DNA of 64,000 bases from Quercus robur (lineage: Eukaryota > Streptophyta > Magnoliopsida > Fagales > Fagaceae). Both the position numbers and the translations under genes were made by a program. Shown here one piece after another: positions 1 to 64,000 of the stretch. The stretch is taken from contig NC_065544.1 of the NCBI RefSeq assembly GCF_932294415.1, positions 16,653,351-16,717,350 of the forward strand. The letters run 5' to 3'. Numbering within the stretch: position 1 is the stretch's first letter; each line of letters starts with the position of its first letter. Under the pieces are notes generated by a model. The model saw only the letters and a list, made by a program, of their open reading frames with translations, made no database searches and was not told the origin of the DNA.

Positions 1-24
1 AAAATAATATATATATTCTTATAC

Positions 25-503
25 TGATGGAACACAGGTCCGTTAGTGAGTGAGCAGATAGAATCACTTGTGGAATGTGATGGTTGGCTCGACGAGGGAC
101 ACCGGTGTGGCGCCTGCCACAAAGTCTCCGATGCCAAAGTTAGGATCACAATTAAACACAGTAAAGAAGTAAAAGATAATTTCAGAGTATTTTTGCATAT
201 ATCTCCCCTTCCGTTGATTGTATGGGAGCTTTATACCTGGGACCTTAGGGGCTAGCCGTTGAGGCTGTTAATGCTCTTAGAAGTAACGCCCATGGTCCAG
301 TAATGAGACTTTTAAGAAGCTTCCAACGGTCTGCTTGGTTGATTTAGTAACTGCTCAGGTCATTGATTGGCTGCATTGAATGACCTGCTGTCTTCGTCAG
401 TGATGATGGTTTCCTTCGTTATTTCTGATGACCTCGTCATGGATGATTCCTTCGTCACTACTGTTATCTTCGTCAGTAGAAGGTAGAATCGTCATTCCCG
501 TCA
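25..503 (-). repeat. 3' LTR of the left gypsy element
   Basis: This 479-bp repeat matches 7144-7622 except for five substitutions: two near its left end, one near position 177, one near 320 and one near 415. It has the TG...CA ends required for integration. On the minus strand a TATAAAG motif at about 230-236 is the likely promoter core. A 69-codon open frame inside the LTR is present in both copies, but it looks like chance. Confidence 0.95.
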
Positions 504-518
504 GTTGCCCCCCAAGTT
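504..518 (-). other. Polypurine tract
   Basis: Directly inside the 3' LTR the minus strand carries a GGGGGG run (508-513) followed by GCAAC and the LTR start TGACGGG. This is the expected place for plus-strand DNA priming. Confidence 0.7.
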
Positions 519-1026
519 CTGGGGTCGTCGATGACACGTCATGACGATCACAGAAGATGAAAAGTTTTTCTTGTGACTCTTGGGGCTCTGTTCCGCTTTT
601 AATGCTTAGTGGCGGCGCTACACGCAGTTGTGGCCACGTGGCGCGTGATGATCTGTGGAATTAATGGCATGACCCTTGGGTTTCCCGCTGGTTTTTCAAT
701 CGTTTTTTGGCCTACATTTAAAACTTCTCTTTTTTTTAATTTTTCGTCTACTTCTCAGAGAACAAAAACAAACCAATTTTTCAGTGATACTCTGAGCATT
801 TTGAGACTTCCTTTCTTCTCCGATTTGCCTTGCGCTGCGCTTCTGCCGTTCCGCCATTGGAGGTACGTTTTTCTTTCCTTTTTCTTTCTTCTTTTTCTTC
901 TTTTACTGTAGCATAATTTCTGATTTGCTATTCTCTTTCGCTTCTATTCTGGTGTTGGTTTTTGTTTTTCTTTTGGGTTTTCAGTTTCGTACTTTGTTTT
1001 TCTGCCTTTCGATTTCTGTATTTTCC

Positions 1027-3190
1027 ATGGTTGATAGCTTGGAGGTTAGGATAGCTTGCCCGTCGATCTCCTTCCTTTTTGCGCGTCTAGGGGGGTCTTT
1101 GGGAACTTACCCTTTTTTAGAAAATTTTGTGTACGAGGGCAATAGTCTGAGCGTTGTTTTGAGCGAATTGTTGCCCTTGCTCCGTCAATCGCTAACTTGG
1201 TTTGAGGGTTTAGGAGGAAGAGGATTAATGTCTGAGGTTAGGTCTAGTGACCTCGAGACTGGGCTATCATCCAGTGGTGGCCCGGCTGAAGGAGATACAG
1301 CCGTCTCGGGCCCTCGAGAGGTTAGGGCTTTTTATGCCCTTAGGGAAATTTGTGGTCTGGATGACGAGACCGTGAATAGATTTAAGGATAGGTTTCAATT
1401 TCCGTCTAGGGTTCGTGTTCGTCGACCCAGGGAAGAAGATAGGGCTTGTCACTTCTTTCCAGGCGAAATATGCTTTTACGAGTCAGCCTTCACCTGTGGG
1501 CTTAGGTTCCCCGTCCACCCGTTCTTGATGGAACTTTTAGATCATTTTGGTATAGCCCCTGGACAGCTCATGCCAAACTCGTGGAGGATCGTCATCAACT
1601 GTATGCAAATATGGTTGGCCTCCAACGGGGATATGATCAGGATAGGTGAGCTCACCTACCTGTATCGTTTGAAAGAGTCTAAGGAGTGGGGGTATTATGA
1701 ATTAGTCCCTTGGGAGAGAAAGATTAGGATCGTCAAGGGATTGCCCTCGTCATTCAGGTATTGGAAGTCGCGCTTTTTCTTTGTGTCTGGGGACGACTTC
1801 GAGACTCAATCTAGCAGTGATTGGGGTGATATCCCGAGGTTGCTCCGTCGGTGGGGAACCCCGACCTTAGGTGCGTCAGTATTTCTCCCCGTTGTTTTTC
1901 AATCTTGCCAATTTTGAGGTTCTGGTCTTGCTGACTTCTTTGTTTCTTCGTTTGGTATAGTTAAGAGACGGCCTGGGCTGAAGAGACGATATAAGGAACG
2001 CATAGAGACCGCCATCGGGTACGCTGAGACGATTGAGAGCTGGGACGAACTTGTTGACCCCAGGTCTCTTGCATTTTACAACCTTGGTCCTGACCCATCT
2101 CCTTTCGTTCTTCGTCAGCTTGGCATTGAAGGCAAAAAGAGTAAGTTTTAACTTCGTCAATGCTGATTCTTCTTATGTATACTTAAGCAAATTTTTGACA
2201 CACTTTCTTCTTGCAGAGATGACGACAAAATTCAACAAGGACATGTATGCAAAGATGAGGTCAAAGAAGGACGAACCCCTGTCCAATCTGGGAAAGAAGA
2301 CTGTGCGAGTCACCGGGAAGGGTCCTGCCTCCATCCCGCTCAGCATCGTTCCTTCCATAGCTTCTGAGACGACGAGGACTGCCTCCCCGACCGTTTCAAT
2401 AGAAGAGATTCCTACTCCCGGCTCCAAAAGGCCGCGCGTGTCTGGCAAAGGGAAGGAGATGACGGGTACTCGTTCATCCACAATATGGGATGACGAGTCT
2501 CTGGCCGTAGAAAGAGCTCACGAGGTCGTTACTTCATCGGACTTGAAGGCTCTCTCTGACCTATCCTTAAACGATGTGGCCTCTCGTCACGTCCACAAAC
2601 TTGTCCAGGTGTGGGGTTCTTCTCTCTTTATCATCATTTTTTTTTTTTTTTATAGACGACCTCATAATTCCCTCCAGGTGTTGGGAGAGAGTCTCCATAT
2701 CACTGCTGAGTACCTCACTCAAGGGGCCAAGGTGGCGTCTTTGGCAACCCGGATGGAGGCTTTGGAGAAGGAGAACTCTGACCTGAGGACGAACCTGATC
2801 ACTTCCATGGACGAGGCAACGACGTTGAAGGAGAAGGTCAAGGTGTTGGAGGACGACCTCAGAGTTGAGCGCGGGTTGACTCTCGAGAAGGACGAGCAAC
2901 TTCTGGCAGCCAAGGAAAAACTGGTGACCATCGCTGCTCGATCTGTGGAGGCTTTCCAGACCACTGACGAGTACAACACCGTGCTCTTCAGTTGGTATTT
3001 TAAAGGTTTTAAGCTTCTCCGGAGGTACATGATCAAGCATCCTTCTGGAGTCAACCTGGAGAGCCTGGATTTGGAGGAAGTGGACAAGGAGATGGCTCTA
3101 GAGGAGGCGGCTTCGTCTTCTGCTCCCGGTGATGATGCTCCCGAGCCTGTTGCTGACGTGCCGGCCAGTGAAGGCACAGCTGATGCTTGA
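1027..3190 (+). CDS. Spliced antisense gene of the left gypsy element (Transposase_28-type domain plus coiled coil)
   Basis: Four exons read on the strand opposite gag-pol: 1027-1870, 1961-2140, 2217-2608 and 2678-3190. Each intron has GT-AG ends (donors GTGCGT, GTAAGT and GTGTGG), and joining them gives one open frame of 642 codons. An alternative start is ATG at 1228. Exon 1 encodes the domain Pfam calls 'putative gypsy type transposon' (PF04195), recognised by YESAFTCGLRFPVHPF and LLDHFGIAPGQLMPNSW. Exon 3 is Ser/Thr/Pro-rich with basic patches. Exon 4 is a long coiled coil (MEALEKENSDLRTN and on) ending in an acidic, alanine-rich tail. Its biochemical function is not established. A 5' UTR intron (donor near 862, acceptor near 983) is possible. 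Confidence 0.75.
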
Positions 3191-3454
3191 CTCTTCATAC
3201 TTAGAAAATTTTTTGTTTTATTGTGGGTGCCCGTCTTGTTTTGGGCCTTTCTTTTTGTAAATCTAATTTCAAAACAATTTACTTTATTTTGAAAACAATG
3301 ATATTGGCCCAGTGTTTATGGGCTGGAATGAAGCGTACTTACTTTTCTTCTTGATGTTCTGGCTGATTTACATTCATCCGTACTTTTTGTGCTTTGTTAA
3401 TTAGTTGTTGATTTAATGCGCTGTGCTCTTCCGTCAACTGACTTCTGCCATTTG

Positions 3455-3797
3455 ACTTATGTCCGTCCAGGCGGACTCTTGTCACTCGGTCTTTTAACCT
3501 TGTTATTATGGTCGTCAGTAACTTACATCCGTCAAGGCGGAATCTTGTTACTGTCTTTTAACCATAGTATTATGGTCGTCGGTAACTTACATCCGTCAAG
3601 GCGGAATCTTGTTACTTAGTCTTTTAACCATAGTATTATGGTCGTTGGTAACTTACATCCGTCAAGGCGGAATCTTGTTACTTAGTCTTTTAACCATAGT
3701 ATTATGGTCATTGGTAACTTACATCCGTCAAGGCGGAATCTTGTTACTTAGTCTTTTAACCATAGTATTATGGTCGTCGGTAACTTACATCCGTCAT
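3455..3797. repeat. 66-bp tandem repeat array (about 5 copies)
   Basis: The phrase ACTTACATCCGTCAAGGCGG recurs at 3521, 3585, 3651 and 3717, with a diverged copy at 3455 and a truncated one at 3783. Spacing is 66 bp apart from one 64-bp unit. The array lies between the end of pol and the end of the antisense gene, the hypervariable 3' region where Tat/Ogre elements often carry satellite-like repeats. Its right end coincides with the pol truncation point. Confidence 0.95.
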
Positions 3798-4877
3798 CAC
3801 AAGGATAGGATTTGACTGGAAATACGGCCTGAGCTTACGCGAGGCTACTATAAGCGCGAACGCAATCTTTTCAATCCTTGGGTATCTGAGCTCAGCTCCT
3901 TGAAAGGCCTGACTGACGTAGTACACCGGGAGTTGCTTCTTGCCTTCTTCTCTAATCAAGGCTGCGCTGACTGCCGAGGCTGACACCGCCAGGTACAAGT
4001 ATAGGTTCTCCCCTCCTTTGGACGGGCTCAGGAGAGGTGGACTGCTCAGATATCGCTTCAGCTCTTGGAACGCTGCTTCGCATTCGTCGGTCCAAGCAAA
4101 AGCTTGCTTGAGGGTTTTGAAAAAGGGCAAGCATTTGTCTGTGGCCCTAGAGACGAACCTATTCAGAGCTGCTATCCTTCCTGTAAGTTTTTGTACATCC
4201 TTGACGGTCTTGGGTGGGGCCATGTCAATGATAGCTTGTACTTTTTCTGGATTGGCTTCTATTCCTCTCTGGGACACCATGAATCCCAGGAATTTTCCCG
4301 AGGCTACCCCAAAAACACATTTGCTTGGATTCAACTTCATCTGGTGTTTTCTCAGGGTTGCAAAAGTCTCCTCCAGGTCGTCCAGATGAGCGAGCTCTTC
4401 CTTACTCTTGACGAGCATATCGTCTACGTATACCTCCATGTTTCTGCCAATTTGTTGGTTGAACATTTTGTTTACCATCCTCTGATATGTAGCTCCAGCA
4501 TTTTTCAACCCAAAAGGCATCACCTTGTAACAGTAGAGTCCTTGGCTTGTGATGAAGGCGGTCTTCTCCTGGTCTTCTTCAGCCATCTTTATCTGGTTGT
4601 ATCCTGAAAAGGCGTCCATGAACATCAATAGCTTGTGTCCGGCGGTAGAGTCCACGAGCTGGTCTATCCTTAGTAAAGGGAAGCTGTCCTTTGGGCACGC
4701 TTTGTTCAGGTCGGTGAAGTCTACACACATTCTCCACTTTCCATTTGGTTTCTTTACCAGGACGACGTTGGCGAGCCATTCTGGGTAGTACACTTCCCGG
4801 ATGAATCCAGCCGTCAAGAGTTTAGTTACTTCCTCTGCTACTGCCTGATCTCGCTCTGGAGCGAAAGTTCTTCGTCG
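3797..4877 (-). pseudogene. Truncated reverse transcriptase/RNase H of the left gypsy element
   Basis: This continues the gag-pol frame past the TAA at 4878-4880 with no shift. It has a full Ty3-type reverse transcriptase: LVKKPNGKWRMCVDF, the DAFSGYNQI box, MPFGLKNAGATYQ, and the catalytic YVDD at 4419-4430. The first part of the pol RNase H follows (YYVSQAFQGAELRYP). Homology ends near 3797 within a motif that normally reads LTDQP; the reading then enters the 66-bp repeat array and stops at 3768. The rest of RNase H, the second Tat-specific RNase H and the whole integrase are absent. A short TGACGG shared by the pol end and the repeat unit could have guided the deletion. Confidence 0.9.
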
Positions 4878-7067
4878 TTACTGAACGGGCTTCCTGTTGG
4901 GGTCCACATTCAGCCTATGCTGGATGATTTCTGGAGATATGCCGGGCATGTCCTCGTGACTCCATGCAAAGACATCTAGATTCCCTTTAAGGAACTTTAT
5001 GAGTCTCGCTCTCATCTCAGGGCTTAAAGTCGTCCCTATCCTGGTTGTCTTGTCTGCATTTCCTTCTACCAATTCCACTGCTTCCAGGATCTCCATCCCG
5101 TCTTCCTCTTTTTCTTCTATCGTCCACGTGTGGTTCTCCTTTCTTGCCAGTACAGCCTGGTAGCACTCCCTTGCCAGGACTTGATCACCCTTCACTTCAC
5201 CCACACCATCGTCTGTTGGGAATTTCACCTTTAGACAGTAGGTTGACGTTGCCGCCTTCCACTTGTTTAGGGTAGGCCTCCCAATGATGATATTGTAGGA
5301 CGAGGGGCAATCTACAACCAGGAAGTCTACTTGTTTGGTCAGCTGCAATGGATAGGTCCCTGCTGTCACCGTCAGAGTTACTATACCCCTGGGGTAAACC
5401 CTGTCTCCACTGAAACTGACAAGCGGAGAGTCGAAAGGACGGAGCTTTTTTGGATCTAACTTCAACTGCTGGAAGGCTGGGAGGTAGATAATATCCGCTG
5501 AGCTCCCGTTATCAACAAGGATCCTTCTGGTATTGAACCCTTCTATATTCAGCACTATGACCAGGGGATCGTTGTGAGGTTGCTTCACTCCCCTGGCGTC
5601 TTCTTCATTAAAGGACATGTCTTGGTATGTTCGTCGGTACTTGGACGGAGGCATGGTGTGGACGCTGTTCACCTGTCTGTGGTATGCTTTTCTAAGCGAT
5701 CTAAATGACCCTCCTGAGGATGGTCCTCCCGTGATCGTGTTTATCTCCCCGATCACTTTGCGTGGAGGTTGGGACGTATGGTCGTCGTCCCGGGTGAAGG
5801 ATTCATGTTGGGTCCTGTTGTCGTCTCTGAACTTGCTATATTCTCCTTTCTTTACATACTTTTGCAACTTTCCTTTCCGTATTAATTCCTCTATTTGTTC
5901 CCTCAGGTCTCTGCAATCTTCTGTGTTGTGGCCGTGGTCTCTATGGAACCGGCAATACTTGTTCTTGTCACGTACGTTGGGGGACGAGTGTAGAGGCCTG
6001 GGCCATTTGAGATAATGCTCGTCCTTGATCTGCGTGAAAATCTTGTCAACAGGCATAACCAAAGGAGTAAATTTTACCTGACGAGGATTTTTGTCGTCTC
6101 TCCTTCTATTCCCGTCATTGTTCCGACGTTCTGGTCGATCTCTTTTTTGCCCTCTGCGGTCGTCTTCCCCTTTAGACTTGTCTCCTGGCCTCTCAGTACC
6201 TTTTATGGCAGCTAGAGCATCTTCCGCGTTCATGTACTTTTGTGCCTTCAGGAGCATCTCGGCTATTGTCTTCGGGGGGTTTTTGGCAAGAGAGGCCACA
6301 AGGTCTCTGGATCTCAATCCTGCTTTAAAGGTCGTCAGCTGCACCTTGTCATCAGCTTCGTCCACTTCCAGAGTTTCTCGGGTGAATCGCTTGACATATG
6401 ACCTCAGGGTCTCCTTCTCTCCCTGTCTTATGGTGAGTAAGTAATCTACTGGTCTCCTTGGGCGTTGTCCCCCTATGAAGTGGCGTAAGAAAGTACTACT
6501 CAGCTGATCGAAGTTGTCTATGGACGAGTTTGGCAATTTTGTAAACCACTCTCTTGCTGCTCCTTTGAGGGTCGTAGGGAAAGAACGACACAATATTTCG
6601 TCAGGTGGTTGCTGAAGACCCAGAGTCGTCTTAAAGGTATTAAGATGATCCTGAGGGTCTTTCAGTCCGTCAAATGGTTCTAATCGAGGTAGGCAAAACT
6701 TTGACGGCACAGGGCAATCCAGTACCGCTGCAGTGAAGGGCGAATCTGTAGCCCTTATCATTTTGTCCACACTCCGGTCTGTCTTTTCTTTGATAGCGCT
6801 CCTTAGTTCGTCCATCTCTTTCCTCATTTCCCGAAGAAGATCTGAATTCTGTTCGTCCGGAGTTGTTGGTCTCCGAGGGGTTTCCCTCCGTTGGCTATTC
6901 CCCTCTCCCTCTGTGTTGCCCTTGGATCGGTTTTCTTCCTGTTGAGCTTGCTGAACCTGCTGGAGCCGCAGCTTCATTTCCTGGTTCTGTCTGGTGAGTT
7001 CCTCGATGGTGGCTGCAAGGGCTTGAACTTGCTGGGCCAAGGTTGCTGAATCTGGGTTGGATTCCAT
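4878..7067 (-). CDS. Gag-protease region of the left gypsy element
   Basis: The 729-codon frame starts at the first ATG after the primer-binding site. Residues 1-110 are a glutamine-rich coiled coil. About 110-300 is the retrotransposon gag (capsid) domain, containing [11 protein letters not shown] and a YVKRF motif. Near residue 400 is a zinc-binding C-x2-H-x4-H-x4-C motif rather than the usual CCHC. Near residue 520 the aspartic protease active site appears as VDNGSSADI, with N where many families have T or S. The frame stops at TAA (4878-4880) after NRKPVQ. The reverse transcriptase continues in the same frame on the far side, so this is one gag-pol polyprotein broken by one nonsense codon, consistent with a CAA-to-TAA change. 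Confidence 0.9.
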
Positions 7068-7122
7068 CTGGATATGGAGAATTGATGGAAACTACGTCTT
7101 CGAATATGAATTTGAAAACTCG

Positions 7123-7140
7123 TCCCCACAGATGGCGCCA
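7123..7140 (-). other. Primer-binding site
   Basis: Three bases inside the 5' LTR the minus strand reads TGGCGCCATCTGTGGGGA. The first seven bases, TGGCGCC, and the GGGGA tail match the complement of the 3' end of plant tRNA-Asp, the primer used by many Tat and Athila elements. The middle is mismatched, so tRNA identity is tentative. Confidence 0.7.
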
Positions 7141-7143
7141 AAC

Positions 7144-7622
7144 TGATGGAACACAGGTCCGTCAGTGAGTGAGCAGATGGAATCACTTGTGGAATGTGAT
7201 GGTTGGCTCGACGAGGGACACCGGTGTGGCGCCTGCCACAAAGTCTCCGATGCCAAAGTTAGGATCACAATTAAACACAGTAAAGAAGTAAAAGATCATT
7301 TCAGAGTATTTTTGCATATATCTCCCCTTCCGTTGATTGTATGGGAGCTTTATACCTGGGACCTTAGGGGCTAGCCGTTGAGGCTGTTAATGCTCTTAGA
7401 AGTAACGCCCATGGTCCAGTAATGAGACTTTTAAGAAGCTCCCAACGGTCTGCTTGGTTGATTTAGTAACTGCTCAGGTCATTGATTGGCTGCATTGAAT
7501 GACCTGCTGTCTTCGTCAGTGATGATGGTTTCCTCCGTTATTTCTGATGACCTCGTCATGGATGATTCCTTCGTCACTACTGTTATCTTCGTCAGTAGAA
7601 GGTAGAATCGTCATTCCCGTCA
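7144..7622 (-). repeat. 5' LTR of the left gypsy element
   Basis: This is the partner of the LTR at 25-503, with the same length and ends. The primer-binding site lies three bases inside it, which makes it the 5' LTR in element orientation. The right flank starts with the target duplication TATAC. Confidence 0.95.
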
Positions 7623-7627
7623 TATAC

Positions 7628-8159
7628 AATATAGAATTATCAACTCAAAGAGGTAAATCTCAAATAATACAAATTATATATTTTTTGATCCAAGAAATTA
7701 TTTATTTATTACAGTACAATCACTTTTTTAGAATATTAAAACATAAATATATACATAGATAATGGAAAACTACAACCAACAATTATGTTGGGAAGATTCA
7801 ATAAATAAGTTTGAAACTTTCAAACTCTCTTGTTGCTTTTTGAGTTTTGTCCTTTCCAATGCTTTGTCATGTGGGTGGGGTCAGCGAACTAAAAGGCCAA
7901 CATAGAGAAGAAACAATGCAGAAACCAAGCAAAATCTTAAACAGATGGCATAGATTAAAGACAAAAAATGAAAGAAGAGGCAGAGAGTCTGAGAAGAAGC
8001 AAAGAAGAAGAAAATAAGGGTCAACCTCTCAGTTGTTTTAAAAGCATAATTAGACTAGCTCAAATATTTGGAAGGCCGAGTCCCATTTTTGTAGGCTCAT
8101 ACATGTATCTCCGCCCCTGATTTTACTCTCATTTTTCGTCCAATGTTTCTGAATGAGAT
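7628..8159. other. Intergenic, 3' flank of MYC_N copy A
   Basis: AT-rich DNA that resumes the sequence interrupted by the gypsy element. I see no gene, only a purine-rich tract at about 7960-8025. Confidence 0.6.
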
Positions 8160-9050
8160 TCAATCTCCGTGAATCAGCTCTGTGGAGCCGAATTCCATGA
8201 CACCGTCAGCTAAGCGTATCCAAGACATGGTCTGGAGTCCATACTCATGGCCCTGGCGGGGTCGGTAGTACATCGAACTTGCCAAGGGGTCCTCCCCAGC
8301 ACGCCAGATGGGGATCGAACTGCTGAAAACTTGGCATAGGACACTGCCAAAGGTTAAGTTATCAGGCCACGACTCCCTGAGCTGGAAGAACGAGACAGCC
8401 TTGTCTTTAAACTTGAAATCATCCATATTGTAGAACCCTTTGACAGGACTCAAAGTGTGCCCTAAAGAAGAATTGGATAGCCCGTCTGACTCCCAGTATA
8501 TAGCGTAGGTCCACCTCTCGCGGCGGGCCTGATTGAATGCGGCCTCCACTTGCAGCGGAAAGATTTTTTTCTTCCTCATCGTTGATACTAAACTTAATTG
8601 AGCGCCAGTCCTTTATATTAGACCACTGTAAATGATATTCTTCAGTTTTACTCAGTTGATAGTGATGGGTTGGTTCCACTAAGAAGGATAGGAATAGTTT
8701 GGACGGAAGATTGAAGGTATGGAATGGACAAATTCGTAAGCTGGTCTTTCACTAGATGCTGAATTTGTCTTAGACTGTGTGGGAGGAAATAATGATGTTA
8801 TGTAATAAGGAGAGAAGTGTTTTGTTTGAGCAGATACGGAGCTTGAACGAGAGTTATCTGGTGGAAAGAAGGGTGGTATGGAAGAAGACAAGTGTGGAAT
8901 TAGCGTTTGATTATATAATGAAGCATCACCACTGCTACCAGACAGAGACTTTGCCGGTGGAAAGATCGAAAAGATAGAAAAACGTGGAATTTGTTCTTCT
9001 CTGTCTGGTGTACTGGGCAGAGACACATCGGCTGGGGCAATATATTCCAT
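8160..9050 (-). pseudogene. MYC_N-domain gene, copy A (pseudogene)
   Basis: It starts at ATG 9050 (MEYIAPAD), at the same place as copies B and C. The N-terminal part repeats short Ser-rich blocks ending in F-x-P-P, as in its relatives. TAG at 8679-8681 stops the frame after NYSYPS. Homology resumes in another frame (KFSINDEEEK) and then, near 8570-8580, in a third frame that runs RERWTYAIYW to GLQTMSWIRLADGVMEFGSTELI and ends at TGA 8160-8162. The C-terminal part matches the bHLH-MYC N-terminal domain. With a stop, a frameshift and a lost linker it cannot make the full protein. The promoter seen in B and C is also missing: similarity ends just beyond the start codon. Confidence 0.8.
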
Positions 9051-10360
9051 CAAATAATCCAAAAGGCGAAAGGGAAGATTAATAACAAGCGGTAAGGCCC
9101 AGTAAAACAGTAATAACTTATTAAATGATGACTTTGTTGTTTTCTGAAACCAAATCTTAGAAATCATGACTGAAGTGACTTCTGAAGTCTTTTGTTATTG
9201 AGCTTGAGAGTTGAACCTAGAAAAAGAGCAATGAATCAATGATCATATAGTCTGCAATATAAATTTAAATTCTATCATATTTATTCCCAAAAAAAAAAAA
9301 AAAAATCATGACTTGAAAACGTTAATTTGAGATGAGTTTTTTCAATATGTCTAGTCACAACAATTTTCACAAAATATTTCATAATTACCAAAATGACATA
9401 TTGTGAGTAATAGGGCTTAATTAGATGAGAACGAACAAAATCTACCAACTCAATTGCTGCGAAATTTTTTTTTGTTTATAGCACTTCTTGAGGTTTTTTA
9501 GAAAATGTCATTTAATGTATAGAAAATGCTAAAGATACAAGTTTTTTACTGCATAAAATTTATAAAATGATGTAGTAATGTAAGTGATTAGTGGACTTCA
9601 ACCATGTAATAAATGAATATTTAAAATGTATTTTAATAATTAGTAGCACACTAGTTTATAAGCTCCATATAGTAAAAGTTATAGTATCTCTAACAAAACT
9701 CTTGGTGTAGTCTTTCTTACTTTCTCGTATTGTGGTAATTTTGTAATTAACTTTGGACTCTATTACTTTCTAAAAAAAATATATATATATATCAGGATAA
9801 GGTGGTCTTTTTTATCGGTTTCATGTACATTCCAACTACAAACTACCAAGTTTTATATGTTAATTAAATTTGTTTGGAAAAGTTAACATATGTCCTAAAA
9901 GTATTGGTTTTGGAAATATTTTTAGAAGCTTTTTGTGGAAAAAAATAAATAATTGAATTTTTTTTTACACTTTTTTATATTTCCAATGAAAGTAGTATAA
10001 ATATTTTTCTAAAATAGTTTATTAACAAATGAAGTATCTCACCCAAATTTGCTTATGTCGAATAGAAGAGAAGATGAAGTACCAGACAAGGACTTGGCTA
10101 CAAGAAAGGGTGAAAAGATGGGAGTGAGAGAGTGAAAATATGAGAAATATAAAAACAGCTTATTTAACTTTTTGCTAAAAGTATACTTTGGAAAATAGTA
10201 TATGGGAAAATATACTCTTACTTAAAATAAAATAAAAAATTAAAAAAAATAAGTTTTAAAAAGCTGCATAAAAACTACAAAACAAAAAACTAGCTTATAA
10301 GTTAGTCTCATACACACTTGAAGTCTCACTAGATCATTGTTTGGTGCAAGTAGAGACATA
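9051..10360. other. Intergenic, AT-rich
   Basis: No gene is supported. It contains an A-run near 9290-9304 and a short TA microsatellite near 9780-9792. Confidence 0.6.
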
Positions 10361-10995
10361 TATGGATTCCATCACATTAATAATCCAAATGGCAGAAGGT
10401 CCTATTTAATGTGACTAAATTAAGGAGGGACCTATGGATGGATTGCAAATTAATGAGGATGGAATCAGCCAACTCCACTCTATGCCCTCCTTCATTTCGA
10501 TACAAATCTTCTGTACCACCTTTTGTGTTCTACTTTATATTCCACTAAACACAACTTGTTGTTTAACTCTCCTTATAAAATAGTCAAAGTTTAAAATAGA
10601 AAACAATAAATACGTGATAAGTTGAAATTGATGAAACATAAAATATGAATACAAAAAGTGGTACAAAAGATTTGTATTCTTTCCCTTCAATCCAAACAAG
10701 TCATTAAACAAAATGCGAAACAGTGGAGTGGAGTTTATTGGGAACTTCCTCACAACTAATATTCCGTGTTCCTTTGAGGATTGAAAACAAGCTGGTAAGA
10801 GTTTTCAAAACTTGTTTTCACCAAATTGAACTATTGTTGACTGACTGTTTATTATAAACACATCTTAAAAAATCAAGTCTCACAAACACTTTGTGGATGA
10901 GTTTATAGAAATCTACGTCATTTTGATGTTTTCTGTCTCCACTTCCTCGTATTCTAATATGTGCTAGTGGCAATTTTGTATATTGATCTCTATTT
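10361..10995 (-). pseudogene. MYC_N family relic D: 5' flank and first codons only
   Basis: The minus strand reads ATG at 10372 followed by GAATCCAT, the same first codons as copy B (MESI), then TGA after about 12 codons. Upstream of the ATG it shares ordered blocks with copies B and C: GTGACTAAA with a GGAGGGACC-like block, a CATTAAACAAAA block, AACTTCCTCACA, and farther out the ACACTTTGTGGATGAGT block (C: ACACTTTGTAGATGAGT near 25050). This is the promoter and 5' UTR of a fourth family member whose coding region is gone. A small inverted-repeat element splits it at 10499-10679. Confidence 0.65.
10499..10679. mobile_element. MITE-like element with about 33-bp terminal inverted repeats
   Basis: The left end (10499-10531) reads GATACAAATCTTCTGTACCA and on; the reverse complement of the right end (10647-10679) reads GAATACAAATCTTTTGTACC. 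The two arms match for about 33 bp with few differences. The 181-bp unit is absent from the matching places in the promoters of copies B and C, which supports insertion. I could not define a target duplication. Confidence 0.65.
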
Positions 10996-11843
10996 CGAAA
11001 CCCTGCGACTCGAAACCCATATTTCATTCACTATTTCCTTATCCCTCTTTAATTTGCTCTAAAGTTTCCTGCATTGACGTCTTCATCACAAGTTAGCACG
11101 TCAAAATCCAGTGGCCAATTCTAAATTTACATATGTCATTAAATTAATTAAATGGAATAGTAAAGAACAAATCAAATGAATGCTATGTGCTTCAAGTAAA
11201 ATAATTTAATTTACATATCTTGTAAATAGTATAAATGCTCTGTGCTTTGAGTAAAATAATGTAATTAGTTATAGTAATGACATGCTTGTTTAAAGCAAAA
11301 TAAAACAAAAAGAAATAAATAAATAAATAAACTAATAGTCGAAATCAAAGAACCTATTTCCCAAGCATGTCTTAGTCTTTACACAAGTAATTAGAAAAAA
11401 TTTGATATAATTTTTATAAGAAATATAAAAAACTGTCAACAAAATTAATTACTTTATCATTTTCCAATAAAATATTTCTATAAATAGTTTTTAAACCAAT
11501 GCCCTTAGGGCATTCTTTAATATTTCTCAAATATTAATATTACTATAATAACCATATAAATATACATGATTAATGTACCTTTCTATTTTAATTTTTCTCT
11601 CTCCGCTCTCTCCTCTTTCACCCTGGTCACTCTCTTTGTCTCTCTTCTTTGGACTCTCTTTAATGTCCAAAAAAGGGAGAGAGTTCTTTAACATTTCCCA
11701 TATATTAATATTGCTACAATAACCATAACATTTTTTTTTTTTTCTCTTTCCTCTCTCACACTTGTCACTCTCTTTCTCTCTCTTCCCTAGACTCTCTTTA
11801 ATGTCCAAAAAAGTAAGACAAGATATGAGTATTTAATAATAGG

Positions 11844-11882
<39 letters not shown>

Positions 11883-12512
11883 GAGTATTTAAATAAAACA
11901 TAGTGTATAATAGATAATTTTATGTAAGTTTTTTTGCCAAATATTTGTGTAAGATAGAAAAAGTTGATTATTATGCTAAAATAGATGGAATATTTTAGAT
12001 AGACTAACGTGAATACTCTTAGTTGAATAGAGCTTTTTATTCTAGTTCCCTTCTTGGTCAATATTCAATTGGATAATAGTTATTTCAGGTACTTCACTAA
12101 TTAAATCCTAATTGATACGCAAGCGCAATCACACTGAATCTGTAGCCTAATTATAGTAATCAAAATCCAATTTTCTCATAGAGTAAAGAGCCCCAAAAAA
12201 ATTTAAAGAAACACGTGCATATAAAATAACTCGAAGAATGCCTTCTTCTGCCATGACATTACCATTTTGGATTTTGCATTATGTTGCAACCATAAATGAT
12301 AGATGGATGCAAGAAGCCTACATAATTTCACATGAAACTGTTCCTCTTAAGCTCGTTAACTCCACAATACACATTTCATCCCAGTCAGACGAAGTTTTAT
12401 TCATCAGGCACATCTTCAACTTCAAGAGTCTTGCTGCCAAATTAAGCCTCCTAGTACATGAACACCCAATGTACATATGGTTTTTGCATACCATTTTCCA
12501 TTAACCAAGCCC

Positions 12513-12552
<40 letters not shown>

Positions 12553-12638
12553 TTTTCTTTTTTAATAAAAAATTTCTAAAAATACTTTATAAATCAATAT
12601 CCTTAATACATTCGTTAATCCTTCTCTCTCTCTCAAAT
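10996..12638. other. Intergenic, AT-rich
   Basis: No gene is supported. It holds a two-unit repeat at 11511-11818, a (TAA)n run at 11847-11880 and a (TA)n run at 12518-12548, the latter just downstream of MYC_N copy B. Confidence 0.6.
11511..11818. repeat. Two-copy tandem duplication
   Basis: The block ATTAATATTACTATAATAAC...GACTCTCTTTAATGTCCAAAA occurs at about 11533-11670 and again at 11704-11808, with a pyrimidine-rich (CT) middle of variable length. Confidence 0.75.
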
Positions 12639-13532
12639 TCAATTTGGGTGAATGAGCTCTGTGGAGCCGAATTCCATAACACCGGCAACTACGCGTATCC
12701 AAGACATGGTCTGGAGTCCATACTTACTGCCCAAGCGAGCCCGATAATACATTGAGCTCGCCAGGCGGTCCTCCCCAACCACCCAGATGGGGCTCGAAGT
12801 GCTGAAAACTTGGCAAAGGACGCTACCAAATGTGAACATGGGAATCGAATCCCTGAGCTTGAAGAACTGGATATAATTGTTTCTAAACTTTTGATTGTCT
12901 CTATTGAAGAAGCCTTTGGCTGGCCTAATATTTTTCAAGGAAGAATAGGATAGGCTGTCCAACTCCCAGTAGATGGCATAGGTCCACTTCTCGCAGGCCA
13001 TCCCTAACACCTCCTCAACTTCCTGTGGCAAAACTCTCTCATCATTGTCGTCCAAGTTATCAAATGTAATTGGGCACCAGCGAGGTACTTTACTCAAAAG
13101 AACTTCTTTAAATTCATGAATCAATTTGTTTGCGTCCGAAGTACACCGATCAAGGTCATGGGTTGATGCATTGGAACTAGAACAAGAATAGTTTGGCTGG
13201 AAGATTGAGGGTATGGTCTGATCAAATCCGTGACTTGATCTATGGGTTGATAATGAATTTGACTGAGACTGTGTGGGTGGAAAGAATGATGATATAGAAG
13301 GAGAAGAGAAGTGTTTGCTTAGAGCAGATAGGGAGCTTGACAGAGAGTTGCCTGGTGGAAAGAATGATGGTATGGAATAAGGAGACAAGTGTGGAACTGG
13401 AAGTGTTTCATTAGATAATGAAGTATTAAGCGTTTCATTAGAATTGTCTGGTGGAAAGATTGAAAAGATAGAATTTGGATTAGAAAAACGTGAAATTTGT
13501 ACTAAATCTGTGTCTGGTGTGATGGATTCCAT
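12639..13532 (-). CDS. MYC_N-domain protein without bHLH, copy B
   Basis: An intact single-exon gene of 297 codons, from ATG at 13532 to TGA at 12639-12641. Residues 1-150 are Ser/Asn-rich and repeat a module ending in F-P-P (SIFSIFPP, SIPSFFPP, SISSFFPP, TIPSIFQP). Residues about 165-296 match the N-terminal domain of plant MYC/bHLH factors (bHLH-MYC_N): KWTYAIYWELD, FGSVLCQVFSTSSPIWVVGE, and the terminal GLQTMSWIR...GVMEFGSTELI. In MYC2-type factors this domain binds JAZ repressors and MED25 and is followed by about 250 residues and a bHLH; here the protein stops at once. No DNA-binding region is visible. A nuclear regulatory or decoy role is inference. It is the best-preserved member of the local family. 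Confidence 0.8.
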   Translation of the reverse strand: MESITPDTDLVQISRFSNPNSIFSIFPPDNSNETLNTSLSNETLPVPHLSPYSIPSFFPPGNSLSSSLSALSKHFSSPSISSFFPPTQSQSNSLSTHRSSHGFDQTIPSIFQPNYSCSSSNASTHDLDRCTSDANKLIHEFKEVLLSKVPRWCPITFDNLDDNDERVLPQEVEEVLGMACEKWTYAIYWELDSLSYSSLKNIRPAKGFFNRDNQKFRNNYIQFFKLRDSIPMFTFGSVLCQVFSTSSPIWVVGEDRLASSMYYRARLGSKYGLQTMSWIRVVAGVMEFGSTELIHPN

Positions 13533-13747
13533 CTAATACACGAAAAGGCAAAAGGGAAGATTAATGTGACTAAAAAACTGGGAGAGAGGGAACTACGGAT
13601 AGATTGTACAAGGATAGCATCATTTAAACAAAAAGAGAAGCAGTAGAATTCATTGGATTCGGAAACTTCCTCACATCTACTACTTGAGTGTTGCTGCCAA
13701 TTGAGGCATCCTTTGCAATATTGCCACAATAATACTAATGCCACTTA

Positions 13748-13755
13748 CTTTTATA
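13748..13755 (-). promoter_or_regulatory. TATA box of MYC_N copy B
   Basis: The minus strand reads GTGTATAAAAGTAAG about 215 bp upstream of the copy B start codon, a good plant TATA box. It implies a 5' leader of roughly 185 bp. Confidence 0.5.
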
Positions 13756-15691
13756 CACACTTTACCACAAATACTATTTAATGTGGTAAACTATATATGA
13801 TTGATTGTTTATTACTATCATATAGAGCTGTAGTTTTTTCTTAATCACTTACAATCTGTCACATAGGACAATTATGAGAAAGTGTGTTACTAACATTATT
13901 AATCTCCTTCCACCGCTAAAACAAAGTCAGAATTTAAATCCAACCTCTCTCTCTCTTTCTCTCTCTCTCATAGCCAGGCCTTGTGGGATTTGATTTTTGT
14001 ATTACCATTGTGGGTCCAATGTGGGATAGGGATTCATGGATTTATCAAGGTGTCTATTCAGTTTTTGTAATATTCATAAAGAAATGATATTTCACTTTAA
14101 AAAAAAAAAAAATTGACATATTATTGTTTCATTTGCCACCTAAGTATCGATAATAAGGATTGGGATCCAATGCAATTGCACCATGCAATTCACCCCAATG
14201 CCTCACAATTTTTTTTTTTTACTTCTTTTACCTTTTTAAATTATTCATATTTTATATTTCATTATCAAGGTTTAAAGTTGCTTTTTGTAACTTTAAATCT
14301 CAACCATAGAGATGGAACCACCCTTGGATTAGGGGGGGACAATGGTCCCCTCCTAAATTTTAAAAAATATATATATATATTATTATATATGTGTACTAAT
14401 TTTAGTAATTTTGTTTTATAAAATTACATTTTTTTTTCCCTTTAATAATATCATTGATTCTTTTAAGAGTAATGCTAAATTCACAAACCTTTTTATAACA
14501 TTTTTACAAACTATTTTAGAAGCAAATTCTTATTGATTCGCATATGGGCACATCACTCACATCATTTTTTTACTTACCAGTAATTATTTATCACATCACT
14601 AATTTATATTAAAAATATATATATTTGTAGCTCTAACATTTTCTTCATTTTAGTGACCATAAAAAAATTTATAGATCTAAAATCTAAAACAAAATATACA
14701 AGCCAAAAAAAAAAAGCTCAACGACAAAAATTATTAGTAAAACTAAAAACAAAATTAAGCTCAATTGATTAATTTTATCCAAAATAAATAACCTTGCCCT
14801 TTAAAAAATTCTAAACAAAAATAATTTTGTTCTTACCCCCCCCCCCCCCCTCCCCCTCCCCACACACACACACACAAAAAAATTTCAGCTGCTAAATAGT
14901 AGAATCAGAGGTTTAACCGTCACACACAACCAACAGTAAAATTGCCCCTAACTCAAAATTCTAGTTCCATCCCTACATCCATATCAATTACATCAGTATT
15001 ACACCTAATCTCAATCACAATACAAACTTTTGTAATTTTGTGAGCGGCACCACATGACTTACAACAATGTCAACATGTTATCTTCTTCTTACACCGACCT
15101 TAATTGTTGGCAAAAACTCTCTCTCTCACCGAAATTCTCTCGGAAATATTTCCTATTTTTCCTCTAGAGAGTTTCCTGCATAAGTAAAATTTCGACCACA
15201 ATTTCTCTATTGGTCTAGAAGATGTCTTGGGCAAGAATGGGGAAGAAATATAAAAGTCGGTGGGTTGGTATAAATAGGTAGAAGGTAGGTGCCCATTAAT
15301 TTGGTGCGAAGCAATAGTGTAAATTCCTACGTGTCTAGAGAGTAAGGACTGAAGTGTGCGGTGTTGTTTGTGTCTATTGGGATTTCCATAAGACGAAAGA
15401 GTTGTACTTTCAAATTGTCTTGTGTAAAGATAAAAGCATTTTTGTACTCTTATCATGTTTTTTATTTCAACAATCTTGTATTAAAGGTTTACTTTTGTAG
15501 TTGTATTCTAGTTATATAATCTATATCTATATTTATACATTATTAAAAATTGAAGCATAGCATTTAATGTTGTTACGCTCAAGTTAAGCCATATTTGCAG
15601 CCATGTCATTACCATATTTTTTCTTGAATTTGTCCTACAATTTAAAAATCTTAATAAAAAGAAAATAATTCTCAACCCTATCTCTTTCACG
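13756..15691. other. Intergenic, low-complexity rich
   Basis: No gene is supported. It includes CT microsatellites near 13945-13970, a poly(C)/(CA)n cluster at 14837-14875, and a stretch at about 15105-15470 with a TATAAATA-like box (near 15270) that resembles an LTR but has no pairing copy or target duplication. Confidence 0.5.
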
Positions 15692-15799
15692 GTTACAATT
15701 TCAAACAGCAACTTTTTGTGTTCCACAGTTACAATTTCAAACAACAACCCTTTGTGTTCCACAGTTACAATCTCAAACAGCAACTCCTCAACTTCCTAA
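15692..15799. repeat. 36-bp tandem repeat, three copies
   Basis: GTTACAATTTCAAACAGCAA begins at 15692, 15728 and 15764 with small changes. Because 36 is a multiple of three the block stays open on the minus strand as a 12-residue repeat (FEIVTVEHKxLL), but no larger gene surrounds it. Confidence 0.85.
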
Positions 15800-15874
15800 T
15801 GCCAAACTTTGGCTTTCTAACTCATTCATCTCTTCCTCTCCTCACACTATATTAATACTGAAAATCTCTATCTA

Positions 15875-16795
15875 TCTATATATAATATAAAACACCACTC
15901 CTTATTGTTTGCAATTCAGTATTGTTGCTAACAGTCTAATATCACTTTTCTTCTAATACATGCATAAGTTTAGTTTCCATGTAAATATATTTTAGATTGT
16001 GTTTGGCAGGGAATGATGAAAAATTAGCTGTTTGCAAAGATCGTTAAGCTAATGTTTGCATCAATTACTAGATGGAGGATTTTGTTAAAAGAGTGAAGCA
16101 AGAAACTGGTGGAAAATGTATCTTCTCTAATATTAAAACCTCACTTTTCTTCAATTACAGATTAGTGAAACTAAAGAATATGATTATTATTTTGTTAAGT
16201 GGACATTTTCATAGGGAGGTCTTTGTTATTGTCAAGGAAGTTAATAAGTTATTTCCTTTTTCAAGGTATATAAGTTGCACTTTTAGGAGTATTTAGGATA
16301 CCATGGAAAAGAAAGAACACTGCTAAGGGCCTAAAAACAACTTTTTGTTACTCTTTGGGGCCATGTTTAACTTTGCCTTGAGCTGAAAAATGAGACTACA
16401 TCATACAAAAATATAATCCCTCTGTAGAATGCACAGCAATATAGAGATACAACCGTATACAGTAATAAAGATTTCCATCCATGAGAAGTGGAAGCATACA
16501 AGCATAAACAAATTATTTTTGTACTTATTTGTATGTGATTTTTGTTGTTATATTATTGCAATTTTAATGAGGAAATTGTTCTATTAACATATGAAATAAC
16601 TATCAAGTTACTATTAACCTTGATTTATTTGTTCATATATTATCTAGAGATAACATATATAATATTATATCATGTTAATATGAAATTAATTGACATTTTT
16701 TGATTTATTAGTACTTAATAAAGAAAACAAATATGTATAATATATTAAAATAAAATTGCCAAACTTTTCCGTGCATAACACGGGTTAGCGACTAG
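15875..16795 (+). mobile_element. Non-autonomous Helitron (921 bp)
   Basis: The 3' end is diagnostic: a short hairpin CCGTG-cataa-CACGG, a spacer, and the terminal CTAG at 16792-16795. The proposed 5' end, TCTATATATAATATAAAACA at 15875, fits the TC-start consensus of plant Helitrons. Insertion is between A (15874) and T (16796), as expected, with no target duplication or inverted repeats. No Rep/helicase coding is present. A 74-codon open frame at 16072-16296 has no recognisable domain. The 3' end is firmer than the 5' end, where nearby TCTAT repeats give alternatives a few bases away. Confidence 0.75.
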
Positions 16796-16797
16796 TG

Positions 16798-17064
16798 TGT
16801 TATAAATTCGGTTTAAAACATTAATATTATTATTTTCATGTGTATTCTAATAAGTATTACTGTTTACTCAAAAAAAAAATATGGATGTTTATCCCACATT
16901 GGTTGTGTGTCTAGTGTCTGCTATTTATAACCTCAGTCTACAACTACAAATGTTAAACCCTTTTGTAGTTGTATTTTGGTTATGTAATGTATTATAAATT
17001 TGGTCAAAATACCAATATTACTGTTTTCATGTATGTTCTAATAAGTATTACTGTTTACTCAAAA
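16798..17064. repeat. Direct repeat pair, about 75 bp, 190 bp apart
   Basis: TTATAAATTCGG...TAATAAGTATTACTGTTTACTCAAAAA at 16800-16871 recurs at 16990-17064. It starts just outside the Helitron 3' end. A third partial similarity (TTTTGTAGTTGTATTCTAGT near 15494) lies left of the Helitron, so the Helitron probably entered an already repeated region. Confidence 0.7.
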
Positions 17065-17460
17065 AATAGTGGAGTTAATTATCTATTTAGGGCTTATCTT
17101 AGTTTTAGCGAAGCTAGCCATTTAATGAAAGCTTTTTTTTTTAGAAGAAATTTTGTTTTTTGAGAATTTTTTTTGTTTGAGAAGAAATGAAAGCTCAAGT
17201 TCGTCACATTAATTCTTGCTAAGAGGTGAGAGCATCAGATATTATCTATATAGAAATATGAGAATTGGTTCTCTCTCTCTCTCTCTTTTTAATGAGAATT
17301 GGTTCTCTCACACTATGAGATGCCACAACTATTAATAAGTTTTGGGTTTCAGCAAAAGAAAAAAGAATAAGCTTTGGTCAATCACTATCTAGTATCTATA
17401 TAGAACTTATTGTATATCATTCATACACATCACCAATTTTTTATTTTAAATATGTATATC

Positions 17461-17499
<39 letters not shown>

Positions 17500-17704
17500 G
17501 ACATAAGATTATAAATGCTATGTCGTATATGAGATGTACATTAATAAGTGTGAGAGAACAATAAATTATATGTATCATCTCTTTGCTACGCTTTTCAAGG
17601 AATGCAAAAATAATCTCTCATAAGGATTGAGCATTAGCAAGCAAGTAGACAAGTCACTCGGGCAGCTGGGGTAGATGTGCATGCATTATGGTTTTCTCAA
17701 CCAA

Positions 17705-17744
<40 letters not shown>

Positions 17745-18310
17745 CACTCACTTTTTTTTTTTTTTTTTACATTTCACCTCAATTCGGTTTCAACCCGTAC
17801 GTGCAAGTTAAGATTTTTGGAGATTATCTTGTAAAGATCTCAAAATCCTTAATAGCACATTTACACATCATCTTTGTCAAAAGTTGTGTCTTTTGTGTTT
17901 GCAAGAAAATGAAGAGTAAAGTTGTGACAGAAATATACACAGATTTTTTAATGTGGAAAACCTTTATGTTGGGAGAGGGAGAAAACCATAGATAGAAACC
18001 AGTCGAATATTCCACCATTTTCTGAAAATGGATACAATGGAGGTATTGTGTTACAATGGAGAAAAAAAGAAGGAAAACAGTGAAGATAGGAGAGAAAGAA
18101 GAGGTAGGAAAAGAGCTTCCACTGTAGTGTCGTAATGGTCCATGACTGATCTTGCTATCACTTTCATCCACTATCTTTGACACATGAACCACAACTAATG
18201 GCTACATGCTTGCTATGCCTTGGATACGTGGTGATGGCAGATTGACTCATTATAAGCGAATCCAATATACCCCACTTTTGGGGTTGGTGACCGTAGACTA
18301 CCATTTTCCA

Positions 18311-18345
<35 letters not shown>

Positions 18346-18477
18346 TTTCATAGACCGATTTAGATCAAATAGATAAAAGTGGACTAAAATAGACCAAATT
18401 AATAGAATTGGATTAAGTGGACCAAATAGACCAAGTGGACCAGAATGAACCAAAGTGGATTAACGCTTTCATTCACC
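17065..18477. other. Intergenic, microsatellites
   Basis: No gene is supported. (CT)n near 17270-17285, (AT)n at 17464-17496 and 17713-17741, T-run near 17751-17768, (AAT)n at 18316-18342, and short degenerate AGTGGACCAAAT-type repeats at 18365-18460. Confidence 0.6.
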
Positions 18478-19640
18478 ATAGAGAGGATTTCTTATTTGTG
18501 TGAGGGGAAAAATTAACATGAATGAAAATGTCAGGAGGCAAATTGCTTTGTAGGCATTATTATATGGGGTATTTTGGGGAGAAGGGGTGTTATCCAATTG
18601 ACATGTCTCTTGGGAAATTTTTTCGAAGGGTTAATTAAATTTATTGTGCATAAACTATTTTACAAAGTTTTTGCACACACTCCAATAAGCAACTAAAATC
18701 TTAACCTCTAGTTGCTCTAGTCAATAAGATTTGAATAAAGTGTACGGAAAGCATATCAAGGTGAGTCATAGTATGTGCAAATCTTAAATATGATTGGTAA
18801 TTTTAAGTTAGTTATCGCATATAAAAGCATTCTAAACCATTCAAGTTAGTTGCTTGGTAAATCTTGAGAACAGTTTTAAATGTGAAATTTGGTATAGTCA
18901 ATTTCAACCTTCATGCTCTTTAAGTCATAATTAATTTACTGATCAATTATAAAATTTGTATAACCTGGAATATTTATTTCCCCAGAAATTGCATTCTACT
19001 ATGCTATGACTTCTTACGGAAAAATAGAGATGCTCAACTATTTAAGTACAGAAAAGCATATTAAGGTGAGTCAAATATTAGATAACAGTGGTAATTTCAA
19101 GTTATTCCCCGCATATAGAAGCATGTTAAATTAAACCATTCAAATTAGTTGCTTGGTAAATCTTGAGAACAGTTTTAAAGTCAACATTCGGTTTAGTAAA
19201 TTCCAACCTTCTTCTTCTTAAGTCTGTAGTTAAAAATAGTAATTTACAGACCAAACGATAAAATCTGTATAAACTAGATTTTATATTTCCCCAGAAATTG
19301 CATTCTACTCTGCTATGACTTTTAATGGAGGAATAGAGATGCTAAAAACTATTTAAGTACCCTTTGTCCTAAAGAAAACTTTGGAAAATTATGCAAATAG
19401 AACTTAGCAGCTTCAACTCTCTCTGGTATTCCAGAATCCTTTCTGTGGTGACATTTTTCAGCATTGTAACTAAAAATCCCTGCTTTTACAGCGGATGTGG
19501 AATCTTCAAATACCAATCTTTCTATAGTCAATGACATTTTCAAAAGGCAATTCAATTCAAAAGGTAATCAAAAGGTCGGCGTGATGCTGGTGTGGAACCA
19601 GCAGGATCTAGTAGAAAAGTCTGTCATTGACAGCCAACAA
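18478..19640 (-). repeat. Segmental duplication, copy Y (paralog of 21485-23190)
   Basis: This block matches 21485-23190 in the same order and orientation. Shared runs include TTCTTATTTGTGTGAGGGG, GCAAATTGCTTTGTAGGCAT, CAAATCTTAAATATGATTGG and the GT47 exon at the right end. A second internal duplication occurs here: 18790-19056 and 19057-19370 both contain GTTGCTTGGTAAATCTTGAG...AGAAATTGCATTCTACT...AACTATTTAAGTAC. Confidence 0.85.
19385..19640 (-). pseudogene. GT47 (exostosin-type) exon 2 fragment, copy Y
   Basis: On the minus strand the reading AATCCTGCTGGT, then GCCGACCTTTTGAT, then GAATTGCCTTTTGAAAATGT-CATTGACTATAGAAAGATTG matches exon 2 of the ARAD1-like gene (NPAGD...[13 protein letters not shown]). 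The stretch for [11 protein letters not shown] is deleted and the frame shifts after YRKIGI. Similarity continues through the IxDSTSAxK and EYQREL segments and ends where the exon donor would be. It cannot make a functional enzyme. Confidence 0.8.
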
Positions 19641-19740
19641 ACTGAAGAAAGAATACCAGGAAATAGCATTAATTTGGAAACCACCTCAACCTCAGGTCTG
19701 TCGGTTTTGATGTTGTTCCACCCATGGACCTTAGGTAGCT

Positions 19741-21484
19741 AGGCTGTTGCAATTTTTGTGGGCCTCAATGGCCAATACCATCAATTTGGTTTATAGGTTT
19801 CTCTATCCATGTTGACAGGCCTCGAGGTTATCTTCTTCTTTCAGTCATCCCCATGTGTTGGTTCAGCCCAAACATGTGGGTTGTGCTTGCTAGCTTTCTG
19901 TGCCTAATTTAAATTTGCTCCAAGTGCTTATTTTTTAAATCTTGTTTTCAAAAACTATTTTTACCAACACATTCAGGTTACTTAATTGGTAAAAAATTGG
20001 GCTAACAAGTCTCAGCACTTGGGTTTGAGCCTCAAACAACTAACTATGTAGTAGTACTCCTTATATCTCATCTCCGTCCTAAACGATCTACCTAACTTAA
20101 CTGACATAGAATATAGAGTCTTGCCCAAAAGCAATTAGGGTGTAACTATAGTTAAGCTTAGATAGGGAAGCCACACTGGTTACCCTCTCTATCCATTTTT
20201 CTCTTACCAAAAAAATTTTAAAAAAAAAAAAAAAAAAAAAAAATATTTTCACATTTTAGTGTGAAATAGGTTTATGAAAACCACTAAAGGACCCATTTTT
20301 AGAATAAAAATAATAAAAAATAAAACTAAACTTGGTGGCATTATTGTAAATAACTCCAAAATAGTGGGCTCACACAAATTGACTTGTCTCAATCAAGTTA
20401 TTAAACAGTCATAACTTTACAACCAATGTAAAAGTCATATTTAATGAGCTATTATATAGGCTTCCTATTAACGTTATAGAAATCCGCGATGTGAATGGAG
20501 AATATTTCACAACAATTCCATAATCTCAATTTAACACAAATATATAATTCATATCATTAAAATAAAAGAAAACAAAAGTAATCAATTCATAGTTAAATGA
20601 CAACCTAGTTAAAAGATTATTATAAATACATAAAGTTAAAATAAGTAATTTGATTTTTTATAATAAATTAGTGTGAAAGTGTTAAGAATATAACAATGTG
20701 CTTACAAAGTTGTATCCTCACCATCTTGAATGCTCCTAAAAAAAATATAGAATTCAACATTTTTTTTATTATTCTTCTAAGAGGTTAAAATTTGTATCTA
20801 TAGAAAAAAACACTAAGTTTAATGCTAAAAAAATAAAAAAAGTGTGGAGGCTAGGGTATAAGGATATAAGTAGGATTTTTTTTTTTAAGTATGATTATGA
20901 ACCCACTAAGAGGGGAGTTAGTATATTCACAAGCTAATTTAGATTTTGAATAATAATACTATCTACACAACTCTTTTTACAACAAATTTCACAATTGTTA
21001 AAGTGATTGATTGTGAGTGGCGGATGCAAGTGAAACATATGAAACCATCATTTTTTTTTTCTCTGCCATTTATAATAGACCGCTTTAACAACAATGAGTC
21101 TAAAATTTAAAATATTTTGCACAAAATTTTTCATAATCACTAAGTTGGCTAGTTGTAAAATGTTAAACAATTGAGTAATGTGATTGGTTGACCCAAATAA
21201 GAATTAATAGCAACTTAAAACTCAATAGTTGTAAAATATTGTATATGTAGCATTGTTCCTTTAACAAAGGTAAAATTCGTTTTAAAAAAAGTTGTATTGG
21301 TAGCATTAATTATCTTTGAATTGCGTTAAGAAATGTCAAACTTTTAAAAGTCATGGAAACCTATCAAAATTCAAAAGCACAAAACTTGCAGTCTTAGGTG
21401 CGACCCATTGAACTTTATTTTAATTGTAAAATGACGTATAAAAGTAATATGCAGTTATATGGATATATGGGCTTTTAATTAACA
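19741..21484. other. Intergenic between the two duplication blocks
   Basis: No gene is supported. Contains a possible tRNA-derived SINE (about 19978-20243), an A-run at 20220-20243 and AT-rich DNA. Confidence 0.5.
19978..20243 (+). mobile_element. Possible tRNA-derived SINE
   Basis: A pol III-like A box (GGTTACTTAATTGG) and B box (GGGTTTGAGCC) about 45 bp apart are followed by roughly 190 bp and a long A tail. The arrangement fits a SINE, but the boxes are degenerate and no target duplication was found. Confidence 0.35.
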
Positions 21485-22064
21485 GACGAGAGATTTTCTT
21501 ATTTGTGTGAGGGGCAAATTGCTTTGTAGGCATTATTATACGTCGGGTTTTTGGGGAGGTCAAAGGGGGCATTTGCCTCCCACGATTCCCCTTTGACCTG
21601 TGGGTTTAGGTGGAACGATCCATTCAAAAGAGTTGGGTAGGATTTGAGTCTTTCTTGCGTTGTTCAATTGACACGTCTCTTAGAAAATACTTTTGAAAGA
21701 TTAAATTTGTTGCATACAAACTATTTGTCACAGTTTGTACATGCCAAACAAAACAACTAAAATCAAGAATTCAATTGCTTTGGTCAAGAAGATTTGAATA
21801 AGTATACCAGAAATCGTGCCAATTAGGTGAGTCATAGCATGTGCAAATCTTAAATATGATTGGTAATTTTAAGTTAGTTGTTGCATATAAAAGCGTGCTA
21901 AACCATTCAAGTTAGTTTCTTAGTAAATCTTGAGAACATTTTTAAATGTGAAATTCATTATAGTCAATTTCAACCTTCATGTTCTTTACGTCATAATTAA
22001 TTTACTAATCAAGTGATAAAATTTGTATAAACTAGAATATTTATTTCCTCAGAAATTGCATTCT

Positions 22065-22235
22065 TTTTTTTTTCTTTTTTTTTTAATACAAAATAGAATT
22101 TCAACTCTAACCTAATTTAATTGTATATGTGTATGAAACTCCCTCCTAGAGACTTGAATCCTGCCCCTTATTCCTACACCCCATAAGCACTTATATGTAT
22201 GGAGTGATCACTGCACCAAGAGTGCGCGATGGTCT
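22065..22235 (-). mobile_element. tRNA-derived SINE with 14-bp target duplication
   Basis: Flanked by AGAAATTGCATTCT at 22051-22064 and 22236-22249. On the minus strand it starts GACCATCGCGCACTCTTGGT, has an A-box-like GGTGCAGTGATCAC and a B-box-like GGATTCAAGTC, and ends in an A-rich tail (T-run at 22065-22084 on the plus strand). The paralogous blocks at 18790-19370 have one copy of the target and no insert, which confirms the insertion. Confidence 0.9.
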
Positions 22236-22288
22236 AGAAATTGCATTCTACTATGCTATGACTTCTTATGAAAAAATATAGATCCTAA

Positions 22289-22755
22289 GGATCTGTTTGG
22301 TTAGCTAAAAAAAAAACACCGTTTTTTGTTTTTATTTTCAATTTTTAGTGAGTTTCACCACTAAAAAACTGGTTTGGTTTTAGCATTTGTATTCAATTTT
22401 CATTTTCAATATTCTAAGAGTTAGATTTGAATACAAAAAATGAATACAATTTTTCAGTGTTTTTGTTTTCTATGAATACGAATACAATGACATATTCATA
22501 AATATTATGAAAACACAAAATTACTTTTTTTTTAGTGATGTGATGTGTGTGGATGAGAAAAGTTATTATTTTTTTTAATAGAAAACATGACCAAACTCGG
22601 GTATGTTTTATATCCAAATGATGTATTCAAAACAACTTACCAAATATTACCAAATGTGAAAATAAGTGTTTTTTCTATATTCAAATTCAAGACTTGAATA
22701 TAGAATAAAGAAAATGAAAAGTGGATACACCACTTTTTGAAACCAAACAGGCCCT
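22289..22755. mobile_element. Tourist/Harbinger-like MITE (about 467 bp)
   Basis: The ends form inverted repeats: GGATCTGTTTGGTTAGC on the left and, as reverse complement of the right, AGGGCCTGTTTGGTTTC. The flanking trinucleotide TAA (22286-22288 and 22756-22758) fits the TWA target of PIF/Harbinger elements. The paralogous block Y lacks it. Confidence 0.75.
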
Positions 22756-22794
22756 TAACTATTTAAGTACCCTCATCTTAAAGAAATTTTGTAA

Positions 22795-23190
22795 AATTTA
22801 TGCAAATAGAACTTACCAGCTTCAACTCTCATTGGTATTCCAGAATTTTTCTGTGGTGACATTTCTCAACATTGTAACTAAAAATCCCTGCTTCACAGCA
22901 GAGGTGGAATCTACAAATATTACAATCTCTCCATAGTCAATGAGATCTTCAAAAGACAATTCAGTTCTGTAACTTACTACTATTGTTAGGACACACATGC
23001 TAAGTATAGCATCAAAAGGTCGCCCAAAACAGGCGTGGAACAGTCAGGATTAAAGCAGAACTTTGATGAGTGCAAACCTTGTGAATCTAAACTCTGATAG
23101 TTAATGTGTACTGGTGCTCCATGTTTCATTATGACATTTTCTTAATTTTCAGGTACTTGAAAATACAAACCACGGACTTATCCAACCTAC
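22795..23190 (-). pseudogene. GT47 (exostosin-type) exon 2, nearly full-length decayed copy X
   Basis: The minus strand aligns with almost all of exon 2 of the ARAD1-like gene. Matches include TTTCAAGTACCTGAAAATTA, GTCATAATGAAACATGGAGC, AAGTTCTGCTTTAATCCTG, and a reading ELSFEDLIDYGEIVIFVDST followed by GFLVTMLRNVTTEK. An extra base then breaks the EYQREL segment, and a TGA replaces its arginine codon. Earlier stops interrupt the SLCVPVII part. A GTAAGT donor is still present at the exon end, but no GT47 exon 3 follows on this side. Confidence 0.8.
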
Positions 23191-23606
23191 AAATGCAGAA
23201 TCAGCTAGTGAGGCCACCAAAGTATAAATCTCGGTCAAGACAATATTGCTTTGCAACCAAACATCTTTTGTCAAGAAACTTCTGCAACTCTGATGGCTTA
23301 TAAAATCTCTTGGCTGCAAAAGACCATTAACTATAGCTAAAAATTGCTCTATATTTTAGTGGAATGAAGGAATTTCAATTTTGTAAGCAAAAAAACATAT
23401 TATAGACAGTTAGATTACTAATAGAAATGGGCAGTCTCAATATGAAAACAAATAACAAAGTCAAACATGAAGAGCCCATATGTAAATTTTGGAACATAAA
23501 TGGTCAAAATAAATACAATCCAAAACTTTTAAGAGGCAAAATTATACTTTAGTCAATAAATCTTGAGTGTATCCAAGACATGATTCCCATGGCCTTGTTG
23601 AGACAG
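23191..23606. other. Intergenic, 3' of MYC_N copy C
   Basis: No gene is supported. Near 23567-23600 there is another degraded copy of the family's GTATCCAAGACATG terminal motif. Confidence 0.55.
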
Positions 23607-24740
23607 TCAATTAGTTCTGTTGAGCCGAATTCCATGGCACTGTGTGCTAAGCGTATCTAAGACATGGTCTGGATTCCAGCTTATATTTCTCACACAATCT
23701 AGTCGTTCTAATACCAGCTCGGCAATCTCTGCATCTGCATGGTTTTCGATAGGAAATAAATCTGACTGAGTGCAGGCCTGATTTACTTCCTTGACGCAGC
23801 GCAGCGCACGTATCCAAGACATGACTCTTATGGTATTGGTGAGGTCCACATTTTGTGCGTGTCGCTGTGGGAACACACGACCTTTTTTCCTGTTGAACTG
23901 GTGAATTACCTTTGTTGAGCCGAATTCCATGACACCATGCGCTACGCGTATCCAAGACATGGTCTGGAGTCCAGCCTTCCGGCCCTGTTGAGCCCGGTAA
24001 TGCCTCGACTTTAGCAGGGTGTCGCCAACAAGCCAAAGGGGCTTTGAACTCGAAGTGCTGAAAAGTTTATGTATGATGCTGCCTGGCCATGATCTCCTGA
24101 GCTGGAAGAACGAGACAGCCTTGTCTTTAAACTTTTGATCATCCTCGTCCACATTGTAGAACCCTTTTGCAGCACTGAAAGTGCGCGACCAAGGAGAGGA
24201 TGGCCAGTCTAACTCCCAGTAGATAGCGTAGGTCCACCTCTCGCGGCAGGCCTTCTTGAACACTGCTTCAACCTCTTGTGGGAATTTCCTCTCGTCCTCT
24301 TTGTCAGAGATGTGAAATTTAATTGGTTGCCAGCGAGGTATATTAGGCTCATCATGCCTCAACTTGCTTTTGTTTGATGTATTCTGATCATGGTGATACC
24401 GGGTTGATTCATTTGGAGGCGAATAGGAATAGTTTGGCCGGAAGATTGAGGGTATGGAATGAGCTAATTCGTGAAATGGTCTTTCACTAGTTAATGAATT
24501 TGGCTGAGACTGTGTGGGTGGAAAAATTGATGGTATGGAATAAGGAGAGTAGTGTTTGGTTTGAGAAGATACAGAACTTGACAGAGAGTTGTATGGTGGA
24601 AAGAAGAATGATATGGAAGGAGAGAAGTTTAAAGGCGTTTGATTAGATAATGAAATATCACTACCAGACTCAGACTTGGCTGCTGGAAAGAGCGAAGAGA
24701 TGGAATTCGGATCAGAAGAACGCGGTGCAATGGATGCCAT
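23607..24740 (-). CDS. MYC_N-domain protein without bHLH, copy C, extended C-terminus
   Basis: A single open frame of 377 codons from ATG 24740 (MASIAPRSS), the start shared with copies A and B. The N-terminal third repeats the Ser-rich module ending in F-P-P (SISSLFPA, SISFFFPP, SIPSIFPP, SIPSIFRP). The MYC_N domain follows: RERWTYAIYWELDWP, FFQLRRSWPG, KPLWLVGD, and GLQTMSWIRVAHGVMEFGST. Compared with B, the TFGSVLCQ segment has become SIIHKLF. Where B ends, C continues for about 100 residues built from degraded re-copies of the terminal motif in shifted frames (MSWIRALRC, DHVLDTLSTQCHGIRL). No bHLH is present. Open frame length argues for a real protein, but the added tail looks like recent noise. 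Confidence 0.7.
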   Translation of the reverse strand: MASIAPRSSDPNSISSLFPAAKSESGSDISLSNQTPLNFSPSISFFFPPYNSLSSSVSSQTKHYSPYSIPSIFPPTQSQPNSLTSERPFHELAHSIPSIFRPNYSYSPPNESTRYHHDQNTSNKSKLRHDEPNIPRWQPIKFHISDKEDERKFPQEVEAVFKKACRERWTYAIYWELDWPSSPWSRTFSAAKGFYNVDEDDQKFKDKAVSFFQLRRSWPGSIIHKLFSTSSSKPLWLVGDTLLKSRHYRAQQGRKAGLQTMSWIRVAHGVMEFGSTKVIHQFNRKKGRVFPQRHAQNVDLTNTIRVMSWIRALRCVKEVNQACTQSDLFPIENHADAEIAELVLERLDCVRNISWNPDHVLDTLSTQCHGIRLNRTN

Positions 24741-25160
24741 CAAATAACCCAAAAGGAAATGGAAGATTAATCATTAATCAATGTGACAAAAACTGTGAGG
24801 GAGGGACCATTGGAGGGGTTTCACAACAATGAGGGTAACTTCATAAAAACAAAGAGAGAAGGAATGGACTTCATAGGAAAATTCCTGGCAACTATTGATC
24901 CGCGGTTTCTTCAGGAGATGGAAGACTTTTTTTTTTTTTTTTTTTTTTTTACCATTTAAAAACAATAGACCGTTACCGCTAGCGGAAAAACTCTTGTTTG
25001 ACTGAGTCACTAACTTCTAGAAACAAATCCTCAAAGCGTTTCTCAAAAAACACTTTGTAGATGAGTCTATCGACTTTTGACATTTTCTATCTCAGTTTCT
25101 CTTAAACTAAGATGTGATGTGGAAATCTTGTCATTTTATTTCACTACAATTCAAAAATTT
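24741..25160 (-). promoter_or_regulatory. 5' flank of MYC_N copy C, shared with B and D
   Basis: Blocks in this stretch (GATTAATCATTAATCAATGTGAC, GGGAGGGACC, AACTTCATAAAAACAAA, ACACTTTGTAGATGAGT) recur in the same order upstream of copy B and in relic D, so the promoter and leader were copied with the gene. A poly(T) run on the plus strand (24926-24950) interrupts it. Confidence 0.6.
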
Positions 25161-25808
25161 TATCAATTGGCCTTCTTCCAATTTAGAGCCTAAGACCATT
25201 ACGTAAATGATAAATCCTAATTTCAGGAGGCAAAGCAGATGTGACTCTTAGTGGAGAATGCAAATTCATTCAAAATAATAGTAATTAAAAACACACACAC
25301 ACAAAGAGGGATATATATGATAAAGACCTTATAAATCATAGGTAAGACTGAATTTTATTTTATTTTTAAACATTGAACACTAAAGGATTATGACGGCTCA
25401 AATAAAAGAATCAACATAAACGTGATCCTTGTAATCTCTATCATGTACATTTCAAGTACATACAACCAAGTTTCCAGATGCTAAATTTGTTTGTGTCAAG
25501 ATAGAAAAGAAGATACAAAGTGGGGAGAGGGAAAGAGCGAGTGTGTGTGTGGGGGAGAAGGGGGGAAAATAAGTGAGGTATCCAAAGAAAGAAAAGTGTA
25601 AGGAAACCCAAAATTCAAAAACCCCGTAAATGGAAGGGATTCCATATTCACATCTACCTTCAGTTCTGGTGAAAAAAGTTATTTTATACAGTTAAAATTT
25701 CTTGATCTTCTCCTTGCTGAAGAAAAGCCATGCACTTGCTCTCAATATGCAAAAGACTTTGATTCTTTAGGCAGGCATAAAGTTCCAGAATCATTGTCGA
25801 AGGCAGCA
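25161..25808. other. Intergenic; 3' flank of the broken GT47 gene
   Basis: No further gene. It includes (AC)n near 25291-25302 and a GT/GA-rich stretch at 25535-25570. The part nearest 25808 is probably the old 3' UTR of the GT47 gene. Confidence 0.5.
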
Positions 25809-27866
25809 TCATCGGGTGGTAGCAATGCCACTTTGATTTGAACAGTGACATGCAGAGCAATCTGGCTCAGTCACATGCATTGTGGCAAGCCTTCTGTCAC
25901 AACTGATCATCAGTTTAATCAAGGGGAGCTTCTGTGATACTTGGCGCCAGACTTCATTCACTGTCCCATTTGGATCTTTGTACTCAAAGTTTCGCTTCAC
26001 CTGAATTACAAGAACTAAATTGAGAATAATTAACCTTAGGAAGCTGGTGTTACTAGCACACTTTGATCTCTGATTCTCTACATATTAGGTTCTATGTCAT
26101 GACAAATTATTAAAAGAAGATTTATGGAAAATTTCAATGCATAAAGAATATGCAGCTGCCATGTCACCATCATTATTGTGATTTGTGAACATTATCATCA
26201 GGTGACTAGTATCACAAAAATCTTCATGTCCTCCACAAGTCAGATGCTAAGCAGAATCAAATGTTTCCAAAATGTCCTCTCACTCATCGTATCAGCAGAA
26301 AAATACTACCAATTTGGTTCATCTAAGGTGATGCACTCATGCAAGTCCAACTGAATCAGTCAAAAGTAAAATATATTTTTGTTAAGCATTGGATCCCGGA
26401 GCTGTAATGGAAGCTATCTCTTTCAAAAGTCTAATAACTCAATGGAAGGAAAAGAACACATCAAGGCAAACAATTGAATTCCATAGCTGAGGAAGGCTGT
26501 ATACTGACTATCCAACACTGCTCTTGCTTGCCAAAGTTTGGAGAATGGTCCTATTCTAGCTCCAACAACTACAAAAAGCGTCTAGTTTGGCCTAATTTCC
26601 TTCAGTATTTCTCACTTTGAGAGATCATTCTTTGTATTCAGATCATTTATGGGGTATTCGGAAAATCACATATTTATTTCAATTCATGATGAACAAAAAT
26701 TCTTATCCCACTGCATTCAGAAGTAGCAAAAAGTTGCTTAACTAGTCTGACTCCCTAAAAAGCTCAACCTCAACAAATACACTTTGATTCATTGTGTATA
26801 TATAATAATAATTAATCTCTAAATGCAGTGAACCAAACTATGTTGGTATGCTTGTCTCAAAAAACATAAAAACTATATTGATATGCTTAACTGAGTCCAA
26901 TAAAAATCATATTAAACAACTAATAAATAATCCAATAGCAACTTTTTTTTTTTTTGGTTAAACTTAAAATCTAAAAGCAACTCAATAATTATAATATTTA
27001 AAAGAAATAAAAACCCAAGAAGAAAAATTGATTTAATTTAAATAATTACCTTTGCGAAACCGATTGCCCATGAAGAACAACAACGTTTTCCGATCCTCAA
27101 CGCCGACATCTCCATTATAGGCACTAATCTTATGCGAGTCAGGCACCACCACATCCTTAACCAACGAGGAATGGCCGGGCCTTACCCGCCCGAGATCCGA
27201 GACCAACAACACGGCATTCTTGACCCGATCCATGACCCGGTTCAACGCATTCGGATTCTGGCAAACCAACACGTGGTCCCTCCTCTTGTTCCTCCTCCAA
27301 TACTCTTGCCCCTCCAGCCACGTCACCAGCTCCTCCTGCGTCTCCGAATCCGAGTACTTCTTGACCTTACCCGACCCGTTCGCAGAATGGGTCCTGCTCA
27401 CAACCCAACTCAAAGAAGAGAAAAACGGCACGTAAAACAAGTCAGCTTCGTTAGGATCCATGACCCGAATGACTGGAGACCCGGTTCGTTCATTTTCGGG
27501 TCGGGTTAAGTCCAGCAACAAGTGCCACTCCAAGGAGTGCTGGTGACTCGGGTACTTGAGTTTTTGGAGCGTTGACTTTGCCACGTCAGCAAAACCATGT
27601 GCTGTCCAGAAATGTTCGACAACGCCGTAGGTGAACTTTGTCGGAAGATCATCGTACATGTAAACTTTGACTCGCATGGAGGAAGAAGAAGAAGAAGAAG
27701 TGTCGGGTGAAATGGGAGGAAGAAGAATATTGGGCCTAATGGGCTTGGTGGGTTTTGAGGAGGCCCATGATTGAATGGTGGTGAAGCAGATATAGATGGA
27801 TAGCACGAAGAAAAGCATGGCTGTGAGTGTCTGGTTCAACAGCCAAGTCCTGCGCCTTTTGTTCAT
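25809..27866 (-). pseudogene. GT47 (ARAD-like) gene with exon 2 missing
   Basis: Exon 1 (27866-27050) is open from ATG for 272 codons: a short basic N-terminus, one membrane anchor ([16 protein letters not shown]), then GT47 blocks [63 protein letters not shown] and [12 protein letters not shown]. Exon 3 (26000-25809) reads VKRNFEYKDPNGTVNEVWRQ and ends SNQSGIATTR. Exon 2, which holds the conserved C-terminal half of the glycosyltransferase domain, is not found in the 1,049 bp between them. Exon 1 ends one base into a codon (donor GTAATT at 27049) and exon 3 starts on a codon boundary, so a direct splice would shift frame. The intact family member at 40912-46341 shows the expected three exons. 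Confidence 0.8.
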
Positions 27867-27869
27867 CAC

Positions 27870-28554
27870 TAAATAACGGAAGCTAATTAAGCTTAATGAT
27901 CAGTGACAGTTAGTGATTTTTGGAAATACAAAAAACAAAAACAATGCAACGTTCTTTAAGATTCCAATTATACAGAAACAAGTGTGTATTTTTTTTTTAA
28001 CAATATAGATATATATAGTGCATGGAAAGAAGTGATTTTTAAATAAAAAAAAACATATATATTTTACTAATACTTGTATTATTATATAAATATGGTATCG
28101 ACAGCAGGTTTATATGTAGAGCCATCTCTATTGACTCATAAGAGTTAAGAGAGAGATTTGTGGTTGTGAAGTTGTGACCTACAAGGCTACAACTTGTGAG
28201 GGCGGTGTCGGTAGTGAACATGGAGACAATGTGCGCAGAGAGGAAGATAGAGACGTGTGTGTCGAGGAGGGTATTGAGTTATTTGAGGAGGGTTTATCTT
28301 TCACTTTCACCCGATGAAGAAAAAGAAATATGAGGTTTTACGTGGTTTCTTGTTACTATAATAGAGGGGTATGATAAGAGAAGAGAAAGTGACAGAATTT
28401 TATGGTTTAAATTATAGAAAAGAAAAAAAATCAAAGATGATATAAGAGAAAGTGACTTTTTTTATGTATATAAATGGTATGGAGTAAGGACTACCGTTTA
28501 TTGGAAAGATAATGTTTACAAAATTACAAGTGTCATTAATAATTATTAAGAAAG

Positions 28555-28585
<31 letters not shown>

Positions 28586-29429
28586 TAATTCTAACATTAA
28601 TTTCTATATCTTTAATATTCATTAATCGCATTTATTACTACATCAATATTTTAGCATCTTTTAGATTTTGTCTTCTAAGCCCCCCTTATGAGAATTACAC
28701 TTTGTCTCTCCTCCCCTTTCTCAACCCCTTTCCCCCAATTTAAGACTTACCAATCGCTCTTATGTGTGGAGAAGTTTACTTATGACTAAAGAAATTATAT
28801 AGGAAAGTTCAAGGTGGCAGGTTGGTAATGGGAGACACATTGAGGTGGCATCGCATAAATGGTTACCTCATGCTCTAGGGGCAACACCACCTTAAGGTCA
28901 AGGTGGTCTTGGGACCACCCTAACTTGAAAAAAAAAATATATATATATATATATAATAATTTAAAATTTTTTATTTGTCTACCCTTCAAAAAAAAATATA
29001 TGGGAACACCCTCAGTTTTTTTTATGCCAATAAAATTAAATTTTGTTCTATAATTTGTTCTACATTCAATAGATGAATGATTGCTTTGTTGTGTACATTG
29101 AAAGTGATGTAGCTTATAACATTGATAAATGATAATGAAACTATCGTGCAATAATTTCAAAATATGAAAACTCGTAGAAGGCAATTGTAAACTTTATGTA
29201 TTTGCGTATTTTTTTATTGTTGTTGTCGCCAATATATGAATTTCTCTTTTTATTAGATTGTATAATTCATGCTTCTTATGGAACCCTGAGAAAGATTCCT
29301 CAAGCCGCCACTGGAGACCTCATTGATCCGAGGACACCAGGCAATGGGATCGTGGGAAAATATAGGCACTATTTGCTCCATCAATGTGAAAAGAAATATT
29401 GGTTATACCTTTGAATACTCTGACCTCCA
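27870..29429. other. Intergenic, AT-rich
   Basis: No gene is supported. An A-run of about 27 bases lies at 28556-28583. Near 28895-28917 is a short palindrome around GGTGGTCTTGGGACCACC, probably from a decayed repeat. Confidence 0.55.
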
Positions 29430-29870
29430 AGGATGAGTTGGTATGGAAGGAAAATGATGCCCTGATTTTTACAGTCAAGACAACTTATACAGTCGCCCTT
29501 GGTCTTAAAATCAAACTCATGCTGAGCATTCACAGGCTGGACTTGATGACAGATTATTGAGGAAGGTGTAGAAACTAAATGTGCCTCCAAAAATCTGGAC
29601 TCTGCTGTGGAGGGCCTGCTCAAATATTTTGCCCACAGGAGTTAATTTGCAGCGACGCAAGGTGCAAGTCGACCCAAGGTGTGAACTTTGTTGTCAACAC
29701 CCCGAGACCTCATGTCATGTGTTATGGGAGTGCCCTTTCGCGAGGAATGTTTGGTCCAGGGCTAGTCAGCAGATCCAGAAATACTCAAATGGCGCATCAT
29801 ATTTTTTTGGACTATTTCGGAGTATAGTACACAAATTGAGCCATCAGGAACTCGAGACCTAGGTTGTTGT
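29430..29870 (+). pseudogene. LINE fragment, zf-RVT region
   Basis: The reading DELVWKENDALIFTVKTTYT, then (after stops) PPKIWTLLWRACSNILPTGV, C-x2-C and HVLWECPFARNVWS, is the zinc-binding segment at the C-terminus of plant L1-type ORF2 proteins. Reverse transcriptase and endonuclease are absent. A run of about 43 T (30018-30060) lies 150 bp beyond. It is a different, more decayed copy than the LINE at 33212-39407. Confidence 0.75.
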
Positions 29871-30015
29871 CATATGGGCTATTTGGAATGCATGAAACAA
29901 ATTCTATTTCTAAAAATCTCAACTACAGCCTAGGATCATCTTTGATGGAGCTACCGGTCTCTTGATTGAGTACCAGCGTCCCACAGCAGTGTAGACAACT
30001 TCTTAAGGCACATCT

Positions 30016-30017
<2 letters not shown>

Positions 30018-30060
<43 letters not shown>
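30018..30060. repeat. Poly(T) tract, about 43 bases
   Basis: An uninterrupted T run. It may be the tail of a minus-strand retroposed sequence, but no matching body was recognised. Confidence 0.9.
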
Positions 30061-30061
<1 letters not shown>

Positions 30062-30459
30062 TTTGTTTCTACTAGTTACTTCTTGTGTAAGTTGGCATCA
30101 TGTTTTCCAAAGCCTTTTTACTCAGGATCCACTTTGGTGTACTTTGTTTTCTTCCAGCTTGTAATAACTCTTTCAACATCTTAATATATATTCTATCTTC
30201 GTTCTAAAAAAAAAAAAAAAGACTTACTAATCGCCATTCCCACATTATGGTCTACCACTACTAGATTTGATGATCTCTCTCTCTCTCTCTCTCTCTCTCT
30301 TGCAAACACATTTAGGTTGGCCGCCACTAAAGGTGGGGTTTTATTGTTGGTTGTCGTCATGGGTGTAGTGGCTTAGACCTTAGATGAAACAGCCATCAAG
30401 TTGACAAAATCATCTTAGTGAGGTACGATTGTGACCACACTAGCTGATGAACAACCTAA

Positions 30460-30575
30460 GTTAGCTCAACTGGGGTTCAATCCTCGCTTACACCAAAAAC
30501 TTATTGATATCTTGATCTGATGATAATGAGTTATCACTAAAAGCTGACGCCATAGGTTGAAACTCTCTCAAAAAA
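30460..30575 (+). mobile_element. tRNA-derived SINE (116 bp) with target duplication
   Basis: The unit is flanked by ACAACCTAA at 30451-30459 and 30576-30584. It begins GTTAGCTCAACTGG (A-box-like), follows closely with GGTTCAATCC (B box), and ends GACGCCATAGGTTGAAACTC-TCTC plus an A tail. The A and B boxes are closer than normal, so an internal deletion shortened the tRNA-like head. Confidence 0.8.
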
Positions 30576-30589
30576 ACAACCTAAATTGA

Positions 30590-32083
30590 AGGAATTTTCT
30601 CCAACCCATTATATTTTGTAAAGTCACTCATGTTTATATGATCACACAATCAATAAATCATTTAAACAAGTAAACAAATTAATTAGTTCATGTAATTAAA
30701 AGTACACATGTATGCTCATTTTAGTTACTAGGTAATGGGTTGGTTTTTCTCCAAACTAGTTATTTGTGGATACTCACCAATTTCAAAAAGAATTCATATT
30801 TTCATTATGTGGCATTTTAATTATTAAGCCATCTAAAGGACTCATCATTTTACTATCTTATAGGTGATTTGACTAAAAGTACAAATAATAACTCATTTGA
30901 GTCATTTTGTAGTGAGTTAGAGAAAAAATTTCTCCAATTTAATACAATTTCTAGTATGTAATATTTGTAAATATGATGTATAGGAAATCTAAATTCCTAA
31001 GAATGTAATAATGTCATTTTTTGTCCTAAAACAATATTGCATAATATAAACTTATATTATTATTTGTATATATTAAATTACCCTTTTTATTGTCAAAAGA
31101 AATTAAATAAGGGGATAAAGTAACAATAATATCACACAAATTCAAATCATAAACTATATAATAAAAGTTGGATTTTATATATTATGACTGAGCAAAGTGA
31201 GTGTCATATAATTTATTTTGTATTTTTTTCTTATCATTATGTCATCTAGACTGTTATTTTGTTCCTTTTTTTTTTTTAACATAGTTAAAATAACCAAAAA
31301 AAAAAAAAAAACTAGTTAAAATAACATTGTTTACTATAAGTGAAATTCTATTATCAAACTTATAATAAATTTTAAATACTACTCTATATAAAACTCAGTT
31401 ACCAAAATTTTCAATAATATATATATATATAAAAGAAGTTTCATTATATATTTATTATTCCTATTTAATTTATTAATACTTTTATTTTGATAAAACTTCA
31501 ATCTTACATGATTTGTTTTTTAATTAAACTTCCATGTTATACCCAACCTGTTCGAGGCCTAACTAACCACCCAAATGTGAGATGCAAACGGGTTTGTCTA
31601 ATTCATCGATTAGCAACTTGTGGGAGAGTTCTCCTCTAAAAGGATGGTGGAATAGCAATTTTTGTTTTTGATGGGAGGTGGACTAGCAATTTGACCCTTA
31701 ACACAGGCCCAATCATCATGTAGGCATATCTACACATAAGTTTTTCAAAGTCTACATTTTTTCACATCTTAATTATATTATAAATTTTTAATATGGCATT
31801 TGTCTATAAAATTGAACACTTTGACCTTTTATACGCATCTTTCTTATATTGTGATGTAAGCTTTTGAAACTTCACATTTTCCACATCAACATTATGACAC
31901 ATATTAATTTTGTTTTTGTTACATATCAATTAAAAATTAATTATAACTCACTGTTTTAATAGAATAAAAGCAACCCAACACAAAATAAACACTAACAAAG
32001 TTATATTTGGTCATTTCAAAACAAATATTATTTAAATTAAGTGGCATATTTTCTTTAAATCCTTCAATTTGATATTACTTTTT
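30590..32083. other. Intergenic, AT-rich
   Basis: No gene or recognisable element. It has A/T runs near 31268-31310 and a short (TA)n near 31420-31431. Confidence 0.6.
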
Positions 32084-32088
32084 GATAT

Positions 32089-32874
32089 TGTGGGGGCCGT
32101 TCGATCAATAGGCCCATTAAGTTCAGGATTGTAGGGCCTGTGGCCCATCCGAGGATGCATATCCATCCGAGGAGGCCAAGTCAGGTCATAAGGTAATTAC
32201 TGAAGGGGGTGGTAGTCAATATCACGAGGGTAAAGTTTTGTATCCGTCCGAGGACGCCATACTCCTCGGCAGTATGCTTCCGAGGACGATCAGGACGCGG
32301 TCTTGTTGTAGCCAAACCTCAGAACTAAGTCACCACTAAAGATCGAATAACCGACCAAGGATGAAAGAGATAAGGCAAACAAATATCTATAACTACAGCT
32401 GCCTCTGCATTAATGACCTCTCAACCAACTCTCTGGCCGCATTAATATAGAGGTGATATCTGAACAGTAAGGAAGCAGCCTTACAGCTGCCCATGGGAAG
32501 TTCCAGGAGGTGCTAGATGGGACAGAAAGAAATCCTCCGAACCCAACCTACACGTGTGCAGTGAGGATGGAACACAAAGAGGGGTATATAAACTGAAAGA
32601 AGAACGCGCCAAAAGGGATCGGGATAGAAAAGGAAAAGGGGGAAAACACAGAAAAAAGAAGAAGAACAAAAAGAGAGAAAAAGAACTGTATCGATTACCA
32701 CGGAAAACGATCGTTGTGCCAACCCTGGACTTTCAATATACGTGAGAGTGAGTCTTTTTATTATAAAAAAGTTAACCTAGCTCTTTACACCCACGCTCTA
32801 CAAATCATATTGTTTGGGCATTTTTACGTGCGAACTCAACCCTATTACGGGTCGTTACAAATCGTGTCCTTACA
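32089..32874 (+). mobile_element. Solo LTR (786 bp)
   Basis: It starts TGTGGGGGCC, ends CCTTACA, and is flanked by a perfect 5-bp target duplication GATAT (32084-32088 and 32875-32879). A TATATAAA box at about 32584 on the plus strand marks the promoter. No internal retroelement sequence or second LTR is present, so the rest was removed by LTR-LTR recombination. It is unlike the LTRs at 25-503 and 51585-52489. Confidence 0.9.
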
Positions 32875-33258
32875 GATATATTTAAATATATAATTTATAA
32901 ATATTCTTTGGTAAACTTTTTCATGCACCACATAAATATCAATTAGTTCTGATTCCAAAAATATTAAAAGAATTACTCCAACCAAAACCATACATTATAT
33001 ATTAGGCTAAAAGGAAAAAGAAAAATATTAACTTTATGACACAAGATCTCACTATAAATAACTATATCAAAAAAAAAAAAATTCAAATTTATATATAACA
33101 TGCTTTAACATTTCTTTCATCATATATTTCTATTTTTTTAAGTGTACAAAATTTTTCTCTAATTCAATTATAGAAAAGTACTTTTAACTCATGAGTCATG
33201 ACATGAAGACTAACAAGCGTTGACATTTGCATATATATCCACAAAGTTTCGGTCTACC

Positions 33259-35202
33259 ATGAAGCCACGTACACTCTCTAGGGAAGAAGAGGCAGAGCTG
33301 GCTCAGAGTAACAAGAAGGTTAAGGACATCCATCATGCCGAGTTTATGAGGGTCCAAGGGAGAGCTCTCTATCTCCGGGATACAAAAACTCTGATTCAGG
33401 TGCTAGAGTCTCCTTCAAGGAGAAACTCGTGGGTGAAACACCAAGGGCTTTTGTGAAAGATTTCGACTTTGATAACCTTATGAAGGAAGATGATGATTCG
33501 GACGGTGAAGATGGAGAGGACAATGGTCAGCTTCGGGAAGGTTGGGTCACTGTCAAACTGTCCAAGGATACCAAACGGCGCATTAGAGGCCCCTGGTCTA
33601 AATCTATTATAGTCAAGCTTGTTGGTAGAGCAAATAGTCTTTTATACATGCGGACCAAGCTGAACCAAATGTGGAGACCGACGAGTAGGATGGATTGTGT
33701 GGATCTTGAGTCGGGTTTCTTTCTGGTCAGATTCCTTTCGAAAGAGGAACTTGATAATGTTTTAATGAAGGGTCCTTGGTTTATTGGTGACCAATTTCTA
33801 TCTATAAGACCATGGGAACCTTTTTTTAAGCCATCTACGGCGAATGTCTCGCTGATTGTGGTTTGGATCCGTCTCCGTGAACTTCCTATAGAACTATATG
33901 AAGCGGAGTTACTAAAGGAGATTGGTGAATCCATTGGTAAGGTTTTGAGGATTGACTCCCATATAGCCATGGAGGCGTGTGGTAGATACGCTAGGCTGTG
34001 CATTCAAATTGATATCAACAAACCTTTAGTGAACACCATTCTTATTGGGCGTTTTGAGCAAGCTGTGAGCTATGAGGGCATTCAAAGCCTATGCTTTTCA
34101 TGTGGAAGGCTTGGTCACAAAGTGGAGACTTGCCCTTACACCATCTGCAAGGGAAAAGAGCAGCTGGCACCGGGTGAGGAGGTGTTGCCCAACCAAGGTG
34201 AACAATCACATGAAGATCACGGTGGCCGATGTGCTCAATCAAGTAACGGCATGGACAAGGTGGGTGAATCAACGGAGGTGGACGGCCAGTACGGACCGTC
34301 GATGGTAGTAAATAGAAGGACAAATGGGCGAAAGGGGACAAAAGCTTTTGTCAATACGGAGAGTACTACCAGATCATCTCGGAATGCTACGCCTCAACCA
34401 ACTCTGAAAAATCCAGAATGGAGGGGCACGTCGGCTAATGGTCCAGCTCCTGTCCAAAGCATGCCACGTAAAAACAATGGCGCTGGGGACCATTTTGGGA
34501 GAGCTGGATCAGTTTAGACCCCCATTGTTACCGGCCTAGGCTCCACGGACGTTAGTATCAGCTCCAAATTGGGCCTTTTAGACAGCATTTTGTTGACAGA
34601 AGGGGCTAAAAGATTTGATACAGATTCTGGGCTTTCTCTGAGCTCGATTTCTCAAGCCCATTCCCTTAGGAAATATCCGCCTTCTGTTAAAGGAAAAAAA
34701 AGTCCTTGCAAGGGGCTTAACTCATTTTTCTCCACCTAACACTGACCGGTCTTCTCTGAGAAAGTTGCCTTTTGTAAAACCCACTCCCTTACCTCCTTTC
34801 CATGCCTCTTCAACACATCTTGTACCTTCTCCTTCTATTGATAAATCCTTCCATTTTACGACAACAACAAGTAATGGGAGTGATCACCAAAATGTTTGGA
34901 GTGAACCAAAATTTTCAGGTGACAATAGAAGTGATCGGAGCGAATCAAGCATGTCAGGGGTTCGGCAAGAGGCTTCCTTGCTTCCTGAAGCTGATGTCGT
35001 CAACGGCACTGGGAACATAGGTGAGTCTTCTAATCCTATAGTCTCTCCTGATGATCATGGTCTACCCATTAATGTGGGTAATGGGGATATCATTGTTGAA
35101 GAGCAGTCTAGTCCTTATTATAGAAAAGGGTCAAGCTATAAGGACATGGGGTATGATTGTATGGTGTCGGAGGGAAGGGATGGAGTCCCTCCATCTGATT
35201 AA
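33259..35202 (+). pseudogene. LINE ORF1 (DUF4283, zinc knuckle)
   Basis: The start MKPRTLSREEEAEL at 33259 is about 47 bp into the element. A frameshift at about 33400-33415 moves the reading to the frame that runs SFKEKLVGETPRAF and on to 34517. This part has the DUF4283 fold (MRTKLNQMWRP, FLVRFLSKEELDNVLMKGPW), followed by a CCHC knuckle C-x2-C-x4-H-x4-C in LCFSCGRLGHKVETCP; the protein normally binds the LINE RNA. TAG at 34515-34517 ends it. A Ser/Pro-rich tail in the original frame (34765-35202) is probably the old C-terminus. Confidence 0.8.
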
Positions 35203-35233
35203 TTTTCTTCTCTATTTCCCTTTTTATATTATC

Positions 35234-38200
35234 ATGAATATTATGATTTGGAATAGTAGAGGAGCTTTAAAACCCTCTTTTCATAATTATATTCATGATT
35301 TATCTCGGAGGCATGATCCAGCTATTCTTGTAGTTATGGAGACTAAGTTGGGTGGTAGTAGAGCCAAGGAAGTCACTAACAGGTTACCTTTTGATGGAGC
35401 TATTCATTCGGAGACTATTGGTTTTACTGGTGGGTTGTGGTTGCTGTGGAATGAAGATAAAGTGGAGATTGAAGAGTTAGTTAGAACAGAACAGGAAATT
35501 CATATAGAAGTAAAGGTGCGTGCCTCTAATCTCTCCTGGATTTTCTCTGCAATTTATGCTAGTCCAAGGAGTGAAGAGAGATGTATTCTATGGAATAATT
35601 TATCTAAGGTTGCTGAGTTGCATAATAAGCCATGGATTATGGAGCGGTTATTTTAACGAACCTCTTGTCCAAGAGGATAAATTTGGTGGCAGGGGTGTTA
35701 GTGTTAATCGGTCTCTAGCTTTTAAAGAGTGTTTAAATGTCTGCAGTATGGTTGATATGGGTTTTTCTGGGCCAAGGTACACTTGGACAAATAAGTGGGA
35801 TGTTGGAAACCTCATCTTGGAAAAGATCGATAGGTTTTTCATGAATCCGGATTAATGTGTCCTCTATCTTGATGCAAAAGTAACCCACCTTCCTCGCTGC
35901 CACTCTAACCATTGCCCTGTTCTTATGGAGACTATTCCGTTTAGTACAGTCCACCTCAACCGCCCATTCAGGTTTCAAGAGTTCTGGCTCTCGGATTTGT
36001 CTTTCCCCAACGTTGTCTCAAGTGCTTGGAGTGGTAATAGGAAATTAGATGAGCCCATTGAGGTTTTTTCGAAAGAAGCAACCCTTTGGAACAGGAATCA
36101 TTTTGGAAACATCCAGCAAAAGAAGAGAAGAATTATGGCGAGAATCTATGGTGCCCAAAAAGCTATCTCCATTTGGCCAAGCTCCTCTCTCCTTAATCTT
36201 GAAAATAGGCTGCATCAGGATTTGGAGATGGTCCTTGAGTAGGAAAGGGATCTCTGGATGCTGAAATCCAGAATTAATTGGCTAATTCAAGGGGACCGCA
36301 ATACCTCCTTCTACCATGTTTTTGCCCTAGCTAGAAGGAAAAGGAATCATATTGCCTCAGTAAAAGATGAGAGGGGAGAGTGGATAACTGAGGAGAGAGA
36401 AGTAATGGAACATTTTAGAAGTGGTTTTGTCTCCCTGTACACTACATCCCTTGAGGAGACCTCTTGGGTTCCAAGGCAGGATATGCTTGGGCATGTGCAT
36501 CTGTCTGAGGAAGCTAAGGACTCTATTGGTGGTATGGTTACCTTGGAGGAAATCAGAGATGCGTTATGGTCAATGAAGCCGTACAAGGCGCCAGGTCCAA
36601 ATGGGCTCCACGCTGGTTTTTTCCAACGCTTTTGGCTTGTGGTTGGGGATTCTGTTGTGGAGGAAGTGAAGAGAGTATTCATTGAAAGGAAGGTGCTCGA
36701 TTATCTTAATAGAACCCTCATTGTGCTTATTCCAAAAATTCAGGGCCCAGAAACCATTGGTAATTACAGATCTATTAGTTTGTGCAACACTATTTATAAG
36801 ATCATCTCTAAGGTTATTGTAGCTCGACTTAGACCTCATTTGGAGCATCTTGTCTCTCCTTATCAGTTAGCTTTTGTTCCAGGTAAAAGAGGAGCCGATA
36901 ATGTTATTATTGTTCAGGAGCTGATTCATTCTATAGGTAGAGCCAAGGGTCGCAAGGGGTATATGGCCATAAAGATTGATCTTGAAAAAGCTTATGATAA
37001 GATTGAGTGGAGCTTTATTAGGGAAATGCTGATTTTCTTCAACTTTCCTGCCACTCTTATTGAGCTTATTATGAGCTGTGTCTCATCGATTTCGACATCC
37101 ATTCTTTTTAATGGGGGCTGCCTCGACTCTTTCTGCTCATCTAGAGGTATTAGACAAGGGGATCCCCTGTCTCCTTACCTTTTTATCCTCTGTATGGAAT
37201 TTTTGGGTCATTTGATTGAAGAGAAGTGTGAAGCTAAGCTATGGGCTCCAGTGAAAGCTTCGAGGAGTGGTCCTTCTTTTTCGCACTTATTCTTTGCGGA
37301 TGACTTGGTACTCTTTGCAAGTGCGGATCAGGACAACTATAATACCATTAAGGCAGTGTTGCAGGAGTTTTGCCTAAGATCTGGTCAGAGGGTGAGTGAA
37401 GCCAAATCTCATGTTTTTTTCTCTCCAAATGTGGGGCCGGATCAGAAAGATCTCCTATCTAGGATTCTCGGTTTTAATTTGACTCCTAACCTTGGCAAAT
37501 ATCTGGGGTTTCCTTTAAAGCATACAGGCAACCGTAAGTATGACTTTGATTTTGTGCTAAATAGAGTCAAGAAAAAGCTAGTTGGGTGGAAAGCTAACTT
37601 ACTCTCTATGGCTGGCCGTATGGTTCTCATTCAGGCTTCCTCCTCAACCATTCTGAATTATGTGATGCAATATGCTTCTCTCCGAAATAAAATCCTTAAT
37701 GATATTGATAGGGTCAATAGAAACTTTCTTTGGGGGACGACGGATCATGTTAAGAAGATGCATTGGGTTAATTGGGGTGAAGTGACTAAACCAAAAGAGG
37801 CAGGTGGTTTGGGGTTACAAGTTGCTAAAGGAAGAAACACGGCGCTTCTGGCCAAGCTCAATTGGAGATTCCACAAAGAGGTGAATGCCCCTTGGGCTAA
37901 GGTTCTCAAGTTCAAATATTGCAATAGACAACGACACAGCTCAAGAAACGAAGCTAAACTTCCAAGTTCACCGGTTTGGAAAAGGTTGAGGAAAGGTGAA
38001 AGAGTTTTCAAAAAAGGGATTAAATGGATCCCAGGTCATGAAAGTAGCCTTAATTTCTGGTCTGATAGCTAGTCAAATCTTGGTCCCATCAGGTCTCAAA
38101 TCCAAGGTCCGCTCCCGCAAGATTCGGACAAGCTGCAAATTAAAGATGTGCCATCTCCCTCTAGTTGGAATTGGGCTACTATTCCTTTTGATCTCCCATC

Positions 38201-39371
38201 TGAGGTTAAAGCTGATATTCAAGCTATCCCTACCCCCCTTGTGGCAAGGTGTAGTGATAATCTAGCCTGGAAGTTTTCTTCAAAAGGAGATTTTGATATA
38301 AGAAGTGCCTATCTCCTTACCATAAACTCTTCAAGTAATGATTCTGATTCCTTCTCTGGTTCTTGGATCTGGAAGCTCTCATCCTTACCTAGAATTCAAA
38401 TTTTTATTTGGAAGTGCATGCATCAAAGCATTAGTGTTAAGGAATGCCTAGCCAATAGAGGGATTCCCATTGATGCCACCTGCCTATTGTGCCATTCAAA
38501 AACCAAATCTATCATGCATGCTCTCAGAGATTGTAGCTTGGTTAAATCCTTATGGCAACAATTGGGAACTCACTATTTGTACTCCTCTTTTTTTTCTCAA
38601 GGTTACAAGGATTGGATAACCACCAATGGTGGTCTTAAGTCCTCTCAAAATGTAGTGGGAATTCCTTGGAATGTTATTTTTTCTTTTGCTCTTTGGTTGA
38701 TTTGGCAGCAACGGAACCAGGTTGTATTCACCAACAAGGGTGTTAATCCGAACCTTGGTAAGGTTATTACTCTTCAAGCTTCGGAATTCTTCCTTTGCGC
38801 CTCTCAACCAAGGCGCAATAATTGGATGGTGCTAAGACAAGTTAAATGGGAGAAACCAGAGCTGGGGTGGTTAAAACTGAACACTGATGGGTCTTGGAAT
38901 GCAACGTCAGGTAAGGCAACTGGGGGAGGTTTAATTAGAGACAGTTTTGGTAATTGGGTGGTTGGTTTTACTAGAAAGTTGGGCAGCGTGAATAGCTTCA
39001 GTGCAGAAATTTGGGCTCTCCGTGATGGACTGATGTTATGCCATCAAATGAATCTCCCTGCTATTATTATTGAGCTTGATGCAAAGGCTCTTGTTGATGC
39101 GCTAAACAATCCTCGCTACAGCAACTCAATGATTTCTCCTATTTTTGATGATTGTAAGTTCCTACTTTCACAAATTCCCCAAGTTCGTATCAAGCATATC
39201 TTTCGTGAGGCTAATAAATGTGCGGATCGCTTAGCAAGTTATGGCCATTCTCAAGCTTTAGATTTTGTTATCCATTTTGTCCCTCCCGTGGATTTGCTCT
39301 CCTTTGTTGAGGCTGATTATCATGGTGTTGCTTGTAACAGGCTTTGTCCTAAATTTTGTCCTTTTTCTTAG
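35234..39371 (+). pseudogene. LINE ORF2 (endonuclease, reverse transcriptase, RNase H)
   Basis: From ATG 35234 the AP-type endonuclease reads WNSRGALKP, METKLGG and FSAIYASP. A frameshift near 35640 follows PWIM. In the new frame the catalytic GDFNE motif reads GYFNE and the later SDH motif reads SNH, so two active-site Asp residues are lost. In-frame stops are TAA 35853-35855, TAG 36240-36242 and TAG 38070-38072. The reverse transcriptase is otherwise well kept: KAPGPNGLHAGFF, GIRQGDPLSPYLF and the catalytic FADD in FFADDLVLFA. Next come a zf-RVT segment (WKCMHQSISVKECLANRG) and an RNase H domain with LKLNTDGSW, SAEIWALRDGL and ELDAKALVDAL. It ends at TAG 39369-39371, about 36 bp before the A tail. 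Confidence 0.9.
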
Positions 39372-39421
39372 TTGAATGATAATTCCAAATTACCAAAAAA
39401 AAAAAAAATGACATGAAGACT

Positions 39422-40015
39422 TAAATAATTATTTATATATAGTTTTAGTCACAGTTGTCATTATTTATGTGAACTACTATGTAATAAATTTATTTGAAGA
39501 TGTCAAAAAGCAGGGGCGGCATTATTTGAACCCCCTGATTTGTCAAATTTTTTTTTTTTTTTTTTATATAAAATTTTTTTAACTTTTGTTTTGACTCTTT
39601 AAAATAAAAATTTGAACATCCTGACCTTAAATTTTATTTAAACCCAACAAAAATAACTTTGAATATGATTATCTTAATGCTACTTTCACAATATTTTCAC
39701 AATAAATGTTATATGACAAGTTGTAACTGGTTTTTATTTGGACCTGTAATTTACATCACTTTTTACCTACCATTAATAACTTGCCAACTAGATTTTGTTA
39801 TAAAATTTTTGTGAAAGTATTGTGTATTGAATATTATTAAAAAAAAGTTTCATTTTTTCTCATTTGTTTAAAAAATATATTTATATTCTCTGTAGGACTC
39901 TCACTTACTTTACTGTTGACAGCAAAGTTGGAGTCGCCACGGTCAAAAAGAATTGATTTGAAGAAAAACTATGTCATCTTTAAATAAATTTTTGATATTT
40001 ATATCTTTAACTCAA

Positions 40016-40052
<37 letters not shown>

Positions 40053-40911
40053 TGATAAAAACATCAAAGGGAATCAATATTATAAATTGCCATAATCTTT
40101 TCTTATAACATATTCACATGTTTAATTTTTTTTTAAAGAAATTAACATATTCTCACCCTCATTGTTAGCATGGTTGATGGGGTTTTTTTTTTTTTTTTTT
40201 AATTAGTATTGATTGATGAGTTGAATTTGTCCACTAGCTTGTTCAGTTATTCCTTATCTCCTCCTAAAAAATAAAAAGTTTATCTTTTATGAAAAAGGTT
40301 TATGAGGCAACAATTATCTCAATAAAGAGATATTGAAGTTCTGTTTGGTACACCCACTCAAACATATATTCTCAATTTTTAAGTAATATTATACGTAATT
40401 TCATACACTTTTTCACACACATATATTTATATATATATATATATATATTTTTTTTTTTTTCAATACATATTTTCAATTTTTAAATGCATGAACCAAAGAC
40501 TCTGACACTGTCAACCTAAAAATCCAAGTAACTGAAATTCCTTTCCTCTCTAAAACATGAAAAAAAAATTCCTTATCTTGATTGAGTCTTTTATAAATTT
40601 TTTTAATACCATCATCATCCCCATCAATTTGTATTGAAAATTGAAATCCCCCATCGATCTACCAACTCCAATCAACAATCAATACTGAAAGTGAACTCAA
40701 TAAACAAATCAAAAACTCATTTTCCATACACCATTCTCATCATCATTTCCTCGTCAACACCACCATCATTTCTTTTTCTTTTTTTGATTAGAACCACCAC
40801 CATTTCGTACATTACAAAATAAGCAATTTTGTTATCTCAAGCAATAAAACCTTTTTTGTTTCCCACTTTTCCTCTCTAAACACTATACAAAAAGAAAATA
40901 AAGTTCACAAA
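39422..40911. other. Intergenic; upstream region of the ARAD1-like gene
   Basis: No gene. T-runs near 39548-39563 and 40180-40200, (AAT)n at 40018-40051 and (TA)n at 40428-40448. The last 250 bp are pyrimidine-rich and probably the promoter and leader of the gene that follows. Confidence 0.5.
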
Positions 40912-43900
40912 ATGAGCGAAGTACGATCCAAATCCAAAAGATCTAAACCCACTACTTCTTCTTCAAATTTAAATTCTTTTCAGTCCCAAACTCAAACCCT
41001 AATTTCCACGATGGCGCGAAAATCTTCTCTGCTCAAACAAACCCTAGCTACCATTCTCGTCCTTCTCGTCGTTTACGCTTTACTCAACACTTTCCTCAGT
41101 CCCGCCAATTCTTCTTCTTCTTCTTCTTCTTCTTCTTCTTCGTTGCCGAAGTCGACGTCGAAGCTCGAAACTACCTTCCCTTTCACGTATGCGAATTCCG
41201 CTTCCGTCGAAAGCGGATTTTCTCGGGAAAACGCGAACAACTTTCCCGGAAAGTCGGTACTCAAAGTCTATCTCTACGAGCTCCCGAAAAGGTTCACTCA
41301 CGGCGTGATCGAACACCACTCCATAGCCCGCGGACGCCGCCCCGCCGATGACGTGGCGCTTCTCCAGTATCCGGGCCACCAGCACATGGCGGAGTGGTAC
41401 TTGTACAAGGATCTGACCCGACCCGATTCCGACCGGGTCGGTTCTCCGGTGATCAGGGTCTTGGATCCGGACGAGGCGGATTTATTCTACGTGCCTTTCT
41501 TTTCTTCGTTGAGTTTAATTGTGAACACGGCCCGACCCGCCGGGTCGAGTTCGGGTCCGGATCAGGCTCGGGTCATGTACAGTGACGAGGAAAACCAGGA
41601 GGCATTGGTGGAATGGTTGGAGGAGCAGGAGTATTGGAAGAGGAACAATGGGAGGGACCATGTGATTGTGGCTCAGGATCCGAATGCACTGTATAGAGTG
41701 ATTGATAAGATCAAGAATAGTGTGCTTTTGGTCTCGGATTTTGGACGGTTGAGATCGGACCAGGCGTCGTTAATCAAGGATGTGATCGTGCCGTATTCGC
41801 ATAGGATCAATACTTATACTGGCGATGTTGGGGTTGGGAATCGGAAGACGCTATTGTTCTTCATGGGGGCTCGGTATCGGAAAGAGGTATATGCAATAAT
41901 GCAATTTAGTAAAGTTTATTGCTTTTTGAAATGGTTGATTTTGTTGCAATGTGCATTGACTTTGATAGTTCTTTTGATATGAGATGATGGGTAGGAATGA
42001 ATTAGTATTAGACATTTGATTGATATTTTGATGGGTCATTGTTGGAATATTTGTTAGTGTTAAACTATGTTAAAGTGGGCAGTGTTTTTGTATTCTGGTG
42101 AAGAAGAAAATAAGGAAATACTCTGAAATTGATCTCTATATCTTTATCTTCGGATGGGTTAGTTGATATAGGATTGCCGGTTACACACAGCTCTTGCATA
42201 TATCTTTTGCTTGGTTAGCTGAAGATCTAGTAAGAATGGTTTCATCTATATGGGAGAAGTACATACAAATCTCAAAGATGTCTTGTTTGCTTTGTTCATA
42301 TCTAAATTTCATTACAGAAATGAGCTTTAGCTAGGCATCTTTCTCAGGGAGACTCTAGAGACTTGAATCTCTAGCTTGGCGCTAGAATCACCAATAGATT
42401 AAACGGTAGTCTAAGACTCTAAGTTGGTTTCCTTTATCCTATCCCTTTTGCATTTGTCTCCTTTTCAACATAAAAGGGAAAAAAACTTACCCTGGCCATA
42501 TTTATCTTCTTTTGATTGCATCTGTAACATGCTAAGAGAATATTTAAGAGTGAGCCCATGAATGGTATTTGATTTCCATCGGATTTACAATATCCACTAG
42601 AATGGTAGAATTGTCTCACACTCAGAGTGAGGATGATGCTTAGTCTCAGGTTATTAAAAATTTAAAATGGAAAAGATTGATAATTGACCTTATTTTTACA
42701 AGGAAAGAAAAGAAAAAACAGATAATTGATATTCAACACATACACTTTCTACGTTGCTCTGAAGGCCGATTCCAGGGAATGCTGCCTGCTTCTTTCATGT
42801 TTAAGATTACTGTATTAGAACTTCTCAAATTTATTAGTTCTTGTCCTAAATCTTTGTTCGACACAGGAAAATTTTTTTCAACGTGATTTATAGTCTCCTA
42901 GGTAATGAGGGCCATCTTATTTTTTGTCAACAGAATCTTTTCCATTAGTTTAATACAGGCCATGAATCTGCAGCACCACTTGATCATCACAGGAACTTGT
43001 CAAGCTGGATAATTGGCTTGAATATAACCGTATCTTTATTTATGGGATATGTGAAAAACTGATAGTAGTATGCATATACTTCATCACTAGAAGAATATTT
43101 TCACTAGTGAGATTTATTTTTGAATAAACTTAATACTGGATCTAAATTTTTCTTTTTTCTCTTGGTGGCTCGTTTGTGTGTGTAGGGAGGAAAAATTCGT
43201 GATTTGCTTTTCCAATTACTTGAAAATGAAGAGGATGTCATAGTAAGACATGGAACACAATCCAGAGAGAATAGACGGGCTGCTTCCCAAGGGATGCATA
43301 CATCTAAGTTTTGTTTAAATCCTGCTGGTGATACTCCATCAGCCTGCCGACTCTTTGATTCTATAGTTAGCTTGTGTGTCCCAGTGATAATCAGTGATAG
43401 TATTGAATTGCCATTTGAAGATGTTATAGACTATAGAAAGATTGCAATATTTATAGATTCCACCTCTGCTCTTAAACCGGGATTTGTGGTTTCAATGCTG
43501 AGAGGACTAACCACTCTGAGGATTATGGAATATCAGAGAGAGCTAAAAGAGGTTAGTACTATCCTCATATTCTTCTTGTGTACAATATAGCTTCATTTTT
43601 GTATTTTGGATATTTTCTTTTATTTATTCCATGTTGTCATCCTCTCTATTTTGATTTCAACCTGAGCCTTTGTATTATATTTAATTATTCTTGTAAATAC
43701 ATTATGTGTGTGTTTAACTGTTTGTGTATGCACGTGAGTGCAGCTGTGCAAGAAACAATAGAATAAAGCAGTTTTACATTGTAGTCAACAGGAACTTCAC
43801 CCTAATACTGAGTACTGAGACTTGAAATTTGTACATTTCAGGACTGGTTTCATTGCTGTAAATCATTTTTCTCTTTTTACGTGTTCAGTTTGATTGGAGC

Positions 43901-46341
43901 TAAAATTGTTGTAGCATATTGGTGTAATAGGATTTGCACAGGTTCATGTATGCATCTTGGTAGCTTCTTTATCTATTTATGCATCCTATTTTGGCTGCTT
44001 AAGTTGTTATTTATTCCATTGTGGGAGTTATTAATTTGTATATAAAATTCTGTCTACTTATAGGTTTATTTTGCTCATGGAAGAACATCTTCACTAGAGC
44101 TACCAATATTATTATATTAATCATGAGATAGACATGACTCCTTTATAATTATAGTCTGTATGCATACTAGTACATTACACCCTGAACATTCTATTATGAT
44201 CCTTGTGGTTCATTTGGAAGGAGAGGAATAGGAGAATTTTCCATTGAGGGTAGGCATATGCAGAAGAAATTAGCTTTTCTTTAGTTCCTTTGGGTGCGTT
44301 GGTTATCCATGGTTTAAGAAAGAAAAGTGAGAAGTGTGTGCTGTTTAGAGACTTTGTGAATAGAAACATGAACAGTGATAATGTGCAAGGCCAATGTGAG
44401 AAAAAGAGAGTATAGGTACTCATGCCTACAACAAAATGAAATGCCCGTGATCCTACTATCAAAGTCACTTTTTGTTTTATGCACCTCAGTATGGATAATA
44501 ACATACTCTCTTCTTCTACTAGTATTTGGACTTTAAATTGACCAGTAAACTGAAGATCTAAATAAAACACAATCAAAGACTAGCTTGGATTGAGAGAAAA
44601 TAAACCCAGAAAACATAGAAACTCCTGAAAAGTTCTTTGCCTGACTCAATTCATCAAATACCTTTAATTTACAGTTGTTAAAAATTTCAGATCTATCCTT
44701 TATTGCTAAACTAACCATAATTTATGAAATTAAAACATAAATTGAAGATTGATTTTTACCCTAGGATGATTTTCACTAGACCTTTAAAAGCATATACCTG
44801 GGTTATGAGCATAAACTACTTAGCCTATCAGGGGTGAATGCCCTTGGATTACCCAGCGACTAGTTTGCATGGGTGGGGTCAGCTGCCCATAGATTTTACT
44901 GGGTATAGGTGAGTCCAAAGGGCTCTTCTTTAGAAAGGTTCCCTATATATACATATAAATCATATAGCCCCACTTCAATTGCACTTTGCATGTTGTCACC
45001 ATACATGATAAGTACTAAGTTGTCAAATTGTCATAACTGAAAACCACTCTAAAGGTATCGACTTGACCCTTATTCTATCATTTCTATGGCTGCAACAATT
45101 ATCCTTTTTATAATTTTTTACATGGATGTTGTAGCTTTTCTCCACCTCCTTTATCTTCTTTTCGGACTTCAGATGAACCATGAAAGGCTTCCTTATTATA
45201 GGGAGGTGGTCATGCTGATAATCCACCATGTATATTTGTGCTGTGACTCTCATTGTACCCCATTTTGGACTTTTTTATTTAAATAATTATGAAAAGATCC
45301 TTAGGTTAGTCAGTGTTCATGCTCATATTCTCCTTGTCTATTTGTACTGTCACCTGCATTCTCTGTTACCTGGGCTGTACCCCACTTTTTGGTGTGTTTG
45401 CCATACCTTGTCTGGATAAGACCCTAGTCTTCACTATCTTTGATGCTTTCTACAACTTGGGGAAAAAAAATACCATATGAAAAACACATGAAAAGTGGAA
45501 AGTGTTGGAAAGAAACCAGTGTATGATGGGAATGTCTGGGAAGAGCTTTTATGGTGGAAATATAGGCATAGAGCTCACATGTAAGTACTGAAAATGCACT
45601 TGTAATGTCACCCGTTAGTTTAATTCTGCCAATGGTGAGGTTATTTTCTGCTTATGGCACCTTGGACAAGATACTCAAGAAATTTAATTGTAAAGATAAG
45701 GGAATGGTGAGTGAGAACACAAGATTGTGGCCTTCAATGAACAAGAATGTTTATGAAGGCCATCACGGCTGTACAGTCTGAATATGATCATTGTTCGAAT
45801 AGTGGTCACAGCCATTTGTGGTTGTAGTAACATGTGAGTCCTTTTGAATGAGACCACACTTAGAACTGACTGCAACACTAGGGTTGTCAAAATTGTTCTG
45901 TTGCCGCTATAGCGATGGTATGAATTGAGTTTACAGCTAATGCACTTCATATATTGAAATTGTGTTTCCTGCATTCATGCTTTCAAATGACAGCTACATC
46001 TTTTTTTTTCTTTTTCTTTTGTCTTTTTTTAATTTGGGTTCGTTCGCTGGTTTTCTTGTGTTAAACAGTATGTCATCTGTTGAGTGATCAACATTCTCAG
46101 TTAACATCAGATTGCCAAGTTTAATATTCTTCATTTAAAATATGTGATTCAGGTGAAGCATTACTTCCAATATGAAGAACCAAATGGTACAGTGAATGAA
46201 ATCTGGCACCAAGTCTCACAGAAGCTGCCCTTAATTAAATTGATGATCAATCGGGAAAAACGTCTTGTTAAGAGGGAATTAACTGAGCCGGACTGTTCTT
46301 GCCTCTGTACGAACCAGACAGGGATACTCACCAGCTTATGA
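40912..46341 (+). CDS. ARAD1: ARAD1-like arabinan arabinosyltransferase (GT47), three exons
   Basis: Exons 40912-41886, 43186-43551 and 46153-46341 join in phase 0 with GT-AG introns of 1.3 and 2.6 kb, giving 509 codons. The internal ATG at 41011 ([10 protein letters not shown]) matches the start I recall for Arabidopsis ARAD1 and would give 476 residues. A single membrane anchor ([17 protein letters not shown]) marks a type II Golgi protein, followed by a serine tract. GT47 blocks: [77 protein letters not shown], then [20 protein letters not shown] and [15 protein letters not shown], ending [17 protein letters not shown]1 adds alpha-1,5-arabinose to the arabinan side chains of pectic rhamnogalacturonan I; orthology is from recalled similarity. 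It appears intact. Confidence 0.85.
41887..43185 (+). other. Intron 1 of the ARAD1-like gene
   Basis: Donor GTATAT, acceptor TGTGTGTAG. No nested gene or element was recognised. Confidence 0.8.
43552..46152 (+). other. Intron 2 of the ARAD1-like gene
   Basis: Donor GTTAGT, acceptor TGTGATTCAG. It is 2.6 kb with no recognisable nested gene or element. Confidence 0.8.
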
Positions 46342-46665
46342 AGCCACTTTAGTCGATGATTTTGGAGCATATATGTAGAAAAATGGCACGGTTGTCCTCC
46401 AATATCACCGTGGAGGATTCTTTTGTTTCAAGGAAGGATTTGGTGGTAATTACCTCATGTATTTAGCTCATATACCAAATGCTGATAGTACCACAATTTC
46501 CTTTCTAGGCTTTTTTTCTTCCCACTCTATAGGGTACTAGAGTTTGCCGTTTGTTAAGGTTTTGTTACACATTTTCTTCTTGTAGATTTGGTGATTGAAG
46601 AACAGATTCAGCACTAGTAAATTATATCAATACTCGATAATGTAATTCATTTGTACATGGTAGAG

Positions 46666-46671
46666 AATAAA
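46666..46671 (+). terminator. Likely polyadenylation signal of the ARAD1-like gene
   Basis: AATAAA lies about 325 bp beyond the stop codon in AT-rich DNA with TTTGTA upstream, a plausible plant poly(A) region. Confidence 0.45.
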
Positions 46672-46679
46672 AAGATCTC

Positions 46680-47706
46680 TATACTCATCGATTCTTTTAT
46701 TCCTTACGTATTAAGATTTTATCTCTCAATGACTACGCAAGTATATAGTGCCTCTGTTTTTAAAGTCATTCTCATCTATCTTGAGTCTTCATGTATTATT
46801 TGCAAATAGGACTCGATTTGTTCATACCATTTTCAAAAAATAAAATAAAATAGATAATCCTACTCAGTTCAACAAAAACAAAAGATTCCTACTTATTTTT
46901 ACCACAATTTTAAGACAACTATTGTTTCAATTTGTTGAAGTGGTTAACTATGATGAGCAGGGACACTAGACAATCACTTCTAAATAGGTAAAAGTACATT
47001 TGTACTTGGAAAATAAAACTTTAAGAAGCTGTAAATAATATATAAGTGAATAAATTACAATTAGGCAGAACCTTGTATCACATGCTTCTTGTGAAGTGAG
47101 AAAAGCCCAGTGTTGGATTATGTTACTGGAAATCCAACGTTGCAAAAATGAAAGAGAATTCTATACTTTCTCCTTTATAAATACCACATTCCATCAAGGA
47201 ATTTTTTTTTTATTATTAATTTTTTTTTTTTATAATTAGCTACAACAATGCAAGAATGAGATTTAAACTCTGGATGTCTTCGTTTGGAAATACCATGAGG
47301 TTTCCTTTGAGCTACAAAACTTTTAACCTCATTATGAATTATAAACATGAATTTACAGATTAATTTATTTTGTAGGCCTTCCATTCATTGATTTAATAAT
47401 GGGCTGCCTTTTGTTTATGTTCAATGTTGTTTGTATGTTTATAATTTGTCAAGAACTTTATAACTTAATTGGCTTCTGCCATGCACAGAGTATTTGGGGG
47501 TTTAGGAAAAAGGATTCGAATCACGAGGTTAGCAACATATTTTAACTATCTAAAAAAAAAGTTTATAATTCTTGGTGGCGTGTGGTGTTTCAAAAAGTCT
47601 CTCTCACAAAACAAGTCCCACATTGAAAAATAAATTGATATTAACAATGACATTGATTATTAAAAAGTCACTCTTTCCTTATCCCATTTTCATGCTCCAC
47701 TCTATG
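46680..47706. other. Intergenic, AT-rich
   Basis: No gene or element was recognised. Confidence 0.55.
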
Positions 47707-47715
47707 TTCTACATA

Positions 47716-48142
47716 CCTAGGGCTGTCCACAGGTCGAGTTTGTGCCCAACCCAAACTCAACCCGAAAAATTCGAGTGAATAAATTCGTAACCCAAAACCA
47801 ACCCGGAATATCTAGTCAAATCTGGCAGTTTCAGTCTTGTCAGTTTCAAGTTGTATCGGTCGGTTTTGAGTTTTATCACTAGGGCCGATATATGGTCGGA
47901 TCTGTTGAGATCTGGCCGATATTTCTTCAGATAACTATAAGATCTCGAAAGATCTAGACTAAATCTCAACGAGATCTCGACGGTCTAGTTCGGAATGCTT
48001 GAAAAATTGCCGGAAGAATTGAAAATTTTGGGTGGGTTTGGTTTCACAGGTTTTGAAAGAGGAGACCTACAACCAACCCACCAGAGTCAAGTTTAAGTAC
48101 AGGTAAGTTGGACAGGTGGGCAAGTTCCCTGGAAAACCCTAA
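47716..48142. mobile_element. hAT-like MITE (about 427 bp)
   Basis: TTCTACATA occurs immediately on both sides (47707-47715 and 48143-48151). The ends read CCTAGGGCTGTCCACAGG on the left and TTAGGGTTTTCCAGGG as reverse complement of the right, resembling the TAGGG start of hAT ends. No coding capacity. Confidence 0.65.
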
Positions 48143-48151
48143 TTCTACATA

Positions 48152-48621
48152 TAAAAACTTGCATATGTACGCCTATTTAATTAAAATCTAATTTTTTAGA
48201 TCTTCTTATTTTAGCCTCCTAAAATAAATAAATAAAAATAAAAACCTAAACCATCCCCACTAGCCACCACCACTGCTAGTCCTCTAACCACCACCAACCT
48301 TCGCTGAAGTCATCAGTAGCCAGACACCACCTTCAGCCACTACTAACTCCCTTCAACAAATCTCCCAAGAATTTTGTTCAATAGGTGTGGTTGGGCTTGA
48401 CATATTGGTTGCCATGACCAATTTTATCCACCATGTGTTGGGTTGGGTTTTTATTTTAATTTTTAATTTATTTTAGTTGGTGGGCAGTTGTGGTGGTTGG
48501 TGTCTGGCTATTGATGACTTTAGCAGAGGTTGGTGGTAGTGGAGGATCAGTAATTGTGGTGGCAAAAAATTAAATTTTTTATTAAATAAGTTTAAATGTG
48601 GCAAGTTTTTATTGGTGGTGT
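48152..48621. mobile_element. Foldback element with long inverted arms
   Basis: It starts TAAAAACTTGC and ends with its complement GCAAGTTTTTA. The inner arms 48255-48345 (CCACCACCACTGCTAGTCCT...TAGCCAGACACCACC) and 48478-48566 pair along about 80 bp, and AT-rich outer arms extend the pairing to the ends. The loop is about 130 bp. It starts directly after the MITE's right duplication. No target duplication was clear. Confidence 0.7.
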
Positions 48622-51584
48622 ATATGGTGGAGCAAGAAAAATGTCATAGAAGATTTGGACTCCTTTTGTCCTTCATGATTTTATCATTTTGTTAACATGA
48701 AAAATGCATAATTATTAAAAGGATAAATTACAATTTAACCTATTGTGAATTGACCCTATCATAACTGAGTTAAAGATTCAATTGCAACATTTGATTCCCT
48801 AAAGTAAGGATATCAACTTCATCCAAATTAATAAAATTTGTGAAAAAATTTACCCCTCCATATCTGAATAAGAAAATATACTATTAACCCACTTGTAATT
48901 TGGCCCATTGCAATTTAGCTCACAAGCATTTTAATTTCCACATCCAACCACCTAAAGTTTGGAGTAAAAAGAAATCGTTGGAGACAAATGATAACATGTG
49001 AAAAAGACACTCATTTAGACGAAATCCCTAACGGTTTCATTTTGTTCCAAATGTTAAGAGGCCATTAGATTGGACAATTGAGAATTGGAGGAATAAATTG
49101 TGATATCCACAAACCCCATTGGGTATTTTGTAATTTACCTTATAAAGATACAAGTGAAATGACATTGCTCACCCTCTAAAATGTCACTCTTTAAAATGCT
49201 GAAAATAACCCAAATACTACTAAAATCTCAAAAAAAGAGTTAAGTAAAAAGATTGAAAGACTCTCACACACACATCACCCCAGTGTCACTCATTTCAAAA
49301 ACATACCACATATTTCTCCAAGAAAACTTCCAAGGTTTCTAGTAAGTGAGACCCAAATGCCAAAAGAACTGGTACCCACGACCTATAAAAATAACCATAA
49401 CAATAGCATTTTATATATATATTTTTTATGTTAACACCAAAGCCAAATCTCCACCTAACAATGTATTGATACAACCCTTATAACATATCCAGCAACATAT
49501 CCATTGAGTTTTAGACATAAACATATAGTTTTAACAGCATCTAAAGTTTGTAGTAAATATTTCTGGAAATCATAGTTGCTTGATTTTAAAATTTTTGAAA
49601 TATCTGTCATCATCCAAGTCTATAATTTTGTTAATGGACTTCATAATTCTCTCTTGAGCCTTCCCTTTTAAAAGTTTCCTTGCCTTTTGGATTAAATGAC
49701 AACAGTCTAGTTGCCTTTGCATTTGCTAGTTCTCTCTTTAAAGTTGATCAAGTACAATAGTGAGTCATCTCTAGATGAATCAACTTAATTAATGTGTTTT
49801 TGAAACACTTAACCCTTTCACATATAGCTTTGACAACAATGATTCTTCCATGGATTCTATCATAGTGTTGGTTGTAGTCAATTGTTGTGGTTCATTGATC
49901 AAGACTTTTTGTCTCTTTTGTTGAATTGTTATTGTTTTCTTTGAAATGTAGTTTGTAATTGAATTTTTATTTTTATTTTTATTTACATTTAGATTGAGTT
50001 CCATGAAAAGTTGATTCTGAAGGGAAGCGGTGGATTTTTATGGGTTTCAAAGAAGTTGTGAGCATGAAAGAGTGGTACGAGAATTGGGGATTTCTTAATA
50101 TTGTTATTTTCATTAAGAGCATTAATTGTTGAATGTTTTTTTATCTACCCTAAAAGTTGCAACCTTCAAAATATCTCTTTTGGGAAAGGTATATGTATAT
50201 ATTGTTACTCAGACTACATGCATAATTGAAATATGTATTTGAATTTCTCTGTATTCAAAAAAGTGGGATGTTCTAAACCCTTTGAAATGGTAGTTTCTCC
50301 TCTTTAACGAGTTTAGGTGTCAGTTGAAAATATGCTTTCAATTGATAAAATGGAAAGGAAAGAACATTGATTATATATCACATCACTTTTGGAACTTGAT
50401 TTGATGGCTCTTGAACCTTCCTATTATGTATCATTCATAGCCTAGTTTCATCTGCAATCTTCAGAATTTTTGTGGTACCTTTGTTTGCAATATATGAATT
50501 GGTGGAGGCAGACCCTTTTCTCTACTCAATTATTTGTTGTTGTTGTTCTTTTCTTTCTTTCTTTTTTTGTGCAAGGTAGTAAAAAGTTGTAAATATTCTA
50601 ATAAGTTAACCAAAAAAAGGCTAATCCAAACCAATTGCACCCAAGCATTATGTCATGGTAGTGATCGTAAACTTTTTGTTACCAATTCGGAACTTAATAG
50701 GAACAAACATATAATCAATTAATCAGTAGTAGTAGATAGTGTATAAATAATTGTAAATTTGCTATACTCAAACACTTCTTTTCTTGTGGCTACTGTTATT
50801 GTTATTACTTTCTCAAATTAAATAGTTAGAATTTCATTCACTTCTTATATGCACATCATTAAAGTATCTTAATCCTTCTTTTTCACTTCCACTTTTGTTG
50901 TCTTTTTAGAGTGCTCGATGAAACAAATTCTTCATAGTCTAGTATGTAAGTTTTGTTCACTGATAGTATTCCCTAACGATCATGTTTTCATGTTAAATCC
51001 ATACCAATACTTTTTGCTTTTTTGTTCCCAAAAAATAAAAAGGGTCAGCAACAATGCCACAAGTAGGTTCAAGATTGTTTCTAACTTTGTTTATCTTGTC
51101 GAATTTTCCTTATGAGTCAATGTTGTTCTCATATGTAACAGTAATATAATACAAAACTTGCAAAATATTATTTTTATTATTTTGGAAAACATGATTTCGT
51201 ATCTCATACAAAACAAACAGCAAAAAATATATTTCTATTTCATTCATGTAAGATAACATGGAATTTTGAATTTTAGAAACAAAGAATGGAGAAGTGTATT
51301 AAATTCCACTTTATGCCCAAAATGTGCCAATTAGTTCAATGTATGTTCTCTTTCTTTCTTAGTGAAAAGATGTATTGTCTTTTTACTAAGCAAAAGTCAA
51401 AAGAAGGACCCAGACTCTAGCTAGCTGTAACAGGAAGACTTTGGCTGTATCGCTTTGCATGGCAATTTTTTCTAAAAAGAAAAGAGAAAAAAATGGGGGG
51501 TGTGGGGTTTATTACATGGAGAAGAAAAGTATCTAATGTGGGATCAATAACCTTTTCTGATTCTCACTCTATCTTTTAACCTAT
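48622..51584. other. Intergenic, AT-rich
   Basis: No gene is supported. Open frames here are short and have no recognisable domains. Confidence 0.6.
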
Positions 51585-52156
51585 TGTAAGCGACTAAATT
51601 TCTAGTTTGAAATTAATCAAACAAGTAAAATAGTTTCACAAATGCGAATTTTGTATTGATGATTGTGTGGTACAATTCTCTGGAATTACAAAAGAGTGAT
51701 CCTCTGATTCGATCTCCTTGCAAAACTTATTGATTAGATTTATGGTAATGTGGATTTGACTTGAACACAAAATATCCTTCAATTTGGTTGAGGGATGGAT
51801 TGAAGATTACTGAAACGGAATTACAATGAATCTCTGGCTATGAGCTTGTTTAGAAATCCTTTGTTCTTCGCGTTCTTCGTGTTCTTCGTCTTCGAAGGTT
51901 TTGTGGTGGAAGTTCTTCGGAGCTTTAGAGGCTTGAATCCGTTGAGCTTCAATGATTTGTGATTTATTGATGTTTTCAGACACTTTTGGCCGGATTCCTG
52001 TGAACTTTAGGATCTAGGCAGATGATTTGGATGATTCTGCTTCGAATGTTCTCCGATTTTGGGGTTGAAGTTCTTGAAGGCTTTGAGGCTTGATCTTCGC
52101 AGAGCTTCTTCACTTCTAAATTTTTTTGGTCCCCTCAAATGTCTCAGGAAGGCTTC

Positions 52157-52164
52157 TATTTATA
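52157..52164 (-). promoter_or_regulatory. TATA box of the second element's LTR
   Basis: The minus strand reads CTATAAATAG about 325 bp from the U3 end of the LTR. Transcription would run toward lower coordinates, leaving roughly 540 bp of R-U5. Confidence 0.65.
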
Positions 52165-52234
52165 GAAGTTTTGGGGTGGGTGAGCGACACGTGGCGAAGC
52201 TTGATTGGTGACACATGTCACAGCTTGATTGGTC

Positions 52235-52322
52235 CGCTTAAGTCATCGCTTACACGTGCGAGGTTGCTTGAGTCATCGCTTACACGTGCGAGGTCGCTTG
52301 AGTCATCGCTTACACGTGCGCT
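52235..52322. repeat. Three 30-bp repeats with ACGTG cores in the LTR U3
   Basis: GTCATCGCTTACACGTGCG starts at 52242, 52272 and 52302. Each unit carries an ACGTG core of the kind bound by plant bZIP and bHLH factors. They lie 75-165 bp upstream of the LTR TATA box, where enhancer repeats are expected. Confidence 0.85.
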
Positions 52323-52489
52323 GATGCGTGATTGGCTCTTGCATGACACTTGGCAAATTTCTGTTGGCTTCTGAATAGTGGTAGCAAAACCTAGCAGCAA
52401 TACATGGTGTTCTGTAATTGGCTGTATTTTGTGGACTTGATAATGTGATGTGTCAGCTTGTGATAGGTCGGGAATTTTCCCTCTCTACA

Positions 52490-52503
52490 AATGCCCCCTC
52501 GAG
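52490..52503 (-). other. Polypurine tract of the second element
   Basis: The minus strand reads CTCGAGGGGGCATT directly before the LTR end TGTAGAGAG. Confidence 0.65.
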
Positions 52504-52590
52504 ACTCGTTCACGCACACAGATTGATGATTGTGGTGTGGGAATGAGTTTCGAAAATGGATTTTTGGTACTTGACTCTTTAAGTGAAGTA

Positions 52591-53216
52591 GTTGAAGGTA
52601 GTGGAGCTGTTGAAGGTGGTGGAGCTGTTGAAGGTGGTGGAGCTTTCAGGAGGATAAGATTAAGTTGAAGTACTTTCAGAAGAGTATTTTGGATCGTTGG
52701 CGGCGATCACAAGATGTTGAAGATGGGGAAGATGAGAGAATGGTGGCTGGATACAGCATGCAGGGTCATGGAACTAACCTCGTGTTCTTAAGAACTTCTG
52801 GTGAAGTTATTTCAGAAGATCACGCGTTGGATTTCAACGAGGACAGGTGGGAAAATGGCTGAATGCACCTGCATATTTGTATCACCCAAATTAAGTTGAA
52901 GTAATTTCAGAAGCTTATGTATTCTGGGTATGCTGGTAGCGGCAATGAAGCAGATGGAAATGAAGCAAAGCAAACGAGCAAAGCGTACACCACCATGGTA
53001 CTGGCCCTGTATGCTGGGACCCTTCTGGTGTAGATGTTTATGGGAAGTACAACTTGGAATATGGGACTGACTGTGCGTTGCATGGGGTCTGGCAGTAAGC
53101 AATTGAATGCGCCTGTGTAATGGGACCATGCCAACGGACATTATGTTGAAGTAATTTCAGAAGAGTATCTTCTGAAATTCTTCAAGCTGATTTTAAGTTG
53201 GAGTAATTTCAGAAAA
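52591..53216. repeat. Interspersed short repeats in the 3' region
   Basis: Two families. An 18-bp unit (GTTGAAGGTGGTGGAGCT) occurs three times in tandem from 52591. A roughly 25-bp phrase (TTAAGTTGAAGTAATTTCAG) recurs at 52662, 52893, 53143 and 53195, with a shorter version near 52802, at irregular spacing. Confidence 0.85.
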
Positions 53217-54280
53217 TGAGTTTTGAGGTACCAGCAACGATGACCTTTGGGTCCCCCAGTAGTGGGGACATGGAATAAGGCTTTGATGACCATTTACCAG
53301 CACCAAAGGCTGAATTCTGATGAGCTGGCGCCTTGGAGGTTGTTTTAAGTGTTGATGGAAAACAATTTGTAGGATACCCCAACACTTTTTTACCATCTTC
53401 ATCTACTGCCGCTTGTTGGAAAAGCACAAAAAAAATGAAAGATGGAACCAACTTGTGAACCTGGTTTGGAAACCAGACAAGTTGCTGTTTGTTCCGAACC
53501 ACTGCTGCTGCTGGAAGATCAGGCAATTGGAAAGAGACTACAGGAGCCCTGAGGTTAGGAACAGGTGTGTCCGCTGGACTTGGATTCCCTGGCCAACCAA
53601 GTCCACGGAAACATGGGAGGTCGATGCAGACCTTGTTATGAGTAATCTTATGGACAAAGGTGGTCGTTAAGTGGAGAAACAAAGTTTGTTTGGATCTCAA
53701 AATTGCAATGATGTTGTAAATAGGGTTTCGATCGAACCGTGGGAGGGTTGATCTCAAACCGATTATGAAGCAAAATCGGTTGCTAGGTGTTGAGAATGAT
53801 GAGGTCATAGTGAGAAATGGTTGTGGAAATGAGGATTTGAAAATCTGAAAGAGGCAAATCTTCATTTCATGATTCAGTGTTTTTTTTTTTTTTTTTTTTT
53901 TTTTTTCTGGATGAGTTTCTGATGAACCCGGCCCTCCTATTTATAGTAGAGAGATGAAGAATGGTAGGTAGGTAGTTGAGAATGGTAGTTGAGAATTTTT
54001 GGTGAGAATGGTAGATGGGAACGGTAGGTGGGAACGGTAGGTGGAAATGGTAGTTTGGAACGGTAGGTGGGAATGGTAGGCACCGAACGGGAATGGTAAG
54101 TTGGAGACTGGTAGGCACCGAACGGGAATAGCAGATTGAACTAATGACCTAGTGTAATTTTAAGACACACTTGTGAGAGTTCATTTGTACTTTGAAAGGC
54201 AAGCCTTGATGGAATCTGGAGAATAACCCTGCGAGGATCCCAATTAAATGGATGAATCTCAAATTTTGTTCTTGAGGACC
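53217..54280. other. 3' region of the second element, no convincing gene
   Basis: A 218-codon frame on the minus strand (53209-53865) has no recognisable domain or codon signature. A poly(T) tract lies at 53880-53906 and degenerate GGTAGGTGGGAA-type repeats at 53962-54130. Confidence 0.5.
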
Positions 54281-54587
54281 TAAGTTTTGAACACTTGGAA
54301 TTGAGTCATTTTTGCAATTTTCAAGTCTCAAATGACAGAACGGACTCCAAAATTGGAATGTACTCGAAAAGTTGAGCAAGATAGGTCCATCTCAAAAATT
54401 TTGACATTTGGTCAACATTTGCACAAAAGTCAACTTTTTTTGGAAATTGGACGTTTGCACAATTTCTGAGCTTCGAATGAAGAAACGGGTCCCAAAATCG
54501 GAATGTACTCGAAAAATCGAGTGGGACAAGTCCGTTTTGAAAATTTTGATTTTCTGGTCAAGGTCAAAGGTCCATTTGATCAAAGTA

Positions 54588-54600
<13 letters not shown>
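54281..54600. repeat. 145-bp tandem duplication
   Basis: GGAATGTACTCGAAAA occurs at 54355 and 54500. Flanking text (a GAACGGACTCC or AAACGGGTCCC block before; a GGTCC or GTCCG block after) repeats in the same order. Confidence 0.8.
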
Positions 54601-54624
<24 letters not shown>

Positions 54625-54849
54625 CAGGCGGTTCGGATCCGGGTCAAATTTCCGGGTCGGTCCGGGTCGAATCTGGACAAACGGGTCAGCAGTGGATGAC
54701 GTCATCCATGACGTCACAGTGCTGGGGTGCGTGTGGCATGAGTGGCACGTGCGGCATGTGTGGCACGTGCGACACGTGCGAGCGCTGGCTGTCCTAATCG
54801 GCGCGTGGGACTGAAGGCCGTGAACGCCGATGCTGCCGGAGGCGCGTGG

Positions 54850-55220
54850 CGGCGCGTGGCTTGACGTTTGGGCCTGAAATTTTCAGGTTTTGCAGATTGG
54901 AGGCCTTAGAACACGATGGTATAGTCAGCTTTCCAAAATCATGGGCAGATTTGCACAGATTTGAAGGATTAGGCCGCGGATCGTCGCTAGCCTGTGGCGG
55001 CGCGTGGAGGCGCGTGCCTAGGATTTTGGACCTGAAATTTCTGGGTTTTGTAGATCGTGGGCCGTAAAAGACCATGGTATAGTCAGTTTTCTAAAACCAT
55101 TGGCAGATTTGCACAGATTTGAAGGATTAGGCCGCGGGTCGTCGCGAGTCTGAGGCCATGCGTGGCGGTGCGTGGTGGCGCCGCTGCTGAAGATTTTTCT
55201 GGGTTTTGTACACCAAAGTC
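54850..55220. repeat. 158-bp tandem duplication, 2.3 copies, GC-rich
   Basis: CCTGAAAT starts at 54873 and 55031, and GCAGATTTGCACAGATTTGA at 54945 and 55103, both 158 bp apart; a third partial copy begins near 55185. The joints contain GGCGCGTGG repeats, unusually GC-rich for the window. Confidence 0.9.
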
Positions 55221-55299
55221 CTTAGAAGATTTTTGTGGGTTGACTTCTTTGTGCAATCTTGTCAGAAACTTTAGAAATCCAAAATGGAGTCCGCACACT

Positions 55300-55660
55300 T
55301 TGTTGGATTTGTTGCCACCTTGGTCTACTTTGACGGGGGCCATTCTGACAATGCTTGACAATCCAGGCAGAGAGTGGTTCCAGAGTAATGACTGAATATC
55401 TCTGTTATCCTCAAGAAGTCGGTGACACAGTAGAACAAGAAGCTTTCCTTCGTCGGTCTAGGATTGGAGACTGAAAGCATTACTGGACTTGTTGGCACCT
55501 TGATCTATATTAATGGTGGTTGTTCTGACAACATTTGACAATCCAGGCAGAGAGTGGTTCCAGAGTAATTACTGAATATCTCTGCTGTTTACAAAGGAGT
55601 AGAACAAGAAGCTTTCCTTCGTCGGTCTAAGACTTCATTCACAGTCTAGTGTCATAATTT
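55300..55660. repeat. 180-bp tandem duplication, two copies
   Basis: GACAATCCAGGCAGAGAGTG starts at 55357 and 55537. Both copies are followed by AGAACAAGAAGCTTTCCTTC and GTCGGTCTA. Confidence 0.9.
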
Positions 55661-55821
55661 CTGAGGTCTAGTGTAATTTTTTCCTTCTGACAGCATGATA
55701 CATTTATGGGCTTTGATATTTTTGATTTTTCAAATGGGCACGTCACCCTTTGAAGATATGGCACTTTTAACTTTTTTACAGGTGTATTTTTTTGTTTTGT
55801 CTACTAGCTTCTATGGATCTC

Positions 55822-55829
55822 TATATAAA
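55822..55829 (+). promoter_or_regulatory. TATA box of the antisense plant-mobile-domain gene
   Basis: TCTATATAAAGCC lies about 220 bp upstream of the start codon and about 30 bp before a plausible transcription start, on the strand opposite gag-pol. Confidence 0.6.
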
Positions 55830-55860
55830 GCCACTCAGGACATGCACTAACTCGTACAAA

Positions 55861-56044
55861 GGTAATCTCTAATAACAGAATACTCTATAGTAACATAATA
55901 CTCTGTATGGAGAAACCATGCCCACCCCCTTTTTTTTTTTTTTTTTTTATTTTATTTTATTTTATTTTATTTTATTTTATTTTATTTTATTTTATGTTAA
56001 TTTATTTATTTTCTATTATTTGATTTTTTTTTTTTATTACACAG
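55861..56044 (+). other. Probable 5' UTR intron with (TTTTA)n tract
   Basis: A donor-like AAAG|GTAATC near 55861 and an acceptor TTTTTATTACACAG ending at 56044 enclose a long poly(T) and about eleven TTTTA units (55945-55996). The extreme pyrimidine content fits an intron better than coding sequence, although the frame happens to stay open through it. Confidence 0.5.
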
Positions 56045-56049
56045 GTATC

Positions 56050-58818
56050 ATGATGCTCTTCTTTAAGGATTCGAAAATTGGTGAAGAACCAGCCTTGTTT
56101 ATTTATAAGAAGAAAGATGACAAGGATGCGAAGCCTACGACCTTGATTGTTCGTCCGCCCACAATTGGAAAATTTTCAGAGAAATGGGGTCGTAACTCTT
56201 ATCCTCTCAATTTGCCGAAATGGTCACAGGTTGTTTCTTCTAATGGCGGCTCTAACTTGGAAACAACCATCCTTCTTGCCTCGCATCACAAAAATGTTGC
56301 TAAATCAAAGCCGTACAACACTTTGGGACGGGAGATAATTGCCAAACATGCGGATTGGGATTTTTCCTTTAACGTGAATGGAGGATCTTCTTACTTCTTC
56401 CTTTATTGGGATTGGCTAGAAGATGTGCTCAGCCGGTGTAAACAGCTCCTTGATGTGACCCACCTCTACAGTGCGGTCTTTGCTTCCTTATTCACATATG
56501 ATTATGATGAAAACCTCATGAAAGCATTTTGTGAGTGTTGGAGTCCGTCCACTAATACCCTCCATACCTCCGTTGGGGAAATTTCCATCACACCATGGGA
56601 TCTTTCCATTCTCGGTGGACTTCCTTGTACCGGTGCATTTTATGATGAAGTAGTACCCAATGCGGAAGAGCTAGATGGGATCAATGATCAAGGACGACCT
56701 TATCTACCGTACAGCTGTCGCTACCTCTTCCTGGCGTATCATCATCTTCAAAATCGGCTGAAGAAACAAGGGAAAGTAGGTGTTCGTGACTGGATTACTT
56801 TTTGGTATAGAGGAAATAGCAAGTATTCGGCTCCTAGAAAACCAGCGAGACGGACAACCATTCCCAAGTATAGTCAGAATCCCTCGGGTGAGATAAAGGA
56901 GCATGGGCCATGGCTTGATAAAGAACACGGGGTCTTTGTGGATCTTCAAGTTGAAGGTGGCTTAAAGGAGGAGACTTATTTATCGGCGCTTCTTTCCTGT
57001 TGGCTGTGCATATTTGTCTTCCCTATCAAGGATCAGAACAGCATCCGTCCTGGCACTTTCAAAATTGCTAGTTCCATAGCTAGTGGTCGTTCATTTGGCC
57101 TTGCTTCCCCAGTATTGGCTAGCATTTATCGTGGGCTTAATACCATTTCTTCCTCTTCTACCCCGAGCAAGTCCGGAGCTAGCTTTGCCATCCATTATGT
57201 TCATGCCTGGGTAGGTCATTTCTTCCGAAGCAATCGCCTCACCCAAGATAAACCATCTGATGCTTTGATGACTAAATATTCTGGTGTGGGCTATGTCTCT
57301 CCGTTCAACGAATTCTCTGCACGCAAGCATATACGAAACGCCACCAACTTTCTTTGGCACCGAACTGCTTTCAAGAAAAACTATGACCAGACTTTTATTG
57401 ACAATGATCATTTATCCGTTCAGAAGTTCGACTACTTTATAAGCCTTCGCTCGGGGTACTTGTCACTTCGATGTGAAGACCAACATATTGTAGAAGCATA
57501 CAGTCCTCACAGATTCAGTCGGCGCTTTGGATTTCATCAAGACATCCCAGGTGATTTGAAGGAGGAAATTCATACCGATTCTTTGAAAGACCTCTACCAA
57601 TTCTATCAATCCTTCACTTGCTGCAACACAGATTCTAAGGTATTCATTCCAGCTTTTGCCACAGACTTTGGAAGTCGAGTCAGACATAGATACAAACAAT
57701 GGTGGGAAAGGGTTTGCGGAAATGATTTTACCAAAGGAACAGACCTCCTAGCTGACATCGCCTCCTTCCCTGTTAAGCCATTAACATCCAACAAGCCTCA
57801 GAAGGGAAAGAGGGAACTACCAGACCCATACATTCCACAGCATTTGTCAGAGTTTGCACGACGTCGTCTTGAAGATGATAGTCATTCAAAAGCCTCATCT
57901 CGACATATCGAAGTCACCTGCAGTCAAGGCACCAAAGGTCTATTTGTTGTACCAGTTAAGGATGCCAGTAAAATTTCTGAGGAGGAGGTGGGTAACGACC
58001 TGGGCTATAATTGGAAACAATCGAAGAGTCCAATGGAGGGTGTTGATGTGGAGATTTCTATTAATCATGCACAGCTTCTTTCAAATAGCGAGTCTTCTAT
58101 TTCAAAGCCATCTGCAAAGAGTTCGGATCTTGAGAGGTGTGAATTTGCTGATGTTGGTACGTCGTCCCAATTTCCGATTGAGACAGAAAGGGCGCCTCTG
58201 CCATGCCTACAACCAGTTAAACCTCCGGAAGTCTCTGTGTTTCAAGCCAAGGCACATATTTCTTTTGTGCGTAGGAAAGGGGCTTCTATGCTAGGAGATG
58301 TTCTTCTAAACAGGCTTTCAAATCTTTCCGTAGACACCATCCTCCCACAAGCTGAAGTACAAGAGATTTATAGTGGGGTTAAAAGTCTTGGAGTGGACCC
58401 TCAACACTTGCGCGAGAATGTTGACAAATATTGCGAGGGTATTGTAGACTATTTGAAGATGAAGGAATTTCTAAACCAACGACCAAGTTCTGTCATCTTG
58501 TCTCAACGCCAGGCTGAAGTTGAATCCCTTTTTTCTGAAGCATCGCAGAAGAAAGCGTCTTTGAAGACTGAACTTGATGCTGTTAGATTGAGGATGGTTG
58601 ACTTGAAAACTGAGCTTGTCCAGTTAGAACAATTATTGTCTCAAATTGAAACTCATCAAGTTGAACAAGACGATGTTGTGCAAGACTTAGAAGAACAACT
58701 TGAAGAAGTCAAATCTACCCCCGCTCTTGAAGACCAGGATATGGAGGCTTTAGAGAAGATACGAGCCCTTCTGGAAGATAATCGTTCTAGCTTGAAAGAT
58801 TTGAAATGGATGTCGTAA
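56050..58818 (+). CDS. Plant mobile domain (PMD) protein carried antisense in the second gypsy element
   Basis: 922 codons from ATG 56050 (MMLFFKDSK); an ATG upstream at 55918 would only add translated poly(T)/TTTTA sequence. Residues about 90-520 match the plant mobile domain (PF10536): FASLFTYDYDENLMKAFCEC, TSVGEISITPWDLSILGGLP, RDWITFWYRG, YLSALLSCWLCIFVFP and FAIHYVHAWVGHFF. The C-terminal 130 residues form a strong coiled coil (RQAEVESLFSEASQKKASLK and on). PMD is known from transposable elements and from the host MAIN/MAIL proteins, which act in silencing and genome stability; this copy's function is unknown. It has its own TATA box and poly(A) signal and converges on gag-pol. Confidence 0.85.
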   Translation: MMLFFKDSKIGEEPALFIYKKKDDKDAKPTTLIVRPPTIGKFSEKWGRNSYPLNLPKWSQVVSSNGGSNLETTILLASHHKNVAKSKPYNTLGREIIAKHADWDFSFNVNGGSSYFFLYWDWLEDVLSRCKQLLDVTHLYSAVFASLFTYDYDENLMKAFCECWSPSTNTLHTSVGEISITPWDLSILGGLPCTGAFYDEVVPNAEELDGINDQGRPYLPYSCRYLFLAYHHLQNRLKKQGKVGVRDWITFWYRGNSKYSAPRKPARRTTIPKYSQNPSGEIKEHGPWLDKEHGVFVDLQVEGGLKEETYLSALLSCWLCIFVFPIKDQNSIRPGTFKIASSIASGRSFGLASPVLASIYRGLNTISSSSTPSKSGASFAIHYVHAWVGHFFRSNRLTQDKPSDALMTKYSGVGYVSPFNEFSARKHIRNATNFLWHRTAFKKNYDQTFIDNDHLSVQKFDYFISLRSGYLSLRCEDQHIVEAYSPHRFSRRFGFHQDIPGDLKEEIHTDSLKDLYQFYQSFTCCNTDSKVFIPAFATDFGSRVRHRYKQWWERVCGNDFTKGTDLLADIASFPVKPLTSNKPQKGKRELPDPYIPQHLSEFARRRLEDDSHSKASSRHIEVTCSQGTKGLFVVPVKDASKISEEEVGNDLGYNWKQSKSPMEGVDVEISINHAQLLSNSESSISKPSAKSSDLERCEFADVGTSSQFPIETERAPLPCLQPVKPPEVSVFQAKAHISFVRRKGASMLGDVLLNRLSNLSVDTILPQAEVQEIYSGVKSLGVDPQHLRENVDKYCEGIVDYLKMKEFLNQRPSSVILSQRQAEVESLFSEASQKKASLKTELDAVRLRMVDLKTELVQLEQLLSQIETHQVEQDDVVQDLEEQLEEVKSTPALEDQDMEALEKIRALLEDNRSSLKDLKWMS

Positions 58819-58889
58819 TTTCTTTTGTTTTAATTTCCTTTATATATGTCAACATGCTTTCCTCTTGTATTATATTTCTTTCGTTAATC

Positions 58890-58895
58890 AATAAA
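58890..58895 (+). terminator. Polyadenylation signal of the PMD gene
   Basis: AATAAA occurs 72 bp after the PMD stop codon, downstream of a TTGTATTATATTT-type element. Confidence 0.6.
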
Positions 58896-59024
58896 GAAGA
58901 CTTTATTTTCTGTTCCTTCATCATTTTTTTTTTTTTTTTTTTTTTTTTTGAGACTGAACTTAGCAAAGGATACTAAGTTGCCTACGTACCCTTGAGAGGG
59001 ATCAAGTCATCACGTAGTTCAAAA

Positions 59025-59175
59025 GATTTTTGTTTTTTTTTTTTTTTTGTTTTTTTTTTGTTTTTTTTTGCAAAAAAAAGGGGGGCGCAGTGTGTAATAG
59101 TGGGTATCACCACTGATCGAACCCGAGATGGCCTCAAGGGTGACACGGGCGTCCAACCGCTACGCCACACTCGCA
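59025..59175 (-). mobile_element. tRNA-derived SINE, copy 1
   Basis: The minus strand begins TGCGAGTGTGGCGTAGCGGT (A box) and has CTCGGGTTCGATCAG (B box) about 50 bp later, then ends in A-rich tracts (T-rich 59030-59080 on the plus strand). This is the layout of a pol III-driven SINE. It lies between the 3' ends of the PMD gene and gag-pol. Confidence 0.7.
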
Positions 59176-59223
59176 ATTGTTGACATGGAGTGAGATTAAT
59201 TTCTCCTTATTGGTACACTTTCA

Positions 59224-59310
59224 AGCATAGAAGCATTTGAGGAACTTCCCATTGATGGGGTCGATCTTTGCATCGTCATTGTTGATCAACTTGTGAGCTT
59301 GGTTAGTGTT
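59224..59310 (-). pseudogene. Duplicated fragment of the integrase C-terminus
   Basis: AGCATAGAAGCATTTGAGGA...CAACTTGTGAGCT matches 59693-59775, the last codons of gag-pol, with about 10-15% differences. It is outside the reading frame and has no function as coding DNA. Confidence 0.85.
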
Positions 59311-59409
59311 TGCCCCCTGCTTGAGAGTTGGAAGTACACCATAAGCAATGGTCACATGGTTTGACCTGACAACTTCATTGAAGTCTAGATCAATCTTGTT
59401 TTCTTTGGC

Positions 59410-59560
59410 AAAAATGGAGGGCTCACGTGTGTAATCCTCGCCCTACGCCCCACGGTATTTCATGGGTACCAATTGCGCATAGCGGGTATTACCACTAATC
59501 GAACCCGAGACCTTGGCCTCAAGGGCGACATAGGCATCCAACCACTACGCCACACTCGCA
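59410..59560 (-). mobile_element. tRNA-derived SINE, copy 2
   Basis: Related to copy 1: TGCGAGTGTGGCGTAGTGGT (A box), GTCTCGGGTTCGATTAG (B box) and a similar body, with no long A tail. AATGG occurs on both sides (59561 and near 59411), a possible but short duplication. Confidence 0.6.
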
Positions 59561-59689
59561 AATGGTGTCATAAAGGGGGATTAATTTTTCTTTATTTGTA
59601 CGCTTTCAAAGGTAATGGGAAGACATCATGTACCCTTGCAGCGTTATGGTGGGTAGTTTAAGCTCTTACCGAGGAGCACTCCTCGATCT

Positions 59690-62600
59690 TCAAGCATAGA
59701 AGCGTTTGAGGAACTTCCCATTGATGGGGCCGATCCTTACACCATCATTATCAATCAACTTGTAAGCTCCATTGGTGTAGACTTCTTGCACAACATAAGG
59801 TCCATCCCATTTTGAAGTGAACTTATTGCCTGTACGATGAGTTGTGATGATAGGTCTTCGAACGGCGAGGACTAAGTCACCAACTTGGAATGATCGTGGT
59901 TTGACTCTTTTATTGAATGCGCTTGAAAGACGAGCTTGATAGCATTCAAGGCGTTGTTGGGCCTCGAGCCTTTTTTCATCAAGTGCCTCTAATTCTTGCA
60001 ACCTGAGCTTGGCATTTTCTTCTCCAGTCAATCCTTCTTGAATGGCAATCCGTAATGATGGGATTTGGCGTTCTAAAGGAAGGACGGCTTCAACTCCGTA
60101 GACGAGAGAATATGGCGTTGCTTGAGTAGGCGTTCGAAATGTTGTTCGATATGCCCATAATGTTTCTCCGATTCTTTCATGCCAGTCTCGCTTTGTCTTG
60201 GATACCACTTTTTTCAACAAACTGCCAAGTGTTTTGTTAAACGCTTCAGCTAGTCCATTTGCCGGGGCATTGTACATGGAGGAGTTGTATTGTTTAAATT
60301 CAAACTTCTCACATAGCTCTGTCATCAGCCTATTGTAGAACGGTTTGCCATTATCAGTTATGATATACCGAGGGACACCATACCGATAGATCAAGTGAGT
60401 TCGAATGAAATTGACCACCGTTTCTTTCTTCACTTCCCTAAGGGGTACAGCTTCCGCCCATTTAGAGAAGTAGTCAGTTGCGGCCAAGATGTACAAGTGG
60501 CCACCGGATGACTTTGGTAATGGCCCTATTGCATCAAGTCCCCATGCATCAAAAGGCCAAGAAGCTACAGTTGGGTGTAAAGGTTCTGGCGGTTGGTGGA
60601 TGAAGTTTGCGTGATACTGACAAGCTTCACACTTTTTAGCACATTCCATAGAATCTTGCACCATTGTAGGCCAATAGTAACCCATTCGTTTGATCCTATA
60701 ATGTAACTTAGGACCTGACTGATGTGCGCCGCATATTCCAGAATGAGCCTCCTCTAAGGCTTGTTTAGCCTCCTCCTCTCCTAAGCAACGGAGAAACAAT
60801 CCATCGAATGAACGGCGGAAGAGAGTGTCTTTATAGTAAATGAATCGAGCAGCCCTCCGCCGAATTTCAGTCTTATGGCGTTTATCATCCGGGAGTCTTC
60901 CATGTTGAAGATATTCAATGATCACTTGTCGCCAATCTTCTTTTTCGACAAGGCATACAGAAATGATGTTGGCTTGCTCTTCTTCTTCTTCTTCAACCAC
61001 GAGAGGTACCACCCACCTTTGGGAAATAGCGACCTTGGTTGTCTCTTCTTGGGATAATGCTAAGGCAGTAGCTAAATTAGCTAAAGCATCGGCCTGTCTA
61101 TTCTCCTTCCTCGGTATATGCTCCAATGTGATGGCTTCAAAATTTGCTAGCAACTTCTTCGCATATTTGCAATAGGGGATGAGGTCTTCTTTCTTGACGT
61201 CATATTGCTCCAAGATTTGGTTGATAACTAATTTGGAGTCTCCCAAGATCTCAAGTTGCGATATGCCCATCTCAATAGCCATCTGTAGACCAATGATCAA
61301 TGCTTGATATTCGGCCACGTTGTTAGAGCAGAGTTCGCTTAATGAGAACGAGTAAAGAAGTATTTGCCGTTGTGGAGAAACAAACACTACACCTGCCCCC
61401 GCTCCTTCTTGACGTGCAGCCCCATCAAAAAACATCACCCATGGTGGCATTATTTCAATGTAAAACACATCTTCATCCGGGAAATCATCAGAGAATTCCC
61501 AATCAGAGGGAACTGGGTGATCAGCTAAGAAATCTGCCAATACTTGTCCTTTGACAGCCTTTTGTGGAACATATGCAAGGTCATATTGCTGAAGCAAGAC
61601 TGCCCATCGAGCTATACGACCCGAAATCACTGGCCTGGAGAGGACATATTTGATCGGGTCTGCCTTTGCTATCAAACGGACCATATATGCTTGCATGTAG
61701 TGCTCCAGTTTGTTTATGGCAAAGAAAAGAGCGAGACACATCTTTTCAATAGGAGAATAGTTTAATTCAGCCCCATTGAGAGTTCGACTTAGATAATAAA
61801 GGGCCCTTTCTTTCCCCTCTTTATTTTCTTGCGCCATAAGAGCACCTAGAGACCTTTCTTGGGCCGCAATATACAGCACCAAAGGCTTTCCTGGGATAGG
61901 AGCACCTAAAACTGGAGGATTAAGTAAGTATCTTTTGATGCATGCAAAAGCATTGCTGCAAGCCTCATCCCATTCAAAGTGGACATCCTTTTTCATCAAT
62001 CTATTGAAAGGTTGACATCGACCAGCCAAATTCGAGATAAATCGTCGTATGTAGGCCAATTTTCCCTGCAAGCCTCTAAGTTCTCGCAGATTCTTGGGCT
62101 CTGGCATTTTCTGGATTGCTTCAATTTTGGACTGGTCAATTTCAATACCGCGGTGCCTCACAATGAAACCAAGAAATTTTCCAGATGTTACGCCAAAGGC
62201 GCATTTGCGAGGGTTCATCTTAAGCTGATACTTTCTCAAGCGGGTGAACACGGATCGTAGATCTGCCAGATGGTCTTCCCTCCTTTTTGTTTTAACCACC
62301 AAATCATCGACATAACACTCCACGTATTTATGAAGTACATTATCAAAGATCTTCTGCATGGCCCGTTGATAAGTAGCACCAGCATTCTTTAGTCCAAAAG
62401 GCATCACTTTGTAACAGTAAATTCCCTTAGGGGTACGGAAAGCTGTAAGCTGCTCATCCTTAGGATTCATTCGAATTTGGTTGTAACCCGAAGATCCATC
62501 CATGAAAGATAAAGCTTCATGACCGGTAGTGGCATCAACCATGACCTCAGTGATGGGTAATGGAAAATCATCTTTGGGACATGCATTATTCAAATCACGG

Positions 62601-64000
62601 AAGTCAACGCACACTCGGATTTGTCCATTCTTCTTCTTGACAGGGACGATGTTAGCAATCCATTCCGGGTATTGCACTTCGCGAATGAAGTTTGCTTCAA
62701 TGAGCTTATTGACCTCGGTTTCTATTTGAGGGATAAGCTCTGGCCGAAAGCGTCTTTGAGCTTGTTTGACTGGGCGCACGCCTTTCTTTACTGCCAAATG
62801 GTGTAGAGCAATACTTGGATTGAGCCCAGGCATTTCCTTGTAAGTCCAAGCGAACACATCTTTGTACTCTACTAGGAGCTTGAGGTATCCTTCTTCTTCT
62901 TCAGGGGTAAGAAGCGCACTGATGAAAGTTGGCCGGGGTTCTTCAACAGTTCCTAAATTGATCTCTTTAAGTTCATCAACTGTAGCTTGTCCTCCATCTT
63001 CCAAGGCTGGAGGAGCTTCATCGACCTCTTCATTGGTTGCTTCAGCATCTGACAATGTACCCTCTTCTATTGTAATATGAAACGAGGATGATACCTCTTC
63101 AATTTCCTCATCATGGACGAGTGACTGACTTGTATGTACAATCGTTCGTCTTTTGACTTTGAGCGATCCTTCAGTGTTGATCTCCAAGGTAAAGTTACGT
63201 TTCATGCGTGAAGGAATGCTACTGCGGATTTCATCATTGGCTTTCTTCTCCCCTTGAACGTCAAAGTTTATTGGACTTTGAGAATGACTATCAATAGGCC
63301 TTTTCGTTGCCCCCAGTCGATCAAAGACTGATTTACAAGCAAGAGTGTCCCGATTTGGTGTTACGCAAGCTGTATTTAACCTGTCGAACACTGTGATTCG
63401 TGATGACGAGGCCTCGATGCGATCAAACACTGAGACATGGGGCGAAGAATGGTCTTTTCTTTGATTTGAACTTTCGCCGACCTCCACCGTTATGTATTGA
63501 GAACTCGAAGGATCTCTTCTTCTCTTGATCCATATCTGAGCTGGTGGTTCGGGAGTATAACCTAATCCGGTCTTTGGGATAGGGATTTTATGCCCTTCAA
63601 GCCGCATTTTCCTTTGTGTTTTGCTAAGGCCATGCATCTTTTCTCCGGTGGCTTCTGGAATTAGCTTCCCTAAGTCTTCTTGTTTTGAGAAATCGTAGCC
63701 TGCTTTGGCTAACAGCCTATATGCCTTTGGGTCGAACCATTCTTTCGTCTGCTCACTTGGTAGAATACCATGCTCTATCGGACTTTGCGAAGATCTCACG
63801 AATCCATTTAACGGCTTCAAGGGCAAAGGATTTATGGATGAAGTTAAAGGCATGACATGATTTTCTTTCAATATGGCTACATCCTCCATCGTGAGCTTTG
63901 CAGGTCTCCCCATGTCTTTCGTAAGTTGAAGGCATTCCGCGAATGGTGATTGTCCATTCTTGCGATGTGATAATGGTATATACCGGAGGAATGGTTCTGG
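59690..64000 (-). CDS. Gag-pol of the second gypsy element (3' part; RT, RNase H, aRNH, integrase)
   Basis: An open frame of 1,436 codons runs from the window edge to TAG 59690-59692, with no stop or shift. The first ATG inside is at 63913, but the frame continues unbroken to 64000, so this is the inner part of a longer polyprotein. Counting from that ATG: linker to about 390; reverse transcriptase about 400-600 with MPFGLKNAGATYQ and YVDD (residue 534); pol RNase H about 690-790 (ALYYLSRTLNGAELNYSPIE); a second RNase H about 825-950 starting FFDGAARQEGAGAG; and an integrase with an H-H-C-C finger, DDE residues at about 1126 (GLDAIGP), TDNGKPF and AEAFNKTL (about 1222), and a C-terminal RPRSFQVGD-like fold. 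All catalytic residues are present, so this part looks functional. Confidence 0.93.
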   Translation of the reverse strand, partial: PEPFLRYIPLSHRKNGQSPFAECLQLTKDMGRPAKLTMEDVAILKENHVMPLTSSINPLPLKPLNGFVRSSQSPIEHGILPSEQTKEWFDPKAYRLLAKAGYDFSKQEDLGKLIPEATGEKMHGLSKTQRKMRLEGHKIPIPKTGLGYTPEPPAQIWIKRRRDPSSSQYITVEVGESSNQRKDHSSPHVSVFDRIEASSSRITVFDRLNTACVTPNRDTLACKSVFDRLGATKRPIDSHSQSPINFDVQGEKKANDEIRSSIPSRMKRNFTLEINTEGSLKVKRRTIVHTSQSLVHDEEIEEVSSSFHITIEEGTLSDAEATNEEVDEAPPALEDGGQATVDELKEINLGTVEEPRPTFISALLTPEEEEGYLKLLVEYKDVFAWTYKEMPGLNPSIALHHLAVKKGVRPVKQAQRRFRPELIPQIETEVNKLIEANFIREVQYPEWIANIVPVKKKNGQIRVCVDFRDLNNACPKDDFPLPITEVMVDATTGHEALSFMDGSSGYNQIRMNPKDEQLTAFRTPKGIYCYKVMPFGLKNAGATYQRAMQKIFDNVLHKYVECYVDDLVVKTKRREDHLADLRSVFTRLRKYQLKMNPRKCAFGVTSGKFLGFIVRHRGIEIDQSKIEAIQKMPEPKNLRELRGLQGKLAYIRRFISNLAGRCQPFNRLMKKDVHFEWDEACSNAFACIKRYLLNPPVLGAPIPGKPLVLYIAAQERSLGALMAQENKEGKERALYYLSRTLNGAELNYSPIEKMCLALFFAINKLEHYMQAYMVRLIAKADPIKYVLSRPVISGRIARWAVLLQQYDLAYVPQKAVKGQVLADFLADHPVPSDWEFSDDFPDEDVFYIEIMPPWVMFFDGAARQEGAGAGVVFVSPQRQILLYSFSLSELCSNNVAEYQALIIGLQMAIEMGISQLEILGDSKLVINQILEQYDVKKEDLIPYCKYAKKLLANFEAITLEHIPRKENRQADALANLATALALSQEETTKVAISQRWVVPLVVEEEEEEQANIISVCLVEKEDWRQVIIEYLQHGRLPDDKRHKTEIRRRAARFIYYKDTLFRRSFDGLFLRCLGEEEAKQALEEAHSGICGAHQSGPKLHYRIKRMGYYWPTMVQDSMECAKKCEACQYHANFIHQPPEPLHPTVASWPFDAWGLDAIGPLPKSSGGHLYILAATDYFSKWAEAVPLREVKKETVVNFIRTHLIYRYGVPRYIITDNGKPFYNRLMTELCEKFEFKQYNSSMYNAPANGLAEAFNKTLGSLLKKVVSKTKRDWHERIGETLWAYRTTFRTPTQATPYSLVYGVEAVLPLERQIPSLRIAIQEGLTGEENAKLRLQELEALDEKRLEAQQRLECYQARLSSAFNKRVKPRSFQVGDLVLAVRRPIITTHRTGNKFTSKWDGPYVVQEVYTNGAYKLIDNDGVRIGPINGKFLKRFYA

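What the first reader, a model, noticed from the sequence alone, without database searches (positions are those of the whole stretch)
8160..24740. Local family of MYC N-terminal-domain proteins that lack a bHLH
Four same-strand loci share a start context, FPP-module N-terminus and a MYC_N domain that ends at GSTEL(V/I)I. Two are open over 297 and 377 codons. In MYC2-like factors this domain binds JAZ repressors and MED25. Proteins with only this domain could titrate JAZ or Mediator and tune jasmonate output. I know of no described family of this form.
Basis: partly seen in the sequence, partly recalled or inferred. Interest (0 to 1): 0.8.

Follow-up and report, generated by a model that had tools for sequence, protein, structure and literature searches.

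The report
MYC2-derived proteins without DNA-binding domain
A plant chromosome carries a cluster of genes that kept one end of a jasmonate master regulator, lost its DNA-binding part and most of its repressor-binding groove, and gained a repeated short motif that also seems to turn up in front of two other kinds of defence-related protein.

Summary

JAZ or MED25 titration is unlikely for the window copies: the JAZ-contact Asp (MYC3 D94) is kept in 5 of 5 bHLH-bearing paralogues but in 1 of 12 cluster copies aligned, and the 8 B-type copies among them lack most of MYC3 98-147.

Unexpected: FPP-like repeats also precede, in frame, a BIK1/PBL2-like kinase start (five loci on C4) and EXO70 (four of five loci on C39); the reversed query found nothing. 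This suggests a mobile multivalent motif array on defence-hub carriers. Function is untested, and the EXO70 link rests on one query.

The parts
12639..13532 (-). Copy B, intact single-frame gene (297 codons + stop)
   Evidence: translation; PF14215 51.1 bits
13041..13532 (-). B: N-terminus with FPP modules starting at residues 21, 53 and 79 (S-I-[PS]-S-[IF]-F-P-P...S); low model confidence, taken as disordered
12645..13040 (-). B: shortened MYC_N (GAF-like) domain, residues 165-296
23607..24740 (-). Copy C, open over 377 codons + stop
   Evidence: translation; PF14215 45.2 bits
24285..24740 (-). C: FPP-repeat N-terminus, 4 modules
23904..24284 (-). C: shortened MYC_N domain, residues 153-279, ends GSTKVI
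23552..23680 (-). C': partial tandem copy of the end of the domain, in another frame
8160..9050 (-). Copy A, broken: FPP N-terminus and domain in different open pieces, stops inside
   Evidence: domain piece 48.2 bits
10070..10445 (-). Decayed fourth locus: start context and first FPP module only, no MYC_N found

Best explanation
B and C are members of a tandem-amplified plant gene family derived from a MYC2-type transcription factor. Each protein has a probably disordered N-terminus of 3-9 FPP modules and a folded MYC_N (GAF-like) domain, and no bHLH, so none should bind DNA itself. In the B-type branch the MYC_N domain has been trimmed to its structural core: the JAZ-contact Asp and most of the stretch that in MYC3 runs from the JID to the activation domain are gone. 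Shown by sequence: domain make-up, no bHLH found, erosion of that stretch, a history of selection. Inferred: these proteins do not titrate JAZ or MED25; they work as JAZ-blind, DNA-blind carriers that display an array of FPP short linear motifs, and so bind or bait an unknown partner many times over. That similar arrays precede a BIK1/PBL2-like kinase and EXO70 suggests that the array is the working part and that the setting is defence. Step by step: bHLH-less MYC2-derived coding family 0.9; not a JAZ/MED25 titrator (window copies) 0.75; FPP array as bait or scaffold 0.3. The figure given is for the whole statement.
Against: No transcript, protein or interaction data. Decay is common: A and the 16397 and 16472 copies carry stops, the 16589 copy is split over two frames, H is frameshifted, and broken A also shows domain omega 0.33-0.49, so a low omega records past constraint only. 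The omega tests are pairwise, uncorrected and not independent; E does not differ from neutral against B, C and F. The FPP-EXO70 link rests on one query (I8); C's own N-terminus found neither C4 nor C39.
Confidence: 0.4

Rival explanations
1. JAZ or MED25 sponge: the MYC_N-only proteins bind JAZ repressors or MED25 and so raise or lower jasmonate output.
For: The domain is a MYC_N by profile and predicted fold. I7 (C40:16611411) keeps D94, E148, W149 and L152 and matches MYC3 at E 1e-39.
Against: B, C and the other 6 B-type copies aligned lack D94 and most of MYC3 98-147; I9 and M6 carry Asp to Asn there, the change that releases MYC3 from repression by most JAZ (PMC4466561, passage); I8 has Phe; I7 has Lys at M155.
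Confidence: 0.15
2. Dying gene cluster: duplicated MYC2 N-termini that were functional for a while and are now decaying, with no present role.
For: Four broken B-type copies (A, 16397, 16472, 16589), H frameshifted, fragments at 16562 and 16568, C with a scrambled tail, E near neutral; A's domain still shows low omega although it is broken.
Against: B, C, D, F and G stayed open at pairwise dS 0.37-0.57, which neutral drift rarely allows; domain omega below 1.
Confidence: 0.3
3. Heteromer poison: the domain still docks on full-length MYC or MYB proteins through its conserved second half and blocks them.
For: The invariant columns lie mostly in the second half of the domain. MYC_N domains bind MYBs: 7fdm (MYB29 with MYC3), 7fdl and 7fdn (WER with EGL3) are such complexes (titles).
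Against: MYB partners of MYC2/3/4 use the JID too (PMC7767404, passage), which is eroded here; no MYC_N-MYC_N contact was tested.
Confidence: 0.15

Closest known systems
MYC2/MYC3/MYC4 (bHLH subgroup IIIe, label recalled), N-terminal region
   Same: MYC_N fold and WTYAI.W ... G(V/I)(V/M)E.GST core; an N-terminal LSSFWPPPPS-like motif
   Different: No bHLH; JAZ-contact Asp and most of MYC3 98-147 lost in B-type copies; the FPP motif present 3-9 times
RSS3 (rice)
   Same: Recalled: a MYC_N-like protein without a working bHLH. Passages in PMC4773313 and PMC6784130 describe RSS3 in a ternary complex with JAZ and a bHLH factor
   Different: RSS3 works with JAZ; the window copies lack the JAZ-contact residues; no FPP repeats recalled for RSS3. 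RSS3's sequence was not compared here
JAZ-released alleles MYC3 D94N (atr2D) and MYC2 D105N, E165K
   Same: I9 and M6 carry Asp to Asn at the D94 column; the B-type copies and I8 have other changes there
   Different: Those alleles are of full-length bHLH factors
NLR-integrated decoys (NLR-Exo70, NLR-kinase)
   Same: Exo70 and kinase domains are known NLR fusion partners and effector targets (PMC4759884, passages)
   Different: Here the shared part is an FPP array; NB-ARC was not searched for, and the word MYC does not occur in that paper's main text (find)

Membership tests
Pfam bHLH-MYC_N (PF14215) | score over the curated cut-off of 30.2 bits | tested here: met
MYC2-type bHLH transcription factor | bHLH DNA-binding domain in the same protein | tested here: not met
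   B and C frames hold no HLH match; none in 200 kb around; 0 of 40 HLH matches on C40 (lower bound, split genes missed)
JAZ-binding MYC | JID with the D94/D105 Asp and the TAD start | tested here: not met
   B and C have Lys at D94 and keep 12 and 14 of the 50 residues MYC3 98-147; binding itself not testable here
RSS3-type non-bHLH MYC_N protein | ternary complex with JAZ and a bHLH factor | not testable with these tools
   needs interaction data; RSS3 sequence not compared
NLR integrated decoy | NB-ARC/LRR in the same protein | not tested
   B and C show only PF14215 and, in B, one sub-cut-off hit; the C39 and C4 fusions were read over 321 and 325 bases only

The most novel reading that the evidence does not exclude
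The FPP array is a mobile N-terminal module of this plant lineage. It may have grown by amplification of a motif in the MYC2 N-terminus (DLSSFWPPPPS) and has been put on at least three unrelated defence-hub carriers, each tandem-amplified on its own contig: MYC_N (C40), BIK1/PBL2-like kinases (C4) and EXO70 (C39). The common array would make all three act in one process, for example as baits for the same pathogen effector or as clients of the same unknown receptor.
Probability: 0.25. Interest if true: 0.88.

Novelty: new variant of a known kind. Interest (0 to 1): 0.62.

Why it matters
Within one genome it shows a master regulator's interaction domain cut loose from DNA binding and, in a graded series, from its repressor: own MYC2, forms with most of the domain (M6, I7, I8, and I9 with less), then trimmed forms (B, C); the branching order is not resolved. 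If the FPP array truly is shared with BIK1/PBL2-like kinases and EXO70, three hubs of plant defence carry one tag, which would point to a common partner that can be fished for directly.

Tried and rejected
Rejected or limited: (1) A spliced bHLH exon: none in C40:16.56-16.76 Mb by tblastn with own MYC2 residues 331-697, nor there and in 8 cluster loci by an HMM of the five own bHLHs; the whole-genome HLH search had none on C40, but it misses split genes. I7 and I9 have AAG|GTTAG, a donor-like site, after the domain; what may follow was not resolved. (2) FPP matches as mere Ser/Pro composition: the I8 N-terminus read backwards gave 0 matches against 39 forwards. (3) The exact-motif DNA pattern as proof: 38 matches, 19 of them at C40:15.87-16.68 Mb, one in the C4 cluster, one on C5 inside the FPP match, none in the C39 cluster, 17 elsewhere; the backward control gave 100, so it shows clustering on C40 only. 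(4) I7's predicted structure (mean pLDDT 46.5) is too weak to rest on, though it aligns to MYC3. (5) IQ-TREE codon runs did not print omega and were dropped. (6) C's N-terminus as query found no C4 or C39 place; I7 and I9 found three C4 kinase loci each, not C39. (7) NCBIfam gave nothing over a cut-off for B, I8 or the C39 piece; Pfam gave nothing for the C39 and C4 pieces; Rfam gave nothing for the window. (8) Ten paper searches (MYC_N without bHLH, RSS3, truncated MYC2, JAZ-MYC3 structure, bHLH-less MYC2, MYB-MYC structures, EXO70/kinase/MYC2 fusions, Quercus/Castanea) listed no such family in the listings that I saw; subscription journals are mostly not held. Quercus/Castanea was a guess at the host; the species was not identified.

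Full report
What is in the window. On its minus strand are two open FPP+MYC_N genes, B (297 codons) and C (377 codons), and a broken one, A. Pfam bHLH-MYC_N scores are 51.1, 45.2 and 48.2 bits (B, C, A piece) against a cut-off of 30.2. C's domain ends in GSTKVI, and its extra 98 codons run through a partial tandem duplication.

The cluster. PF14215 has 32 matches in the genome; 15 of them (14 loci) lie at C40:15.86-16.68 Mb (lower bounds). B as query adds further copies and fragments there. On domain sequences (17 rows: 12 cluster copies and 5 canonical MYC-type genes; frameshifted H and the copies at 16063, 16397 and 16589 were not used), the 8 B-type copies (A-G and 16472) form one supported clade (100/99) and I7+I9 another (99/98). 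The order of I8, M6, own MYC2 and these clades is unresolved. I7, I8 and M6 keep 40, 43 and 50 of the 50 residues MYC3 98-147, I9 keeps 23.

No bHLH. The five canonical genes (L001-L005) carry HLH in a frame of the same length as their MYC_N frame; of 40 HLH matches in the genome none is on C40 (lower bounds, split genes are missed). Own MYC2 residues 331-697 find nothing in C40:16.56-16.76 Mb. An HMM of the five own bHLHs finds nothing better than E 8 in that stretch plus eight cluster loci, while its control scores 3e-47.

Selection. Pairwise maximum-likelihood omega among B, C, D, E, F and G (6 open B-type copies; H left out): domain 0.32-0.83, 12 of 15 pairs below 1 at p<0.05 (uncorrected, not independent; the three others all involve E); N-terminus 0.66-1.61, 0 of 15 differing from 1. 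Neutral drift of 0.19 substitutions per site, about half the smallest pairwise dS, keeps such frames open in at most 0.37% of 4000 runs for each of five copies tried. Broken A also shows domain omega 0.33-0.49, so this records past constraint, not present function.

The FPP module. 44 modules in 10 copies (H included) have the consensus S-I-[PS]-S-[IF]-F-P-P-[NT]-x-S; the last Ser (95%) was not part of the search pattern; spacings are 24-32 residues, with two of 51 and 55. In shuffles of three N-termini the mean count was 0.004 or less, against 3, 4 and 9 observed. Own MYC2 has DLSSFWPPPPS at residue 35; 28 of 5000 shuffles and 4 of 253 frame pieces without FPP score as high, and MYC3 aligns there with SSLFPPPPQQ. 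An origin from this motif is suggestive, not shown.

FPP beyond MYC_N. The I8 N-terminus (338 residues) has 39 matches at E<=0.001: 20 on C40, 10 on C4 (best 2e-11), 6 on C39 (best 5e-10), 1 on C5, 2 on C37. Read backwards it has none. One C39 place, read on for 321 bases, continues in frame into EXO70: 7pp2 at 6e-18, 4rl5 at 5e-7. The Exo70_C profile maps a tandem cluster there; of 5 FPP loci 4 are in the reading frame of the EXO70 match 3' of them, 3 of these with one open-frame length for both (563, 651, 1191 codons), the fourth with stops. One C4 place, read on for 325 bases, continues in frame into a kinase start like PBL2 (3e-9) and BIK1 (9e-8). Five of the 10 C4 matches abut such a start at gaps of 0, 3 or 6 bases, 4 of 5 in frames of equal length. 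In the C4 locus that was read, the kinase frame breaks soon after GEGGFG, by an intron or a frameshift. Partners of the other 5 C4 matches and of C5 and C37 are unknown. Results against: I7 and I9 reach C4 (three loci each) but not C39; C's N-terminus reaches neither; the exact DNA motif occurs once in the C4 cluster and not in the C39 cluster. The FPP letters on C4 and C39 themselves were not read.

Reading. The family is a bHLH-less, probably JAZ-blind derivative of MYC2 rather than a JAZ sponge. The part most likely at work is the FPP array; its partner is unknown. Defence is suggested by the company it keeps (kinase and Exo70 domains recur as effector targets and NLR fusions, PMC4759884, passages) and by tandem birth and death. 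This last step is inference. None of the ten paper searches listed a description of such proteins (listings only).

Noticed in passing
G000:C4:1.50-1.93 Mb and C39:52.36-52.46 Mb: FPP-like arrays precede a BIK1/PBL2-like kinase start and EXO70 genes in tandem clusters; the 1191-codon frame at about C39:52457700-52461038 holds two FPP matches and three EXO70_C matches.
   Followed up: partly
C40:15866038-15866880 (-) and L006: An FPP match in a 517-codon frame lies about 1.2 kb 5' of the MYC_N copy M6; the part read is Ser/Thr/Pro-rich and its frame ends before M6.
   Followed up: partly
L012, L013, L014, L015, L019 (C37, C1, C40, C39, C35): Five MYC2-like fragments cover the same first 53 profile positions on five contigs; in L012 the frame then jumps to the domain end (VELGSTEVIFQSSDLMNKV), as if a copied, deleted MYC2 piece had spread.
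   Followed up: no
23-7441: Retrotransposon-like stretch with 99% identical 300-nt direct repeats at its ends; gag, reverse transcriptase and RNase H matches on the minus strand, a gypsy-type Transposase_28 match on the plus strand.
   Followed up: no
33324-38069: Plus-strand element: DUF4283, a zinc knuckle just under its cut-off and a reverse transcriptase match, LINE-like.
   Followed up: no
27033-27899 (-) and 40792-41979 (+): Two exostosin GT47 genes in inverted orientation, 296-nt arms 74% alike.
   Followed up: no
55894-58815: Long open frame with a plant mobile domain (PF10536).
   Followed up: no
18481-19558 and 21488-22967: Diverged direct repeats, 76-92% alike in pieces, between B and C.
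   Followed up: no
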